This document shows, piece after piece, positions 1 through 64,000 of a stretch of 64,000 nt of DNA (positions within the stretch are counted from its first letter, which is position 1; each line of letters begins with the position of its first letter). Under the pieces are notes generated by a model. The model had not been told where the DNA came from and did not search any database. It saw only the letters and a program-made list of their open reading frames with translations. The DNA lies in the NCBI GenBank assembly GCA_949752735.1, contig OX457036.1, positions 1,034,016 to 1,098,015 on the forward strand. The letters are read 5' to 3'. Origin of the DNA: Lumbricus terrestris (lineage: Eukaryota > Annelida > Clitellata > Crassiclitellata > Lumbricidae). The position numbers and the translations under genes were made by a program.

Positions 1-348
1 GCGAGCACAACGTCACTGAGCTTCACAAGCATCAAGAAATCCACTTAACGAATTATCCTACTCTGAAAACTCGTAAATAAGTATGTGCAGTTGCAAGAGA
101 TATTATGCCTACTATTTAATTACAATAAACAATTAAACACTGAAAGTCACCGCTGTTGACAATTCCTGTGAGCACTCACCAAAACTGCTTTAAGGGGTTT
201 AAATTGAAACGAATAGTTGTTTATGCACTTCAATTGATCATAACTTTATGATTTGTTCCATCTGTCTCTTAGACATACCTTAAAAAATTCAACGTTTTCT
301 ACACAAAAATTCCTACACTGCAGTCTAAACTGATGATTGATGCTTTAC

Positions 349-487
349 CATCCATCCACTTCTGCGATGTCATATTGAGCAGATAGACTGTGACATTGTC
401 ATCATCAAAGCGGTACTGTCCGATTTCGTTCCAGCTGAAATATCCATCGTCGAAATGAACGTAGTCGTCGAGGGCAGTCGGTTCATC
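349..487 (-). CDS. Exon 2 of a PhoPQ-activated / AprA-like secreted protein (partial gene)
   Basis: Read on the minus strand, this stretch is open between an acceptor (…TTGTACAG before 487) and a donor (GTAAAG after 349). It encodes a peptide starting DEPTALDDYVHFDDGYFSW and ending NMTSQKWMD. The pattern 'LDDYV … W … LNMTSQ.W' is typical of the PhoPQ-activated pathogenicity-related (PqaA) family, which in animals and Dictyostelium includes autocrine proliferation repressor A; these have an alpha/beta-hydrolase-like fold and are usually secreted. It joins in phase 0 to the signal-peptide exon at 911-970 and ends in phase 1, so at least one further exon lies beyond the left edge of the window. 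The family call rests on remembered motifs, not on an alignment. Confidence 0.68.
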
Positions 488-680
488 CTGTACAACGCAA
501 GAAAAGAAGTTTTAAAAGGGAAAAGGAATTCAATTTAATTGGATGACGGATTCAATTGTTTCAATATTAAATGAATTCGCACTTAGCAAGAAGCAGCTTT
601 AATGGCTGTAGAGAAAAAAAGCAAAACAGAGCGACAGGCTATAATTGAGCTACGTTTCTCTCCCCTGGGTATCACATTAG

Positions 681-795
681 GGTGGTATTTGCAGTTTAAC
701 GTCACTGTGCGGTAACAAAGACCATTAGCGACGCCCTCCTCCTTTATCCAGACTTGGGACTGACACTGGCAGAGTGCAACCAGTGGCAGAGTTCA
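681..795 (-). repeat. Dispersed repeat family A, copy in intron 1 of the PqaA-like gene
   Basis: About 115 bases match, in reverse orientation, copies at 3371-3480 and 13301-13410. Shared blocks include GCACTCTGCCAGTG, CCCAAG.CTGGATAAAGGAGG, GGCGTCGCTAATG and GTTAAACTGCAAAT. No ORF is present, so this is a non-coding interspersed element. Confidence 0.7.
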
Positions 796-910
796 CATTA
801 GGCTTCAATAGACTGTAGAAACACCGAATGTTTAGTCTGAAGATGAAGCCAGAAGACAGAGAAACAGAAAGAGAGACAAAGACTGACAGATAGACGTTAG
901 ATGACATTAC

Positions 911-970
911 CCAATCGTATGCCCTGCACAGTGCAAAGACGCATAAAACGAGAAACGGTAGGTGAGACAT
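911..970 (-). CDS. Exon 1 (signal peptide) of the PqaA/AprA-like gene
   Basis: The ATG at 970-968 opens a 20-codon exon that reads MSHLPFLVLCVFALCRAYDW. It has a hydrophobic core followed by a short polar tail with a plausible signal-peptidase site near the end. The donor GTAATG follows directly (910-905), and exon 2 at 349-487 continues in phase 0. A TATA box lies about 60 bases upstream. The exon implies a secreted product, as expected for the family. The frame stays open past the donor to 725, but those residues are intronic. Confidence 0.68.
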
Positions 971-1030
971 AGTATAGCCTCAAACAGACATCAGCTGTCG
1001 AGAGCTTCGTTATCCGGTGACAGTCCGACC

Positions 1031-1038
1031 TTTTTATA
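1031..1038 (-). promoter_or_regulatory. TATA box of the PqaA/AprA-like gene
   Basis: TATAAAAA on the minus strand lies about 61-68 bases upstream of the start codon at 970. That is right for a core promoter with a short 5' UTR of roughly 30-40 bases. Transcription start was not determined. Confidence 0.5.
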
Positions 1039-1045
1039 CATCGGT

Positions 1046-1544
1046 TATCGTGCATGGCCGCAAAAGGCCAACTGAGAGAAACTTTAATTTCACAGGTAGC
1101 TTCAATTCAGGCTGGACCAATGGAGACGTCTAGGCATGAAATAGTATGCAGTAATAGCCTGTCTTTGAAAGGCTATTACTGCTATTACTGGATGTAACCA
1201 GCAGCTCATATAGCTCTTAACTTCCAAATTAATATTATATTATCACAACTAATATTAATATAGCACAACACGAGTGATTGAAAAAATCTATGGTGGGTCA
1301 AATCCGAGCATGGTTAGCACAATTTAAACAGAATGGAATTAAAATTGCTAGAATTGGTCGTCACTGTCTGGTTGTTGCACAAAGTCAGAGAACATAATTT
1401 TATGCAGCTGTGAGAAGTTTCAGTTACTACTAATTTGTCAAAAGAACAGAATAATTCCTTAGGTGTTTGACAGCGTGCATAAATATTTTACACTTAGAGT
1501 GCAGTGTCATATCTTCAGGTTAAGGTCAGCACTGTAGTCACATG
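1046..1544. other. Intergenic, no gene seen
   Basis: AT-rich sequence upstream of the PqaA-like gene. Near 1150-1190 there is a short self-similar stretch (AGGCTATTACTGCTATTACTG). I see no coding exon or named element. Confidence 0.4.
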
Positions 1545-1613
1545 CAGGGCCGGATTTACAAATGTGGGCCCCTGTTCGGCCGAACATGTTGAACATGCCT
1601 TTATCCGGCCCCG
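1545..1613. mobile_element. Miniature hAT-type element, 69 bp
   Basis: It starts CAGGGCCGGATTTA and ends TTATCCGGCCCCG, which are near-complementary termini of the hAT CAGGGCCGGAT type. The flanks are GTCACATG on the left and GTCCCATG on the right, a 7-of-8 match to an 8-bp target duplication. The inside resembles the ends of the larger relative at 8815-9624 (shared CGGCCGAACA…GTTGAACATG block). Confidence 0.6.
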
Positions 1614-2110
1614 GTCCCATGTGAACTCCTGTTCTCAGGTGCCTCTCCCCTTATCGTCGAAGGTATACGGCTGTCGCAAGTTCTGATTTATTAAAGCCAG
1701 GAGCTTCCGAGAAAACCGTGGTATCATTTTGGTTTCCGAAGTCCCAGTTCAGTTGACTGGGTTAGGTAAAGTGGGCAACGCAAAATGGAAGGCTATTCGA
1801 CTAATTCGAACCAATCTACACGAATTCTAAGAGGCCTTGACGTAGCACGTTTTAGTAGAGTGGAAACCATGAACTCCGGAGTAATCGCTCTGAGCTACAA
1901 CACCTAGACGGTCTTCGTAGCTTACTTGTGGATCATTCAGCAGTCATTCAATGAGTTCTTTTGAAGAAGTAGGTTCGATCTAATTGAGAAACAAACAATT
2001 TACTATCATTGGCGATTTATGTGTAGCATGTGAACTATAGTTTGAGAATCTATCAGGTGGCTGTTTATCATGGTGCACGAGTCTTTGCTAATCGCGATAA
2101 TAACTTATCT

Positions 2111-2460
2111 AAATAGATAAGTGGTTCCCAATCTTTTTGACTGCAGGACAACTTTTTCTAAATTTCAGTACACGAGGGCAACGTTTTCTTAGTTTATGGA
2201 CATTAGGGGCCACAAGGCTAAAAAATTAATCAAATAAAAGCATATAAAATTGTTATAATTTGATTAAAATGGGATGTTTGATGTTATTTATAGACGTCAA
2301 AATAAAATAATTCGAACAAGAAAATAAGTATGTGCTCGATCCTGTCCAAATTGTCAATTTTTCATAGATTTTTTAATTTTTGAGAGATGAGGACCATTTT
2401 TCAGACCTTGCGGGCCACTTTTGACCCGCGGGCCACAAATTGGGAACCACTGAAATAGAT
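2111..2460. mobile_element. Non-autonomous hAT element (2119-2452) with perfect 8-bp target duplication
   Basis: The termini AAGTGGTTCCCAAT and ATTGGGAACCACTG are inverted repeats. Identical 8-bp flanks AAATAGAT occur at 2111-2118 and 2453-2460. The 334-bp inside has no ORF. The right half carries the 'GCGGGCCAC…GCGGGCCAC' motif seen in many hAT MITEs. Confidence 0.85.
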
Positions 2461-3370
2461 GAAGAAATTGACATTGTTCAATACATCAACTAGCAACGTT
2501 GGAGTCGCCAAAGCACACACTAGCAACTGATTAAATTGGTCACCCAAATGTTGCTTGAGCCATGACAACAATATCCCCAATTTCTTGGGTTATTTTTGAT
2601 TTGATGTATTAAATTTTGACGTTAGAATAACCGTGGCTTGACATTTAATTGTTCTCTTCTTACCACGCGAAGCACTTATCAAAGGCGATGAACCCAAGTA
2701 AGAAATTTTCTAAATATTCAACAATAATCATGACCGAGTTCTGTTCATTTTATCTTTATTTGCTGCGCTTCTTATCTGACCTTGAAATGAACTCGATTTA
2801 CCATGAATCAAGTGTCCATAATTATCTTCGTTTTCACAAACAGAAAATAAAATTCAACCTTAGACTATTAAAGGCTATAGAGCTCTTCGTTCATCTAATG
2901 TCGTTAAAAGAACAATAGTTCGAAGTTCCAATGTCCGATATTGATTGCCTTCAATCAATTAAGCAGTCTATGGTTAAAGGATAGGGGCAAATCGTGACGT
3001 GCTCTGGAGACCAGAGACCAGAGCATGTTTCTACATTCTTTGATACCGCTGGACTAGAAACTGATCACAGCCTTTGTAAATCCAATTTCACGATTTAATT
3101 ATTATCAGGTGGACTCGGTTACATCACTGGCTTCCACCAAACATCCGGGTCTCACGGTCTGCTTGACGGCACAGAAACCAATAAATGGTTACCTGCTAAT
3201 AACTATAAATAGACACCTTGTCCGAATGCTTTTCAGACATTTGTACATGATGTCAGTGAATCAGCTTCTATCGAAATAAATCCGGTTCTGTTGACCTACT
3301 TCAATAAGTGACCATCGATATTAAACACCATTATTTATATATAAAGGTCCACTACGTATATTAATTTAAC
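2461..3370. other. Intergenic, no supported gene
   Basis: An 89-codon open frame (2649-2918, plus) has no recognisable domain and no splice context, so I do not call it a gene. The rest is plain AT-rich sequence. The next recognisable item is the family A repeat at 3371. Confidence 0.4.
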
Positions 3371-3480
3371 TCCGCCACTGGCTGCACTCTGCCAGTGCCA
3401 ATTCCAAGCCTGGATAAAGGAGGAGGGCGTCGCTAATGATCTCTGTTATCACACAGTGACGTTAAACTGCAAATGCCGCC
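3371..3480 (+). repeat. Dispersed repeat family A
   Basis: A near full-length copy of the 110-bp family (TCCGCCACTGGCTGCACTCT … GTTAAACTGCAAATG), about 80-90% like the copies at 681-795 and 13301-13410. It is followed within 100 bases by a CTC/TTC-rich simple repeat, as other family A copies are also followed by simple repeats. Confidence 0.7.
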
Positions 3481-3565
3481 GTATATTAATTCGACAGCTC
3501 AAGATGCCGAAGAAATTCTTGCCGAGGGCCTCTGTTGTCATAAACTGTCATTAAACTATGGATTC

Positions 3566-3672
3566 TCTACCTCCTCCTCCTTCTCCTCCTCTTCCTTCTC
3601 CTCGTCCTTCTCATCCACGTCCTTCTCCTCCTCGTCCTTCTCTTCCTCCTTCTCCTCCTCCTCCTCCTCCTG
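3566..3672. repeat. CTC/CTT-rich simple repeat
   Basis: Pyrimidine-rich trinucleotide-like tract on the plus strand. The open frames crossing it (Ser/Pro or Arg runs) are products of the repeat, not genes. Confidence 0.85.
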
Positions 3673-4317
3673 GCCCATCCGCACACAATAGGATGGCTAT
3701 GCCGATCATTGTTATTATAACAAAGTGTCGTTACACAGCAACTTAATGTGACAACAAACATTATTATAAATGTAAATGTACTGAGAGGTTGACTGTAAGA
3801 AAATAAGAAAACACAAATCTACCGGTTGATTCTAAACACCTTTTCAACGATATCTATGACACCATGTAATTGAAAGACACTGACGATTGGTTTAGTACCT
3901 TGCTCCTAAGTGCTGTAATACGCCGAGCAAATTTCTGTCCAGGGTAACGACCTCTGTTGTCATAGACCCTGGTCAAATCTGGATCCACCCATCCATGACT
4001 ATTGTATCCTTAGTTCGAGAGTGTTTATGGGCAAACTTAACGAAACACTAATATTATTGAATTTATTGTTCTGTTGACAGGGTTGCCCATTTCTCATTAC
4101 TATATCCATTACATGCATTTAGACTGGCCATCATAGCAACACATTGAAACCAGTAAATAAAATGAATGTACACGAGTGCAGAACTGTGCTATGACTAATG
4201 CTGCACTAGTGAGTAAGGTGACTATTTTACGCGTCATCTGCAAACCATGACGCGCAATAATTTCGTAATACATGCCAGACGCTCCCTATACTAATATGTT
4301 CGAATAGATCTATTCCA
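3673..4317. other. Intergenic, nothing recognised
   Basis: Unique-looking AT-rich sequence between the CTC-rich repeat and the hAT element at 4326. No coding, RNA or repeat feature is supported. Confidence 0.35.
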
Positions 4318-4574
4318 GTCGGTTCCAGTGGCGGCGCCAGACACTTTTTGTAGCCAGGGCATAGCCAGGGCAGTCATACAAGTGACCAGGGCAGAGGACG
4401 AGTCGAGTGCTCGGTAGTACGGGCTTACATAGGCCCATAATTTTGCGCTATGCCGTGCTTGCCATAAATCATGCATCTTACACTATTAGGGTTGGCTGGT
4501 CAGAGAATCAAATGGGCGAAGCCATAAAACCGAACACTTTTTGACATTTGAAAGCAAATCTTATAAATCTTATA

Positions 4575-5252
4575 CAGGGTGGGTCGTAAGGTTTTTTGTC
4601 AAATATCTTGGCCAGAAGTTTTTAAAAATAAATCAAATTTTACAGGCCTATAGACAATTCATATTTACGCACAGTGGCCAGATTTCACCACGATATTTCA
4701 AACAGAACAAAAGTTACATCATTTTTAGCGAGACCGTCACTGCTTATCAGAGTAATCGGAAAAATAGCTCCAAGACCTTGCTCATGAAGTGAATGAATAC
4801 AAATTTTATCTGTTTGATAGAATTTTCGATTTGATTGTTTTAGTAACAAACTTATTAAACTGAGAAATTCTTTTATAATTTACCAACTTGACAGCCATCT
4901 TGCTAAATGATGCCACAGCGACATGCAACTATGCAGCATGGTTCCTAGCTGTTTCTTTTCTAAATAATTATAATGATTTTTCTGCCAATAACATGTTTAT
5001 TTTACACCAATGATTTGAGATGTTGCTTAATAAAACCGTTTGGGTCATGTTTTTTAATCGTCAAAAAACAATAGGTGGTGTCACTAAAAGTGATACAACT
5101 TTTGTTCTGTTTGAAATATTTTAATAAAATCTGGATATTATGTGTAAATAGCCTATGAAATGGCTTGAAGCCTGTCAAAGTTCACTTTAAAATTCCCAAT
5201 TTTGGCCAAGGTATTGGTAAGAGACTAGGGATCCTTTTTATGGCCCACACTG
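4575..5252. mobile_element. Tc1/mariner-like MITE nested in the hAT element
   Basis: It begins CAGGGTGGGTCGTAAGG and ends GGCCCACACTG, and is flanked by TA on both sides (4573-4574, 5253-5254). Further in, ATATCTTGGCCAGAA on the left mirrors TTTTGGCCAAGGTAT on the right. A second internal inverted pair surrounds the AACAAAAGTT blocks near 4700 and 5100. The 83-codon ORF inside is not a recognisable transposase. Confidence 0.65.
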
Positions 5253-5429
5253 TAGACTAATCTCACTGACTTAGTGAAGCACTGCAAATCCTATTTCGAG
5301 TAGCATTTCGAAAGCAAAAAGTTCTATTGTTGATGCAAATGCTTACGCTTCATTTGAAAAACAATAAAGCGACAGTTGGGCCTATGCTGCTATATTATAC
5401 AGTTGAAAACGCAGTGTGGGCAAATAGGC

Positions 5430-5660
5430 ACAGACAACCCTTCCAGAACTTTTGCCCTACCAGAATTTTTGCCCAGCCAGAATTTTTGCTTGCCATAACT
5501 TTTTCTCTGACTAAATGTTGCCCTGTCAGAATTTTGCCCTGTCAAACGTTTTGCCCTGCCAGAATTTTTCTCTCCCAGAACTTTTGCCCTGCCAGAATTT
5601 TTCTCTCCCAGAACTTTTGCCCTGCCAGAATTCTGCCCTGTCAGAACTTTTGCCCTGCCA
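5430..5660. repeat. Tandem CCCTGCCAGAA-type repeat inside the hAT element
   Basis: About ten degenerate units of roughly 20-35 bases with the core TTTTGCCCTGCCAGAA. The open frames across it (Gly-Arg-Ala-Lys-rich) follow the repeat period and are not genes. Confidence 0.7.
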
Positions 5661-5828
5661 GAGAGCGGACAGACGGACGTGAATAGTAAGAAGGAATATG
5701 CCCGAACAAATTCTGGCATGGTAAAATATCTGGCAGGGCAACGACCAGGGCAACGACCAGGGCAAAGGCTTTTTTGCCAGGGCATTTGCCCTGCCATGCC
5801 CTGGCGTAGCGCCGCCACTGGTCGGTTC

Positions 5829-6838
5829 TAATCAACAAGTTCCCTTCTGTTTCCGGGCTTTACATCATCGACATCAAACAACTGCATTGGTCCGACTCGA
5901 CTTAGCTTATCGCAAGCAACACCATGAAAGCTTAGCACGCGACGACTTCGCGAGATCCCAAAGGTGCCATGAATATGTCTGAGTCCGTGCGCACGTATAA
6001 TTCGGACAGTTGCAGTCACGGGCTCTATTGATAGACTCCGGTTGTATTCTGTCCTCTGAGGTAAGTAGAATTGATCGCTCGGTCTGTGAAACGAAAACTC
6101 TAAACGATTGGTCTTCTAAATATGAAGAACTTGACCTCTAAACTGACCTTGCATGTCGACTGGGTTGTGAGGTCTTTGTTTAGGGAATAATAGCGCTGTG
6201 AACTTAGAAACTGCTTAATGTCCATAAAATTATCTGCTTTGCATGATGTGGACAACGGAATCCTATCTGTCTGCCCGTGATTTCATAGCTCTAAATAATT
6301 TTACGCCCGACTACGACACAGAAATAATATATCTAAAATATGGTAGTCAGTTAGTCAGAGGACTTACAATACATTACTGAACCATAACCCACATCTTGTA
6401 ACGTAACTCAACTTCGTGACACCGGCTCATGTAAAGTTTTATTCAATGCAGAAGTAGATCATTTAATATATTTTTGATCTCTTCTTTGAACCCTAACCGT
6501 TCTTCCCGGTAGTCGAGCACTAAACCACTGAATCGCGCAGACGTTTGGTGTACTTTATACAGCGCCCCATCCCATGAAAGCACTCCGAACACTCTGTGGT
6601 TATACGATGCTTAATTCAGGATGTCTCTCGCTGATATTTAAGTAGCGCCTCATCCGGTGAATGTATTCACAGCGAGTCTGACTATAGAGACATGTAGACA
6701 GACATAGGCAACATCCGATGTGACAGGAAGACGGAGAAAGACACGGACAGACAGACGGACAGAAAAATGAATCGGTCTGCACAGCGAGGAACTTGATTTG
6801 AAATGCTACGGTCCCAGGAGCTATGTAGCTCTATGCGA
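5829..6838. other. Intergenic, nothing recognised
   Basis: No exon with splice sites, RNA gene or repeat family could be supported. Short open frames (60-63 codons) look random. Confidence 0.35.
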
Positions 6839-7700
6839 GGCTCGATGGATGGATGAATGGATGAGTAGATGAGTAGATGGATCAATGAGAGGATGAATGG
6901 ATGGATGGATAGATAGATGGATGGATGAATGGATGGATGGATGAAGGGATGGATAGATGGATGGATGGATGAATGGATAAGTAGATGGACCAATGAGAGG
7001 ATGAATTGATGCATGGATGGATGAATGCATGGATGCATGGGTGTATGGATGAATGGATGGATGAATGGATGAATAGGTGAATGGATGGGTGAATGGATGG
7101 GTGGATGGATCAATGAGAGGATGAATGGATGGATGGGTGGATGGGTGGATGGATGAAAGGATGGATGGGTGGATGGGTGGGTGGATGAATGGATGGATGG
7201 ATGAATGGATGGATGGATGAATGGATGAATGGATGAGTAGATGGATCAACGAGTGGATGAATGGATGGGTGGATGGATAGATGGATGGATGGATGAATGG
7301 ATGGATGGATGGATGAATGGATGGATAAATGGATGGATGGATGAATGGATAAGTAGATGGATCAATGAGAGGATGACTGGATGCATGGATGGATGAATGG
7401 ATGGATGTTGGGTGGATGATAGATTAATGAATGAATAGATAGATGGATGCATTCATTCATGAATGCATGGATAGATGGATTGATGAATGGATGGAAGGGT
7501 GGATGTACATATGGATGGATATAAAATGGATGCATGGATGTAGGGCTGAGGGGTGGATGGATTGATGGATGGATGGATCTATAAATGACTGGATTGATGG
7601 ATGATGGACGAATGGATGGATGAATTAGGTGTGGGTGGATGGATAAATGCATGGATGAATAAACGGATGGATGGATGGATGGACGGAGTGAAGGATGGGT
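6839..7700. repeat. Long degenerate GGAT/GGATGAAT microsatellite
   Basis: About 860 bases of ATGGATGGATGA-like units with scattered variants. The His-Pro-Ser-Ile 'proteins' read from the minus strand are artefacts of the tetranucleotide period. Confidence 0.95.
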
Positions 7701-8164
7701 GCATGCAGTGATAAAATGTCAGGATGGAAAGAAGGATGGATGTATGTGTGGATGAGTTGGTTGGCGATTGGTTGAACGTATGTGCATCAATGTTGTTCTT
7801 TGATATTATGAGCGATGGATGTAGGCAGCTCTCTATGCATCTGCTGCATCGTGGCAAGAGACGATGGAGTCATTGCGGATGGAGCGGCTCCTGCTGCTGA
7901 TGCTGATGCTGATGCTGGTGGTGGTGGTCGATGGAAGGAATGACTGAATGAAGGAAGGAGAGAGAGATAGAACAGGCGCAGTCGACCGAAACATTAAATT
8001 GGATTAAAAATGGATTAAACGATAAACGTTAAAGAAAGACAATGATCGAACTACAACAACTTCTGATGATAATAGTGCTATGCGTTCAAGGTTAGTGTCT
8101 GTTGTCGGTTGCATTCAGTCATCATCTTTGAGAATTATACGCTGGCGATGATTACGTAGGCTCG
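7701..8164. other. Repeat margin, no gene
   Basis: Degraded GGAT repeat passes into unique sequence. A short CTGATG run lies at about 7895-7920 before the next trinucleotide tract. Confidence 0.4.
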
Positions 8165-8404
8165 TTGATGATGATGTTTGTCATCATCATCATCGTTGTC
8201 ATCATCATCATCGTCGTTATCGGCATCATCATCATGATCTCCATCGTCGTCGTCGTCATCATCATCACCATTATCGTCGTCATCGTCGGCGCCATCGTCA
8301 TCATCAACGTCATCGGCGTCGTCATTATCATCATTATCTTCACCATCATCCGTATCTTCTTCATCATCATCACCAATCTTTACCGTTGTCATTATAACAT
8401 CATC
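8165..8404. repeat. ATC/GTC trinucleotide tract ending at a gap
   Basis: A run of TCATCATCG-type triplets up to the scaffold gap. The Asp-, Met- and Ile-rich open frames on both strands are repeat artefacts. Confidence 0.93.
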
Positions 8405-8604
8405 NNNNNNNNNNNNNNNNNNNNNNNNNNNNNNNNNNNNNNNNNNNNNNNNNNNNNNNNNNNNNNNNNNNNNNNNNNNNNNNNNNNNNNNNNNNNNNNN
8501 NNNNNNNNNNNNNNNNNNNNNNNNNNNNNNNNNNNNNNNNNNNNNNNNNNNNNNNNNNNNNNNNNNNNNNNNNNNNNNNNNNNNNNNNNNNNNNNNNNNN
8601 NNNN
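8405..8604. other. Assembly gap (200 N)
   Basis: Exactly 200 unknown bases. A simple repeat lies on one side and a SINE on the other, a common cause of assembly breaks. The X-filled open frames crossing it have no meaning. Confidence 1.
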
Positions 8605-8785
8605 AAGAGGCGCTCCCGACTGCAGAGCGGACACTGCATCGGAGTTTCACGCTGAAGCGCTGAGCAATTGTGAGTGAAGGACTTGCCCAAGGTCCCTATA
8701 CGCGGCGACTTGAGGTGGATTCGAACCTCGAACCTTCCGGTTTCAAGGCAACGACGCCACCACTACACCACCGCGCCCCACACTG
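8605..8785 (-). mobile_element. tRNA-derived SINE, truncated by the gap
   Basis: On the minus strand it starts GGGGCGCGGTGGTGTAGTGG (A-box region) and continues to the B box GGTTCGAATCC, then the tail region ending GAGCGCCTCTT at the gap. It matches copies at 14727-14940 (minus) and 43096-43325 (plus). Confidence 0.85.
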
Positions 8786-8814
8786 ATCATTTTTTAACGA
8801 ATTAGGTCTTCTGC

Positions 8815-9624
8815 CAGGGCCGGATTAAGGCATGTTCAGCATGTTCGGCCGAACAGAGGCCCGACACTTTAGGGAGCCCCACAAGTGGCGGATCCAGAAC
8901 GTTTCGAAGGGGGTGGGCCAAAATTTTCGGTCTTGTTGGTGGAACAGGGCAAAAATTTGGTGTGATTTGTTCGTCGCCGAGAAAACTGATGACTTTTTTT
9001 AGTCATCCGTCCAAATAATTTTTCCCCGAAAAAGATACCAACTCGTCCGCCGAAAAGTTGATGACTTTTTTTTAGTCATCCCTCCAAATTTTTCGGAAAA
9101 GATACCAACTCATCCGCCAAAAAAGTTTATCACTTTTTTATTTTTTTATTTTTTTTAGTCATCGGGTCGTCGGTCGTGTCATAGTCCGGAGTACACTAAA
9201 TCAAATGGGGGCCACGTCCCGTGCGATTTCTTTAGTGGGGGGCCTGGTATCTTGTTTTCTCTCCCGTTGCATTATATTAATGGCTTTTTGAAACCAAATG
9301 GGGGAGCCACGACCCATGCAATTTTTTGGGGGCCATGGCCATTTTGGCCCCCTGGATCCGCCCCTGAGCCCTGCACATGCAACAAAAAAATTTCATCATA
9401 GCTAGGAAAACCGCCCTACTTTAACACTATAGCCTACTGAATATTATAAGACCTGATGATATTGTAAAAAAGGGACGAATTAACAATAGATGAATGTTAA
9501 TTCATTTCAATATGGTACGTTTAATGTGTTCTTTTGTCGAGATTATAATATGTAAACTTGCCCCACCCCCACACAGCTCTCCTGAACAGGCGTCAAGGCC
9601 TCCACATTTACTAATCCGGCCATG
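8815..9624. mobile_element. hAT-like element interrupted by a second hAT-like element
   Basis: The left end CAGGGCCGGATTAAGG and the right end CTAATCCGGCCATG are inverted and match the termini of the 69-bp element at 1545. A second element is inserted inside (8882-9366). I found no clean outer target duplication, so the outer limits are approximate. Confidence 0.5.
8882..9366. mobile_element. Inner hAT-like MITE
   Basis: The termini GTGGCGGATCCAG and CTGGATCCGCCCCTG are inverted repeats. The flanks AGCCCCAC and AGCCCTGC agree at 6 of 8 positions, a decayed 8-bp duplication. The inside repeats a GATGACTTTTTTTAGTCATC palindrome two to three times; related sequence recurs near 21420 and 32880. 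Confidence 0.65.
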
Positions 9625-9856
9625 CTCATACCCCCAATATTATACATCGAGTTCTAACAGAGCGAACATTGTCAGTGGCGGTTGTCGACTTTTTGCGCAT
9701 CAGCCGATTATTTTTTCAGCGCTGCAGTAAGCAGACATCTTGGAGGTCAATGACAATTAAAGGAGACTTGCAATAAATTAATTAATGCGCGAATAGAACG
9801 TCTAATAAAAATGCTCGGCTGCTGTATAGGACATGGGATCATGCGAGTGAGTCTGT

Positions 9857-9975
9857 GTGTGTGAGAGACTCGGAAGTTGTCATCTGGTTGTGCTTATGGC
9901 CTTCTGCTGCTGCTGCTGCTGCTGTTGCTGCTGCCGCTGTTGTTGCTGCCGCTGTTGCTGCTGCTGCTGCTGCAA
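9857..9975. repeat. CTG trinucleotide repeat
   Basis: CTGCTGCTG units with a few CCG/TTG variants at about 9902-9973. The poly-Cys and poly-Ser frames are artefacts. Confidence 0.9.
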
Positions 9976-10029
9976 TATCTGCGCTTTCTTCTCCATAAAA
10001 AGTAAGCACATGTACAACGACGAATTATG

Positions 10030-10155
10030 GCGCTGCGTGAATGGATGAATTGATGTATAAATGTATGCAAGAATTGTATGTGTTGCTGCATGAATTGATG
10101 AATTGATGTATAAATGTATGCATGAATTGTATGTATTGCTGCATGAATGGATGGC
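10030..10155. repeat. Two tandem units of about 60 bp (GAATTGATGTATAAATG)
   Basis: The block TTGATGTATAAATGTATGCA with a following TGTATGT.TTGCTGCATGAAT is repeated about 61 bases apart. Confidence 0.7.
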
Positions 10156-10206
10156 AATTAAGTGCGTACGCTAGCGTGTGAGCAATATATGAATGAACAT
10201 GGAGCA

Positions 10207-10405
10207 TTGACTTAAGTATATGTATGTAGGCCTATGTATGTATGTATGTATGTATGTATGTATGTATGTATGTATGTATGTATGTATGTATGTATGTATG
10301 TATGTATGTATGTATGTATGTATGTATGTACAATGTATGTATGTATGTATGTATGTACGTATGTGTGTATGTATGTATGTATGTATGTATGTATGTATGT
10401 ATGTT
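10207..10405. repeat. TATG microsatellite
   Basis: Nearly pure TATG repeat of about 45 units. It gives the spurious Met-Tyr-Val-Cys and His-Thr-Tyr-Ile frames. Confidence 0.97.
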
Positions 10406-11585
10406 TTCTATATGAATGGACGTGCGTATGTGCGTATGCATGCGTTTTATGAATTCATGTATACATGCGTGCGCATATTATGATGTGATTGACCACAATT
10501 TTCTTCTTACAGGGCCTTCCCCTTTGTTGTCTTCGATCATATTTGTCTGATCGAACTCGCATAATTATCTCTGGCGATTGCAGAACTAAATGGATCCACA
10601 TTAAAAAGGATGTTTCTGAAGACTCTGCTCTGGTTCCCTGCTCCTCATTCTATGCAAACGGTTGTGATAAGCCTACTTAACAGTACAATATGCTTATTTA
10701 TTAACGTCTTCAGATAAAAACGAATAGATTACTAAAAACGACGCGAGTAAGGCCAGTAAGCAGTTTATTAAATTTCAACAATTATAATTCTGTAACAACA
10801 AACAAGTTCCGATTCAGAAGTTTCAAGCAAACCAATGTGTGATATGTTCATCGTTCTGATTATTTTGTTTAAAAAAATACAATCTGCGACTCGCAATTAA
10901 GTGGTCATCTATCTTTTGATCAGTCACTCGAGGCTCCAATTATTTCTCGATCGCAGAGTTTTCTGGATTTTCATCCGATGTTGACAATAATATGAAATTT
11001 TAGGCAGTCAAACTTTCTACGATCAACTCTAAACCCTACATACCGGAGATTAGACATTAAACGAGGAGAATGTTGTGAATATAGGACGCGGGCACAACGG
11101 GCAAGGGGCAACAAAAACACCTAACAAGTACAAGTAGGCCTACACGAAGATCCCGGCCTCGACATGAGCTTTTTTGTTAATCTACTGGTACCCTGTGAGT
11201 GATTAATTAATCTTATCTAATTGCAGCTGATAAAGACTCGTCTTAATTCGTTGCAAAGAAGGCCAACTTTACATGTATTTCCAAACGACTCCGCGAGCTA
11301 TAGAGAAGGACACGGGAGGTATACTATAGGTTTATGCAGCTGCCATAATTATAAAATACAGCCACACTGCTCCTCCCCTCCTCCTCGTTCTCCTACATCT
11401 CTTCCAGTTTTTCTTTTCCTGAAGTCCAGCAACCAAGAATTAGCCTGAACTGTGAAGTTCAATGTAAATAGGCCCACCCCCAAAACATTCTTGACTCTAT
11501 CCGCTGGGGTTGGAGTATGGTGCCGGATAGCGTTAGGCTACGTACGTGTTACTTAGGAGAAATGTCTGAAGCTCAATTGACCTGT
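10406..11585. other. Intergenic, downstream of the RhoGEF gene
   Basis: No exon or element is recognised. On the minus strand this would be the region past the RhoGEF stop codon; the nearest AATAAA-type signals on that strand are near 10690-10770, too far to assign with confidence. Confidence 0.35.
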
Positions 11586-12095
11586 TTAAACATGGAAACC
11601 CAGGACAAACACAGCTAGACAGAGACAGACAAACATACAGAAACATATAGACAGAGGCAGAGATAGGGAGATAAAGATAGATATATAGGCAAACAGAGAG
11701 AGAGGGAGACATAGAGAAACAGACAAAAACAGACAGACAGAGAGAAACAGAGACAAAGTGAGAAAAGAGAGGAAGAGAGACAGACACACAGACACGCAGA
11801 GGGAGGGAGAGAGAGGGAGGGAAGGAGGGAGAGGGAAACAGAGAGAGACAGGGAAACAGACAAAGAAACAGACTTACAGTGAGAGACAAAGCCAGAGTGA
11901 GAAAAGGGAGAGACATACAGGCACACAGAGGGAGGGAGAGGGAAGGAGGGAAGGAGGGAGACAGAAAGAGACAGAGATAGGGAGACCGTTCGTTCGCCGT
12001 CAAGGGCTCACGCATATAAGGTATACGACACGCAATCACATGCACGCATCCATACACGCAGACACGGAGGCACACGGACAGACACGGACAGAGTC
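11586..12095. repeat. Purine-rich AGAC/GAGA simple repeat
   Basis: Degenerate CAGAGAGA/GACAGACA tract. It immediately follows the RhoGEF stop codon at 12113, so it may be part of that gene's 3' UTR. Open frames across it (Ser-Leu-Cys-rich) are artefacts. Confidence 0.85.
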
Positions 12096-12112
12096 TTCGG
12101 AGGCAGCGACGA

Positions 12113-13126
12113 CTATATTTGAATGGCGTCGAAGGATTGTGACTTCTCCTGGATGGCTTTCATCGCTCCCCTCCTGCGAACCTTCAGCGACGACGAATGG
12201 TGTCTGACCCCTGCAGTCGTCCTCTGCTGCAAGGTCACTCCTCCTCCTGCCCTGGCTCCCCCTCCTCCGCCGACTCCTGCCCTGTCGACGGGCGATGGAC
12301 GGCAGAACCTCCTTCGACTGATCCCAACGTCTTCCTCCTCCTGCTGCTCCCCACCCTCTGGCGGATGCACCCCTATCCGATGCAGGGTGCTGGTTGATGG
12401 CAGAGCGGCAGAACCCTCGGCTGCGTGAACAGTCACGAGGACGACGTGTGTCGTGGGTCCCCCTCCGAACACACTCGCCCCCGATGAACTGCTGCCTGGA
12501 CCGGACGATCCACCGCCGCCGCCGCCGCCACCCTCGTCCCCCTCACAGCGAGGACTGAGACGACGCCGCAGAGGGTCTGAGATCCGCCGACCGACGGATG
12601 ACGAGAACGGAGTCCTTGACGGCTGGACATCACCCTCATCTGAACACAGTCCTCCGGCGCCGATCTCAGTCATCGCGTCCGACGAACTGCTCCGGTTCTT
12701 CGGCTTCGACCGACGATGCTCTCCTCCTCCTCCTCCTCCTCCTCCTCCTCCTCCTCCTCCTCCTCCTCTTCCATCAGCAGCAATCTCCTCCTCGTCGTCA
12801 TCGTCATCGTCTTCCTCCTCCTCGGCCCCATCCTCTTCCTTCCTCCTAAAGGGAAGCGCTCTCCTTACAACGCGTCCCATCCTTGAAGAAGAGGACGACG
12901 CACACGGACGCAGCAGCGTCGGTCCCCGAGGGTCACCAGGGATATTAGTCAGCACGTCTATGGGAGAGGAAAGCACGGAACTAGCGTCGTATGTGCTCTT
13001 CTGTTGCTGCTGACTTCCGGTGTCGCCCATCTTTGCCGCCATCTTGGATGACGTCGTTTCCTTCGACTGTCGACAGGCGTTCTTGTAATTCTCCTGGGCC
13101 TCGTGAAGGCGGATTAGCCAGGAAGC
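12113..13126 (-). CDS. RhoGEF terminal exon: PH C-terminal helix and low-complexity tail
   Basis: 338 codons including the TAG stop at 12115-12113. It opens with ASWLIRLHEAQENYKNACRQ, the C-terminal PH helix, after acceptor GCTGTAG. The tail has an Asp/Glu run, a run of about 16 Gly (from a CTC repeat at 12719-12768), Ser runs and further Gly runs, and ends KSQSFDAIQI. The tail is presumably disordered. An internal ATG (13042) could be mistaken for a start, but the frame and acceptor show it is internal. GC-rich relative to the window. Confidence 0.87.
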   Translation of the reverse strand, partial: ASWLIRLHEAQENYKNACRQSKETTSSKMAAKMGDTGSQQQQKSTYDASSVLSSPIDVLTNIPGDPRGPTLLRPCASSSSSRMGRVVRRALPFRRKEEDGAEEEEDDDDDDEEEIAADGRGGGGGGGGGGGGGGGEHRRSKPKNRSSSSDAMTEIGAGGLCSDEGDVQPSRTPFSSSVGRRISDPLRRRLSPRCEGDEGGGGGGGGSSGPGSSSSGASVFGGGPTTHVVLVTVHAAEGSAALPSTSTLHRIGVHPPEGGEQQEEEDVGISRRRFCRPSPVDRAGVGGGGGARAGGGVTLQQRTTAGVRHHSSSLKVRRRGAMKAIQEKSQSFDAIQI

Positions 13127-13300
13127 CTACAGCACAGCAAACAATCGGAGGCAGACCTATAGGCCTACAAGGCTACAAATACTATTGTTCATCAGAATCA
13201 GCGCATTTTAGGTGGTGCTAAGGGGCTGCAGCATCCAGAACCAGCAGTTTTGACGGGCCCGCAGTTATAGATGATGTTATAGATGATGTTGTGAGTTAAC

Positions 13301-13410
13301 TCCGCAAATGGTTGCACTCTGCCAGTGCCAGTCCCAAGCCTAGATAAAGGAGGAAGGCGTCGCTAATGGTCTTTGTAACCACGCAGTAACGTTAAACTGC
13401 AAATACCACC
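13301..13410 (+). repeat. Dispersed repeat family A, in a RhoGEF intron
   Basis: The best-preserved copy with 681-795 and 3371-3480; it ends GTTAAACTGCAAATACCACC. Confidence 0.75.
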
Positions 13411-13419
13411 ATGCTGTGA

Positions 13420-13640
13420 GGCACGGTGGCCTATTGGCTAGAGTGGTCAGCCCGTAACGCGGAGAGTTTGGGTTCGATCCCCGTCCGAGGCGATTACTGT
13501 GTTCTGTGTGCAGGGACATTGAGCGATATAATTAAGGATAACTGCGATTGGATTACAAGACCGGACAGGCATAATGATAGATCAGTAAGCGCTGATGTAT
13601 AAAGAGAAATTATGCTTTTCTCTCTTATACTCTTTACACT
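13420..13640 (+). mobile_element. tRNA-derived SINE, second family
   Basis: GGCCTATTGGCTAGAGTGG (A-box type) is followed 34 bases on by GGGTTCGATCCC (B box), then a non-tRNA body ending in an AT-rich stretch. It differs from the 8605/14727/43096 family in head and body. Confidence 0.65.
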
Positions 13641-13680
13641 CGCCAAAGTGTTGTTATTACATTGGTTGTCAGTGATTTAA

Positions 13681-13860
13681 CTTCGCCATCATCATCGTCG
13701 TCGTCATCATCATCATCATCTTCATCGTTGTCGTCGTCATCATTATCATCATCATTATCATCATTACCGTCGTCGTCGTCATTGTCATTGTATACGTCAT
13801 AGTCATCACGTCATTATCTTCATCCTCAGCATCTTCATAATCCTCATTTATATGATTCAC
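13681..13860. repeat. ATC trinucleotide tract in a RhoGEF intron
   Basis: TCATCATCG/TCATTATCA units. The Met/Thr-rich minus-strand frame is an artefact. Confidence 0.9.
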
Positions 13861-13931
13861 TCGCCCTCAATATATATTCATCGTCTAAATTGCATCTAGC
13901 CTATTGTTGTGATGTGAGTGCGGTGTGTGAC

Positions 13932-14191
13932 CTTGCTGCTGTAGGACGGAGCCTGGAGTGTGTAGACTTCGATGATCTGCTGGAATCGGTTGACCTGAAC
14001 GATGACGAAGGCGTTCTTCAGGACGCTGGAGGCAGTGACGCAGCCGAACAGTAGACTGGAACCCCGCTGACCAGACGACGGACTGCTACAGTCGACGTCG
14101 ACGATGTGCGGCAGGCACCAGTCTTTGTACATGTCACTGTCTTCGGATGTGTGCGTATCGCTGGCGTTCTCCACGTAGTCCCACAAAATAC
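13932..14191 (-). CDS. RhoGEF exon, PH domain with acidic/Ser insert
   Basis: 260 bases, phase 1 to 0, acceptor TGTGTTCAG, donor AAG|GTCACA (weak). The second half, VLKNAFVIVQVNRFQQIIEV then YTLQAPS, is the PH strand block 'naF.i......y.l.A.s'. The first half (SDTHTSEDSDMYKDW…) is a PH loop insertion of about 45 residues. Confidence 0.87.
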
Positions 14192-14261
14192 CTGAACACA
14201 GCAACGAACAAATAGCTGCATTACACTGCATAAATACGAGGAAAGATAATAGATTCAGTAC

Positions 14262-14431
14262 AAGTAAGTAAATAGGTAGGTAGGTAAGTACATGTAGGTA
14301 GGTAGGTAGGAAGGTAGGAAGGCAGGTAGGTAGGTAGGTAGGTAGGTACATGTAGGTACATGTAGGTACATGTAGGTAGGTAGGTAGGTAGGTACATGTA
14401 GGTAGGTAGGTAGGTATAGGTAGGTAGGTAG
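14262..14431. repeat. GTAG microsatellite, left part
   Basis: TAGG/GTAG units with ACAT interruptions. It continues on the other side of the transposon at 16007, so the transposon split one array. Confidence 0.92.
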
Positions 14432-14726
14432 TAGGCCATTTCATTTATGTATGGGGAAAAACTTTTTTAAAATTTTTTATGGTGCACCCCTCCTATATTG
14501 TTCCTAATGGCAAAATGTGAATGTTCACCAAATTTTAGGTCATTTCGTGGTGTTTTGACCCCCGCCCAACACGATCAACTGATTTAGTTAATAAATCATT
14601 GTTTTCCTGCATGACAAAATGTGTGTAAAATAAGACAGTTTACTATACAAAGAATACAAGCTGCATATCTAGTAACTAACAAGTTTGGTAATTGTGTTTG
14701 TTTGTTGTATGTGCACTTGTTATAGC

Positions 14727-14940
14727 GCCCCTTCAAGCACTCTACTCAGAGGCGCTCCCGACTGCAGAGCGGACACTGCATCGGAGCTTCACGCCGAAGC
14801 GCTGAGCAATTGCGAGTGAAGGACTTGCCCATTATGCCCAAGGTCCCTACGCTGCGACTTGAGGTGGATTCGAACCTCGAACCTTCCGGCCTCAAGGCAA
14901 CGACGCCACCACTATAGGCCTACACCACCGCGCCCCACAA
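14727..14940 (-). mobile_element. tRNA-derived SINE, inside the transposon
   Basis: Same family as 43096-43325: head GGGGCGCGGTGGTGTAG, B box GGTTCGAATCC, body with TTGCTCAGCGCTTCGGCGTG, and end GAGCGCCTCTGAGTAGAG. A short duplication (TTGCCCATTATGCCC) interrupts the body. Confidence 0.85.
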
Positions 14941-15036
14941 TCTCAATAAGTGAGATGTTTATACACATTACACAATGATATCATGTCAAATCACTCTACT
15001 GAATTTAATGTTTTGTGGAGGAGAAGGTTAATTTGT

Positions 15037-15819
15037 TTAATGTCTCTTTTTGAAAGTTGGGAATATCTTTTCGTTGATATTCGACCATTTGCAATAAAAC
15101 TGTTTTTGTGTTTCATCATTGGTAACACTAGTTGAGAAGTCTTGAATTAGTTTCACAGCCCGTTCCGACAGATCATTCACCACTTTGACATACGTATCAG
15201 CTTCTTGGTAATGGGGATCATTATGCCATTCACTAACAGGTTTTCCTAGCCAGTCGGCGCCAATTCCCATGCTGTGAAACAAGAACCAGGATTTGGGCCC
15301 AATAAGGGATGATAGCTTTGTACTGTGGCTCAGAATAGGAAACGTTGGATGGCTCCTTTCAAACTGTCTTGGTCTAGGAATTCGGAGCAATGCTCGAGCA
15401 ATCTGCTGTCTTTCTGAAGTGGAAAGCCTGTTTGAAAAAGAGAGAATGCAGCACATTCTTCTGTTAAGTACCAGAAGTGCCTTTCCAAGGTTTTCATGGC
15501 TGCATTGGCAACTTGTGGATCATGCTTGCAAGTCATGTCATGCCATAGCTTGAGATCATTATACGCTGCATCGGCCCCAATGGATGAAGAGACCCAGTTT
15601 TCAACGTAGAGTAGCGCATTAAATTTACATAGTGCTTCCAATTTGTTGATCATGTCCTAAACTACCTATGAGCCACGCTTCAGGCACTTCTCTATCATCC
15701 TTTCTAAGTAATGGGCGGTTTGGTGTGGATGAAATTGGAGGAACTACTTCCTGAGGTGGTTCTTTTTTCATATATTCACTCCTTGCTGCCATGGTTACAG
15801 CCTCTAAAAGGTAAAGCAA
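15037..15819 (-). pseudogene. Broken conserved ORF carried by the transposon
   Basis: Three overlapping minus-strand frames (15819-15625, 15653-15330, 15456-15037) read as successive parts of one protein. Recognisable blocks are SSIGADAAYNDLKLWHDM, LERHFWYLTEEC, GPKSWFLFHSMGIGADW and YVKVVNDLSERAVKLIQDF. I have seen this protein type in many copies in cnidarian and other invertebrate genomes, always without a known function. At least two frameshifts are needed, so this copy is dead. Its place between inverted repeats suggests it belongs to the transposon. Confidence 0.65.
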
Positions 15820-16006
15820 AAATTTTACAATTTGCTACCATGTTGTCAATGTCCGTTTTGAACGTAAAACTACTTTTTAGGTGGGCGGGGGTCAAAACAT
15901 GGCCTACAGACCTGAAAATTTGCAGGCAATTATGTTTCAGTAATAGTAACAATATGGCAGGGGTGCACATAGAAAATTCAAAAAAAATTTTTTTTGCAAT
16001 GGCCTA

Positions 16007-16382
16007 GTAGGTAGGTACATGTAGGTACATGTAGGTAGGTAGGAAGGTAGGTAGGTAGGTAGGGAGGAAGGTAAGAAGGCAGGTAGGTAGGTAGGTACAT
16101 GTAGGTAGGTAGGTACATGTATGTAGGTAGGTAGGTAGGTAGGTAGGTAGGTAGGTAGGTAGGTAGGTAGGGAGGTAGGGAGGTAGGTAGGTAGGTGGGT
16201 AGGTAGGTGGGTAGGTGGGTACTGGGTAGGTAGGAAGGTAGGAAGGCAAGCAGGCAGGCAGGTAGGTAGGTAGGTAGGTAGGTAGGTAGGTAGGTAGGTA
16301 GGTAGGTAGGTAGGCAGGTAGGTAGGTAGGTAGGGAAGGAGGTAGGTAGGTACGTAGGTAGGTACGTAGGTAAGTAAGTAAG
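16007..16382. repeat. GTAG microsatellite, right part
   Basis: Long GTAG array with ACAT and GGAA variants. The Leu-Pro-Thr-Tyr frames read from it are artefacts. Confidence 0.95.
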
Positions 16383-16961
16383 TGAAGTATATAGCCTTTA
16401 TTTGCATCTGACAAGCACACATGCATCACATTGCATAAAACGATTATACAGTGTATACATTTAAAAATAAGCTACAACAGTTAATTAAGTGCTTCTGAGT
16501 AGAAGTCTTAATTGAAAGGGCGATATATAACTTCTGGTTTATTGATCGCTTCTGAATAATTGGTTTCGATGAGGAGCTGTATAAAGTCTCTTAGTGAAAG
16601 AGGTTCATTTTGAGAGTTCGTTTAATAGTCTGTTTCACAAGATGCAATCTCCACTTATTACATCGTTAATAAATATAAAAATAAATAGTAAACTCATAAA
16701 CATAAAGCACAGGCATAATATTCGTAATATACACATATATATATATGATATATATAATATATAAACGGTCCTAGATATATAGGTATATTTTCAGTATATA
16801 TATATACATAGGCCTGTAAATATATTACGACCCATAAACAGAACCAACGGTCTAAAGACAGCAAATGTTCTGTCATTATATAAATATCCCACGACACCAT
16901 TAGAGGATAATCTGTGACTTTTCTTCCGCCTACGTGACCACAGACAGACAGACAGACAGAC

Positions 16962-16962
<1 letters not shown>
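16383..16962. other. RhoGEF intron, AT-rich, no exon
   Basis: Includes TATA-rich dinucleotide patches at 16730-16810. Nothing coding is supported. Confidence 0.4.

Positions 16963-17018
<56 letters not shown>
16963..17018. repeat. CT dinucleotide repeat
   Basis: Pure TCTCTC tract of about 27 units, preceded by (CAGA)n. Confidence 0.95.
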
Positions 17019-17020
<2 letters not shown>

Positions 17021-17089
17021 GCCTGCATGCCAGAATAGGTCACAGCATGGGTGTATGTATACGCAAATATAAACGATCTATATATCCGT

Positions 17090-17315
17090 TATTCCCATCT
17101 TTGTCTCACTCCTTCTGCTCTGCTGATTGTCTTTATCCTTTGTTCCCAGGACTAGGACTGCTCTGCATGCCCAACATCGGGCGTTTCCAGCGGTGATGGG
17201 CACTCCACCTGGAGCGACGTTTCTCCCTCACTGCCTGCATGGGAGCTAAGCTAATTATTCGTTTTTCCTCATCCTTCAAATAGCTCTTCAAGTGGCGCTA
17301 TATGAATCTAAAGAT
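17090..17315 (+). repeat. Probable LINE or SINE 3' fragment
   Basis: It ends in CTTCAAGTGGCGCTATATGAA, close to the 3' tails GAGGCGCTATAT seen in the SINE at 43300 and in the LINE fragments at 20380 and 60800. There is no readable coding. Confidence 0.35.
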
Positions 17316-17680
17316 GCAAGAAAATACAATATATATTATATATCTATAATTATATATAGGCCTACACATAAACATATATTTACATACATGCATAATATGA
17401 GTGAGCATGTGATATATATAATATATATGAATATATATTTATATATAAAGAGATTATATAAATTATATATATAATATATATGCGCCAAGTGCCTCTTTTT
17501 GTTGTCTCAAAACCACCTTTTCTCTTTTGGTCTAATCATCTCTAATGCACTGCAGGGAGCGACTCTGATTGGTATGCACTGTGAGAGGCTTCTGCAGCGC
17601 TTAACGTGCAAAAAAGAAGTTCCTGGACGCCCCACACCTTTTCAGGTGTGCTGGTCAAATAAGTGGCAGAACGGCATATA

Positions 17681-18818
17681 GCCTATAGCAGTGCTGTCCA
17701 ACCTTTTTGGTACCACGGGCCGCAAAAGCAAGATTTTTGAAGCCGAGGGCCGCAACAGTAAAATTTATTGATGTATTAACATTGAAACGAGTATTGAAAT
17801 TTAATGTGGAATGCTTGTAACCTATCTAACAATCTATAGCTATCTGTTATGAAATTTATATACCGCCAGTTCAAGGTAACTATTCAGATATGCTCCCGAT
17901 CGACCAAGAATGGCCAAGGAGGAAAGTATTGAGCAGTTTATCGAAAGAGTTCGACGAGTCCCACATGAATAGGCCTAATAGGCCTAATAATTAATAATAG
18001 CATGTAGACTACACAAATTAACCAGTAGACTACACAAATTAACCACTATTGTCATGCTTCACAATAGGCCTAGTTGAGCACCAAAATGTGCATGGCAAAG
18101 GTGGCGTTTATTCCTGCCGGCCACTCAGTTTCGTTGCCCAGGCACAGTTTAGCCATCTCAATTCTTCAGTGTACGTCGCCCAATTAATTTTTCTGGCTAA
18201 AATCCACTTTATGATTGGGGCGAATTTCTATCCTCCTTCTCTGACTTTCATAAAAAAATCGCCGAAGCCAGAGTCTCGGTCTAAAGAGCTAGCCAGCACC
18301 ATAGTCGTCGGACCAGACAGAGTCAAGATATCGACGTTCGTCATTCCTGGTCCCTGGGTCTCTTATCGATGGTTTCTTTCTAATCCTTACAACTAGAATT
18401 AGACTATATCTCTCGAAAGGAACGGTCAGAGTCACTTGTAGACGTGCTGGAACTCTGTACAGATCTCAGAAACTGACTAGAAGTGAACGGTTTGGGACGG
18501 TTTGCAAAGTGAGTGTAGTTGAGTATGTAATGAGAGTCGTTAAAACCAGAAGTTGTGGGTCAATCTCCAGATAGACTACTGGAACCTAACCATGTGGAAG
18601 GAAAAGAAGAGAGTAACTTTAGTTTTCGGATTGGCCTTCCTGATAGCATTCCATATCGGCAATTGTCACAAAGTCAATAAAATAATAAAAGCTCAAGTCG
18701 ACCAGTTACTTTACCCTTTACTTCATTTTACACAATTAAAGTGCAAAAATTTAGCGAGCCCGGGCGGGCCACTTGAAATCGCCTCGCGGGCCGCACGTTG
18801 GACAGCACTGGCCTATAG
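17681..18818. mobile_element. Non-autonomous hAT element (17689-18810) with perfect 8-bp target duplication
   Basis: The ends CAGTGCTGTCCAACCT and ACGTTGGACAGCACTG are inverted repeats, followed inward by 'GGGCCGCA' on both sides, the classic hAT/Charlie pattern. The identical 8-mer GCCTATAG lies on each side (17681-17688, 18811-18818). The 1122-bp inside has two open frames of about 105-115 codons without transposase motifs. Confidence 0.9.
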
Positions 18819-18884
18819 ATTTGAAAATGAGTGCATGGACGACGTAGATGACCGTCCTGCCCCACTTTAGGCCCTGAGAGGTTT

Positions 18885-19138
18885 TATATAAATGTAAAGA
18901 TACAAAACAATTCAATAAACTACAATACAACACAACATAACACAATATAATACAGCACAACACAATACAACACAATACAACACAATACAATACAACACAA
19001 TACAACACAACACAACACAACACAACACAATACAATAAATACAATACAACACAATACAAAACAATACACCACAACACAAAAAATACAATACAACACAACA
19101 CAGCACAATAAACACAGTACAAAACAACACAATACAAT
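18885..19138. repeat. AACAC/AATAC pentanucleotide-type repeat
   Basis: Degenerate CAATACAACA units immediately after the exon at 19146-19293. The Cys-Val-Leu-rich frames are artefacts. Confidence 0.9.
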
Positions 19139-19145
19139 AGCCTGC

Positions 19146-19293
19146 CTGACGAATCGGACGGTCTGACGTCATGAACGGTGATTCGATCGAGCGCCATCGG
19201 TTGCTTGTGAACGACGAAGACGGCGCCCTCCGTCTGCAGTTTGGCCGTCATGTAAGGATTCGATGGATCGGTTGAGTTCGTCTTCTGTACACC
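19146..19293 (-). CDS. RhoGEF exon, PH domain, probable GC-AG donor
   Basis: 148 bases, acceptor TACTACAG. It contains AVFVVHKQPMALDRITVHDV, the PH strands after the LLLT block, and an insert-like NSTDPSNPYMTAK. A phase-1 end is required by the next exon; the only fitting site is TCAG|GCAGGC, a GC donor. A GT at 19160 (GAC|GTCAGA) would break phase. Confidence 0.8.
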
Positions 19294-19737
19294 CTGTAGT
19301 AGTACACAGTGTACACTGTACAACAAGTAACAATGCAACTTCGATCGCACACAGGGGTCGTCCATAAACGACGTCACGCAATTAATTTTTTCTACACTCC
19401 CTCACCCCTAACTCCTCCTCGTCACGCGTCAGCACAAAAGTCATCTGAATATCTAGTAAGGAATCGTCACAAACCGTCACAGTGTGTGTGACCCTTACCC
19501 CTAGGTGCGTGATGTCATTTATGAACGGTCCCAAGTAACGTCCAAATATCTTGTAGGCTTAATTAAAGATTTAGACGAGCAGCTGTTATGCAGTGTTAAA
19601 TTAACTTTAGAGAATAAGATCGACACTATAGCCTACTGCATGACAATAAAAGAGAAAAAAGGGATTAATAGATTAACGGATTGACTAGCAGATCAATAGC
19701 TAGACCGACAGATCGATACATAGATAAATTTCCCGTA

Positions 19738-19798
19738 ACTTGAATGATCGATCGATTGATTGATTAATTGATTGATTGATCGATTGATTGATTGATTT
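19738..19798. repeat. GATT tetranucleotide repeat
   Basis: GATTGATTGATCGATT units adjoining the donor of the PH exon at 19801-19883. Confidence 0.9.
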
Positions 19799-19800
19799 AC

Positions 19801-19883
19801 CTTTCGTGCTGCCTTCTTGATTCTCGTCAAGAGTAGAATGTCATCGAATAAGAACATGTACATCGCAATTGCCTTCGATATCT
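19801..19883 (-). CDS. RhoGEF exon, PH domain
   Basis: 83 bases: ISKAIAMYMFLFDDILLLTR and IKKAARK, the diagnostic PH strand pair 'vy.FLFdD.LLlT'. Acceptor ATCGTTTTAG, donor GTAAAT. The donor is followed by a GATT microsatellite. Confidence 0.92.
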
Positions 19884-20094
19884 CTAAAACGATAACAATT
19901 TGCCGATCAACGACCACTCCACTTCACACGCAAAACGATTTGAATAAAGTTAGATGCAGTTCGCAAGATGGCAGCGCTTCGGTGTCAGAGTTAAAATTTA
20001 ATACAGACATGTACAATTATTGTACATTGTAGGCACACAGTCTAAATTCATTACCCTTAACGACAGATTTGATTATACATGGGGGAGAGTTGTG

Positions 20095-20200
20095 GAAATC
20101 TTTTATATAGCGCCTCTCGAAGATCAGATCAGGTCCTATGATGAGTGGGTCTCCTTTTCTCCTTCAGATTCATGCGCGGTCCCCGCAGTGCGCTGTAGGC
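20095..20200 (-). repeat. LINE/SINE 3' tail fragment
   Basis: Reverse copy of the AGAGGCGCTATATAAAAG tail, with unassigned sequence behind it. Confidence 0.4.
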
Positions 20201-20369
20201 TACTGCACATCCATATAATAAAGTTAGACAACGTCATGCAACGGTGTAATGGGATTGACAAGTCCTAGGTCCCTGTAGGGCCAGTGTAGGCGAATGAAGT
20301 TCGAGGAGACAGGCCGGTAAAGGAAAGTCCAGTGCATTAGATAATAATATTTTGAATGGCATACACTAC

Positions 20370-20690
20370 TAATCACACACCACAACCTTCCTCAGGCTCC
20401 TCTATCCATCACATCTCGGGCTTTTTATTCGAAACTTAAGACACTCCTTTTCACGAACTCTTACCCTGTCTCATCTGATCCTCCACCCTCCAATTCCCGG
20501 CCCAGACTACACCTGCCTTAATAGCTGTTCCGCCCCCTGATCTTATGGTAACTCGAACCGGACCACCACGGACTACTCTCACGGACAACCCTTCTAACTC
20601 AACGCAGCGCTCGTGAATAAGCTGGTACCCCGCGCTTGGCTTTCGAGTGGCGCTTTAGAAATCACGAGTTTACGATTACGATTACGATTT
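20370..20690 (+). mobile_element. 3' end of a CR1/L2-type LINE
   Basis: Translation gives fragments such as LLYPSHLGLFIRNLRHSF, like the C-terminal 'S..SFK..LKT.LF' tail of CR1/L2 reverse transcriptases. After it come a tail with GAGTGGCGCTTTAGAAAT and a short GATTAC/ACGATT repeat, typical of L2-like 3' ends. Only the last 300 bases are present. Confidence 0.5.
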
Positions 20691-20809
20691 TACAAACGCA
20701 GCCATCATGAGCGAAACGGAAGGTTTACTGCAGAGAGGGCGCTTGTTTTGAAAGGTCTTTATGAGGGCGATCTGCAGAGGGAATTATAGGAAGAAGATGT
20801 TGTGCTTAC

Positions 20810-20876
20810 CGAGAAGCGAGACAGGTCCTTCGAATAATAGTCTCCGTTGTGTACTCGAGAGAAGTCGTTCACATGG
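20810..20876 (-). CDS. RhoGEF exon, start of the PH domain
   Basis: 67 bases, phase 0 to 1. It reads PCERLLSSTQRRLLFEGPVS and LL, the first PH strand ('R.LlheG.v.l'). Acceptor GAGTCGACAG, donor GTAAGC. The reading frame is fixed by the phases of both neighbours; another frame is also open but does not fit. Confidence 0.88.
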
Positions 20877-20999
20877 CTGTCGACTCAATGTGCCACGAAG
20901 AAACTTAAACACAAGAAATCAAATCTACATTAGCCTATAAATAATCATATTATCATTATTCCATTTTACCAACATCGTCATCGGCATCTTTGTCGTCAT

Positions 21000-21090
21000 T
21001 GCTGTACAGTATAGTCATTGATATCACCATCATCATCGTCATCGTCATCGTCATCGACAACGACAACGACAACAGCAACATCGTAGTCAT
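21000..21090. repeat. ATC/AAC trinucleotide patches in a RhoGEF intron
   Basis: Short TCATCGTCATCG and ACAACGACAACG runs. Confidence 0.8.
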
Positions 21091-21344
21091 TGTCGTCATA
21101 ACATTATTATTGCCATGTCATAATTTTAATAATCGTAATCTTCATCATCATAATCGTCAGTGCTACACTTAACGTCATCATCACGATCATCATGATCACT
21201 GCCACCACTGCCAGAGGTTCTGTAGATGCCTGATGGTTGGCTGAACAGAGTAGCACTGCTCGTATCTCTCTCTACATGAATAGCTTCGGCCCATGTAAGG
21301 CAATCGCTGCAGGTCTGAGTCCATGGTAGGCATGGGCGGAGTAT

Positions 21345-21625
21345 GGTTTCCGTTATTGGAGGGGCTAAATTTGTTTGGGCTGCGACTCGGTCGAGAACGA
21401 GCGGCGCCAACCAAATATTTTTCCCGGCCAAAAAGTTGATGACCTTTTTTTGATCATTCGGAAGTTTCGCGTTCGTGAACAGAACCATTTTCCCAGAAGA
21501 AATTTCTGAGTCTGCGCCTTCTTGAGGGGGGGGGGGGCTACGGGCTGAGCCCGAGAAAAGATACCATTCACACGGTAAAAAATGACTATGGGTCTTCTTG
21601 AGGGCGCTAAGCCCCCCCCCCCAAC
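21345..21625. repeat. Degraded hAT-like MITE sequence
   Basis: GGCCAAAAAGTTGATGACC and nearby GGGGGGGG/CCCCCCC blocks resemble the inside of the element at 8882-9366. Ends are not defined. Confidence 0.4.
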
Positions 21626-21854
21626 CCATGATAAACTCCCCCAATGATGGCAGGCACATGTAATAATTGGTCAACATATAAGCCGTCGACAGTGGGCAGT
21701 AAATTCATATTAGCGCCATTCTTAGCCGACCATTTGTTGCACTTTAACGGCAACGAGGGGATCGTGGTGAGCGGAGAAATGTTTACCTTTAGAATGAATC
21801 TAAGAAATGGAAAGAAGTAGGCCTTCGTCCTCCGCGATAAGAAACAATCTTTAC

Positions 21855-21970
21855 CTCTGGAATGAAGGCTCTCGGCTCCAGTTCGGTAACTGGAAGCCAT
21901 ATGATCTGCTGCTGAATCTCCTGAACGCGTTCGAAATTCTTCAGCCAAACCATCTTTGCCTCCAGATTCA
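21855..21970 (-). CDS. RhoGEF exon, DH-PH linker
   Basis: 116 bases. It starts with two bases completing the codon opened at 23532 and reads NLEAKMVWLKNFERVQEIQQ… through …WLPVTELEPRAFIPE, then donor GTAAAG. This is the last DH helix and the linker before the PH domain. Confidence 0.9.
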
Positions 21971-21999
21971 CTGCAACAGATTCACAGTATTATTCGATT

Positions 22000-22760
22000 T
22001 TCTTCGCTTGCCAATCTCTCACACACATCTCCTACATCATCAAAGGGTGTAAAAACTGCCAAGCTTTTAAAGCAGAAAGTCTCCTTTTGGTTGTCTGCCT
22101 TTCTATGCATGTTTGTGTTTGTGTTTGTGCGTCAGTGGCGCCATTCACCACGTCGTCCTTCAACTTGCTAGACTATAGCCCTCCTTCATGCACCATCACC
22201 TTCAATAACATCATTCTTGGTCTTCTTCCATTCTTTCCGCAATTATGGTTCTTAGGAGGGAGTTTTCCATATTATGATGTGGTCCGACGTTTTTCTCTGG
22301 CGGCTTCTGATTATTCCTATTATGGACCGTTTTTGCAAAGCATGTTTTAGAAAAAATACAGTAGGCTTTCCGTATGAAAGTGTCACTGTTCGCGAATATG
22401 GTGGGTCATTATTCCAGAGATAAGTAAGTCAATATTCAAGATGGCCGAGGACGAGCAGTGTGTATACAAGCAAACAGTTGAAGAATTTTCAGTTTAGACA
22501 GGAATTCACTTTGGCTGAATAGAGAGCGAGGAAGGTAAGTAAGTAGATCTATGAAGACTATTGATAGGAAAGGATTAATGTACAAGTGCACTTCTGTCAA
22601 ATGGACAGTCGAAGTGCATCCATTAAAAGTGGCACATGCAGCCAGATACATTAAGCTAAGAACGAAGAACGAGAAAAAGTCGTGAGTAAGACGGTAGAGC
22701 TAGTGATAATTGGGTTGGAAAGAGGTGTTAGATAGATGGCACACGCAGCTCGATAGACGG
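22000..22760. other. RhoGEF intron, no exon seen
   Basis: Unique sequence. Several 70-90 codon open frames lack splice context or domain patterns. Confidence 0.35.
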
Positions 22761-22761
22761 A

Positions 22762-22860
22762 CACACAGAGAGACAGACAGACAGACGGACAGACGGACGG
22801 ATGGACGGACGGACGGATAGACGGACGGACGGACGGACGGACGGACGGAAGGATGAATGG
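22762..22860. repeat. GACA/GGAC tetranucleotide repeat
   Basis: ACAGACAGACGG changing into GGACGGACGG. Confidence 0.9.
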
Positions 22861-23000
22861 ACTTACATGAACGGACAGATCTACAGACAGCGAGCAACTG
22901 GTTGGTTCCGTGAGTATTCTTTACAGACTGTCTATTATATGACTAATCTTATAGTCCATGCTCTAAATGACTTCCGGAATTGGACGCAACTTAGACTGGA

Positions 23001-23090
23001 CGTGTGTGTGTGTGTGTGTCTTTGTGCGTGTGCATGTGTGTGTGCGTTCGTGCGTGTGTAGGTGTGTGTATGTGCGTGTGTGTGTCAGCC
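23001..23090. repeat. Interrupted GT repeat
   Basis: GTGTGTGTGTC/GTGCGTGTG units. Confidence 0.85.
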
Positions 23091-23221
23091 AGGGAAGTAT
23101 CCTTTCACGCAGTACACATTATTTTTTATGCACATACAATGTGTTTATTTCTTAAGGTTGAAAAACGACTTGCAAATGCAATACAGTCTTAGCAACTAGA
23201 TTATACTCTGCTAGGACAACC

Positions 23222-23282
23222 CTCATCATTATCATCATTAGCATCGTCATCATCATCATCATCATCATCATCGTCATCGTCA

Positions 23283-23314
<32 letters not shown>

Positions 23315-23399
23315 ATCGTCATCGTCGTCGTCTTCGTCGTCGTCGTCGTTGTCATCATCATCATCATCGTCATCGTCGTCGACGTCATCGTCATCGTCG

Positions 23400-23478
<79 letters not shown>

Positions 23479-23502
23479 CATCGTCGTCGTCGTCGTCATT
23501 GA
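23222..23502. repeat. ATC/GTC trinucleotide array next to the CR3 exon
   Basis: About 90 triplets in the intron immediately after the donor at 23532. The poly-Met, poly-Ser and poly-Thr frames are artefacts. Confidence 0.95.
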
Positions 23503-23531
23503 AGATTCATAAAGTGCTGCATGTATTGTAC

Positions 23532-23706
23532 CGAGTGATGTTTCTAGTTTCGAGAGGGCTTCCGAGAGCATCTGTTGTTCCTTCACGTTAGTCGTGTGTC
23601 TTCGAATGTTGTTGAGAAGCAACGGGACCTTGGTGCAGTGTTGCATCGGAGAAATTAACAGATCAGACAACGCCAACCGATGACAACGTTCGTCTTGACA
23701 ACACCA
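23532..23706 (-). CDS. RhoGEF exon, DH domain (CR3)
   Basis: 175 bases, phase 0 to 1, acceptor CATGTTGCAG, donor GTACAA. It encodes WCCQDERCHRLALSDLLISP followed by MQHCTKVPLLLNNI, the DH CR3 signature 'C.r……dlL..P.QR.tkyPLLL' with His in the usual Gln-Arg-like position. This helix contacts the GTPase in the family. Downstream of the donor the frame runs into an ATC repeat, which is intronic. Confidence 0.93.
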
Positions 23707-23737
23707 CTGCAACATGACAACACTACTGCAACAACTG

Positions 23738-23940
23738 GGATGAAGGGAGGGAGGGAGGAATGGGAGGGGGAACGGGAGGGGGAGGGGGAGTGGGAGGGAA
23801 GAGGGGAGGGTAAGGGGAGGGAGGGGAGGGGAGGGGAAGAGGGGTGTGGGAGGGGTGGAGGAGTTGGAGGGCGGGGAATGGACGTAGGGAGGGACAGAGT
23901 AACGGAGGGAGCGAAGCAGAGGAAGGGAGGTATGGAGGGA
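23738..23940. repeat. GGGAGG purine-rich tract upstream of the CR3 exon
   Basis: Degenerate GGGAGGGGA units on the plus strand, i.e. a pyrimidine tract in the sense strand of the RhoGEF just before its acceptor. Confidence 0.85.
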
Positions 23941-24039
23941 GGGTTGGACGTTCTTTTCAGCCACAGCAACGCGTGGCCGGGTACAGCTAGTATTATCATA
24001 TTGAAATAGTCCATTTCGCAGTGTTTTATTTTATAAGCA

Positions 24040-24380
24040 TATAGTACATACCATGGTACCGTACCATGCTACCGTACCCATCTGCCACGACACCATTCTA
24101 CCCTACCTATACCCTACCATACCAACAATACACCACACCATATGCATGAAATTTTGCCATGCAATAATTTATGGTCCATGCCATGCCATGTCATGTCATG
24201 CCATGCCATACGATACTGCACTGCACTGCACTGCACTGCACTGCACTGCTCTACACTACACTATACTATACTACACTACACTACACTACACTATACCATA
24301 GCGGTACTATACTATAATCGGTACTATACTATACTGCACCATAGCATACCATATAATACCATACCATACCATGCTGTTCT
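24040..24380. repeat. ACCAT/CACTG/CACTA pentanucleotide repeat
   Basis: Successive degenerate pentanucleotide blocks (TACCATACC, CACTGCACTG, CACTACACTA). Confidence 0.85.
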
Positions 24381-24454
24381 GAAGTCTATCATAGGCCAAA
24401 CATTCTTACAACTTACAAGTATTAATATAGTATAACTAGATTCTTAGACGAAAC

Positions 24455-24571
24455 CTTTTCGAATTCGTTGAAGTCGTCATTCTTGCGCAGTTGTTCCAGA
24501 TAGCTCGTTGCTTTCGAGTAGTTGAGGCAATATTCGTGATAGACTTCGCCATCTCTCGTCAGTTGACAGAA
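24455..24571 (-). CDS. RhoGEF exon, DH domain (CR2)
   Basis: 39 codons, phase 0 to 0. The key part YHEYCLNYSKATSYLEQLRK then NDDFNEFEK matches the DH CR2 pattern 'Y..YC.N...A...L..L.kn..F..F'. Acceptor ATGAGGTTAG; the donor GTTTCG is weak, but the next exon begins with the expected Trp-Cys. Confidence 0.9.
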
Positions 24572-24785
24572 CTAACCTCATAAAACGAATTCCAGTTTAT
24601 ATCGATATAAATCCAATTTAAAAAAATACGTCTGAAGAGCAGCAGGGTCCATAATTATTATACTAATAATTATGGCACAAAGTCAATTCCTTTTCATACA
24701 TGCACACCCATGGGACGGACCATTGAAATAAGTATAATTTCGGTCCATTCTTCATCCGGCTTACCAAACTGAAAAATGATGACTA

Positions 24786-25495
24786 ATTAACTTTCTGAAC
24801 AATTGATAACCAATTTGCCCTTCTGAACAATTGATAGCCGACTTACCCTTTCGAGCAATGATAGCCGACTTACCTTCTGATGGATTAACCTTCTGAACAA
24901 TGATGACCGACTTACGTTCTGAACAATTGATAACTACTTACCCTTCTGAACAATTGATAACTAACTTACCCTTCTGAACAATTGATAACTAACTTACCCT
25001 TCTGAACAATTTATAACTAACTTACCCTTCTGAACAATTGATAACTAACTTACTTACCCTTCTGAACAATTTATAACTAACTTACCCTTCTGAACAATTG
25101 ATAACCAACTTACTCTTCTGAACAATTGATAACTAACTTACCCTTCTGAACAATTGATAACTAACTTACCCTTCTGAACAATTGATAACTAACTTACCCT
25201 TCTGAACAATTTATAACTAACTTACCCTTCTGAACAATTGATAACTAACTTACTTACCCTTCTGAACAATTTATAACTAACTTACCCTTCTGAACAATTG
25301 ATAACCAACTTACCCTTCTGAACAATTGATAACTAACTTACTTACCCTTCTGAACAATTTATAACTAACTTACCCTTCTGAACAATTGATAACCAACTTA
25401 CCCTTCTGAACAATTGATAACTAACTTACCCTTCTGAACAATTGATAACTAACTTACTTACCCTTCTGAACAATTTATAACTAACTTACCCTTCT
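24786..25495 (-). repeat. Splice-donor minisatellite: about 25 copies of a 28-bp unit
   Basis: In the sense (minus) strand each unit contains TTCAGAAGGGTAAGTTAG, i.e. the last exonic bases and donor of the exon ending at 25490, followed by a short AT-rich spacer. Units are mostly 28 bp, with some 32-bp variants carrying an extra GTAA. Degeneracy grows towards the distal end (24790-24910), as expected if the array grew from the exon side. Confidence 0.93.
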
Positions 25496-25591
25496 GAGTG
25501 CCTTGATGAGAACTTCTGTTCGACCGAAATCTGAAGCTCGAACGTCTTTTAATAGCAAAGAGATGAAGTCACGACTGAACGTATAGCTGAC
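25490..25591 (-). CDS. RhoGEF exon, DH domain, donor seeded a minisatellite
   Basis: 34 codons, phase 0 to 0: VSYTFSRDFISLLLKDV… …TEVLIKALRR. Acceptor ACGTTGCAG, donor AGAAGG|GTAAGT. It continues the 'el...h..fl..l' helix of the DH domain. The last exonic bases plus the donor are the core of the 28-bp tandem repeat that fills the next 700 bases of the intron (24786-25495). Confidence 0.92.
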
Positions 25592-25784
25592 CTGCAACGT
25601 CGTTGTAGACAGACATTCAGGTGTTAATAATTGGAACACAAATTCATGCACAACACACCTTGAAACTTATTACAGTACTGTAACATGCAGGCGACAAAAA
25701 AGGACACAGTTCCCCTTCTGTATGTTACCAAGAAAAGAGTCACATTTATGAATGTAAGCACCTGTACATACTGATGTATTTATG
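25592..25784. other. RhoGEF intron, short unique stretch
   Basis: Nothing recognised between the exon and the TATG array. Confidence 0.4.
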
Positions 25785-25834
25785 TACATGATTGTTTGTA
25801 TGCATATGTGTATGTGTGTATGTATGTATGCATG

Positions 25835-25868
<34 letters not shown>

Positions 25869-26008
25869 TGTATGTATGTATGTATGTATGTATGTATGTA
25901 TGCATGTATGTATGTATGCATGCATGCATGCATGACATTGTATGTATGCACGTATGTACGTACGTACGTATGTATGTATGTATGTATGTATGTATGTATG
26001 TATGTATG

Positions 26009-26039
<31 letters not shown>

Positions 26040-26255
26040 GTATGTATGTATGTATGTATGTATGTATGTATGTATGAACGTATGTATGTATATACGTATG
26101 TATGTACGTATGCATGTATGTATGTATGTATGTATGTATATATCGGTATGTATGTATGCATATATATGTATGTATGTATGTGTGTATGTATGTATTGTAC
26201 GTATATATGTATGTATGTATATATTTATATATGTATGTATATGTATGTATGTGTG
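25785..26255. repeat. TATG microsatellite, 5' flank of the RTE LINE
   Basis: A TATG array with characteristic interruptions (CATGACATTG, TATATCGGTATG, TATTGTACGTATAT, ATATTTATATATG). The same interruptions occur in the same order in 29601-30000 after the LINE. Confidence 0.95.
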
Positions 26256-29200
26256 GCAGAGCTGTACTGCTATCACACGCGTCCACAGGTGGCGGATAGT
26301 GGAACGACCTCTAGATATAGAGGCTAGCTGCGAAATAAGCAGGGTAAAACCTGGCGAATAAGCAGTCGTGGACCAACAGCGGCAAGGCTACCAGGGTGCA
26401 GTATGGGACGTGGGTGGCACCGCGTCCTGTGATAAAAGCTGCATGTGCCCTATGACGGTCCTGCGACAAGGCGAGTACAGGCCACCTTTAAATATGTCTG
26501 ATGCCCTCGCTGCCTTGCGAGTAGGTTTATACACCAAAGGCTAGGTTCCAAACCGAAAGGGGTTGACGTCAGGAAGGGCATCCGGTTGTAAAACTTTGCT
26601 CCAAAACTTCTATGGATCCACAAACACTTGAGATTGAGCATATGGCTAGGGCGTTCTCTTGAAACGACGCGCATCGCTGCCCGAGCGATGTGAAAAATCA
26701 GCAAGGGACTGCTAGGGCGTTCCCCGCAAGCGACGAAACTAAGTTTAGAGTTAGGCTAGCCACATGGAATGTGGGGAGCCTCACAGGAAGATCTAGAGAG
26801 ATCGTTGATGTGATGCAAAGAATGGCAATAAATATCATGTGCCTGCAGGAGGTCAGATGGACTGGACAGGGAGCCAGAGAGATAGGAGACGGTTACAAAC
26901 TTTTGTACAGTGGAGGTAGAGACAAGCGTAATGGAGTGGGAGTGATACTGGATCCGGTGATGAAGGAGAGGGTGGTGGATGTGACGAGAGGTGGCGACAG
27001 GCTCATGGCCGTGAGACTGGTGGTACAGGGGCGGATCATCAATGTGATTTCTGGATATGCTCCACAGACAGGATGCACACAGGAGGAAAAGGACAGCTTC
27101 CACGAAGATCTGGAAGCCATGATCAGAAACATACCAGTCACACAGAGCATAGTTGTAGGCGCCGATATGAATGGTCATGTGGGCATGGAGGCTGATGGTT
27201 TTGATGATGTACATGATGTACGGTGTCGGTATGAGAAATGAGGAAGGAGATAGATTATTGGAGACGGCACAGGCATTGGATTTGGCCATCGTCAATATAT
27301 ACTTTAGGAAGTCAGAGGAACATCGAATAACGTACCGCAGTCGAAGATATGCAAGCCAGATTGACTACCTGCTGGTGAGGAGGGAGGACAGAAGTCACAT
27401 ACGTGACTGCAAAGTCATACCAGGCGAGGCAGTGGTCAGCCAACACAGGGTGCTGGTTATGGATATGATGGTGCCGACTCAACATCAAGAAAGCAAACGG
27501 ATCAAGCAGAAGGAACGTATCAGAACATGGAAGTTGAAGGGAGATATAAAAGAAGCTTACAAACTGGAGGTGGAGGCGCAACTTGCTGGAACTGAGGAGG
27601 TGACATGGGACAAACTGAAAAACGAAATGGTGGAGGCGGCAAAGCTGGTATGTGGAACAACAAAGGGTCAGAAAAGGAAAGAGAGAGACACCTGGTGGTG
27701 GGAGGAAGAGGTGCAAGCAGCAATAAAAAGCAAGAAGACTGCTTTCAAGAATTGGCAGAGGAATCGGCAAGATGCAGTATTGAGAGCAACATACAAGGCA
27801 ACGTGCAAAGAAGCAAAAAGGACCGTGGCAGCGGCGAAAAGTGGGGCGCTGAAACAGATGTACCTGGAACTAGACACCAAAGAAGGGGAGGATAAGATAT
27901 ATAAAATAGCAAGGGCAAGACAAAGAAACAAACAGGATAAACAGGCGGTAAATGTCATCAAGGACAAAAATGGTAAGATACTCATTGACGAGGAGGCAAT
28001 CAGGTCCAGATGGAAAACATACTTTGAGGAACTGCTAAATGCAGAAAACCCAAAGGAGCAGCTGCAGGAGACCAACCCAGTAGCAGGCCCAGAGAAGGAA
28101 ATCACCTGTAAAGAGATCGAGACAGCAATAGCAATGATGAAGAACAACAAAGCACCGGGACCATCTGGAATGACGGCAGAAATGTTCAAGGCACTTGAAC
28201 AGAATGGTGTTGAGTGGCTATATGTTATCTTGAAAGACTTCATGAAGCAGGAAAGACTACCTCAGGATCTGAAGGAAAGTGAAATACTAGCGTTATACAA
28301 ACAAAAAGGAGATGTGATGGAATGCGGGAATTATAGAGGAATTAAACTGTTGGAGGTTGGACTAAAGGTGTATGAAAAGATCCTTGAGAGGCGAATCAGA
28401 GAACAGGTCGAGCTACACGACAACCAATTTGGCTTTAGACCAGGGAGAGGTACAATGGATGCAGTGTTTATATTGAGACAGGTACAGGAAAAGGTATTAG
28501 AAGGAAACAACAAAAGATACTGGACCTTCGTGGATATGGAGAAAGCTTTCGACAGAGTGCCAAGAGATGTAGTTTACTGGAGCTTAAGGAAGAAAGGAGT
28601 CCCGGAGGTGTTGGTGCGCCTGGTAAGGTTGATGTATGAAGGAGCAAGAACAACGGTAAGAATTAAGCAGTGTGGGAAACACAGGAAAATTTGAGATACG
28701 AGTAGGTGTGCACCAGGGATCATGCCTGAGTCCTCTACTGTTCATTATTGTGATGGATGCTGTGTCGGAGCATGTAAGGAGAGAGGTGCCGTGGGATATG
28801 CTGTATGCGGATGATCTTGTGCTGGCGGCCGATGCAGAGGAGAGGATGCAGACACGTTTTACGGAGTGGCAAACGGCAGTGGAGAGCAAGGGCCTCAAGG
28901 TAAACATAAACAAAACAGAGACCATGGTATGCTCAAAAACAGCAGAGACAGTGGAGATAAAGAGCATCAAGGGAGAACCACTGAAGCAGGTGGAAACGTT
29001 TAAATATCTGGGATCGACGATGAATGCGCAGGGAGGATGCGAGCAGGACGTCAGGAACAGAATCAGAGTAGCGTGGCAGAAGTGAAGAGAATTATCTGGA
29101 GTGTTGTGCGACTTTAAAATGCCGACTCACCTGAAGGGAAAAATCTACAAAACGATGATAAGGCCAGTAATGCTATATGGAGCAGAGGCCTGGGCATTAA

Positions 29201-29600
29201 CGAAAAGAGACGAGAGTTTGCTGGAAAGAACAGAGATGAGAATGCTGCGATGGATGCTTGGAATATCACTGAAAGACATGAAACGAAGTGAAGACATCAG
29301 GAAGACGCTCGGTGTGGCATGCATCACTGACAAAGCACGGGAGACCAGGCTGCGATGGTATGGACACGTAATGAGAAAAGAGGAGGGTAGCTGCGTCAAA
29401 AGAATCATGCAGGCGGAGGTATATGGTCGACGCAGTCGGGGGCGACAGAAGAAAAGATGGGAGGACGTGATACAACAAGACCTGAAGCTGCTCAAATTGA
29501 AGAAAGAAGACACCGGAAGCAGAGACAAGTGGAGGAGAAGGATCCGAGTGGCTGACCCCTCGCCAGAGGGAATAATCCTAGCCTGAAGGGAAAGAAGAAG
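26256..29600 (+). mobile_element. RTE-clade non-LTR retrotransposon, inactivated
   Basis: About 3.35 kb: a GC-rich 5' region (26256-26689), an apurinic-type endonuclease, a reverse transcriptase and a short 3' end running into a TATG tract. The single-ORF layout, the endonuclease wording (ATWNVGSL, CLQEVRW) and the microsatellite tail fit the RTE clade. It lies in a RhoGEF intron in antisense orientation. Confidence 0.87.
26690..29586 (+). pseudogene. Endonuclease-reverse transcriptase of the RTE element, broken
   Basis: Endonuclease motifs: ATWNVGSL near 26760, CLQEVRWTG near 26840, GADMNGHVG near 27160, SQIDYLLV near 27350 and a final SQH at about 27440. Reverse transcriptase motifs: [12 protein letters not shown] near 28430, [11 protein letters not shown] near 28530 and the catalytic YADD at about 28803-28815. 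The C-terminal part has GAEAWALTKRDE and RLRWYGHVMR. The frame shifts by one base between about 27170 and 27241 and again near 28680, and a TGA at 29083-29085 interrupts the last part where the family has Trp. The copy cannot encode a functional protein. Confidence 0.88.
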
Positions 29601-29632
<32 letters not shown>

Positions 29633-30255
29633 TGTATGTATGTATGTATGCATGTATGCATGTATGTATGTATGCATGCATGCATGCATGACATTGTATG
29701 TATGTACGTATGTACGTACGTATGTATGTATGTATGTATGTATGTATGTATGTATGTATGTATGTATGTATGTATGTATGTATGTATGTATGTATGTATG
29801 TATGTATGTATGTATGTATGTATGAACGTATGTATGTATATACGTATGTATGTACGTATGCATGTATGTATGTATGTATGTATGTATATATCGGTATGTA
29901 TGTATGCATATATATGTATGTATGTGTGTATGTATGTATTGTACGTATATATGTATGTATGTATATATTTATATATGTATGTATATGTATGTATGTGTGT
30001 ATGTGTGTATGTATGTATATATTTATATATGTATGTATATGTATGTATGTGTGTATGTGTGTATGTATGTATGTGTGTGTATGTATGTATGTATGTATGT
30101 AGGTAGGTATGTACGTACGTACGTACGTATGTATGTATGTATGTATGTATGTATGTATGTATGATTGTATGTATGTATGTATGTATGTATGTATGTATGT
30201 ATGTATGTATGTATGTATGTATGTATGTATGTATGTATGTATGTATGTATGCATG
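29601..30255. repeat. TATG microsatellite, 3' flank of the RTE LINE
   Basis: Near-copy of the 5' flank followed by extra TATG and GTGTG units. The long Thr-Tyr-Ile-His frames (up to 373 codons) are artefacts. Confidence 0.95.
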
Positions 30256-30721
30256 CATGAATGCAAACAGAAATACGGAGAAAGAGAAGCAAAGAGAAAG
30301 CGAAGCAGAAGACGAGGAAGAAAGTCAGTGTTTGATAAGTGAGGCCATTACAAACAAGGCTTCAGGCCATCATGTGACGGGTAAGTATGGTAATACTGTC
30401 TGAAGTTTCCCATTTGCTTATATTATTATTATTATGAACAAGCTGTTAGCGCACGTCATCAACCAGGGTTCGCTGTTCAAAGAAGTCAGGCAGGGAGAAA
30501 CGAGGAGGATTTTAGAAGGATAAAGAAGAAGAAGAAGCCAAATGATGTATATATATACAGCAATGTGAAAAGTCGTTGTCCAATTTAGAGCGAACGTAAT
30601 TGGCACGGATGGCTTGCACTGGCTGCATTTGCCCAGAGGCGACGGCAGATCAAGGGTCCTAACGATGCAGTAGCGAGTCTGACCACAAAATGTCAAAATG
30701 CATGCAGCTGTGCTTTCATGT
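30256..30721. other. RhoGEF intron, mixed low-complexity and unique sequence
   Basis: AGAGAAGC-rich patch at 30270-30330. The stretch 30570-30680 (TTTGCCCAGAGGCGA) is similar to 57850-57910, so it is probably another fragment of the family A type. No exon. Confidence 0.4.
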
Positions 30722-31681
30722 GTGCATCAGTGTCTATTCAATGAGGATGGTTTAGTGTTTATTCAATGACGATGGTTTAGTGTTTATTCAATGACGATGG
30801 TTTAGTGTTTATTCAATGACGATGGTTTAGTGTTTATTCAATGACGATGGTTTAGTGTTTATTCAATGAGGATGGTTTAGTGTTTATTCAATGACGATGG
30901 TTTAGTGTTTATTCAATGACGATGGTTTAGTGTTTATTCAATGACGATGGTTTAGTGTTTATTCAATGACGATGGTTTAGTGTTTATTCAATGACGATGG
31001 TTTAGTGTTTATTCAATGACGATGGTTTAGTGTTTATTCAATGACGATGGTTTAGTGTTTATTCAATGAGGATGGTTTAGTGTTTATTCAATGACAATGG
31101 TTTAGTGTTTATTCAATGACGATGGTTTAGTGTTTATTCAATGACGATGGTTTAGTGTTTATTCAATGACGATGGTTTAGTGTTTATTCAATGAGGATGG
31201 TTTAGTGTTTATTCAATGACGATGGTTTAGTGTTTATTCAATGACGATGGTTTAGTGTTCATTCAATGAGGATGGTTTAGTGTTTATTCAATGACGATGG
31301 TTTAGTGTTTATTCAATGACGATGGTTTAGTGTTTATTCAATGACGATGGTTTAGTGTTTATTCAATGACGATGGTTTAGTGTTTATTCAATGAGGATGG
31401 TTTAGTGTTTATTCAATGAGGATGGTTTAGTGTTTATTCAATGAGGATGGTTTAGTGTTTATTCAATGACGATGGTTTAGTGTTTATTCAATGACGATGG
31501 TTTAGTGTTTATTCAATGACGATGGTTTAGTGTTTATTCAATGACGATGGTTTAGTGTTTATTCAATGAGGATGGTTTAGTGTTTGTTCAATGAGGATGG
31601 TTTAGTGTTTATTCAATGAGGATGGTTTAGTGTTTATTCAATGAGGATGGTTTAGTGTTTATTCAATGACGATGGTTTAGT
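30722..31681 (-). repeat. 25-bp minisatellite, about 38 copies, each with AATAAA on the sense strand
   Basis: Units are TTTAGTGTTTATTCAATGA followed by CGATGG or GGATGG. Copies are almost identical and differ mainly by a C/G switch. In the sense strand of the RhoGEF each unit carries GAATAAACAC. There are no spacers of unrelated sequence, so it is not a CRISPR array. Confidence 0.95.
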
Positions 31682-31734
31682 GGTCGATGGAGACATAATA
31701 TATATGGAAGACGAAGGCGACGGACTTGACTTAC

Positions 31735-31830
31735 ATAGCAGAGTTCATCGAGGTTTCCAAAGAGGTCATCTGGTTCAGCGAACATCAGATGACCTTCGAC
31801 CTGAACTTTCTTCAATGGTTCCATGAAACA
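31735..31830 (-). CDS. RhoGEF exon, DH domain
   Basis: 32 codons, phase 0 to 0, between CATCTGACAG and GTAAGT. It reads CFMEPLKKVQVEGHLMF… …DDLFGNLDELCY, fitting the DH segment 'F..PL……lF.nl.el' that follows CR1. The adjoining downstream intron starts 54 bases before the AATAAA-bearing minisatellite (30722-31681). Confidence 0.92.
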
Positions 31831-32132
31831 CTGTCAGATGCAAATGAAACAAAGAATGCATCTGTTAATTATACTAACTGCAAGTATAGCACATACATAC
31901 TTATGCATCTATGATGTCATTCAGTAGTTCATCTGTCAGTTGGTAAATCATTCGCTGAAAATCACTTTTACTTTATTTAATGCACAAGAAACATCGTCAG
32001 CAAAACTTAAAATTCACCTTTTCTGTCTAATGCCCATGCTTCACTGTTTTGAGATATACCGAAAAGGCGCCATATAAAGGTCTGGATATATATATATATA
32101 TCCTATATATATATGATGCAATGGCAACTAAC

Positions 32133-32291
32133 GTGCTTTAAGACCATGAGGTGATCGATGAGAAAGACGCATTCGCTCTGGAACAATTCCCAGACTGCCT
32201 CGCGCCTCTTCCTTTCCGTTTCCGTTATGTTGACCAGCGTGACGTCATCGGTGGCGTTGTCGTTCGTAACAAGATCACTCCAGTGACCACT
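32133..32291 (-). CDS. RhoGEF exon, start of the DH domain (CR1)
   Basis: 53 codons between an acceptor TTTGCTAG and a donor GTTAGT. The second half, ETERKRREAVWELFQSECVF followed by LIDHLMVLKH, is the first helix of a Dbl-homology domain (pattern R.E..WELF.SE..YL..L..L). Phase 0 at both ends. The exon sits only 302 bases from the next one. Confidence 0.9.
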
Positions 32292-32921
32292 CTAGCAAAT
32301 AGACGTCGGTCAAAATAGCAGATCACAACCTATGTGCATATATATATATAATATTATATGTGTATATATATATATGTCCGCGCCTCAGATTCACACTTTG
32401 GTGTGACCTTGCGCGCGTAATAAATTTATGTAATAATAATAATATGTATATATATCTATGTGTATATATATATGTATATCTATGTGTGTGTATAGGCGCT
32501 ATATAATTATCATGTATATATACGTCGTTGACGTTGATACAAAGGACACTGTGACAGCTGCCTCAATCCTGCTTATAGGCTGAATCCTGGGATTCGTGCA
32601 AATCCATTTTGGGGAATGGTGTCCTCTCTGTGGGCCAGCTTTTTTCTTCCATTAGTCATCATCATTCTATAATCAAGGCATTGGCGGAGACTTATGGGGC
32701 ACAGGGCGACGGTTCCCCCTCAATGTATGTGGTGGGGGATCGTCCATGCATTTGTTCCCTCCCCAATCGTGAAGTGTTAAGACATGTAGACTTCATGAAC
32801 ACACTGGTGAAGTTATAGCTTAGCGTTAAACGAAAGAAAAAAATGCCATCAACTTTTTTGACAGAGAAAATGGTATTTTTTTCCCTGGAGATTTCGGACA
32901 AATGACTAAAAAAAAGGTCGT
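32292..32921. other. RhoGEF intron, TATA-rich and MITE-like sequence
   Basis: TATATA dinucleotide patches at 32330-32520. 32840-32960 resembles the GATGACTTTTTTTAGTCATC-type MITE interior at 8960-9130. No exon. Confidence 0.4.
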
Positions 32922-32961
32922 CAGAAATTTTGGTCGGCAAAGAGTTGGAAAATTTCGTCGG
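32922..32961. repeat. 40-bp direct repeat, left copy, flanking the 2209-bp array
   Basis: Starts CAGAAATTTTGGTCGG and ends AATTTCGTCGG. An identical 40-mer lies at 38967-39006, directly after the array. Confidence 0.95.
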
Positions 32962-35900
32962 TATTGAAATGAGAAATGCACTGGCACAAGCTGTCTCCCC
33001 CCCAAAAATCAACAGTAAGATACCTGACCACCCTATCTTTTTGTTTCTAAATTTTTATTTATAAATTTTTAATGGGGTTAGGGTTAGTTTAAGGGTTGGG
33101 GTCAGTATTAAAATTAAGGTTAGGGTTAGTTTTAGGGTTAGGGTTAGTATTAAAATTTTGGTTAGGGTTAGTTTTAGGGTTAGGGTTAGTATTAAAATTT
33201 TTTAGAAGGGCCTAAGGTCTATGGAAAAGTTAAGGTTAGGGTTAGTTGTAGGGTTAGGCTCAGTATTAAAATCTATATATCAATTTAATTTAATAAAATA
33301 AGTACACAATACAGAAACATACTAGCATAACTCTTCTAAGTTATAGAATTGACCGGTTGTAGAATTTACTGGTTTTGAAATTAACTGGTTGTAGAATTAA
33401 CTGGTTGTAGAGCTTCTTGATTGTAGAATTCACTGGTTGTAGAATTTACTGGTTGTAGAATTCACTGGTTGTAGAATTTACTGGTTGTAGAATTTACTGG
33501 TTGTAGAATTTACTGGTTTTGAAATTAACTGGTTGTAGAATTAACTGGTTGTAGAGCTTCTTAATTGTAGAATTCACTGGTTGTAGAATTTACTGGTTGT
33601 AGAATTTACTGATTGTAGAATTTACTGGTTGTAGAATTTACTGGTTGTAGAATTTACTGGTTGTAGATTTCCATTGTGTGGATATGATTGTAGAATTCCA
33701 TTGTGTGGATATGATTGTAGATAGCTCTCCAAAGTGTCTGGTTGTAGATAGCTCTCCAAAATGTCTGGTTGGTTGTAGATAGCTCTCCAAAATGTCTGGT
33801 TGTAGATAGCTCTCCAAGGTGTCTGGTTGTCGATGTATCAGTTGTAGTTATATCAATTGTAGTTATATCAGTTGTAGTCCAAACCGTGCGATTTTCATAA
33901 TACATGACGATAATTGCAGAAACGTTAATATCAGTTGTAGTTCAAACCGTGCGATTTTCATAATACATGACGATAATTGCAGAAACGTTAATATAATTGT
34001 ACAAATATACCCGACGTGGGCTCTCAAAAGTGTCTGGTTGTAGATGTATCTGGTTGTAGATGTATCAGGTCACCCTCCTCCTTTTATTCCAGGCTTGGGA
34101 CTGGCTCGACCAGATGCTGGGTTCGAGGCGGAGTTGCCTTGGTTAAGGTCAAAAGACTGTCATATTGGGATTTGGTGACCTGATTGGTAATAGAGTCAAT
34201 AATCGGCGTGCAAAAACGTCCAATTTCACAACACATGACGATAATTGAAGTACAAACCGTCCATTGGCGTGCAAAAACGTCCAAAGGCGTGCAAAAACGT
34301 ACGATAATTGATGACGATAATTGCAGAAACGTTAATATATTTACACAATACATGATAGGCGTAGATTTCCCTTGTGTGGATAATTGCAGAAACTTGCAGT
34401 CCAAACCGTGCGATTTCCATTGTGTGGATAATTGCAGAAACTTAGTCCATAATACATGACGATAATTGCAGAAACGTTAATATATTTACACAAATATACG
34501 CGATTTCAATAATATATGACGATAATTGCAGGAAAGTTAATATATCTACACAAATATACGCGACGTGGGCTCTCGTAAGGAGCTGATTTTAAATTTTAAG
34601 CTTAACGGACGTTGTGACGTCATCTAATGGCGGAAAAAGGGAAACAAATACAGTGTCCTCTAGCGAATAAATCAGCAGTTATACGAAATAATTGACAATA
34701 AGACAGTTATACGAAATTAAGCAGTTAATGGCAGTTATACGAAATTAGTTAATGGCAGTTGTCCGGAATTAAGGCAGTTATACGAAATTAAGGCAGTTAT
34801 ACGAAATTAAGGCAGTTATACGAAATTAAGGCAGTTATACGAAATTAAGGCAATGGCAGTTATATGAAATTAAGGCAGTTATACGAAATTAATTATACAA
34901 GTTAAAACTTCCACGATATTTACATCAGTTAATGAAAAAATTAGATAATAAGGCAGTTAATTATACTAAGGTCGTTTTATGAAATTACTTATACAAGTTA
35001 AAACTTTAGTTAAGCAGATCCCATTGGGGATTACACAATAATTTTACGTTAATTAATTATTTGTATCAGTTAAAGAGATCCCATTGGGGATTTGACAATA
35101 ATTTATAAGAGGTAGGCAGGGTCCAACCGAGATCGGGATAGAAGATCAGCAAGGCGCTGGCTCAGGTTAGTATTGAAATGAGAAATGCACTGGCACAAGC
35201 TGTCTCCCCCCCAAAAATCAACAGTAAGATACCTGACCACCCTATCTTTTTGTTTCTAAATTTTTATTTATAAATTTTTAATGGGGTTAGGGTTAGTTTA
35301 AGGGTTGGGGTCAGTATTAAAATTAAGGTTAGGGTTAGTTTTAGGGTTAGGGTTAGTATTAAAATTTTGGTTAGGGTTAGTTTTAGGGTTAGGGTTAGTA
35401 TTAAAATTTTTTAGAAGGGCCTAAGGTCTATGGAAAAGTTAAGGTTAGGGTTAGTTGTAGGGTTAGGCTCAGTATTAAAATCTATATATCAATTTAATTT
35501 AATAAAATAAGTACACAATACAGAAACATACTAGCATAACTCTTCTAAGTTATAGAATTGACCGGTTGTAGAATTTACTGGTTTTGAAATTAACTGGTTG
35601 TAGAATTAACTGGTTGTAGAGCTTCTTGATTGTAGAATTCACTGGTTGTAGAATTTACTGGTTGTAGAATTCACTGGTTGTAGAATTTACTGGTTGTAGA
35701 ATTTACTGGTTGTAGAATTTACTGGTTTTGAAATTAACTGGTTGTAGAATTAACTGGTTGTAGAGCTTCTTAATTGTAGAATTCACTGGTTGTAGAATTT
35801 ACTGGTTGTAGAATTTACTGATTGTAGAATTTACTGGTTGTAGAATTTACTGGTTGTAGAATTTACTGGTTGTAGATTTCCATTGTGTGGATATGATTGT

Positions 35901-38900
35901 AGAATTCCATTGTGTGGATATGATTGTAGATAGCTCTCCAAAGTGTCTGGTTGTAGATAGCTCTCCAAAATGTCTGGTTGGTTGTAGATAGCTCTCCAAA
36001 ATGTCTGGTTGTAGATAGCTCTCCAAGGTGTCTGGTTGTCGATGTATCAGTTGTAGTTATATCAATTGTAGTTATATCAGTTGTAGTCCAAACCGTGCGA
36101 TTTTCATAATACATGACGATAATTGCAGAAACGTTAATATCAGTTGTAGTTCAAACCGTGCGATTTTCATAATACATGACGATAATTGCAGAAACGTTAA
36201 TATAATTGTACAAATATACCCGACGTGGGCTCTCAAAAGTGTCTGGTTGTAGATGTATCTGGTTGTAGATGTATCAGGTCACCCTCCTCCTTTTATTCCA
36301 GGCTTGGGACTGGCTCGACCAGATGTTGGGTTCGAGGCGGAGTTGCCTTGGTTAAGGTCAAAAGACTGTCATATTGGGATTTGGTGACCTGATTGGTAAT
36401 AGAGTCAATAATCGGCGTGCAAAAACGTCCAATTTCACAACACATGACGATAATTGAAGTACAAACCGTCCATTGGCGTGCAAAAACGTCCAAAGGCGTG
36501 CAAAAACGTACGATAATTGATGACGATAATTGCAGAAACGTTAATATATTTACACAATACATGATAGGCGTAGATTTCCCTTGTGTGGATAATTGCAGAA
36601 ACTTGCAGTCCAAACCGTGCGATTTCCATTGTGTGGATAATTGCAGAAACTTAGTCCATAATACATGACGATAATTGCAGAAACGTTAATATATTTACAC
36701 AAATATACGCGATTTCAATAATATATGACGATAATTGCAGGAAAGTTAATATATCTACACAAATATACGCGACGTGGGCTCTCGTAAGGAGCTGATTTTA
36801 AATTTTAAGCTTAACGGACGTTGTGACGTCATCTAATGGCGGAAAAAGGGAAACAAATACAGTGTCCTCTAGCGAATAAATCAGCAGTTATACGAAATAA
36901 TTGACAATAAGACAGTTATACGAAATTAAGCAGTTAATGGCAGTTATACGAAATTAGTTAATGGCAGTTGTCCGGAATTAAGGCAGTTATACGAAATTAA
37001 GGCAGTTATACGAAATTAAGGCAGTTATACGAAATTAAGGCAGTTATACGAAATTAAGGCAATGGCAGTTATATGAAATTAAGGCAGTTATACGAAATTA
37101 ATTATACAAGTTAAAACTTCCACGATATTTACATCAGTTAATGAAAAAATTAGATAATAAGGCAGTTAATTATACTAAGGTCGTTTTATGAAATTACTTA
37201 TACAAGTTAAAACTTTAGTTAAGCAGATCCCATTGGGGATTACACAATAATTTTACGTTAATTAATTATTTGTATCAGTTAAAGAGATCCCATTGGGGAT
37301 TTGACAATAATTTATAAGAGGTAGGCAGGGTCCAACCGAGATCGGGATAGAAGATCAGCAAGGCGCTGGCTCAGGTTAGTATTGAAATGAGAAATGCACT
37401 GGCACAAGCTGTCTCCCCCCCAAAAATCAACAGTAAGATACCTGACCACCCTATCTTTTTGTTTCTAAATTTTTATTTATAAATTTTTAATGGGGTTAGG
37501 GTTAGTTTAAGGGTTGGGGTCAGTATTAAAATTAAGGTTAGGGTTAGTTTTAGGGTTAGGGTTAGTATTAAAATTTTGGTTAGGGTTAGTTTTAGGGTTA
37601 GGGTTAGTATTAAAATTTTTTAGAAGGGCCTAAGGTCTATGGAAAAGTTAAGGTTAGGGTTAGTTGTAGGGTTAGGCTCAGTATTAAAATCTATATATCA
37701 ATTTAATTTAATAAAATAAGTACACAATACAGAAACATACTAGCATAACTCTTCTAAGTTATAGAATTGACCGGTTGTAGAATTTACTGGTTTTGAAATT
37801 AACTGGTTGTAGAATTAACTGGTTGTAGAGCTTCTTGATTGTAGAATTCACTGGTTGTAGAATTTACTGGTTGTAGAATTCACTGGTTGTAGAATTTACT
37901 GGTTGTAGAATTTACTGGTTGTAGAATTTACTGGTTTTGAAATTAACTGGTTGTAGAATTAACTGGTTGTAGAGCTTCTTAATTGTAGAATTCACTGGTT
38001 GTAGAATTTACTGGTTGTAGAATTTACTGATTGTAGAATTTACTGGTTGTAGAATTTACTGGTTGTAGAATTTACTGGTTGTAGATTTCCATTGTGTGGA
38101 TATGATTGTAGAATTCCATTGTGTGGATATGATTGTAGATAGCTCTCCAAAGTGTCTGGTTGTAGATAGCTCTCCAAAATGTCTGGTTGGTTGTAGATAG
38201 CTCTCCAAAATGTCTGGTTGTAGATAGCTCTCCAAGGTGTCTGGTTGTCGATGTATCAGTTGTAGTTATATCAATTGTAGTTATATCAGTTGTAGTCCAA
38301 ACCGTGCGATTTTCATAATACATGACGATAATTGCAGAAACGTTAATATCAGTTGTAGTTCAAACCGTGCGATTTTCATAATACATGACGATAATTGCAG
38401 AAACGTTAATATAATTGTACAAATATACCCGACGTGGGCTCTCAAAAGTGTCTGGTTGTAGATGTATCTGGTTGTAGATGTATCAGGTCACCCTCCTCCT
38501 TTTATTCCAGGCTTGGGACTGGCTCGACCAGATGTTGGGTTCGAGGCGGAGTTGCCTTGGTTAAGGTCAAAAGACTGTCATATTGGGATTTGGTGACCTG
38601 ATTGGTAATAGAGTCAATAATCGGCGTGCAAAAACGTCCAATTTCACAACACATGACGATAATTGAAGTACAAACCGTCCATTGGCGTGCAAAAACGTCC
38701 AAAGGCGTGCAAAAACGTACGATAATTGATGACGATAATTGCAGAAACGTTAATATATTTACACAATACATGATAGGCGTAGATTTCCCTTGTGTGGATA
38801 ATTGCAGAAACTTGCAGTCCAAACCGTGCGATTTCCATTGTGTGGATAATTGCAGAAACTTAGTCCATAATACATGACGATAATTGCAGAAACGTTAATA

Positions 38901-38968
38901 TATTTACACAAATATACGCGATTTCAATAATATATGACGATAATTGCAGGAAAGTTAATATATCTACA
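32962..38968. repeat. Tandem array: 2.7 copies of a 2209-bp unit
   Basis: Copies start at 32962, 35171 and 37380; the third stops at 38968. Copy 1 differs from the others by a C/T at 34116 (against 36325 and 38534); I noticed no other change. The unit is a chain of short repeats: TTAGGG-like (33070-33260), CTGGTTGTAGAATTTA (33350-33670), GATAGCTCTCCAAA (33720-33830), GACGATAATTGCAGAAACG (33900-34560), GCAGTTATACGAAATTA (34670-34890). It also contains a family A fragment. Open frames (83, 74, 106, 91 codons) recur identically in each copy but have no domain or coding character. Confidence 0.95.
33065..33260 (+). repeat. TTAGGG telomere-like motifs in array copy 1
   Basis: Multiple GGTTAGGGTTAG strings separated by AGTATTAAAATT. 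The same block is present in copies 2 and 3 (from 35274 and 37483). It is interspersed, not a pure telomere tract. Confidence 0.85.
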
Positions 38969-39006
38969 GAAATTTTGGTCGGCAAAGAGTTGGAAAATTT
39001 CGTCGG
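38967..39006. repeat. 40-bp direct repeat, right copy
   Basis: Identical to 32922-32961. The array breakpoint has CA in common with it. Confidence 0.95.
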
Positions 39007-39059
39007 CGACAGAGTAGAATATGTATACAATCAACTCTCGTGGAATCCTCTTTCTGTCA

Positions 39060-39300
39060 GTCTCAAGAAAGAAAGATATTAAGAAGACGAAGAACAAGAA
39101 GAAGAAAAACAAGAAGTATAAGAGCAAGAACAAGAGGAGGAGGAGGAGGAGGAGGAGGAACAAGAAGAGGAATAAAAAAGAAAAGAAAAAGGACTACAAG
39201 AGCAAGAGCAAGAACAAGTGGAGAAGGAGGAGAAGAAAGAAAAAGAAGAAGAGGAGGAAGAAGAAGAAGAAAACGAAGAAAAAGAGAGCGCCCAAAAAGT
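39060..39300. repeat. AAG/GGA purine-rich tract
   Basis: AAGAAGAAG and GAGGAGGAG units; Lys/Arg-rich frames are artefacts. Confidence 0.9.
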
Positions 39301-39547
39301 GAGTTAAGTGGCTATAATGAACCAATGCGGTTAGTTAAAATGTTGCATTCTTCTAAATGTGTTGTGCGTATACCCTTGTGTAGGCTTATCTGTCTGTCTG
39401 TCTGTCCGGCTGGCTGTCTGATTGTCTTTATCAAGATCTATAAAGAGCTAAGTGAAATTAAGAAGCGAGGCATTAATGATTAATGTTAAGATATATATAA
39501 TAGAGCATCATCAATTTGACTGTAGATACTGGGAAGAATCTGCTGAC

Positions 39548-39675
39548 CTTGAAACCGATCAGACGAGTGTCTTTGAACTCGGATGCCTTCAGATTCTGCA
39601 GGACGTCACTGAGTTCGGCGATGTTGTCCTTCGATCGATGACATTTCTTATCGATCTGTATCGACAGATAATCAT
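39548..39675 (-). CDS. RhoGEF exon, region N-terminal to the DH domain
   Basis: Acceptor AAAAATTAG before 39675, donor GTCAGC after 39548. It encodes DDYLSIQIDKKCHRSKDN… through …FKDTRLIGFK, probably alpha-helical. It begins with two bases that complete a codon started in the 42823 exon and ends in phase 0, so both junctions are consistent. No named domain is recognised. Confidence 0.75.
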
Positions 39676-39724
39676 CTAATTTTTCACATCAACAGAACAA
39701 TGGGGTAAAAAGTGCATCGTAATC

Positions 39725-39795
39725 TAACTCTAATGGTTAGAGTGCTGGACTGTCACGCGAGAGGTCAGAGTCCAAGACCTCATTAGGGCAGATGT
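39725..39795 (+). repeat. tRNA-like SINE head, degenerate
   Basis: CTAATGGTTAGAGTGCTGGAC looks like a tRNA A box with D-arm; the B-box region (GAGGTCAGAGTCCAAGACC) is poor. A TAA tail follows at 39818-39860. More likely a SINE than a working tRNA gene. Confidence 0.45.
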
Positions 39796-39815
39796 TTATT
39801 TCAGAGTCTTCTACT

Positions 39816-39817
<2 letters not shown>

Positions 39818-39860
<43 letters not shown>

Positions 39861-39862
39861 TT
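39818..39862. repeat. AAT microsatellite
   Basis: Pure AATAATAAT run of about 14 units. Confidence 0.95.
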
Positions 39863-40719
39863 TTTCTTTAATTGAGCGCCTGCAAACGCACTGCGCTTTA
39901 TATTTACAAGTTATGCAGTAATCTTAATTAAACTTAACTGCTAACTGAACAGACAGCTTTGCAATTACACGGCGCTAATAGCAGCCTACAAAATATAATC
40001 CGCCCAACTCACTACCTCTCGCACTCTTGGCCAGCGTGTTAGCCATTACTTCACCGGCGCCACTTATTATGGCCAACTCAGCGAGAATGGGAATATGATC
40101 TTAAACTGTCGGTGAGGAGATAGGAAGGCGAGGGAGACGGCTAGTCATCTACACAGAGTATTAAGCATAGAGAATAATGGTTCACAGTTTCAAGGTCTTA
40201 TGTGCGGTCACCGCAGATGAAATTGACCATAGAGGATTCACAACAGAGTTATTTTTCGACAATTCTCAGACTGCAGAGCATTCACTATCCAGAGGATGGT
40301 CCACAGATTTCAATGTCTGCATTTAGCAGCTTTTTCTAAGACGGTGGTTTTCAGCAAATCACACCAACTCGGGTCGGTCAAATGACGTAGCGAAATCGAT
40401 CGCTAAGATCTCGGAAACAATAATTCTCCCGAAGTCTAAATCAGCTGGAGCGGAAGATCAAAGAGAAGAAGCGGTAAAGCTGCTGCATGACATAAAAACC
40501 GAATCCGTCGAACACGAGTTACATCGATGATATAGGCTAATATTTCTGAGTAGCAGCAATTCGTAGAGACGGCATCCGTTTGGATAATGATCACGTGACT
40601 CACGAATATACTTTACCCCGACGCACAGACCGAGGTCAATAGATAAATAAATGATATTTTAAAATAAATAAATGCATAGATAAATGCATATAATGAATAG
40701 CTCTGCGTCCGTACCTTAG
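39863..40719. other. RhoGEF intron, nothing recognised
   Basis: Apart from a LINE-tail-like GAGCGCC near 39873, no feature. Confidence 0.35.
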
Positions 40720-40798
40720 TGTCATGCAGTGCCAGTCCAAAGCCTGGACGAAGGAGGAGGGCGACGCTAATGACCTTTATTATTGCGCATTGACTTTT
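40720..40798 (+). repeat. Dispersed repeat family A, divergent copy
   Basis: CAGTGCCAGTCCAAAGCCTG, then ACGAAGGAGGAGGGCGACGC and TAATGACCTTT. Roughly 75-80% like the better copies. Confidence 0.65.
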
Positions 40799-42330
40799 TG
40801 CCGGACGATGTCGATTCTTACAGCCAATCATTGGTCACACAGGTGTATAGTGCAGACACTATACATGTACGTACATTGAAAAGTGCCTGATGGTAGGCAT
40901 CGGAATAAAAAAGTTCCAAGAGTTGCCGCACCCTCTGGTTTTACCGTACCCAGTGCATACCATATCATGCATGGTCATTGGTCAGTCTTATTGTGTAATC
41001 ACAGAGCATTTACCACAAAGTATTCACCACAGAGTATTCATCACCGAGTATTCTTTCGGGGTGCTATTTCAACAGTCTTAGCGCTTGATGGTAGAGTCCC
41101 GTTAATTAAGACATTCGCTATCATTTTTGCAGAAAAGTCTAAACCCAGCGTTGAACTGATTGACCATTTTGCGTGCAGTAAGCAATAGATCGCTGTTGTC
41201 TCTATAGACAGGGCGGATCCAAAGGGGGGCAATCCGTCCACGACCCCATTCAGAAATGTGCATAGGACGTCGTGCCCCTCCATTTGCTTTCAATCAACGA
41301 AGCGTGAAAAGGTGAGAGAGAAAAGTAGGATAAGACATAAATTATCTTATCATTGGTTTGAAAATGGTATATTATTTTCAAGATAATGAAAATTTCTGTA
41401 TCCGTCCCTGTCTACAGCCATGCTTCCTAGTCTATGTTGAAAGAAATGAGACGAATCATCCTACCAGCTTCAACAGCGAGAAGGCCGTCTTCAACTTCCT
41501 GTCTGAAAAGAAAGAGCACGAAAGCAGAATTCTATCTGACGTCTCCTCTCATCTGCTAGTGCATAATAATCGCGAACATAAGACTAAGCGTTAATGATTA
41601 CATGTATGTATGCATAGGCCTATATATTTATATATATATTTATATATGCATGCATGTGTGTATGTGTGTATGACATGTGTACAAATGTATGTAACGACTA
41701 TGTATTTATGCATATGTGTACAGATATGTGCATATCGACTTCGCCATCAGTTCACTCTGCCATCCTCTCTGGGAGTGTCATCTACATGTAGGCCTATCTC
41801 TCGCGTCTCAAAACAAATGCCTTTTCTCTCGGGCTGCACGCACTGGGAAAGCTTCTGAAAGGTTTTTGCTGCGAGAAGCGCTTTATAACTTTATAAGTGG
41901 TCAGATACAATACACTACAATTCAATGCAATATATCTATGTTAGATTATGTATGTATTCATGTAAGCTATGTTATGTGTTTCACAAATGCATTTTTACAA
42001 CTTCTCGAGTGTTATCTTTCAAATTTCAACCTATCAAATTTCAAAATGTTTTGTTTCTTGAACACTTGTATGACAGCATCATTACTTCAAGGCCACCGGA
42101 GTTTTTTGGTAGTTTGGTAGTTCTGCTTGGTTTGCGCACCATTTGTAACAATATCTGCTGATTATGTCCTGGTCAGCAATTCAGAACCGTCTTGGGCAAC
42201 TGGGATAAGCTGATTCAACAAAGTATACAGGCTAACTCTACTCCCGTCTCCAGTTATTCATTACGATATAACCCAGCGGCAGTAGAACTGAGTTGTTGAA
42301 CTTGATATATGAAGAAATCGTCATTGCAAT
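40799..42330. other. RhoGEF intron, no exon; small repeat scraps
   Basis: 41200-41290 has a GGGCGGATCCAAAGGGGGG piece like hAT MITE ends. 41620-41720 is TATA/TATG-rich. Short open frames of 60-134 codons have no domain. Confidence 0.35.
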
Positions 42331-42374
42331 AATTTTTAATTATATTTATTGAAATTTTAAACCACTCTTTTTAT

Positions 42375-42570
42375 CAGCACTGAAATAGTAGAGCCAGTTT
42401 GTAAAGATGACTTCTTAAAATGCTACTATTTCAATGTGGAAACTGAAAAATTATCATTGTAAGTACATTATTGAAGTCTTAGGCCATTATATACACTCTT
42501 AACAGCACTGAAACAGTAGAGCAATTTTGCAAACATTTGACAGTTTAAAATGTTGCTATTGCAATGAGGG
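42375..42570. repeat. Two tandem hairpin units (ACTGAAA.AGTAGAG … CTATT.CAATG)
   Basis: Each about 60-bp unit has inverted ends (ACTGAAATAGTAG against CTACTATTTCAAT); the second lies about 123 bases after the first. Likely a MITE pair. Confidence 0.55.
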
Positions 42571-42699
42571 AATTAAAAGAATTTATGACAAAAAGAAGGG
42601 ACACATCCCCTCTCCAAAGCCATATCCATCCTCTGCTTTGCGCTATACGCGCCTCGGCGATCTCCACTGCGCTCGTTTGCCCTACCCCAGAAACCCTGA

Positions 42700-42764
42700 T
42701 CCACAGAGGAGGGACTAGATTAAGCAGAGGAGGGACTAGATTAAGCAGAGGAGGGACTAGATAA
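42700..42764. repeat. Three copies of a 21-bp unit (AGAGGAGGGACTAGATTAAGC)
   Basis: Short perfect tandem repeat 60 bases from the donor at 42823. The Val-Pro-Pro-Leu-Leu frame is its translation. Confidence 0.85.
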
Positions 42765-42822
42765 AACACCGTATGATAATGGCATATAGTACAGAATAAG
42801 GGTGCATGAGTCTCGATCGTAC

Positions 42823-43022
42823 CCTGATCGGATGCCGAAATGAGGCTGGCTGTCGATTCTTTATATGCTTTGGTGTTTGCGAAGTCTGCGATTGTATTTC
42901 GTTTGAGGAGTGGCCTCACTGATGATGCTCCTTTTCGGCGGACATCGGAAGCCATCAGGTCCTCGAGGTCGACAGAGCTTCGTCGTCTTCGTCTACCTCG
43001 ATGGTCAGAGTTCAGCTGACCA
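42823..43022 (-). CDS. RhoGEF exon, N-terminal basic/Ser-rich region
   Basis: The acceptor is …AATGGCAGCAG with an upstream TTTATTTCTGTCTGTGTC tract; the donor is GTACGA after 42823. It encodes an Arg run (RGRRRRRSSVDLEDL) and a C-terminal part with KRNTIADFANTKAYKES. RRRRRSS looks like a basophilic kinase site or a nuclear/basic patch (inference). It ends in phase 1 and joins 39675 with an Asp codon split across the junction. Confidence 0.75.
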
Positions 43023-43095
43023 CTGCTGCCATTCACAGAGTGACACAGACAGAAATAAAGAAGACAGTGAAGCACATCTCCTCATCAAATAATAC

Positions 43096-43325
43096 GTGTG
43101 GGGCTCAGTGGTGTAGTGGTGGGTTCGGTGCCTTGGAGTCGGATGGTTTCCGATTCGAATCCACCTCAAGCGGCCGCGGAGGGACCTTGAGCAAGTCCTT
43201 CACTTGCAATTGCTCGCGCGCTTTGGCGTGAAACTCCGATGTAGTGTTCACGCTGTTGTCGGGAGCGCCTCTGAGTAGAGAACTTAAGAGGCGCTATATC
43301 AAATGCGTGAAATAAAAAAAGAAAA
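43096..43325 (+). mobile_element. tRNA-derived SINE, complete copy
   Basis: Head GGGGCTCAGTGGTGTAGTGG with A box, B box GATTCGAATCC, a body shared with the two minus-strand copies, and a 3' tail TTAAGAGGCGCTATATCAAA ending in an A-rich run. This orientation and tail define the family. Confidence 0.9.
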
Positions 43326-44137
43326 TAATGAACAGCTGCACACCAAATTCAGAATGTTTATTTCTTACTGTTTAACGCTACTCTGTCATATCACATGTGA
43401 ATAGTGTTGACTGGCAGAATGTGACACGAATGTGACTGAAGTTCACACTGTGGACACGAAGGTGCTTAAAATGTCAACAGCAACTAAAAATAAGTCAATG
43501 CACCTTATCGGCTGTTTCTAAAGCATATGGAACTTAGCGCGCACTCATAGCCTATACATCTCATCTATAGTTGTCCAATGAGAGGAGTTTGAATCATTTC
43601 GCAAGAATTACCTTCTGTTAAAAACAAATTTGCTTTAAAATAGTTTCGTCAATAAAATATGTCTTTTCAAGTTTTCAGTGTTATTAATTGGTTAGGCTAT
43701 GCATGTGTGACTTTAAAATCTGCTGTTATCTGTTAAAGCATATTTTTAAAATTAATGTAGGCCGACGTTCTAAATGCAATGTGTGTATGTAATGTGTGTG
43801 CTCATGTCAGATGCAAATAAATGCTGCAACTTACTTACTTACCTACATAAATGTTATTTAATTTAGACCTAGTAACATGTACGGGTTGTGTATTCAGTTA
43901 CTATTTCACTGATTGTTATTTTCCCCTTTCAGATTGCTAAATCTGGATCGAGTTATAGTGAAGCAATAAAAATGATCCTCAATAATTCAGGTTCACTCTT
44001 CCGCTGCACTTGCTCGTAGGCATCGACTCTAAGACACGACAGCTGCGAAGTGTATGCATATTACTCCATTATCTATAATTTCTAATGATATTAAAAATTA
44101 TAATAATTTTGTTGTGTGTATAGTCGATGAGACAGAC
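43326..44137. other. RhoGEF intron, mostly unique
   Basis: A possible additional coding scrap on the minus strand at about 44014-43980 (VDAYEQVQRKSEPELL after CTTAG) has no fitting donor, so it is not called. Confidence 0.35.
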
Positions 44138-44199
44138 CTGATGTCGCTTTCATCACATGAGGTGGTTGGCGAAAGGTCCATACCGTCCAATCCAAGACT
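44138..44199 (-). CDS. Candidate upstream exon of the RhoGEF
   Basis: A strong acceptor with a pyrimidine tract (TTTCTTGCCTGCAG) precedes 44199. The 62 bases read SLGLDGMDLSPTTSCDESDI and end at CAG|GTCTGT in phase 2, exactly what the next exon (43022) needs. The composition (Ser/Asp/Glu-rich) suits a linker. No domain supports it, so this is the weakest exon of the chain. Confidence 0.45.
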
Positions 44200-44239
44200 C
44201 TGCAGGCAAGAAACAATTCTTCAACGCAGGCAGATGAAT

Positions 44240-44300
44240 AGACATAAAATAATAATAATAATAATATAAAAAAAAAAATAATAATAATAATAATAACGCT
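44240..44300. repeat. AAT/TAA microsatellite
   Basis: AATAATAATAAT runs, with another at 44440-44470. Confidence 0.9.
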
Positions 44301-44533
44301 GTGGCTTTCACAGGGTCTTTTATTAAGCCCTTCATTTACATGGATGAGGGTGGTTGGACTCGCAAAAATTCACACAGCTTTTGTTCTGTTTGTCTATTTG
44401 GAATATTTGTTGAAACAATAGAAATCATGAAATAATAATATAAACAAATAAAATAATAATAATAATAAATATATAAGAGTGCCGCTGTGGCGTCCAGGTC
44501 AAGGCCAATGGCTCTCATGGACTTTCTTGCTCC

Positions 44534-44911
44534 TTGGGACCAGGCAGAGCAGCCAGACACGCAGGCCTCAACGAGCCTATCTATCGAAGTCTGGTTCGCG
44601 CTGGCTTCCCAGCAGTGAATAAGCCACAGGGGCTTAGCAGAGCGGATGGTAAGAGACCTGACGGTCTAACTCTTATTCCATGGCGGATGGGTCGCCCTCT
44701 AATATGGGATGCCACGGTAACTGACACTCTGGCCGCATCCTACCTGCCATCCACATCGGCAACAGCAGCCGGCGCAGCCGAATTAGCAGCAGGCAAAAAA
44801 TACGCTAAATACAACACGCTTGCACAAAGCCACAAACCTACCACTTTGTCTCGTTGGCAATTGAGAGTCTTGGCCCAATTATCAGCAGTGGCCTATGTTT
44901 CATCACAGTAA
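44534..44911 (+). pseudogene. C-terminal fragment of a LINE-type polyprotein
   Basis: The open frame contains NEPIYRSLVRAGFPAVNKPQ, DGKRPDGLTLIPWRMGRPL and IWDATVTDTLA, a C-terminal domain I know from many invertebrate non-LTR retrotransposon ORFs (pattern 'H..L.r.L..aG.Ps..EP.GL…DGKRPDG.T..PW..Gr.L.WD'). Residues before 44560 are not part of it. No reverse transcriptase precedes it, so it is a 5'-truncated copy. (TAA)n runs lie on both sides. Confidence 0.65.
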
Positions 44912-46190
44912 CAGTTGAGTAACTGTTGTCTAGCTCGTAAAACCGGTGACACTTAGTCTAGGGAAACCAGTTATCTTTTCCAGAGCATTGCCATTTTAAT
45001 TCAACGTTTCAACGTCATTGCCTTCCAAGGTACCTTTGCTTCGCCTGATCTTGACGAGTTCTAGCCGCTCCATAATGCAATTTTTTACGTCTCCGGAAAT
45101 TTTTTGATATCCTGAGGGATCTGAGATACCTCGTGTAAATAATAATAATAATAATAATAATAATTTTCATTAATTGAAACAACCCGGTTGACTGACCTTA
45201 ACCGGTTACACTGCACATTGCACAATGATATACATTTGAAACAATGCACAAGAACTTTGATCACAGAATACACAAATCTTACCCTTACCAACAGAACAAA
45301 CAGCCTGCAATAAATTATAGGCCTACAGCCCTACATAGGCCCACACATTTTAGATGGATCCCCGATCCGCCAACAGAAAGAGTGACTGACAAACGACAAT
45401 CCATTAATTGTGACAGAGGGATAAACAAAGAAATCGAGTCTGCACTTCATTTCTGCTTCTGCTTTTGTTCATCCCATCTCTCTGTTTTGTTCAGTGTTTC
45501 TTTCTGTTTATAGGTGGAACAGTATTGAAGAATTGGAGTTTCATTCGATTTCGAGATGAGCAGAACATAGGGAAAGAGGACATCTTGTTTTTTAGATGTA
45601 GGCCCTATCACATTGAAGAATTATAGTGGAAGTAGCCTATAGAGGGTTTGGACACGTTAGAAAGAGTGTAGAAAACTGATTTCCCTAATGTATACGACGT
45701 AGATGTGTGGGAGACCATTAAAATGTTAGGTTGATGTACTTGCATGTCATATTGCATCAGCCGAAATAAGTCTATACAGAGATAATGAAGTTGTTCCATC
45801 AACTCTGAGGTATAGTGTCTGCTGATGGCGTTTCTCGTCACCTGGCTAATGAGCATAAAACGAGCTGTGCTCCTAAGGCCGCCACTGCCACTGACTCCAC
45901 GAGACTACGTTGTTGCGGCCATGCAGGTGAGGTTACCCGGTGGCGAGTAGAGGGCTTGTGAGAGACACGGCGCGGATTGATCGAATGTGTGCGACTTAGT
46001 GAATAGGTTAAATGGTCAAGGCCATTCAGCGAATGACGATTTGGACATAAAAAACTTGAAATAGGTGTGCATACAATGACAATTAATCGAACAGAGATAT
46101 ATATATAAAGATATATTACAATATATTATATATTTATATACATATTTATATATAATTATATATACGAATTGCGTCGTCTCGTCGTCTCCG
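44912..46190. other. No gene recognised
   Basis: Holds an AAT run (45137-45165), a TATA-rich patch (46095-46165) and otherwise unique sequence. Upstream exons of the RhoGEF could lie here but none can be supported. Confidence 0.35.
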
Positions 46191-46194
46191 ATGC

Positions 46195-46990
46195 AAACCA
46201 ATTTTCCCATCCTACTCCTTTTCCTCTTCCCTCTTCTACTCCACAACCTCATCTTCCTATTCTTCTGCCTCTCTTCCTCTTCGTTTAACTCCTCCTCTTA
46301 ATATTCCTGTTCCTCCTCCTCCTTCTCCAGTCCCTCCTCCACTCCTCTTCGCGGTTTCCATCCTCCCCTTCCTTCTACTCCTCCTTTTTCTCCGTATATT
46401 CTTACAACTTCTCCTCCTCCCTCTCCTCTTCCTTTCACGTCTCCTCCACTTTATCCTCCCCTCGGCTTCGTTCCACTTCTCCTCATACTCCTTTTCCTTC
46501 ATTTCCTTCATTTCCTCTTCCTCCTGCTCCTATTTGTCCTACTACTCCTTCTGTGCATTCTCTTCTCTTCTCTTTCCGCTCGTCTTCATACTACTACGCC
46601 CCTCTCCTTATCCTCTTCCTTTTACTCCTCCTCCTCTTCCTCTTCCTCCTTTCTCTCCTCCTCCTCCTCCCTCTCCTCTTCTTTCCACGCCTCCTCCTTT
46701 TTATCCTCCCTTCGGCTTCGTTTCACTGCTCCTCCTCCTCCTCCTTCTCATCCTCCTTCTCACCCACCTCCTTCTCCTCCTCCTTCTCTTCTTCCTCCTC
46801 ATCCTCCTCCCTCCTGCTCCTATTCGTCCTACTACTCCTTCTCTGCAATCTCTCCCCTTCTCTTTCCACTCGTCTTCATACTGCTACGCCCCTCTCCTCT
46901 CCTCTTCCTTTTACTCCTCCTCTTCTTCCTCTTCATCCTCTCCTTCCTCCTCCTCCTCCTCCTCCTCCTCCTCCTCCTCCTCCTCCTCCA
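46195..46990. repeat. CTC/CTT pyrimidine-rich tract
   Basis: About 800 bases of TCCTCCTCC/CTTCTCCT. Long Ser/Leu/Pro frames (up to 240 codons) are artefacts of it. Confidence 0.93.
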
Positions 46991-47251
46991 CTAACACGCA
47001 TTCTCTAAAATCCAATCTCACTCGTCAGTCAAAAGACAGCGACGATCAACCGATGTTTTATTTGTATCTTGGCCCCGAAAAAAATCCGGATATTAAAAAA
47101 ACCTTCTGCGAGATAGAACTCGTCAAGATTCAGCGGAGCAGCAAAGATGCGTTGGAAAACAACACAGCTTCACAGCCTCCTTGGGTAATGATGGCAATAT
47201 TATTATGTGCTGAAAGGTATAGCGGGGGCTGCTCTAGTGTCACCGGTCATA

Positions 47252-47253
<2 letters not shown>

Positions 47254-47346
<93 letters not shown>

Positions 47347-47349
47347 AGA

Positions 47350-47430
<81 letters not shown>

Positions 47431-47448
47431 AAGAGAGAGAAAGAGATA
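47254..47448. repeat. GA dinucleotide repeat
   Basis: AGAGAGAG tract of nearly 200 bases with a few AA and CA breaks. Confidence 0.97.
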
Positions 47449-47518
47449 TAATTATATTCTATAGGCTACATGTGATGAGTGGTATGACCGAGCTATAATA
47501 GTAGTGTGTTAAGTAAGA

Positions 47519-47785
47519 GTTCTATATCAAAAGGCGGTAAGAGTTCTATATCAGCAATTAAAAAGTCATTAAAAAGCCATTAGTCACGCCCATTAGTCAC
47601 GCCCCTTGATATAGAAAAGCTCATTAATATTCATGACAAATAGTCACGTGACTAATTGGTTCTATATCAAAAGGTAGGTTTGATTCTATATCAGCAATTA
47701 ATAAGTCATTAAAAAAGCCATTAGTGACGTCCCCTGAGATAGAAAACCCTATTAATATTCATGACAAATAGTCACGTGACTAATT
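47519..47785. repeat. Two tandem units of about 140 bp next to the virus-like element
   Basis: Units start GTTCTATATCAAAAGG at 47519 and 47659 and end with CACGTGACTAATT. Each has inverted TATATC/GATATAG pairs and an ATTAATATTCATGACAAATA block. They are outside the inverted repeat I can detect. Confidence 0.8.
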
Positions 47786-47887
47786 AATATTCATGAATGC
47801 AGTGATGTCATATTCGAGAACTTTCTGGACCATTTAGTGCATACTTAGATGAGTAAGCGGTCGTTAATGATGTGACCTCGACTAATT

Positions 47888-47980
47888 GCTTTTCCACCTA
47901 GAAAATCCCTCTTTTTTCTTTCTCAATTTTATCTTTTAATGCGTACAAGTAGGAAGTTTGTTACAGCGTTGGCGTCATCT
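47888..47980. repeat. Left terminal inverted repeat of the virus-like element
   Basis: TTTTCCACCTAGAAAA, then TCAATTTTATCTTTTAATG and GTAGGAAGTTTG, matching the right end in reverse. The best block (47918-47963) agrees at about 9 of 10 positions. Confidence 0.7.
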
Positions 47981-48087
47981 ATTGTGTGTGCATTATTAAA
48001 TGATAATAGCAGGACTTTGTTATGTTTTCATTCAATAGCATGTATAGAAATAACTACAACACTTTTAAAGTTCAAGTAACTTTATTC

Positions 48088-48534
48088 TTATACTTTGGAA
48101 ACGAAATTATAAACCAAATAATCGTTCAATCCAGTATCAAAAGTTAACATGTTCGCTACAGCATTAATATTTCTACCTCTAGCTCTATGCAACGAATACA
48201 AAATACAGTAATGTCCACAAAATTTGCTAACTAAGCTTTGCAATTGCCGATCAGTAAAAATCCACCGTGCACAATGTCTATGTAAAAATGTTCTGAACGG
48301 AGCTTCGGGTGGCGCACCCAGCGAGTCAAAGTATTCCCCATAAGTAGAATTCTCTATGTAAATAACGATCCAATGTTTGCCTGGATTGCCGTACGTATCT
48401 GTATTACACACGAGAATGGATGGCCGATTTCTGTTTATCGTTGAAGGTAAGCGATCGCATGGAAACACGCCCAGAAACATGGGACTACACTTTGCATCTG
48501 CACGTAGTATCGAATATATCGTGTCACTGTCCAT
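48088..48534 (-). CDS. Adenain-type cysteine protease (virion maturation protease)
   Basis: 148 residues, near the size of Polinton and adenovirus proteases. The catalytic set is visible: His54 in GKHWIVIY, Asp70 in EYFDSLG, a Gln in the DRQLQS stretch (97 or 99) for the oxyanion hole, and Cys106 in FCGHYC. The start at 48534 lies one base after the capsid gene's stop codon, so the two genes are consecutive. By analogy with adenovirus and Polintons it would cleave capsid and core proteins during assembly. It is the last gene of the row, next to the left inverted repeat. Confidence 0.88.
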   Translation of the reverse strand: MDSDTIYSILRADAKCSPMFLGVFPCDRLPSTINRNRPSILVCNTDTYGNPGKHWIVIYIENSTYGEYFDSLGAPPEAPFRTFLHRHCARWIFTDRQLQSLVSKFCGHYCILYSLHRARGRNINAVANMLTFDTGLNDYLVYNFVSKV

Positions 48535-48535
48535 T

Positions 48536-49858
48536 TCAGTTGGTATAGTCGAAAATCACGTTTCTGGAGCGGTCGATTTCCAGAATATTTTCAAATTCTG
48601 CGAATGCGATGACGTTTATGGTTCTAGCCAAAGCCTGCCCGAACTTCATATCAACACGAATATTTCCCGGTTTGATGAGGTTAAAGTGACCGCCTTCTGC
48701 GAGGTCTGGAGTTAAGTCGAATGCGTAAAGAGCGTATCCACCGGCAAAGTCCTCTCTCGCTATTTGATTTCCTTCGTCGCGCATCCACTTACCGGTACCA
48801 GTAAACAGCGAAGCGTAAGCATTCACAAACTGATTGTTTGCGAAATTCGTTTCCAAAGGTTTGATCGTTTGCTGTTGACCGTCCAAGTACACTTTTAGTT
48901 GGGTCAGATTCATATGTTTGAAGTTGAATGGATTCTTCGTATAGACTCCGTTAAACGCGTCGTTGTCAACGCAACCGATAACGATACGGGTAGGAATCTG
49001 ACCGGAGAAGAGACTCTCCTGCGACGCATCCAAGTTTCCAGCCGGAACCGTGAAAGTCTTGCAAATGGCTCTTCGAATGGGAAACTTCAAATTACCAACC
49101 TCAAGTGCTTTAGCGTGTGCTAAAAACACCGACGGACTTAGTTTTACCTTTCTAACGTACAACTTGCATTCCAAGATTTTTACTTTATATGCTGCACCCG
49201 CTGTCGCTGACATCAAGCAGAATGGATCCTTGTTTCTTACGAGGCGGATTTTTGTATTAATATCGTTGGGGAGAAACCGTTCTTGGAAGAAGAGATCGCT
49301 GTGAATGCCGCCTATCATATCAACGACGCGCCCTTCGTCGGTCAATGCACTGCGTTTCTTAAAACCGACATTCGCTATATTGTCGTCGTGCGGATTGGCG
49401 TCTTCCAAGTGGGTGGCTGTATCCTTGTAAAAGAGAGCAGAGGTAAGTTGCGAAGCTTTGGCTGAATCACCGTAACTAAGGATGGTCTCCATATAGCTAC
49501 GATACGCATACGTGTTGTTCCAAGAAGTAACGAGCGTGTCATTTAAAGTGATGTCGACTTCCGAAAACAGGCTGTGTAGGAATAGGTTGATAGGACCAAC
49601 ATGATCGCCAGCATCCGTCGGATCGTTATTCGCTCTTATTATAGATGCTCTGACGTATAGCTGAGTATTCGACAAGTCCAAATAATCTTGACCGGCCCCT
49701 GTAATGCTAAATTCGATCGGCGTACCTTGCGAAATGGTGGCTATTGGATTATACTCTACGTACGACCCAGTTTCAATACTGGTCTGCGTGGGAGGCACGG
49801 TAAACAGATCCAATTCGCTCTTTGTACATTCGCAAGATTGTGGATGAACGAACGCCAT
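48536..49858 (-). CDS. Putative major capsid protein (F54H12.2-like, double jelly-roll type)
   Basis: 440 residues beginning MAFVHPQSCECTKSELDLF and VPPTQTSIE. This N-terminus is characteristic of the widespread invertebrate proteins named F54H12.2-like, which sit in Polinton-type elements beside the protease and ATPase. I take it as the capsid subunit from that context and from the beta-rich composition; the fold was not tested. The frame is fully open. The preceding pX-like gene ends only three bases upstream of the start at 49858. Being smaller than classical Polinton capsid proteins (about 600 residues), it may be a distinct subgroup. Confidence 0.75.
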   Translation of the reverse strand: MAFVHPQSCECTKSELDLFTVPPTQTSIETGSYVEYNPIATISQGTPIEFSITGAGQDYLDLSNTQLYVRASIIRANNDPTDAGDHVGPINLFLHSLFSEVDITLNDTLVTSWNNTYAYRSYMETILSYGDSAKASQLTSALFYKDTATHLEDANPHDDNIANVGFKKRSALTDEGRVVDMIGGIHSDLFFQERFLPNDINTKIRLVRNKDPFCLMSATAGAAYKVKILECKLYVRKVKLSPSVFLAHAKALEVGNLKFPIRRAICKTFTVPAGNLDASQESLFSGQIPTRIVIGCVDNDAFNGVYTKNPFNFKHMNLTQLKVYLDGQQQTIKPLETNFANNQFVNAYASLFTGTGKWMRDEGNQIAREDFAGGYALYAFDLTPDLAEGGHFNLIKPGNIRVDMKFGQALARTINVIAFAEFENILEIDRSRNVIFDYTN

Positions 49859-49861
49859 TTT

Positions 49862-50266
49862 TCAAACTTTGCCGAAAATATCTTCCTTGGTTCTCTTGTT
49901 AATTCTTTTCAACGATCTTTTACGTCTCTTCCTGCCGCCGCCGCTTTGCACATTGTCATTTTTGGGAGATGTAAACGCTTTTATACCTTCTGGAACGCGC
50001 CGTTTGGCCGAGTCTATCAACTGACCGCCGTCCGCGACGTCGTTGGCAATCTGCAGACCGGTTCTCAAAACCTGTTTGCCAATTGCCTTAGCGCCAGTCT
50101 GAATAAGCGGCCAGGCACTTCTAAACAGACCGCCAAGAAAGCTGCCCACGCCATGCCCACGTTGCATGCGCGCACCTTGAAAAACTGGCATGCCATTGCC
50201 ACTCTGTTGTACATAGTAGTCCTCGTATGCCAAACGACTTGCATCGCAGCAAAATTGTTTTTTCAT
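49862..50266 (-). CDS. pX/pVI-like basic core protein
   Basis: 134 residues. The middle contains MQRGHGVGSFLGGLFRSAWP, a Gly-rich amphipathic motif shared by small core or membrane-active proteins of adenovirus-like elements, and an N-terminal GNGMPVFQG that resembles a protease-cleaved leader. The C-terminus is strongly basic (GGGRKRRKRSLKRINKRTK), suited to DNA binding. Its start codon overlaps the stop codon of the upstream penton-like gene (ATG/TAA overlap at 50263-50266), so the two are probably translated from one message or by reinitiation. Confidence 0.72.
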   Translation of the reverse strand: MKKQFCCDASRLAYEDYYVQQSGNGMPVFQGARMQRGHGVGSFLGGLFRSAWPLIQTGAKAIGKQVLRTGLQIANDVADGGQLIDSAKRRVPEGIKAFTSPKNDNVQSGGGRKRRKRSLKRINKRTKEDIFGKV

Positions 50267-51087
50267 TGCAGAAGATAAGGTATCTTACGATGTCTAAAGT
50301 GTAGTGTCACAATTGCCTTCCCGTATTCGAATGGGATAGGACTTCCAGTTTCGCCCCTTATATCCACCTCGATGGAGTCGAAAGTCTTCTGTTGCAACGG
50401 AATGTAAACGGGCTTTTCGTAAGTCGTACGAACGCTATCGCCACTTTTCTCAGACACGTTTACAATTCTGAGCAATGGCGCCTTCGTATCTCCCACAGGG
50501 ACTTGTTCCAACACATTGCAATATACGTACAGAGAGCAAAACCCACGATTTACATCGCAAGCGTTGTCGCCCACGAAATCAACAATGTAGTCATCCTCAT
50601 CATCGTAATTGAGAATTGGATTTTGACGTGCATCAACGCCCAGCATTGAACATATGGTTGGTGAAAACTGAATATTTGCACCTTTGTTTATATCTCCCTT
50701 GAGTCGCTTCGATATAGGATCGTATTTGAATTTTGGGAATGTAGTCAATTCCATTTCATCCACAACAAGACTTATAAATTTGTTTATGGAATCGATAAGA
50801 TCTTGGGGTGTTTCATAGTATCCGGTTGGCAGTCGTGTAGTTCTATGCAGCGATCCTGGTAGTATGTCACCCGTTTCAGAAAACTTGACATGCATATACG
50901 AGATTCTACCTTCATTTCTTTCTAAATTGCTCCAACTATGAGGGTACTGTAATTCAACTAGCCCGACTTCCCAGTCACCGGTTAGAGATATTGGATTTTC
51001 CAATCTCGTGGTAAAATGTGTTATGGTATTGTTTGGATAAAACAGCATGGAACTATTGCTGGGGAGCGTAAGGTAAAATTGAGCCAT
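50263..51087 (-). CDS. Penton-like / minor virion protein, intact paralogue
   Basis: 274 residues starting MAQFYLTLPSNSSMLFYPNN, with a following GDWEVGLVELQYPHSW. This N-terminal pattern is common in invertebrate Polinton-type elements; the protein is beta-rich and of minor-capsid size, but its exact role is not established. The C-terminus has QQKTFDSIEVDIRG and PFEYGKAIVTLHFRH. A second, diverged and broken copy lies immediately upstream (51091-51984); the intergenic distance is three bases. Confidence 0.65.
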   Translation of the reverse strand: MAQFYLTLPSNSSMLFYPNNTITHFTTRLENPISLTGDWEVGLVELQYPHSWSNLERNEGRISYMHVKFSETGDILPGSLHRTTRLPTGYYETPQDLIDSINKFISLVVDEMELTTFPKFKYDPISKRLKGDINKGANIQFSPTICSMLGVDARQNPILNYDDEDDYIVDFVGDNACDVNRGFCSLYVYCNVLEQVPVGDTKAPLLRIVNVSEKSGDSVRTTYEKPVYIPLQQKTFDSIEVDIRGETGSPIPFEYGKAIVTLHFRHRKIPYLLQ

Positions 51088-51090
51088 ATT

Positions 51091-51984
51091 TTATTGAATG
51101 AGATGCGGTTTCTTGCACTGTCTGAAATGAAGTAATACGAACGACTTCCCATACTCGAATGGTATTGCATTCCCAGTGTCGCCCCTAATATCTATTTCTA
51201 TTGAATCGAAGCTTTTCTGCTGAAGGGGTACTTAGACTGCATTCTCGTACATGATATGCACATTGTCGCCATTTTTGCCTTCAATGTGAACTATTCGAAG
51301 TAATGGGGCTGTCGTATCGCCAACAGGTACATGTGACAGAATGTTGCAATAAACGTGTATGCTTGAGAATGCTGGATTTATATCTCCAATATACTCAGAT
51401 TCCCATTCCACATCGGGTACCTCATCCCATACTTTATTAAACTCTTCGTAATGCTCTTTATAATATTCTTCATTCTCTTCAGCGTCATATTTACCAAAAT
51501 TGAGGTTATAAATAGGATTCTGTCTTTCGTCTATGCCCAAAATAAAGCATAATGCTGTGGAGAATCTTACTCCCGCTCCTAGATTTATTTCACCTTTGAG
51601 TGTTTTCGTTATTGTGTCATATTTAAAATGTGAATATTTATCAAGTTTATGTTCGACCGCAAACTCCTGTATATTCGTATTTACAGCATATACAATATCA
51701 TGCATATTTTCGTAATACCCAGTAGGTAATTGTATTGTCTTTTGATCGCCTGGCCAATGCAAACCGTCAGAATACTTTTTCGATTCTTGCCAATAAATAA
51801 ATTCACAATCGTCGGATGTTATATTGTTCCACGTGTGCGGATAATGCATTTCAATCAAGCCAACTTCCCAATCGCCCGATAACGAAATGCCGTTTTCCAA
51901 TTTTGTTGTAAAGTGTGCCACAGTATTGCTTGGATAATACTTCATGGAGCTGTTGCTTGGTAGCGCTAGATAAAAGTGAGCCAT
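51091..51984 (-). pseudogene. Penton-like protein, second paralogue broken by one nonsense codon
   Basis: The frame opens with MAHFYLALPSNSSMKYYPSN and runs 250 codons to a TAA at 51234-51232. After the stop, the same frame continues to match the C-terminus of the intact copy (QQKSFDSIEIDIRGD, PFEYGKSF) down to a second stop at 51091. Over shared parts the two paralogues look roughly half identical, and this copy has an acidic insertion (YDAEENEEYYKEHYEEF). One base change therefore cost it its last 47 residues; truncated function or read-through cannot be excluded. Confidence 0.8.
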
Positions 51985-52023
51985 ACTCGCATGTAGACTA
52001 TTACAGAATGCGCATTGTCAGTG

Positions 52024-53073
52024 CTAGACATCGAATATATCCTGAGTCCAAGAGTTAAATTTGTCGTCGTAACCTTTCCACTTGACATAATATTCGGTCT
52101 TTCCACGGCGCTTACGCGTTTTTAAGACCTTTTCGATACCGTACACGTCATCATCTTTCAAAATTCTTTGCAATTCGACTTCGTAGAATTTACCCTTTAG
52201 CGTCTCGTCTTTTAAATCGGCTAATTCGTAAGTTACTGGATCGGAAGGTATGCGAGCTATGATCTTAAAAATCTCTTCGGACCAAGAGGGAAGGTAGCCC
52301 TTTTTGAATGCGATTCTAGCCTTTGCAATTCTCACTTTATCACCTACTGCATATTTCCACTTTGCTGGACTTTTCTTTTGACCGTACAAACGGCTTCTAA
52401 TACTATTTTCGTCTTCCTTTGTCACTTGACTAGGTATCATACCTATACTTCTATGATATGTATTGTTGTACGAATTCATAAGATCTTGCAAAACATCAAC
52501 ATATCGATACGTATTCTTATACGTAAAGTACTTCCACATTTTCGTCTTAAGCGTGCGATTGAATCTTTCTACTACAGAGGCCTTTATATCGCTATTTTCA
52601 GATGTGTAAAAGCGAATGGAGTTCTTGCGCAGCATGGATTGAAAACTTCTATTAAGGAACTCTGTTCCCTTGTCGGTCTGTAAATGAGCGGGCTGTCTAT
52701 CTACCAAAATGGACGAAAAGGCTGCAGTCAAATCTGATCCCGACTTTGACTTGAGCGGAACTGCCCAAGCATATTTAGAAAAGACGTCTATACACGTTAA
52801 AATATATTTATTTTTATCATTATGTTTCGACAATGCAGAAAGATCGGCCAAGTCAGCTTGCCATAGATCGTCAATTCCTACTGTAAAAGTCTGTCTACGC
52901 CTAAAGTTCAACCTGACAGGTTTATGCAACGTGTAAGCGTCCTGTTTCGAAAGCCAATGTTTAACATCCTTAGTTTTAAATTTATCGTCAATATGTCTTT
53001 GAAATGAAGAAACGCCGCCGAAGCTAGCCGGCTGTTTAGGATCGAAGTAAGACTCCATCAGTAGGGTAACCAA
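52024..53073 (-). CDS. Retroviral-type integrase with C-terminal chromodomain
   Basis: 349 residues. The N-terminal part SYFDPKQPASFGGVSSFQRH and SKQDAYTLHKPV is typical of Polinton integrases. The catalytic triad is Asp74 (WQADL), Asp134 (LQTDKGTEF) and Glu169 (VVERFNRTLK), with 34 residues between the last two. The C-terminal 40 residues (YGIEKVLKTRKRRGKTEYYV then KWKGYDDKFNSW) form a chromodomain, which in other elements directs integration to modified histones. It joins element ends to host DNA. The stop is followed by about 40 bases before the broken penton-like gene; the start overlaps the upstream gene by 16 bases. A longer start is not available. Confidence 0.93.
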   Translation of the reverse strand: MVTLLMESYFDPKQPASFGGVSSFQRHIDDKFKTKDVKHWLSKQDAYTLHKPVRLNFRRRQTFTVGIDDLWQADLADLSALSKHNDKNKYILTCIDVFSKYAWAVPLKSKSGSDLTAAFSSILVDRQPAHLQTDKGTEFLNRSFQSMLRKNSIRFYTSENSDIKASVVERFNRTLKTKMWKYFTYKNTYRYVDVLQDLMNSYNNTYHRSIGMIPSQVTKEDENSIRSRLYGQKKSPAKWKYAVGDKVRIAKARIAFKKGYLPSWSEEIFKIIARIPSDPVTYELADLKDETLKGKFYEVELQRILKDDDVYGIEKVLKTRKRRGKTEYYVKWKGYDDKFNSWTQDIFDV

Positions 53074-53714
53074 CTCGCATTCAGATGATGTTGTTGATGT
53101 TGTTCTCCGTGTATACTTTTCGATGCAAATGACTGACTTTCATCGATCGAACCGTTAATATATTTCCAACGATCTTGATTGCCGATCAACTCACGAGGAA
53201 TATTGGAATCTTTCAACGCGTCGGCCAGTTGCATCCATCCGGTAGGCGGTGAAGCTGTTGTACGTTTTCTCAGCAGGTCGTTTACCAAGTCCACCACGTG
53301 CGTCTTCGGAACCGTCGCGTTCTTCAGCACAAGTTCGCCTTTAGTAGACCACGAAACGTCCGGGTTGCTCTTCATGTGAGTCAAAAGTCTAGCAGCCTGC
53401 GTTTTCCATTTCTTTGGCACAGTTTCCAAGACTTGAGCTTCTATACTATTGGTTTTGACCGGCTGCGCCTTCTCAGCATCTGTCACTTCATCTTCTTTCT
53501 TTTCGAATTTGGTAAGTACAGTAGGTTTATCAATGTTCAAATAGCGACTCAGACTGTTGGAATAGAGTTTGGCTTTATCGTCATCGGCAATATCGCGATG
53601 CAGAATGTCGTACATCTGCGTATCCAATTTGGACAAAGTCTTGTCCAACATGGTTTCCTTCCATTTTTCAATCTGTCTGGGTTCAACCAAGACCATCTTC
53701 TTCGTATGTTCCAT
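53058..53714 (-). CDS. Conserved Polinton-type protein of unknown function
   Basis: 218 residues. The N-terminus KKMVLVEPRQIEKWKETMLD and the block DTQMYDILHRD are, from memory, shared by proteins next to the integrase in related invertebrate elements. The central part (EAQVLETVPKKWKTQAARLL) is helical; the C-terminus is rich in Ser, His and Gln. No catalytic motif is visible. It overlaps the integrase start by 16 bases, suggesting coupled expression. Confidence 0.65.
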   Translation of the reverse strand: MEHTKKMVLVEPRQIEKWKETMLDKTLSKLDTQMYDILHRDIADDDKAKLYSNSLSRYLNIDKPTVLTKFEKKEDEVTDAEKAQPVKTNSIEAQVLETVPKKWKTQAARLLTHMKSNPDVSWSTKGELVLKNATVPKTHVVDLVNDLLRKRTTASPPTGWMQLADALKDSNIPRELIGNQDRWKYINGSIDESQSFASKSIHGEQHQQHHLNASWLPY

Positions 53715-53715
53715 G

Positions 53716-54045
53716 CTACAGTTTATTACTTAGCAAGGTACCCAGAAAGGAAAGCACAGGGGTAAGTAATGCACCTATGAAACCACCAGTCTGTACTATA
53801 CGTTTCTTAATCTTTACACGAGTTTTCTTGGAAGCCAATTTTCTTAACTTGTGTTTGAAACGACCAAGTCTCTTCTTCTGAGCTTTTTCCAAAGGAACAA
53901 CTCTTTTTAAAACGTTGAGTGCACACTCACAGAGACAGTAAAGTAGAGAGGTGTTGCAATCTTTCAAAATATGTTTCCTCACTTTGGGTGACGACTCTTT
54001 AAGCAATCTCAGTTTCTCAAATTTCTCCTTCAGTGGAGCCGTCAT
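53716..54045 (-). CDS. Small basic protein with hydrophobic C-terminus
   Basis: About 109 residues from the ATG at 54045 (MTAPLKEKFEKLRLLKE). The open frame extends upstream to 54147, but that part overlaps the ATPase gene and looks like its shadow. The protein has CNTSLLYCLCECALNVLKR, many Lys/Arg, and a hydrophobic Gly-rich end (QTGGFIGALLTPVLSFLGTL). Similar small proteins recur in Polinton-type elements; a membrane-active or DNA-condensing virion component is my inference. It ends one base before the next gene starts. Confidence 0.68.
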   Translation of the reverse strand: MTAPLKEKFEKLRLLKESSPKVRKHILKDCNTSLLYCLCECALNVLKRVVPLEKAQKKRLGRFKHKLRKLASKKTRVKIKKRIVQTGGFIGALLTPVLSFLGTLLSNKL

Positions 54046-54086
54046 TTTCAACGAATGAACGTTCGAGCGATTACACGACCTTATAT

Positions 54087-54806
54087 TCACTTTCTTACGT
54101 ATACAAAATGCGTCTCGCCAGGGAAAATGTTCGTTCTTAATCTGCAACGTTCATCCGTCTCCGGTTTGAGATCAACCAACAGATATCCGAAAGGTGCCAT
54201 TGTCGCATCTCCGAACGCCTCTATCATGAAATTCGACTTGCCGGGGAACATCTGCCTTGCCAGGTTTGCTATCTGAGTCGAATCTCTCACGTTTTTGAAA
54301 AGAACAAAGTAATGCGCGTTCAAACTGATGGTTCTCGTATGTTTGCTGCTGTAGAATAGATTCTGCGTCAGGTACAGTATCGAAACGTTCCTGTGGTGGC
54401 TGATCTTTGTAAATAATTTGGTAACGCGGTCATCAGTCTCGCTCATAAGGTCGTCCAATATCAGAAGCGTTTTCTGCTTACCATCGAAAATATTCAAGTC
54501 GGGTAATCCTTCGTGAAATTGAATCTGCGAATATTTGTCGAAAATTTCTTGGTATATTCCGTAACACCAGATAATTTTTTCTATCTGCGGTTTGACCATA
54601 TAATGTAAATGATCTATAAATCGTAGCGTGAATTGTGTTTTTCCACATCCAGAAGGTCCGCTCACTATAGCCGAAAACGGGTGTTGCCAAGTTGGATCCA
54701 TAACGAAAAGTGAGTCCTTGAAATGTTGTAAGAAACTTTTATACAAGATATATTCTGACAAAGCCCAATATGCGTTCTTTGCATTGAGGACATTCTGTAG
54801 CTTCAT
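54087..54806 (-). CDS. A32/FtsK-type genome-packaging ATPase
   Basis: 239 residues in the open frame. Walker A is GPSGCGKT (50-57), Walker B LLILDDL (114-120), followed by a sensor-like SILYLTQNLF. Such ATPases pump DNA into preformed capsids of Polinton-, adenovirus-like and large DNA viruses. The first 35 residues overlap the upstream RING gene; Met36 (54701) starts just after that gene ends and 14 residues before Walker A, so translation may really begin there. Confidence 0.88.
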   Translation of the reverse strand: MKLQNVLNAKNAYWALSEYILYKSFLQHFKDSLFVMDPTWQHPFSAIVSGPSGCGKTQFTLRFIDHLHYMVKPQIEKIIWCYGIYQEIFDKYSQIQFHEGLPDLNIFDGKQKTLLILDDLMSETDDRVTKLFTKISHHRNVSILYLTQNLFYSSKHTRTISLNAHYFVLFKNVRDSTQIANLARQMFPGKSNFMIEAFGDATMAPFGYLLVDLKPETDERCRLRTNIFPGETHFVYVRK

Positions 54807-55047
54807 CTGTACATGGGTCGCACATATTTACGTGTCTGCATGGAAGTAGCAGTGTTTCCACTTGCTTATTTTTACATACCACGCAAGTAGCTGCTTTTTT
54901 GAGTTTTTCATTCTCCGCTTTCAATCTCATGAGACGATATTTCGTAGATTTCTCATCCTCCGTGCGCTCATCGATTCCACAAATGTCGCATTCGCACTTG
55001 TAGTTGCCAAACACATCCATTTCACATTCAACATTCGACGGACACAT
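54739..55047 (-). CDS. RING-finger protein, IAP-type RING
   Basis: 102 residues. The C-terminal C3HC4 RING has Cys55, Cys58, Cys70, His72, Cys76, Cys79, Cys86 and Cys89, in the compact IAP-type spacing, ending FVRIYLV. Before it are a Cys-rich N-terminus (CECDICG) and a charged helix (RLKAENEKLKK). IAP-type RINGs act as ubiquitin ligases and often block host cell death in insect viruses; here only the RING, no BIR domain, is present. It is the first gene after the right inverted repeat. Confidence 0.85.
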   Translation of the reverse strand: MCPSNVECEMDVFGNYKCECDICGIDERTEDEKSTKYRLMRLKAENEKLKKAATCVVCKNKQVETLLLPCRHVNMCDPCTDEATECPQCKERILGFVRIYLV

Positions 55048-55140
55048 ATTTGCACAAAACGTGTATCACTCCCAAAGAATGGTTAACAAATAATTCTTAA
55101 AGATACAAGTATCATCTTTTAATAAAGTAATTGAAACAAG

Positions 55141-55233
55141 TGGCGCCATCTAGCAAACTTCATACTTCTACACATTAAAAGATAAAATTGAAAAATTCTT
55201 GGGTTTTTTTTTTTTTTTCTGGGTGGAAAATTT
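55141..55233. repeat. Right terminal inverted repeat of the virus-like element
   Basis: CATTAAAAGATAAAATTGA at 55172-55190 and CTGGGTGGAAAAT further out match the left end in reverse. A poly-T run of about 15 interrupts the outer part. Confidence 0.7.
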
Positions 55234-55345
55234 TGGGTTTTTTCTAGTGGAAAATCTTGGGTTTTTTCTGGGTGGAAAATTTTGGGTTTTTTCTAGTGGA
55301 AAATCTTGGGTTTTTTCTGGGTGGAAAACCTTGGAGTTTTCTGGT
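55198..55345. repeat. Tandem TTGGGTTTTTTCT…GGAAAA repeat
   Basis: Four or five units alternating between TTTCTGGGTGGAAAATTTTG and TTTCTAGTGGAAAATCTTG. It overlaps and extends the right inverted repeat, so the outer end of the element may lie here. Confidence 0.8.
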
Positions 55346-55939
55346 TTTTTATTTTGGCCTATCCTGCTCCGTTTTAGTTTTTGAAATTCGACTGCGTCGT
55401 AGAGAGATTCTTATCGCAGCCAATAAAACCATTTATATGGCGTCGCTTGAGTGATCTCCACTCGCTGAATACTACAATGCGAGCGACCAAGTATAATAGC
55501 CCGAGGGCAGCTGGTTCGCCTTTGTGAGGTGTGTGGTTACGACTGACGTTGAATCGGTGCTCTGTGCCCGATTCAAAATTGCGCGAGTTCCCAGCGCTTC
55601 TGTGTACTAAAAGATCGCATTTGAATTGGCAAATCAATTGTGAATTGTGCTTTAACCCTTTCGTGTCCGAATTATTTCTAGAGCAGCAAAAAAATATTTG
55701 AAGTGTTTTTTGAAGAGATATGACCAACATGTTGTGCCATATAAAATATTTAGTAATTAGGCAATGCCTAATTAAAATTAATTAGTGTTGCCATTTGGCA
55801 ACAATGGGAATGCATGGAAAGGTTTCCATATGGCAACAACGATAGAGTAACATGTAAAATAGCATAAGAAACCTAAAAACGACTGTATTTTGCATGTCTA
55901 TTATTTCACATGACATTTTATGACATGCAATGCTAGTCT

Positions 55940-56460
55940 AAGTATAGCAGTTCTTTTTTAGACATGGGGCACAGATTGACATCACACTTGTCATACGTGG
56001 CATGAATGATGGATTTCTCGCAATTTCTACAGTGCCCCTTGTCTGATCTATAAAAAAACAGGTGCCCGATGCTGTCCAAGCTCATTTCAGTGAGTGGAGC
56101 CAGCTCCCCATCCCACACCAGGCCACCCCACCCAACCCAACTCCCCAACCCACCCAGCTTCATCCCAGTCCACTCCACCTGACCCATCCGGGCCACCCAC
56201 CCCACCCCAACCCTCACCACCCCTCCCTCACCCGGGCCACCCACCCCACTCTATCCACCCCACCCAGTCATCACCCTACCCACCGCCATCCCACCATTCC
56301 CCACCCCACCCCTTTTGGGTAGTAGCATTTGTAAAGAATCCCGCCTTTGACACAGGCAGCATTCAAAACCAACCAGAATATCCTGTGGTACAACTGTACA
56401 CTGAGGTCAACAGTGTCGACTCAACACCTACATGTATATGGGCAACTAGTTGGGGTGCCC
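55940..56460 (-). pseudogene. piggyBac transposase remnants
   Basis: Minus-strand 56088-55950 carries DKGHCRNCEKSIIHATYDKC then DVNLCPMSKKELLYL, the C-terminal cysteine-rich domain of piggyBac transposases. Further upstream (56460-56340) YHRIFWLVLNAACVKGGILY resembles the block 'W...ifw...d.a.vNayILY' that precedes it. Between them lies a CCCACC simple repeat of about 230 bases. The catalytic aspartates are not recognisable; the copy is dead. Confidence 0.55.
56100..56320. repeat. CCCACC-rich tract inside the piggyBac
   Basis: CACCCCACCCAACCC units; a second tract of the same kind lies at 56500-56750. Confidence 0.9.
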
Positions 56461-57537
56461 GGGAAATATAGGATTTGCCCCGCTCCCAGCCAATACCTTA
56501 CTTGTCCACCCTCACTGCCAGCTCCCCAACCGCCTGCTCCCCAACCCACCCAGCTCCACCCCACCCCACCCCACCTGACCCCACCCCAGACCACCCCACC
56601 CAACCCAACCCACCCCTCCCCACCCCTTCCCACCCCTCCCTCACCACTCTCACCCGGACTACCCACCCAACTCCATCCATCCCACCCTCACCCTACCCTA
56701 CCCCACCCACCGCCACCCCACCATTCCCCACCAAAACCCACCCCACCTCTTTCAGTCTAGCCAGTGGTACATCACCACCTTCAGACTCAGTTTCTGCATG
56801 AGAGCATCGGCATCTAGAATGTATCAGCTGATACCAGCACCTGCCATAGCAATGAAACTCTCCCGTCTAAATCGGCATCCATCGTGCAGTAAAGGCATTC
56901 ATCCCATATCACCAAATATGAGTAAACCACATTCTAAGCCTTTTTCTGTGAGGATTTCACACATCCATGAATCAACCTCATTATTTTATGTTCAAACACA
57001 CACACTTCAGATGTTTCTATATTGTGCCAAATCAGACTACATTATGCTACACATCCATAGCTTCCCATTGTTGCCAAATGGCAACCGATATAAAACTAAC
57101 CGATTTTGCAAATTTACATAAAACAGTGAATTTATAGTAAGTCAGAGTTGAATACTGATCTATGCCTACTCTTAAAATATTTTTTACTCTTTCTTAGCAT
57201 TTATCAGTAAAAAGAAATTAAATCAAAAAAATTGACCTTTGAAAATTGGAAATCACGCTGACTTCAAGATCATAATAGTAGAACAAAATTGCCACAAATA
57301 TACTTCCTAAGGCAATAATTACCTTTAGCCATCATAGATGCAGCTAATGCTGCTTCAAATTCTGTTTTAAAACATTCCTTAAGAAAAATAATAACTTTAA
57401 TTAGCTGTGTTTGCCATATGGAAACAAGGGACACGAAAGGGTTAAGTAAAAAAGTCCTATCTACAGGATTCTGCCGTGTGCCAGTGCAAATTGTAAATAA
57501 CTGGGGAGGGTTTCACTTGTATGCTGTGTTTGAAAGG

Positions 57538-57610
57538 CTGGTAGTGCTAGTACAAATCCTATACAAAGGAGGAAGGTGCTGCTAATGGTCTTTGTTAAGA
57601 CGAAGCGATT
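57538..57610 (+). repeat. Dispersed repeat family A, copy that leads to an AC microsatellite
   Basis: ATACAAAGGAGGAAGGTGCT, then GCTAATGGTCTTTGTTAAGA. About 350 bases later a block GTAAGAATGGTTGGAATGAG precedes the (AC)n; a parallel block lies at 63056-63110 before another (AC)n. Confidence 0.6.
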
Positions 57611-58056
57611 CAATAGAAATGAATGGAACTTGGAGTAAGGAAAAGTTAAGAGACGTGTTGCTTTCTACTTTCCGCTATTGTCACTCCCAATCCTGCGTAG
57701 AGGATGTCGTCTTAACTATATTACGCATGGCATTGGAAGGATAAAAAATTAAAGGCCAATTGTACAGTCTAGTATTTTAGAAATAAATGCAAACATGATG
57801 CAAAATCGATTGGAATGAGACGCGTATTGGTGAATGGGTTGAGGCGTACGTCGTTTAATGGCGTTCGGTGCAAATGCCCAGAGGCGATTACCGTGGACCA
57901 TGGATCCTTGTAAGGATGATGTGATTACTACAATAGGCATGAGCAGAGCCTACTCGCCTACACGGTGTAAGAATGGTTGGAATGAGGCATGGAAGCCTGA
58001 ATTGTTTGGTGTGCACGTATAATGAAACATTTGTCACCTCGCATGTATGATGTCAG
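57611..58056. other. Body of the family A element between core and microsatellite
   Basis: The last 120 bases are similar to 63020-63112. No gene. Confidence 0.45.
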
Positions 58057-58277
<221 letters not shown>

Positions 58278-59261
58278 GACCAATAGGGGGAATACAATAG
58301 GAAACGCTGATAGACCAGGCTTGGAATCTCAAAATGGCACTGCTAGAAGCAAATCATGTAACAATTTGCTAACCGGTGTTTCTAGACTAATTTGACCCTG
58401 CTGAAAACGAAAATCGCTGTTAGCAAGCTGGATTTTTGGCCGTTCAATGGGAAAACAAGATGGCGGACAAAATGGCGGTCAGTTGCTTCAAATGGCTATA
58501 AGTAAAGTATTGTATGTGACAGGAACACGATTTTAGACTCTAAATTAAGATTATAGAGTGCAAGAAATACAATGGAACCAAATACACATACGTAGCACTG
58601 CAAGAAAATCAAAATGGCGGACAAAATGGCGGCTAGAATCTTAAAATGGCTGTAAGTGAAGTTATGTATGCAGTGGAATCATGATTTCAGGGTCTAAATC
58701 AACATTTTCTGGGTCAAGGAATGCAATGGAAGCAAGGTAACATATGTGGCATTGCACGGAAACCAAGATGGCGGACAAAATGGCGGACAAAATCTTAAAA
58801 TGGCTATAAGTGAAGTTATGTATGCAATGGAATCATGATTTCAGGGTCTAAATCAACATTTTCGGGGTCAAGGAATGCAATGGAAGCAAGGTAACATATG
58901 TGGCATTGCACGGAAACCAAGATGGCGGACAAAATGGCGGACAAAATCTTAAAATGGCTATAAGTGAAGTTATGTATGCAATGGAATCATGATTTCAGGG
59001 TCTAAATCAACATTTTCGGGGTCAAGGAATGCAATGGAAGCAAGGTAACATATGTGGCATTGTACGGAAACCATGATGGCGGACAAAATGGCGGACAAAA
59101 TCTTAAAATGGTCATAAATGAAGACATATATGCAACTAAATCATGATTTCAGGGTCTAAATCAACATTTTCAAGGTCAAGGCATGTGATGAAACCAATGT
59201 GACATATATAGCACTGCCTGGACACCAAAATGTCGGCCAAAATGGCGGCCAGATTATCGAA

Positions 59262-60790
59262 TTGGCTGTTAGTGGATTTCTGTATCTAATGAATAAATCA
59301 ATTCAGAATGTAAATGAGAATTTTCGGAATTAAGGAAAGTGATGAAATTAAAAGCACGGAATATATTATGTGACACTGCCAGAAAACCAAAAAACCAAAG
59401 GGTGGACAAAAACTTCAACTGGCTATGAGTGATGTCTTGAACATATGCGATGGAGACTTGATTTCAGTCTGGACTAGTAATTTCCAGGTCATATGTTTTC
59501 CAACAAAATCACATGCAGTGTTATGCAGTGAAATTGTCATACCTATGGTCCTATAGTGAATTTTTTTAGTAGTCTATGACTGCACTGCAGTTTAACTATT
59601 GCTGGCTTTATGTATATACAGGATGCATGCTTCAATGTTTCATAACTTGATCTATCAATAGTTTCAACTTTTCATGACTTGACGGATATAGGGTAAGCCT
59701 ACCGTAGAGTCAATTCAGGCCTTGCTACTGTCAATGCAATTGCACCTGAGTGCACATGACAAGATCGCACTTTGATAGCACCAGAGCCTGATGCTACGTT
59801 TGTCAACTTCACATGATTTGCTGTAGACAAACTCTATAATGTGGCTTTGGCGCACACTGGTAAAGATTACTTTCTTCCACCACACTCCATCCGATGAAGA
59901 TGAGGATGATATCTGAACATCAATATCTAGAAAATGGGCCTTTCCAAACTTACAGAGCTCTTGGTAATGAGCTCATAATGGAATGTTCCAAATGTAGAAA
60001 GTAAGTGGGAACTTTCAAATAGTTTATTCATGCATTGTTTCAGCTGATTCCTGCTAAATATGTCAAATCACATCCAGTTGTAGCATGAAGGACACTCTAT
60101 TCTTCATCTTCATAGTTACGTGATTTGGATGAGCTTCCGTTCCGCTGATGTTCCTGACATCACCAAAACACCGTTAAATATAAAGCAAACACATATGACC
60201 CGGCAGTGGACAACACCTTATCTTTTTTCACGTAACCACCAGCAACCGCTCTAGTCCATATCTCCAAATGTGGCTGTTGAGAGCTGAATAGACAGAAATG
60301 TTCAAAGCTAGATCAGTCTTTCTTTCAAGCATACCAAGAACATACAGCCAATTTTCTGACAACGAAGTATTTCAGTACTCCACACAGTGACAGAGTTTTG
60401 GTGGTAATTTTCTGTACGATTTCACTTTTTAAAAGCAATGTCCACTATATCTTTCGAAGGCAATAATTATTAACCCTCTTGTAGCCAATCGAAAGTAGGC
60501 TACCTGTACACAGGTATCCACTGTATCTGTCAGGTCACCAAATGTCTTCGCGTTTGGAGGTTCCCTATAATTGCTTGAACCATTGCTTGTCCATCAATAA
60601 TTTGTCTGCAACAGGTTGGATGAACTGCGTCGCGACTTATGGGCATATCACAATATTTGGTCATGTCTCATACAATATGCGGGATGTCTTGCATTGGCCC
60701 CCTTTCCCGCAGCGGATTGCCGGCAGGGTCTGTGTGTTGCTTAGGTAGTGCCTTGATGGACTAGCCACATTATGTCTGAAAGAACTCTTG
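59262..60790. other. Middle of the fold-back element, non-coding as far as seen
   Basis: Unique sequence; a 68-codon open frame at 60542-60748 has no domain. Confidence 0.4.
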
Positions 60791-60794
60791 TTTT

Positions 60795-61085
60795 TCAACA
60801 TCGGATGTCCAGCGTCGATCTACTCTTCGGTTGGCGGACCAAGCTGAGCTGGTTCACTCGCGGTCTGCTATTCGACATCACCTTTCATTCTCTGTAGCTG
60901 GTACTAAAATCTGGAATGGGAATGGCCAACCCCTTTTCACAGCGCTTATTGCATGCCCATGGGTCACTCCACTCTGTTTCGTAAGAATCTAAAAACTGTC
61001 CTATTTAGCCTAGTTGTAGTTAAGTCGGGAGCGATTCCGGACAGCCCACCTTGAAGAGGCACTACGTAAAATATTGTAAATAAAC
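60795..61085 (+). mobile_element. 3' fragment of a CR1/L2-type LINE inside the fold-back element
   Basis: Translated pieces HHLSFSVAGTKIWN and TPLCFVRI match the C-terminal 'FS.aG..lWN.LP … FK..LKT.LF' of these LINEs, with a stop before the end. It closes with GAAGAGGCACTACGTAAAAT and a TAAATAAA tail. Confidence 0.6.
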
Positions 61086-62446
61086 AAATGCTATGACTCT
61101 GCTATAGAAATGCGGACTGAACAAGTTACTTTTGCAGAGAGAATCCAATCCCATTGGTTTTGAGACAAGTCCATGGCACAATCGTTTTTCCAGATCCATG
61201 GACAGTCAGCTTGATACGATCGAATAAGGCACTGCATGATATACCAATCTTCCTTTATAATTTTTTCAGTGTTCTTTTGAAGAACACTCCTTGGTTTAAG
61301 ACTTGCTGAAGGCATTGCGATAATTTGAATGATCATATCTGGTCAAATAAGGGAGCATTGTAGATAAATTCAATTGCGCAGGTTTCAGATACCATCTTGC
61401 AAAGACCTGGCAAAAATTTGAATCAAGTTCCCATTGCATGCATGACTTCACTAACATCCATTTTGAAATTCTTGCCGCCATTTTGTTCGCCATTTTGGTC
61501 TCCAGGCAGTGCTATATATGTCACATTCGTTTCATCACATGCCTTGGCCTCGAAAATGTTGATTTAAACCCTGAAATCATGATTTAGTTGCATATATGTC
61601 TTCATTTATGACCATTTTAAGATTTTGTCCGCCGTTTTGTCCGCCATCTTGGTTTCCGTACAATGCCACATATGTTACCTTGCTTCCATTGCATTCCTTG
61701 ACCCCGAAAATGTTGATTTAGACCCTGAAATCATGATTCCATTGCATACATAACTTCACTTATAGCCATTTTAAGATTTTGTCCGCCATCTTGGTTTCCG
61801 TGCAATGCCACATATGTTACCTTGCTTCCATTGCATTCCTTGACCCCGAAAATGTTGATTTAGACCCTGAAATCATGATTCCACTGCATACATAACTTCA
61901 CTTACAGCCATTTTAAGATTCTAGCCGCCATTTTGTCCGCCATTTTGATTTTCTTGCAGTGCTACATATGTGTATTTGGTTCCATTGTATTCCTTGCACC
62001 CTATAATCTTAATTTAGAGTCTAAAATCGTGTGTCTGTCACATACAATACTTTACCTATAGCCATTTGAAGCAACTGACCGCCATTTTGTCCGCCATCTT
62101 GTTTTCCCATTGAACGGCCAAAAATCCAGCTTGCTAACAGCGATTTTCGTTTTCAGCAGGGTCAATTTAGTCTAGAAACACCGGTTAGCAAATTGTTACA
62201 TGATTTGCTTCTAGCAGTGATTTCTAGAGCCCTTTTAGAATTCCAAGCCTTGTCTATGACAGACAGACAGACACACATGTAGGCATGCAAAGGGTATCAA
62301 TTATGGCTTCTTTTTGAAGCACTGGTCATTGTTAGCACACAGCGACGAATGTATTTGAATTTTCATCATATTCTAACGAAGTAAGCTGTTGGTTGCTATC
62401 AGTGACCATTGACAGTCCTATGTCTGCTCTACACAACTAAGAAACT

Positions 62447-62516
62447 CTGGCAGTGCCAACCCAAAGGGCTTATAAAGAAGGAGGGTGACACTATTGGGCT
62501 TTGTTATAATACAGTG
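62447..62516 (+). repeat. Dispersed repeat family A, divergent copy
   Basis: CTGGCAGTGCCAACCCAAAG, then AAAGAAGGAGGGTGACACTA and TTGGGCTTTGTTATAATACA. Confidence 0.55.
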
Positions 62517-62920
62517 CTTTCTGCTATCGGCAGATGCAGCCATGCATTTAGGCGATGAATGAGTCGTTGAACGCTGAATGAACCGATGGCGCATTTAATT
62601 ATAGTTTGACGCCTTGCGTAGATGGGGTATAGTGAAAGAATACGAAATGCCTGTGGATTTTTCTGGAAAGCATGACGTCGCTTCCAGAAGCCTGCCGTTA
62701 TTAGTGGTATCTTAATAGCAGGCGTACACAGACTGACAGACAGACGCACGACCAGAGAGAGAGGCACGCGTACAGAATACAATGACGGGTTCTATTGTCG
62801 CATAGACAAGATGCCCGAAGGCTGTTGTCAATAATGATTATCTAAATCACCTAGCTATGCATGCTGACAAAGACATAGGTAGCCGCTTATGCAGGATGAC
62901 AACGTTAATGCTTCGTCGCT
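62517..62920. other. No gene seen
   Basis: Unique sequence with a short GACAGACAGACG run near 62735. Confidence 0.35.
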
Positions 62921-63111
62921 TGTTGCCAGTCCCAATCGTGAATAAAAGGAGGGTGTGTTTCTTATGGTCCCTGTTACAGTGCAGCGATGAATGCACTAAC
63001 AAACAAACAAAACTTTGTCTTTTAAGCAATGCGAGTAATCGCCTATTATACGTTGTAAGAACGGCTGGAATGAGACGTGGAAGCTTGAATGGATTGGTGT
63101 GCGTGTATAAT

Positions 63112-63161
<50 letters not shown>
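62921..63161 (+). repeat. Family A element with AC microsatellite tail
   Basis: Core TTGCCAGTCCCAATCGTGAA, TAAAAGGAGGGTGTG, then a body with GTAAGAACGGCTGGAATGAG and GGTGTGCGTGTATAATGA and a (CA)n at 63113-63161. This layout parallels 57538-58275. Confidence 0.65.
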
Positions 63162-63164
<3 letters not shown>

Positions 63165-64000
63165 CCGCATACACTACCTTAAGCGGACATTCCATGTGGG
63201 TACAAGTCATGAGTTCAAAACATGCCTTAAAGTACACCTAACTCTCTGGGGTCAAGGAACTACTTATATTATATATGCACACATCTAATTAATATTCATT
63301 ACAGTGTCGAACACACACACACATGTCTCCATATGGATGTCTTATGGAGTCAGGAGTGTGTGCTGTGTGTGTGTGTGCATGAATAGTGCCAAAACATACC
63401 TTACCGAAAGCAGTGCATGTGGGTACAAGGATCTATGCTTTCTACACACTACGATGTTATACCTGACCTCCCTATTACTATTAGCCTGTTTAGATACAAT
63501 AACACGATTTCAGAAAATTATTGTGGCTCAGAAACGGCGTTCTAAGTGTGAGATTAAATATTTTTCGTCCACTCTCGTGATCTTCAAACAAGAATAATTT
63601 TACTCTCAAAATACCGATGATGTTTCAGTTTAAGATGAGTTTGATTGACATATAAATCTTGCACACCAAATTCAAAAGCTTGAGTAAACCTACTGAGAAG
63701 AAAACCCTTTTCAAGTTTAAATAACCGTACCCAGTCTAAAACCAGGATATAAATTAAAAAAATTCTTTGTAATACTTGGTATAGGCTTAAGGTTCTTTTT
63801 CACTTATTTAGTAGACCCGGCTATCCTGATTAACATGAATCTGTTCTAAATAGGAATCACTGTGTGAGGAGGGACAGTGTGTGAGTGTATGAATATGCAG
63901 ACCGCATTAAATAGATAAAATGATTGTCTCCACAAGAATTCAATAACGTGACCAATGTACGTGTGAGACTATGCTTACTGAACTCAGATAATGAAACTTT
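63162..64000. other. No gene seen
   Basis: Unique AT-rich sequence with a short CA run (63310) and GT run (63365). A 97-codon open frame (63304-63597) has no domain. Confidence 0.35.

What the first reader, a model, noticed from the sequence alone, without database searches (positions are those of the whole stretch)
47888..55233. Compact, PolB-less Polinton/adintovirus-like element with nearly intact genes
Seen: ten tightly packed minus-strand genes between inverted repeats, including packaging ATPase, adenain protease, capsid-type protein, pX-like protein, two penton-like proteins and a chromodomain integrase. Known: classical Polintons and adintoviruses are 12-25 kb and carry a protein-primed DNA polymerase B. 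Inference: this is a 7.3-kb lineage with virion and integration genes but no replicase, either parasitising another replicator or replicating by host enzymes.
Basis: partly seen in the sequence, partly recalled or inferred. Interest (0 to 1): 0.88.

Follow-up and report, generated by a model that had tools for sequence, protein, structure and literature searches.

The report
Two-part split Maverick mobile element
A virus-like transposon in an animal genome carries its shell and integration genes but no DNA polymerase, and a separate mobile element in the same genome carries a matching polymerase behind related end repeats, so the two look like halves of one virus-like element.

Summary
The ten-gene array is real and has no PolB. 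It is the core of a Maverick/adintovirus-type element. Two sister copies read to both ends are about 9.4 kb, with (AGT)2//(ACT)2 ends and 6-bp target duplications. Models give a double-jelly-roll capsid and an adenovirus/mavirus-type penton. Of 96 capsid copies scored, 64 are 97-100% identical; coding changes between copies show purifying selection. None of 20 further copies read carries PolB. The genome also holds open adintovirus-type PolB genes on separate elements with Maverick ends; none of five read carries the compact element's genes. One PolB group (L036 type) shares end-repeat segments with the capsid elements. A 35-nt motif from that repeat has 132 places, none in the reversed control; of 100 listed, 26 lie near L036-type PolB, 21 near compact capsids, none near both, none near 47 other PolB genes. 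I read this as a split Maverick: one element supplies virion and integrase, the other the replicase. Trans replication, integration and packaging are inferred. Against it, no motif pair encloses a capsid, and one-piece relatives probably exist elsewhere. I found no printed report in the library searched.

The parts
47494..47499 (.). presumed target-site duplication (left side); right partner not established
47500..47930 (.). left terminal arm, begins AGTAGT
   Evidence: L013, L021 and L025 end at the same point before unrelated flanks and L020 ends alike
47554..47588 (+). 35-nt terminal-repeat motif shared with L036-type PolB elements
48088..48534 (-). adenain-type maturation protease, 148 aa
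   Evidence: PF00770 E 4.4e-05; dN/dS 0.20
48536..49858 (-). double-jelly-roll major capsid protein, 440 aa
   Evidence: model and fold matches; dN/dS 0.042
49862..50266 (-). 134-aa protein of unknown function
   Evidence: no Pfam or PHROGs family; dN/dS 0.19
50263..51087 (-). penton protein 1, 274 aa
   Evidence: model matches mavirus penton and adenovirus penton base
51232..51984 (-). penton protein 2 (paralogue, 49% identical), stops early in this copy
52024..53058 (-). rve integrase with C-terminal chromodomain, 344 aa
   Evidence: PF00665 3e-12, PF00385 1.3e-08
53058..53714 (-). 218-aa protein of unknown function
   Evidence: no Pfam family above cut-off; one weak PHROGs match of unknown function
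53716..54045 (-).
54087..54806 (-). packaging-type ATPase, 239 aa
   Evidence: PF04665 7.1e-06
54739..55047 (-). RING-finger protein, 102 aa
   Evidence: PF13920 2e-11
55151..55195 (.). right subterminal inverted repeat
55193..55655 (.). right arm, first piece, with 24/25-nt tandem repeats
   Evidence: matches L021 right arm at 99.8%; repeats
55656..57441 (.). insertion into the right arm
   Evidence: absent from L021
57442..58315 (.). right arm, second piece
   Evidence: matches L021
58316..62256 (.). second insertion, an inverted-repeat element with 154-nt spaced repeats
62257..63161 (.). right arm, third piece; true right end not established
   Evidence: 99.9% to L021; no partner of the left end to 64000 plus 3 kb

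Best explanation
The element is one half of a split Maverick/adintovirus system. The 'virion-integrase' element (about 9.4 kb) encodes the capsid, two pentons, protease, packaging ATPase and a chromodomain integrase. A separate 'polymerase' element (L036 type) encodes an adintovirus-type PolB. Shown: the complementary gene sets, Maverick ends on both kinds, end-repeat segments shared by one PolB group and the compact elements, and open, constrained coding sequence. Inferred: PolB replicates both linear DNAs from the (AGT)2-headed repeats by protein priming, the capsid proteins package both, and the integrase inserts both with 6-bp duplications.
For: Gene dichotomy: at tblastn E<=1e-3 the window and 20 further compact loci hold compact genes and no PolB, while five PolB elements hold none of the ten. 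In the lists, 86 of 96 capsids have an integrase within 25 kb (median spacing 3201), but 0 of 96 capsids and 0 of 117 integrases lie within 25 kb of 78 PolB genes, and 0 of 55 L036-type PolB lie within 100 kb of a listed capsid or integrase (1.0 and 1.2 expected). Ends: both kinds carry AGTAGT//ACTACT with exact 6-bp duplications: compact L012, L015; PolB L032, L034, L035. This is the commonest end motif, and the duplication, printed for vertebrate Mavericks (PMC8097293, section 7 and passages). Shared repeat: the L036 arm matches 18 of 22 compact arms at >=45 bits, 11 in its terminal segment and 7 in a subterminal one, against 26.8 bits in 68.2 kb of background and 34.0 bits as the best of 200 shuffles. 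Motif: 132 places, 0 in the control; of 100 listed, within 12 kb, 26 have L036-type PolB (16 of 55 genes), 21 a capsid (18 of 96), 0 both, 0 another PolB (0 of 47). Specificity: a 33-nt motif from the other PolB group has 94 places, 0 near a capsid. Constraint: dN/dS 0.04-0.26 over nine compact genes and 0.09-0.23 in the other PolB group.
Against: No transcript, particle, episome or trans-replication was seen. None of the 23 inverted motif pairs in the 100 listed places encloses a compact capsid: the motif is seen at one end of compact copies only, and in L012, read at both ends, the two arms score 61.0 and 30.8 bits against L036. The lists are the best-scoring 55-117 of 898-3343 candidates, so an unlisted one-piece element is not excluded. 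The L036 element was read only in part: its right end was seen, its left end is inferred from a motif pair 10.5 kb apart. Complete duplications were read only for the other PolB group, whose repeats are not shared (0 of 22 arms). Arms and ends were mostly located with the hexamer as guide; alignments between copies stop within 8 nt of it in 19 of 22 compact arms by my count. Relatives elsewhere probably carry both genes on one contig. 53 of 100 listed motif places lie near neither gene. Only one L036-type PolB was read, so its dN/dS is unknown.
Confidence: 0.62

Rival explanations
1. Both kinds are complementary internal-deletion derivatives of an ordinary one-piece adintovirus/Maverick that still circulates or sits unlisted in the genome and supplies everything in trans.
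For: Four contig lengths of 5 kb or more (18791, 21071, 32263, 32451) are shared exactly by the capsid and PolB relatives listed, against 0.11 expected, so one-piece relatives probably exist; PolB P0243 on the 32451 contig is 77% identical to L036 PolB. One gene of another DJR family lies 16.7 kb from a PolB gene. Motif pairs do not enclose compact capsids.
Against: No capsid-PolB pair in the lists and no inverted motif pair holding both; many open near-identical copies of each kind; all nine compact genes tested are under constraint, which simple cheaters would be expected to lose.
Confidence: 0.25
2. The compact element replicates without any PolB, by host enzymes; the repeat shared with PolB elements reflects descent only.
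For: The element encodes its own integrase and no polymerase.
Against: Ends keep the doubled AGT triplet in 21 of 22 arms (arms located partly by that hexamer) as in PolB-bearing Mavericks; repeat segments are kept in common with one PolB group only.
Confidence: 0.08
3. Two unrelated element families share a common host repeat by chance or by nested insertion.
For: 53 of 100 listed motif places lie near neither gene.
Against: The motif lies in inverted pairs around 10 PolB genes and next to the AGTAGT terminus in compact copies; 0 in the control.
Confidence: 0.05

Closest known systems
Vertebrate Mavericks/Polintons (PMC8097293, section 7 and passages seen)
   Same: 5'-(AGT)2//(ACT)2-3' ends, 6-bp target duplications, terminal inverted repeats; integrase, ATPase, protease, major and minor capsid genes
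   Different: those are 12.7-24.6 kb with protein-primed PolB in the same element; here PolB is on another element and the virion element is about 9.4 kb
Polintons without capsid genes (PMC4028283, passages seen)
   Same: that paper reports nine Polintons lacking capsid, protease and ATPase genes together, a precedent for a replicase-side element
   Different: whether those keep an integrase was not read; no partner element with the missing genes is described in the passages seen
Adintoviruses (PMC11071296, section 16 and passages seen)
   Same: chromodomain rve integrase, adenovirus-like virion genes; the L035 PolB here is 53% and 51% identical over 501 aa to records named Parasteatoda and Corynactis adintovirus (44% and 39% over the long alignments)
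   Different: adintoviruses are defined there by PolB and hexon; the paper also mentions genomes with adenovirus-class virion proteins lacking recognisable PolB and integrase, a different combination
Bidna-like Vesanto virus of Drosophila (PMC8363768, passages seen)
   Same: PolB on its own segments; many segments share similarity in terminal inverted repeats
   Different: a multi-segment single-stranded DNA virus, not integrated elements with target duplications
Mavirus/Sputnik virophages
   Same: capsid and penton folds
   Different: mavirus encodes its own polymerase; known virophages parasitise giant viruses (PMC11071308, section 11 and abstract seen)
Protein R9XLG5 of Cotesia sesamiae bracovirus
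   Same: best match of the capsid model in the viral fold library, 37% identical
   Different: that it comes from an integrated Maverick is recalled, not tested

Membership tests
Maverick/Polinton | (AGT)2//(ACT)2-type ends | tested here: met
   21 of 22 compact arms and 4 of 4 PolB arms begin AGTAGT; most arms were located with this hexamer as guide, and 19 of 22 compact arms agree with alignment ends within 8 nt by my count
Maverick/Polinton | 6-bp target-site duplication | tested here: met
   compact L012, L015 and PolB L032, L034, L035, all exact (L034 and L035 found by a search for such pairs); not shown for the window copy or L036
Maverick/Polinton | rve integrase, packaging ATPase, adenain protease, DJR capsid, penton | tested here: met
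Maverick/Polinton | protein-primed PolB in the same element | tested here: not met
   absent from the window and 20 of 20 further compact loci read
Adintovirus | PolB with N-terminal OTU-like domain in the genome | tested here: not met
   no PolB in the compact element; OTU domain of the separate PolB not tested
Adintovirus | rve integrase with C-terminal chromodomain | tested here: met
Adintovirus | hexon recognisable by BLASTp to adintovirus hexons | not tested
   no adintovirus hexon set was held
Segmented/multipartite virus | segments with complementary genes | tested here: met
   within the loci read
Segmented/multipartite virus | shared terminal sequences | tested here: met
   in compact copies seen at one end only or weaker at the second
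Segmented/multipartite virus | segments packaged and transmitted as a set | not testable with these tools
   needs particles or episomal DNA

The most novel reading that the evidence does not exclude
A bipartite endogenous Maverick/adintovirus: two obligately complementary mobile elements, one with virion and integrase genes and one with the replicase, kept together by shared terminal repeat sequences, multiplying together in an animal germ line; possibly with further repeat-sharing segments and a second, parallel split system with its own repeat.
Probability: 0.52. Interest if true: 0.92.

Novelty: new variant of a known kind. Interest (0 to 1): 0.82.

Why it matters
Mavericks are treated as self-synthesising one-piece elements. 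A split pair with shared terminal repeats would be a multipartite state in the Maverick/adenovirus lineage, would suggest how segmented DNA viruses such as bidna-like viruses could arise by module splitting, and would mean that annotation by PolB plus capsid on one element misses such systems. It also makes the open question of whether Mavericks form particles more testable: both element types should be found in the same preparations.

Tried and rejected
Taking 47888-55233 as the element: rejected when copies matched well beyond both ends. PolB hidden in the right arm: not found in the window to 64000 or in L012's right arm (no stop-to-stop frame over 91 aa). Shared repeat between compact arms and the other PolB arms (L032, L034, L035, L037): weak, 34.8 bits, reached by 1 of 100 shuffles, and 0 of 22 arms at 45 bits; not used. 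Adenain family search of the genome rang nowhere and is uninformative. IMG/VR scan with the capsid: no relative. PHROGs added little. tblastn of PolB in phage records: none; PolB against PDB sequences: no polymerase match, best E 0.064. The full L035 PolB did not list DNA_pol_B_2 in one Pfam scan, although a 643-aa piece of L032 did (E 1.2e-17) and L035's own gene scored 88.8 bits in the genome search; unexplained. L037's left end was not found and L021's right arm could not be followed to its end. The window's right end stays open: the candidate at 63259 has no inverted partner and is one of two 12-mers with at most one mismatch in the 64 kb.

dN/dS values are pooled over non-independent pairs and exclude frames with gaps or breaks (sequences used, window included: protease 14, capsid 11, 134-aa 18, penton 1 16, integrase 16, 218-aa 8, 109-aa 18, ATPase 13, RING 17); penton 2 was not computed because the window frame is short. 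The shuffles kept at least 97% of the letters, not always all.

Listings cover open-licence papers only. Kapitonov and Jurka 2006 and Starrett 2021 were not read.
Full report

Copies and ends. The genome is 1.056 Gb in 331 contigs. Of 898 first-look capsid candidates 96 were scored: 64 at 97-100% identity (one partial), 17 at 92-93%, 1 at 89%, 14 at 85-86%; 88 of 96 have no internal stop. I read 20 of these copies. Copies continue outward to a terminus reading AGTAGT inward; in the window this is 47500. Two copies were read to both ends: L015 with TATCTA and L012 with CATGCT duplicated exactly, giving 9419 and 9386 bp by my arithmetic. PMC8097293 (section 7 and passages seen) gives (AGT)2//(ACT)2 as the commonest end and 6-bp duplications for vertebrate Mavericks, with sizes of 12,723-24,620 bp. 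L012's 1.8-kb right arm has no frame over 91 aa. The window copy's right arm is interrupted twice and its right end is not established.

Constraint. Pooled over pairs of gap-free intact frames, dN/dS is 0.042 capsid, 0.095 ATPase, 0.109 integrase, 0.110 penton 1, 0.138 (218-aa), 0.189 (134-aa), 0.191 (109-aa), 0.203 protease and 0.263 RING, with 8 to 18 sequences per gene. Copies with gapped or broken frames were left out, and pairs are not independent. Five of the 20 copies read have all ten frames open, by my reading; in others one or more frames are broken or cut. So the PolB-less element has multiplied with its virion genes in use.

The other half. PolB (PF03175) matches at 78 places (91 scored of 957 candidates), 74 of them without an internal stop. 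Five PolB elements were read, wholly or in part. Three are complete, of 8047 (my arithmetic), 7921 and 7995 bp, with AGTAGT//ACTACT, long inverted repeats and exact duplications ATCAGA, CCTATG and GACCTA. PolB is their only frame over 200 aa, with KxxxNSxYG-type and DTDS motifs in L035 (that these are PolB motifs is recalled); L037 also has a PC4-family protein. The PolB is adintovirus-like: records named Parasteatoda and Corynactis adintovirus PolB are 53% and 51% identical over 501 aa. A tblastn of the ten compact proteins and two PolBs over all loci splits cleanly: 20 compact loci and the window have no PolB; the five PolB elements have none of the ten. In the lists, 86 of 96 capsids have an integrase within 25 kb, while 0 capsids and 0 of 117 integrases have a PolB within 25 kb (0.35 and 0.43 expected if unlinked).

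The shared end. PolB copy L036 is 62% identical to the other four. Its terminal arm is homologous to those of compact elements: best 64.9 bits against a maximum of 34.0 in 200 shuffles; 18 of 22 compact arms reach 45 bits, 11 in the terminal segment (the window among them) and 7 in a subterminal one, while 68.2 kb of background gives at most 26.8, and the four other PolB arms reach 45 bits with 0 of 22. A 35-nt pattern from this repeat, with up to two mismatches, occurs 132 times in the genome and 0 times read backwards. The first 100 places were listed. Within 12 kb, 26 have an L036-type PolB (16 of 55 genes), 21 a compact capsid (18 of 96), none both, none one of the 47 other PolB genes, and 53 neither; chance would give about 0.1-0.2 places per class. 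Of 23 inverted pairs, ten enclose a PolB, at 9.2-13.3 kb; none encloses a capsid, with or without PolB; 13 enclose neither. So in compact copies the motif was seen at one end only; L012's two arms score 61.0 and 30.8 bits against L036. As a specificity control, a 33-nt pattern from the other PolB group has 94 places, 22 near 13 of the 47 other PolB genes, and 0 near a compact capsid or a gene of the second DJR family. L036-type PolB was scored at 55 places (of 1493 candidates): 24 at 97-100%, 2 at 93-94%, 17 at 86-88%, 9 at 82-83%, plus 3 shorter matches at 87-99% (one of the 24 starts at residue 23); none lies within 100 kb of a listed capsid or integrase. Both genes thus show a young tier and older tiers.

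Mechanism. Shown: complementary gene sets, Maverick ends on both kinds, repeat segments shared by one PolB group and the compact elements, open and constrained genes. Inferred: PolB initiates on the doubled AGT triplet (adenovirus has a comparable terminal repeat used for jumping back; recalled) and copies both DNAs; both are packaged in the DJR/penton shell by the ATPase; the chromodomain integrase inserts both. No integrase was found in the other PolB elements either, so their exact duplications suggest an integrase in trans. A further hint: L015's two ends agree at 98% over 150 nt, and L012's in two blocks at 96.5% and 94.6% (only 69.5% in a gapless-length comparison), while between copies the terminal 60 nt fall into eight clusters although cores are mostly 94-99% identical. 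This is compatible with end homogenisation during replication but rests on two elements.

Origin. The capsid and PolB relatives listed share four exact contig lengths of 5 kb or more (18791, 21071, 32263, 32451; 0.11 expected; over all lengths 6 against 0.8), so one-piece relatives probably exist; I could not read those contigs. On the 32451 contig the capsid is 86% identical to the window's and the PolB 77% identical to L036's (63% to L035's), so L036 PolB looks like the historical partner of this capsid. The split is probably derived.

Limits. Nothing here shows activity today. Novelty rests on the searches.

Noticed in passing
G000, 94 places of a 33-nt repeat: The other PolB group has its own repeat; 9 of 39 inverted pairs enclose a listed PolB and 30 pairs of 0.35-10.9 kb enclose none of the listed PolB, capsid or second-family DJR genes: possibly another partner element or non-autonomous copies.
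   Followed up: partly
G000: A second DJR-like family (PF21738) has at least 126 places, mostly without internal stops, none within 25 kb of the listed window-type capsids or integrases and one within 25 kb of a listed PolB.
   Followed up: partly
G000: 13 inverted pairs of the shared motif (1.0-16.7 kb) enclose neither PolB nor capsid from the lists: further segments, unlisted copies or deletion derivatives.
   Followed up: no
L014, L019, L022, L026 right termini: The terminal arm holds a long palindrome around GTGACGTCAC whose two halves differ between copies yet stay complementary (read by eye).
   Followed up: no
L009-L028 arms: Terminal 60 nt of 22 arms fall into eight unlike clusters although cores are mostly 94-99% identical; several arms carry minisatellite-like tandem repeats.
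   Followed up: partly
L037:6930-7436: A PC4-family (p15) protein gene next to PolB, E 1.4e-20, a possible single-strand DNA-binding partner.
   Followed up: no
window 58338-62219: Inverted-repeat element with 154-nt spaced tandem repeats in its arms, inserted in the right arm of this copy.
   Followed up: no
window 26000-38000: Long stretch of positive GC skew, 0.3-0.42 in 9 of 12 one-kb bins, cause unknown.
   Followed up: no
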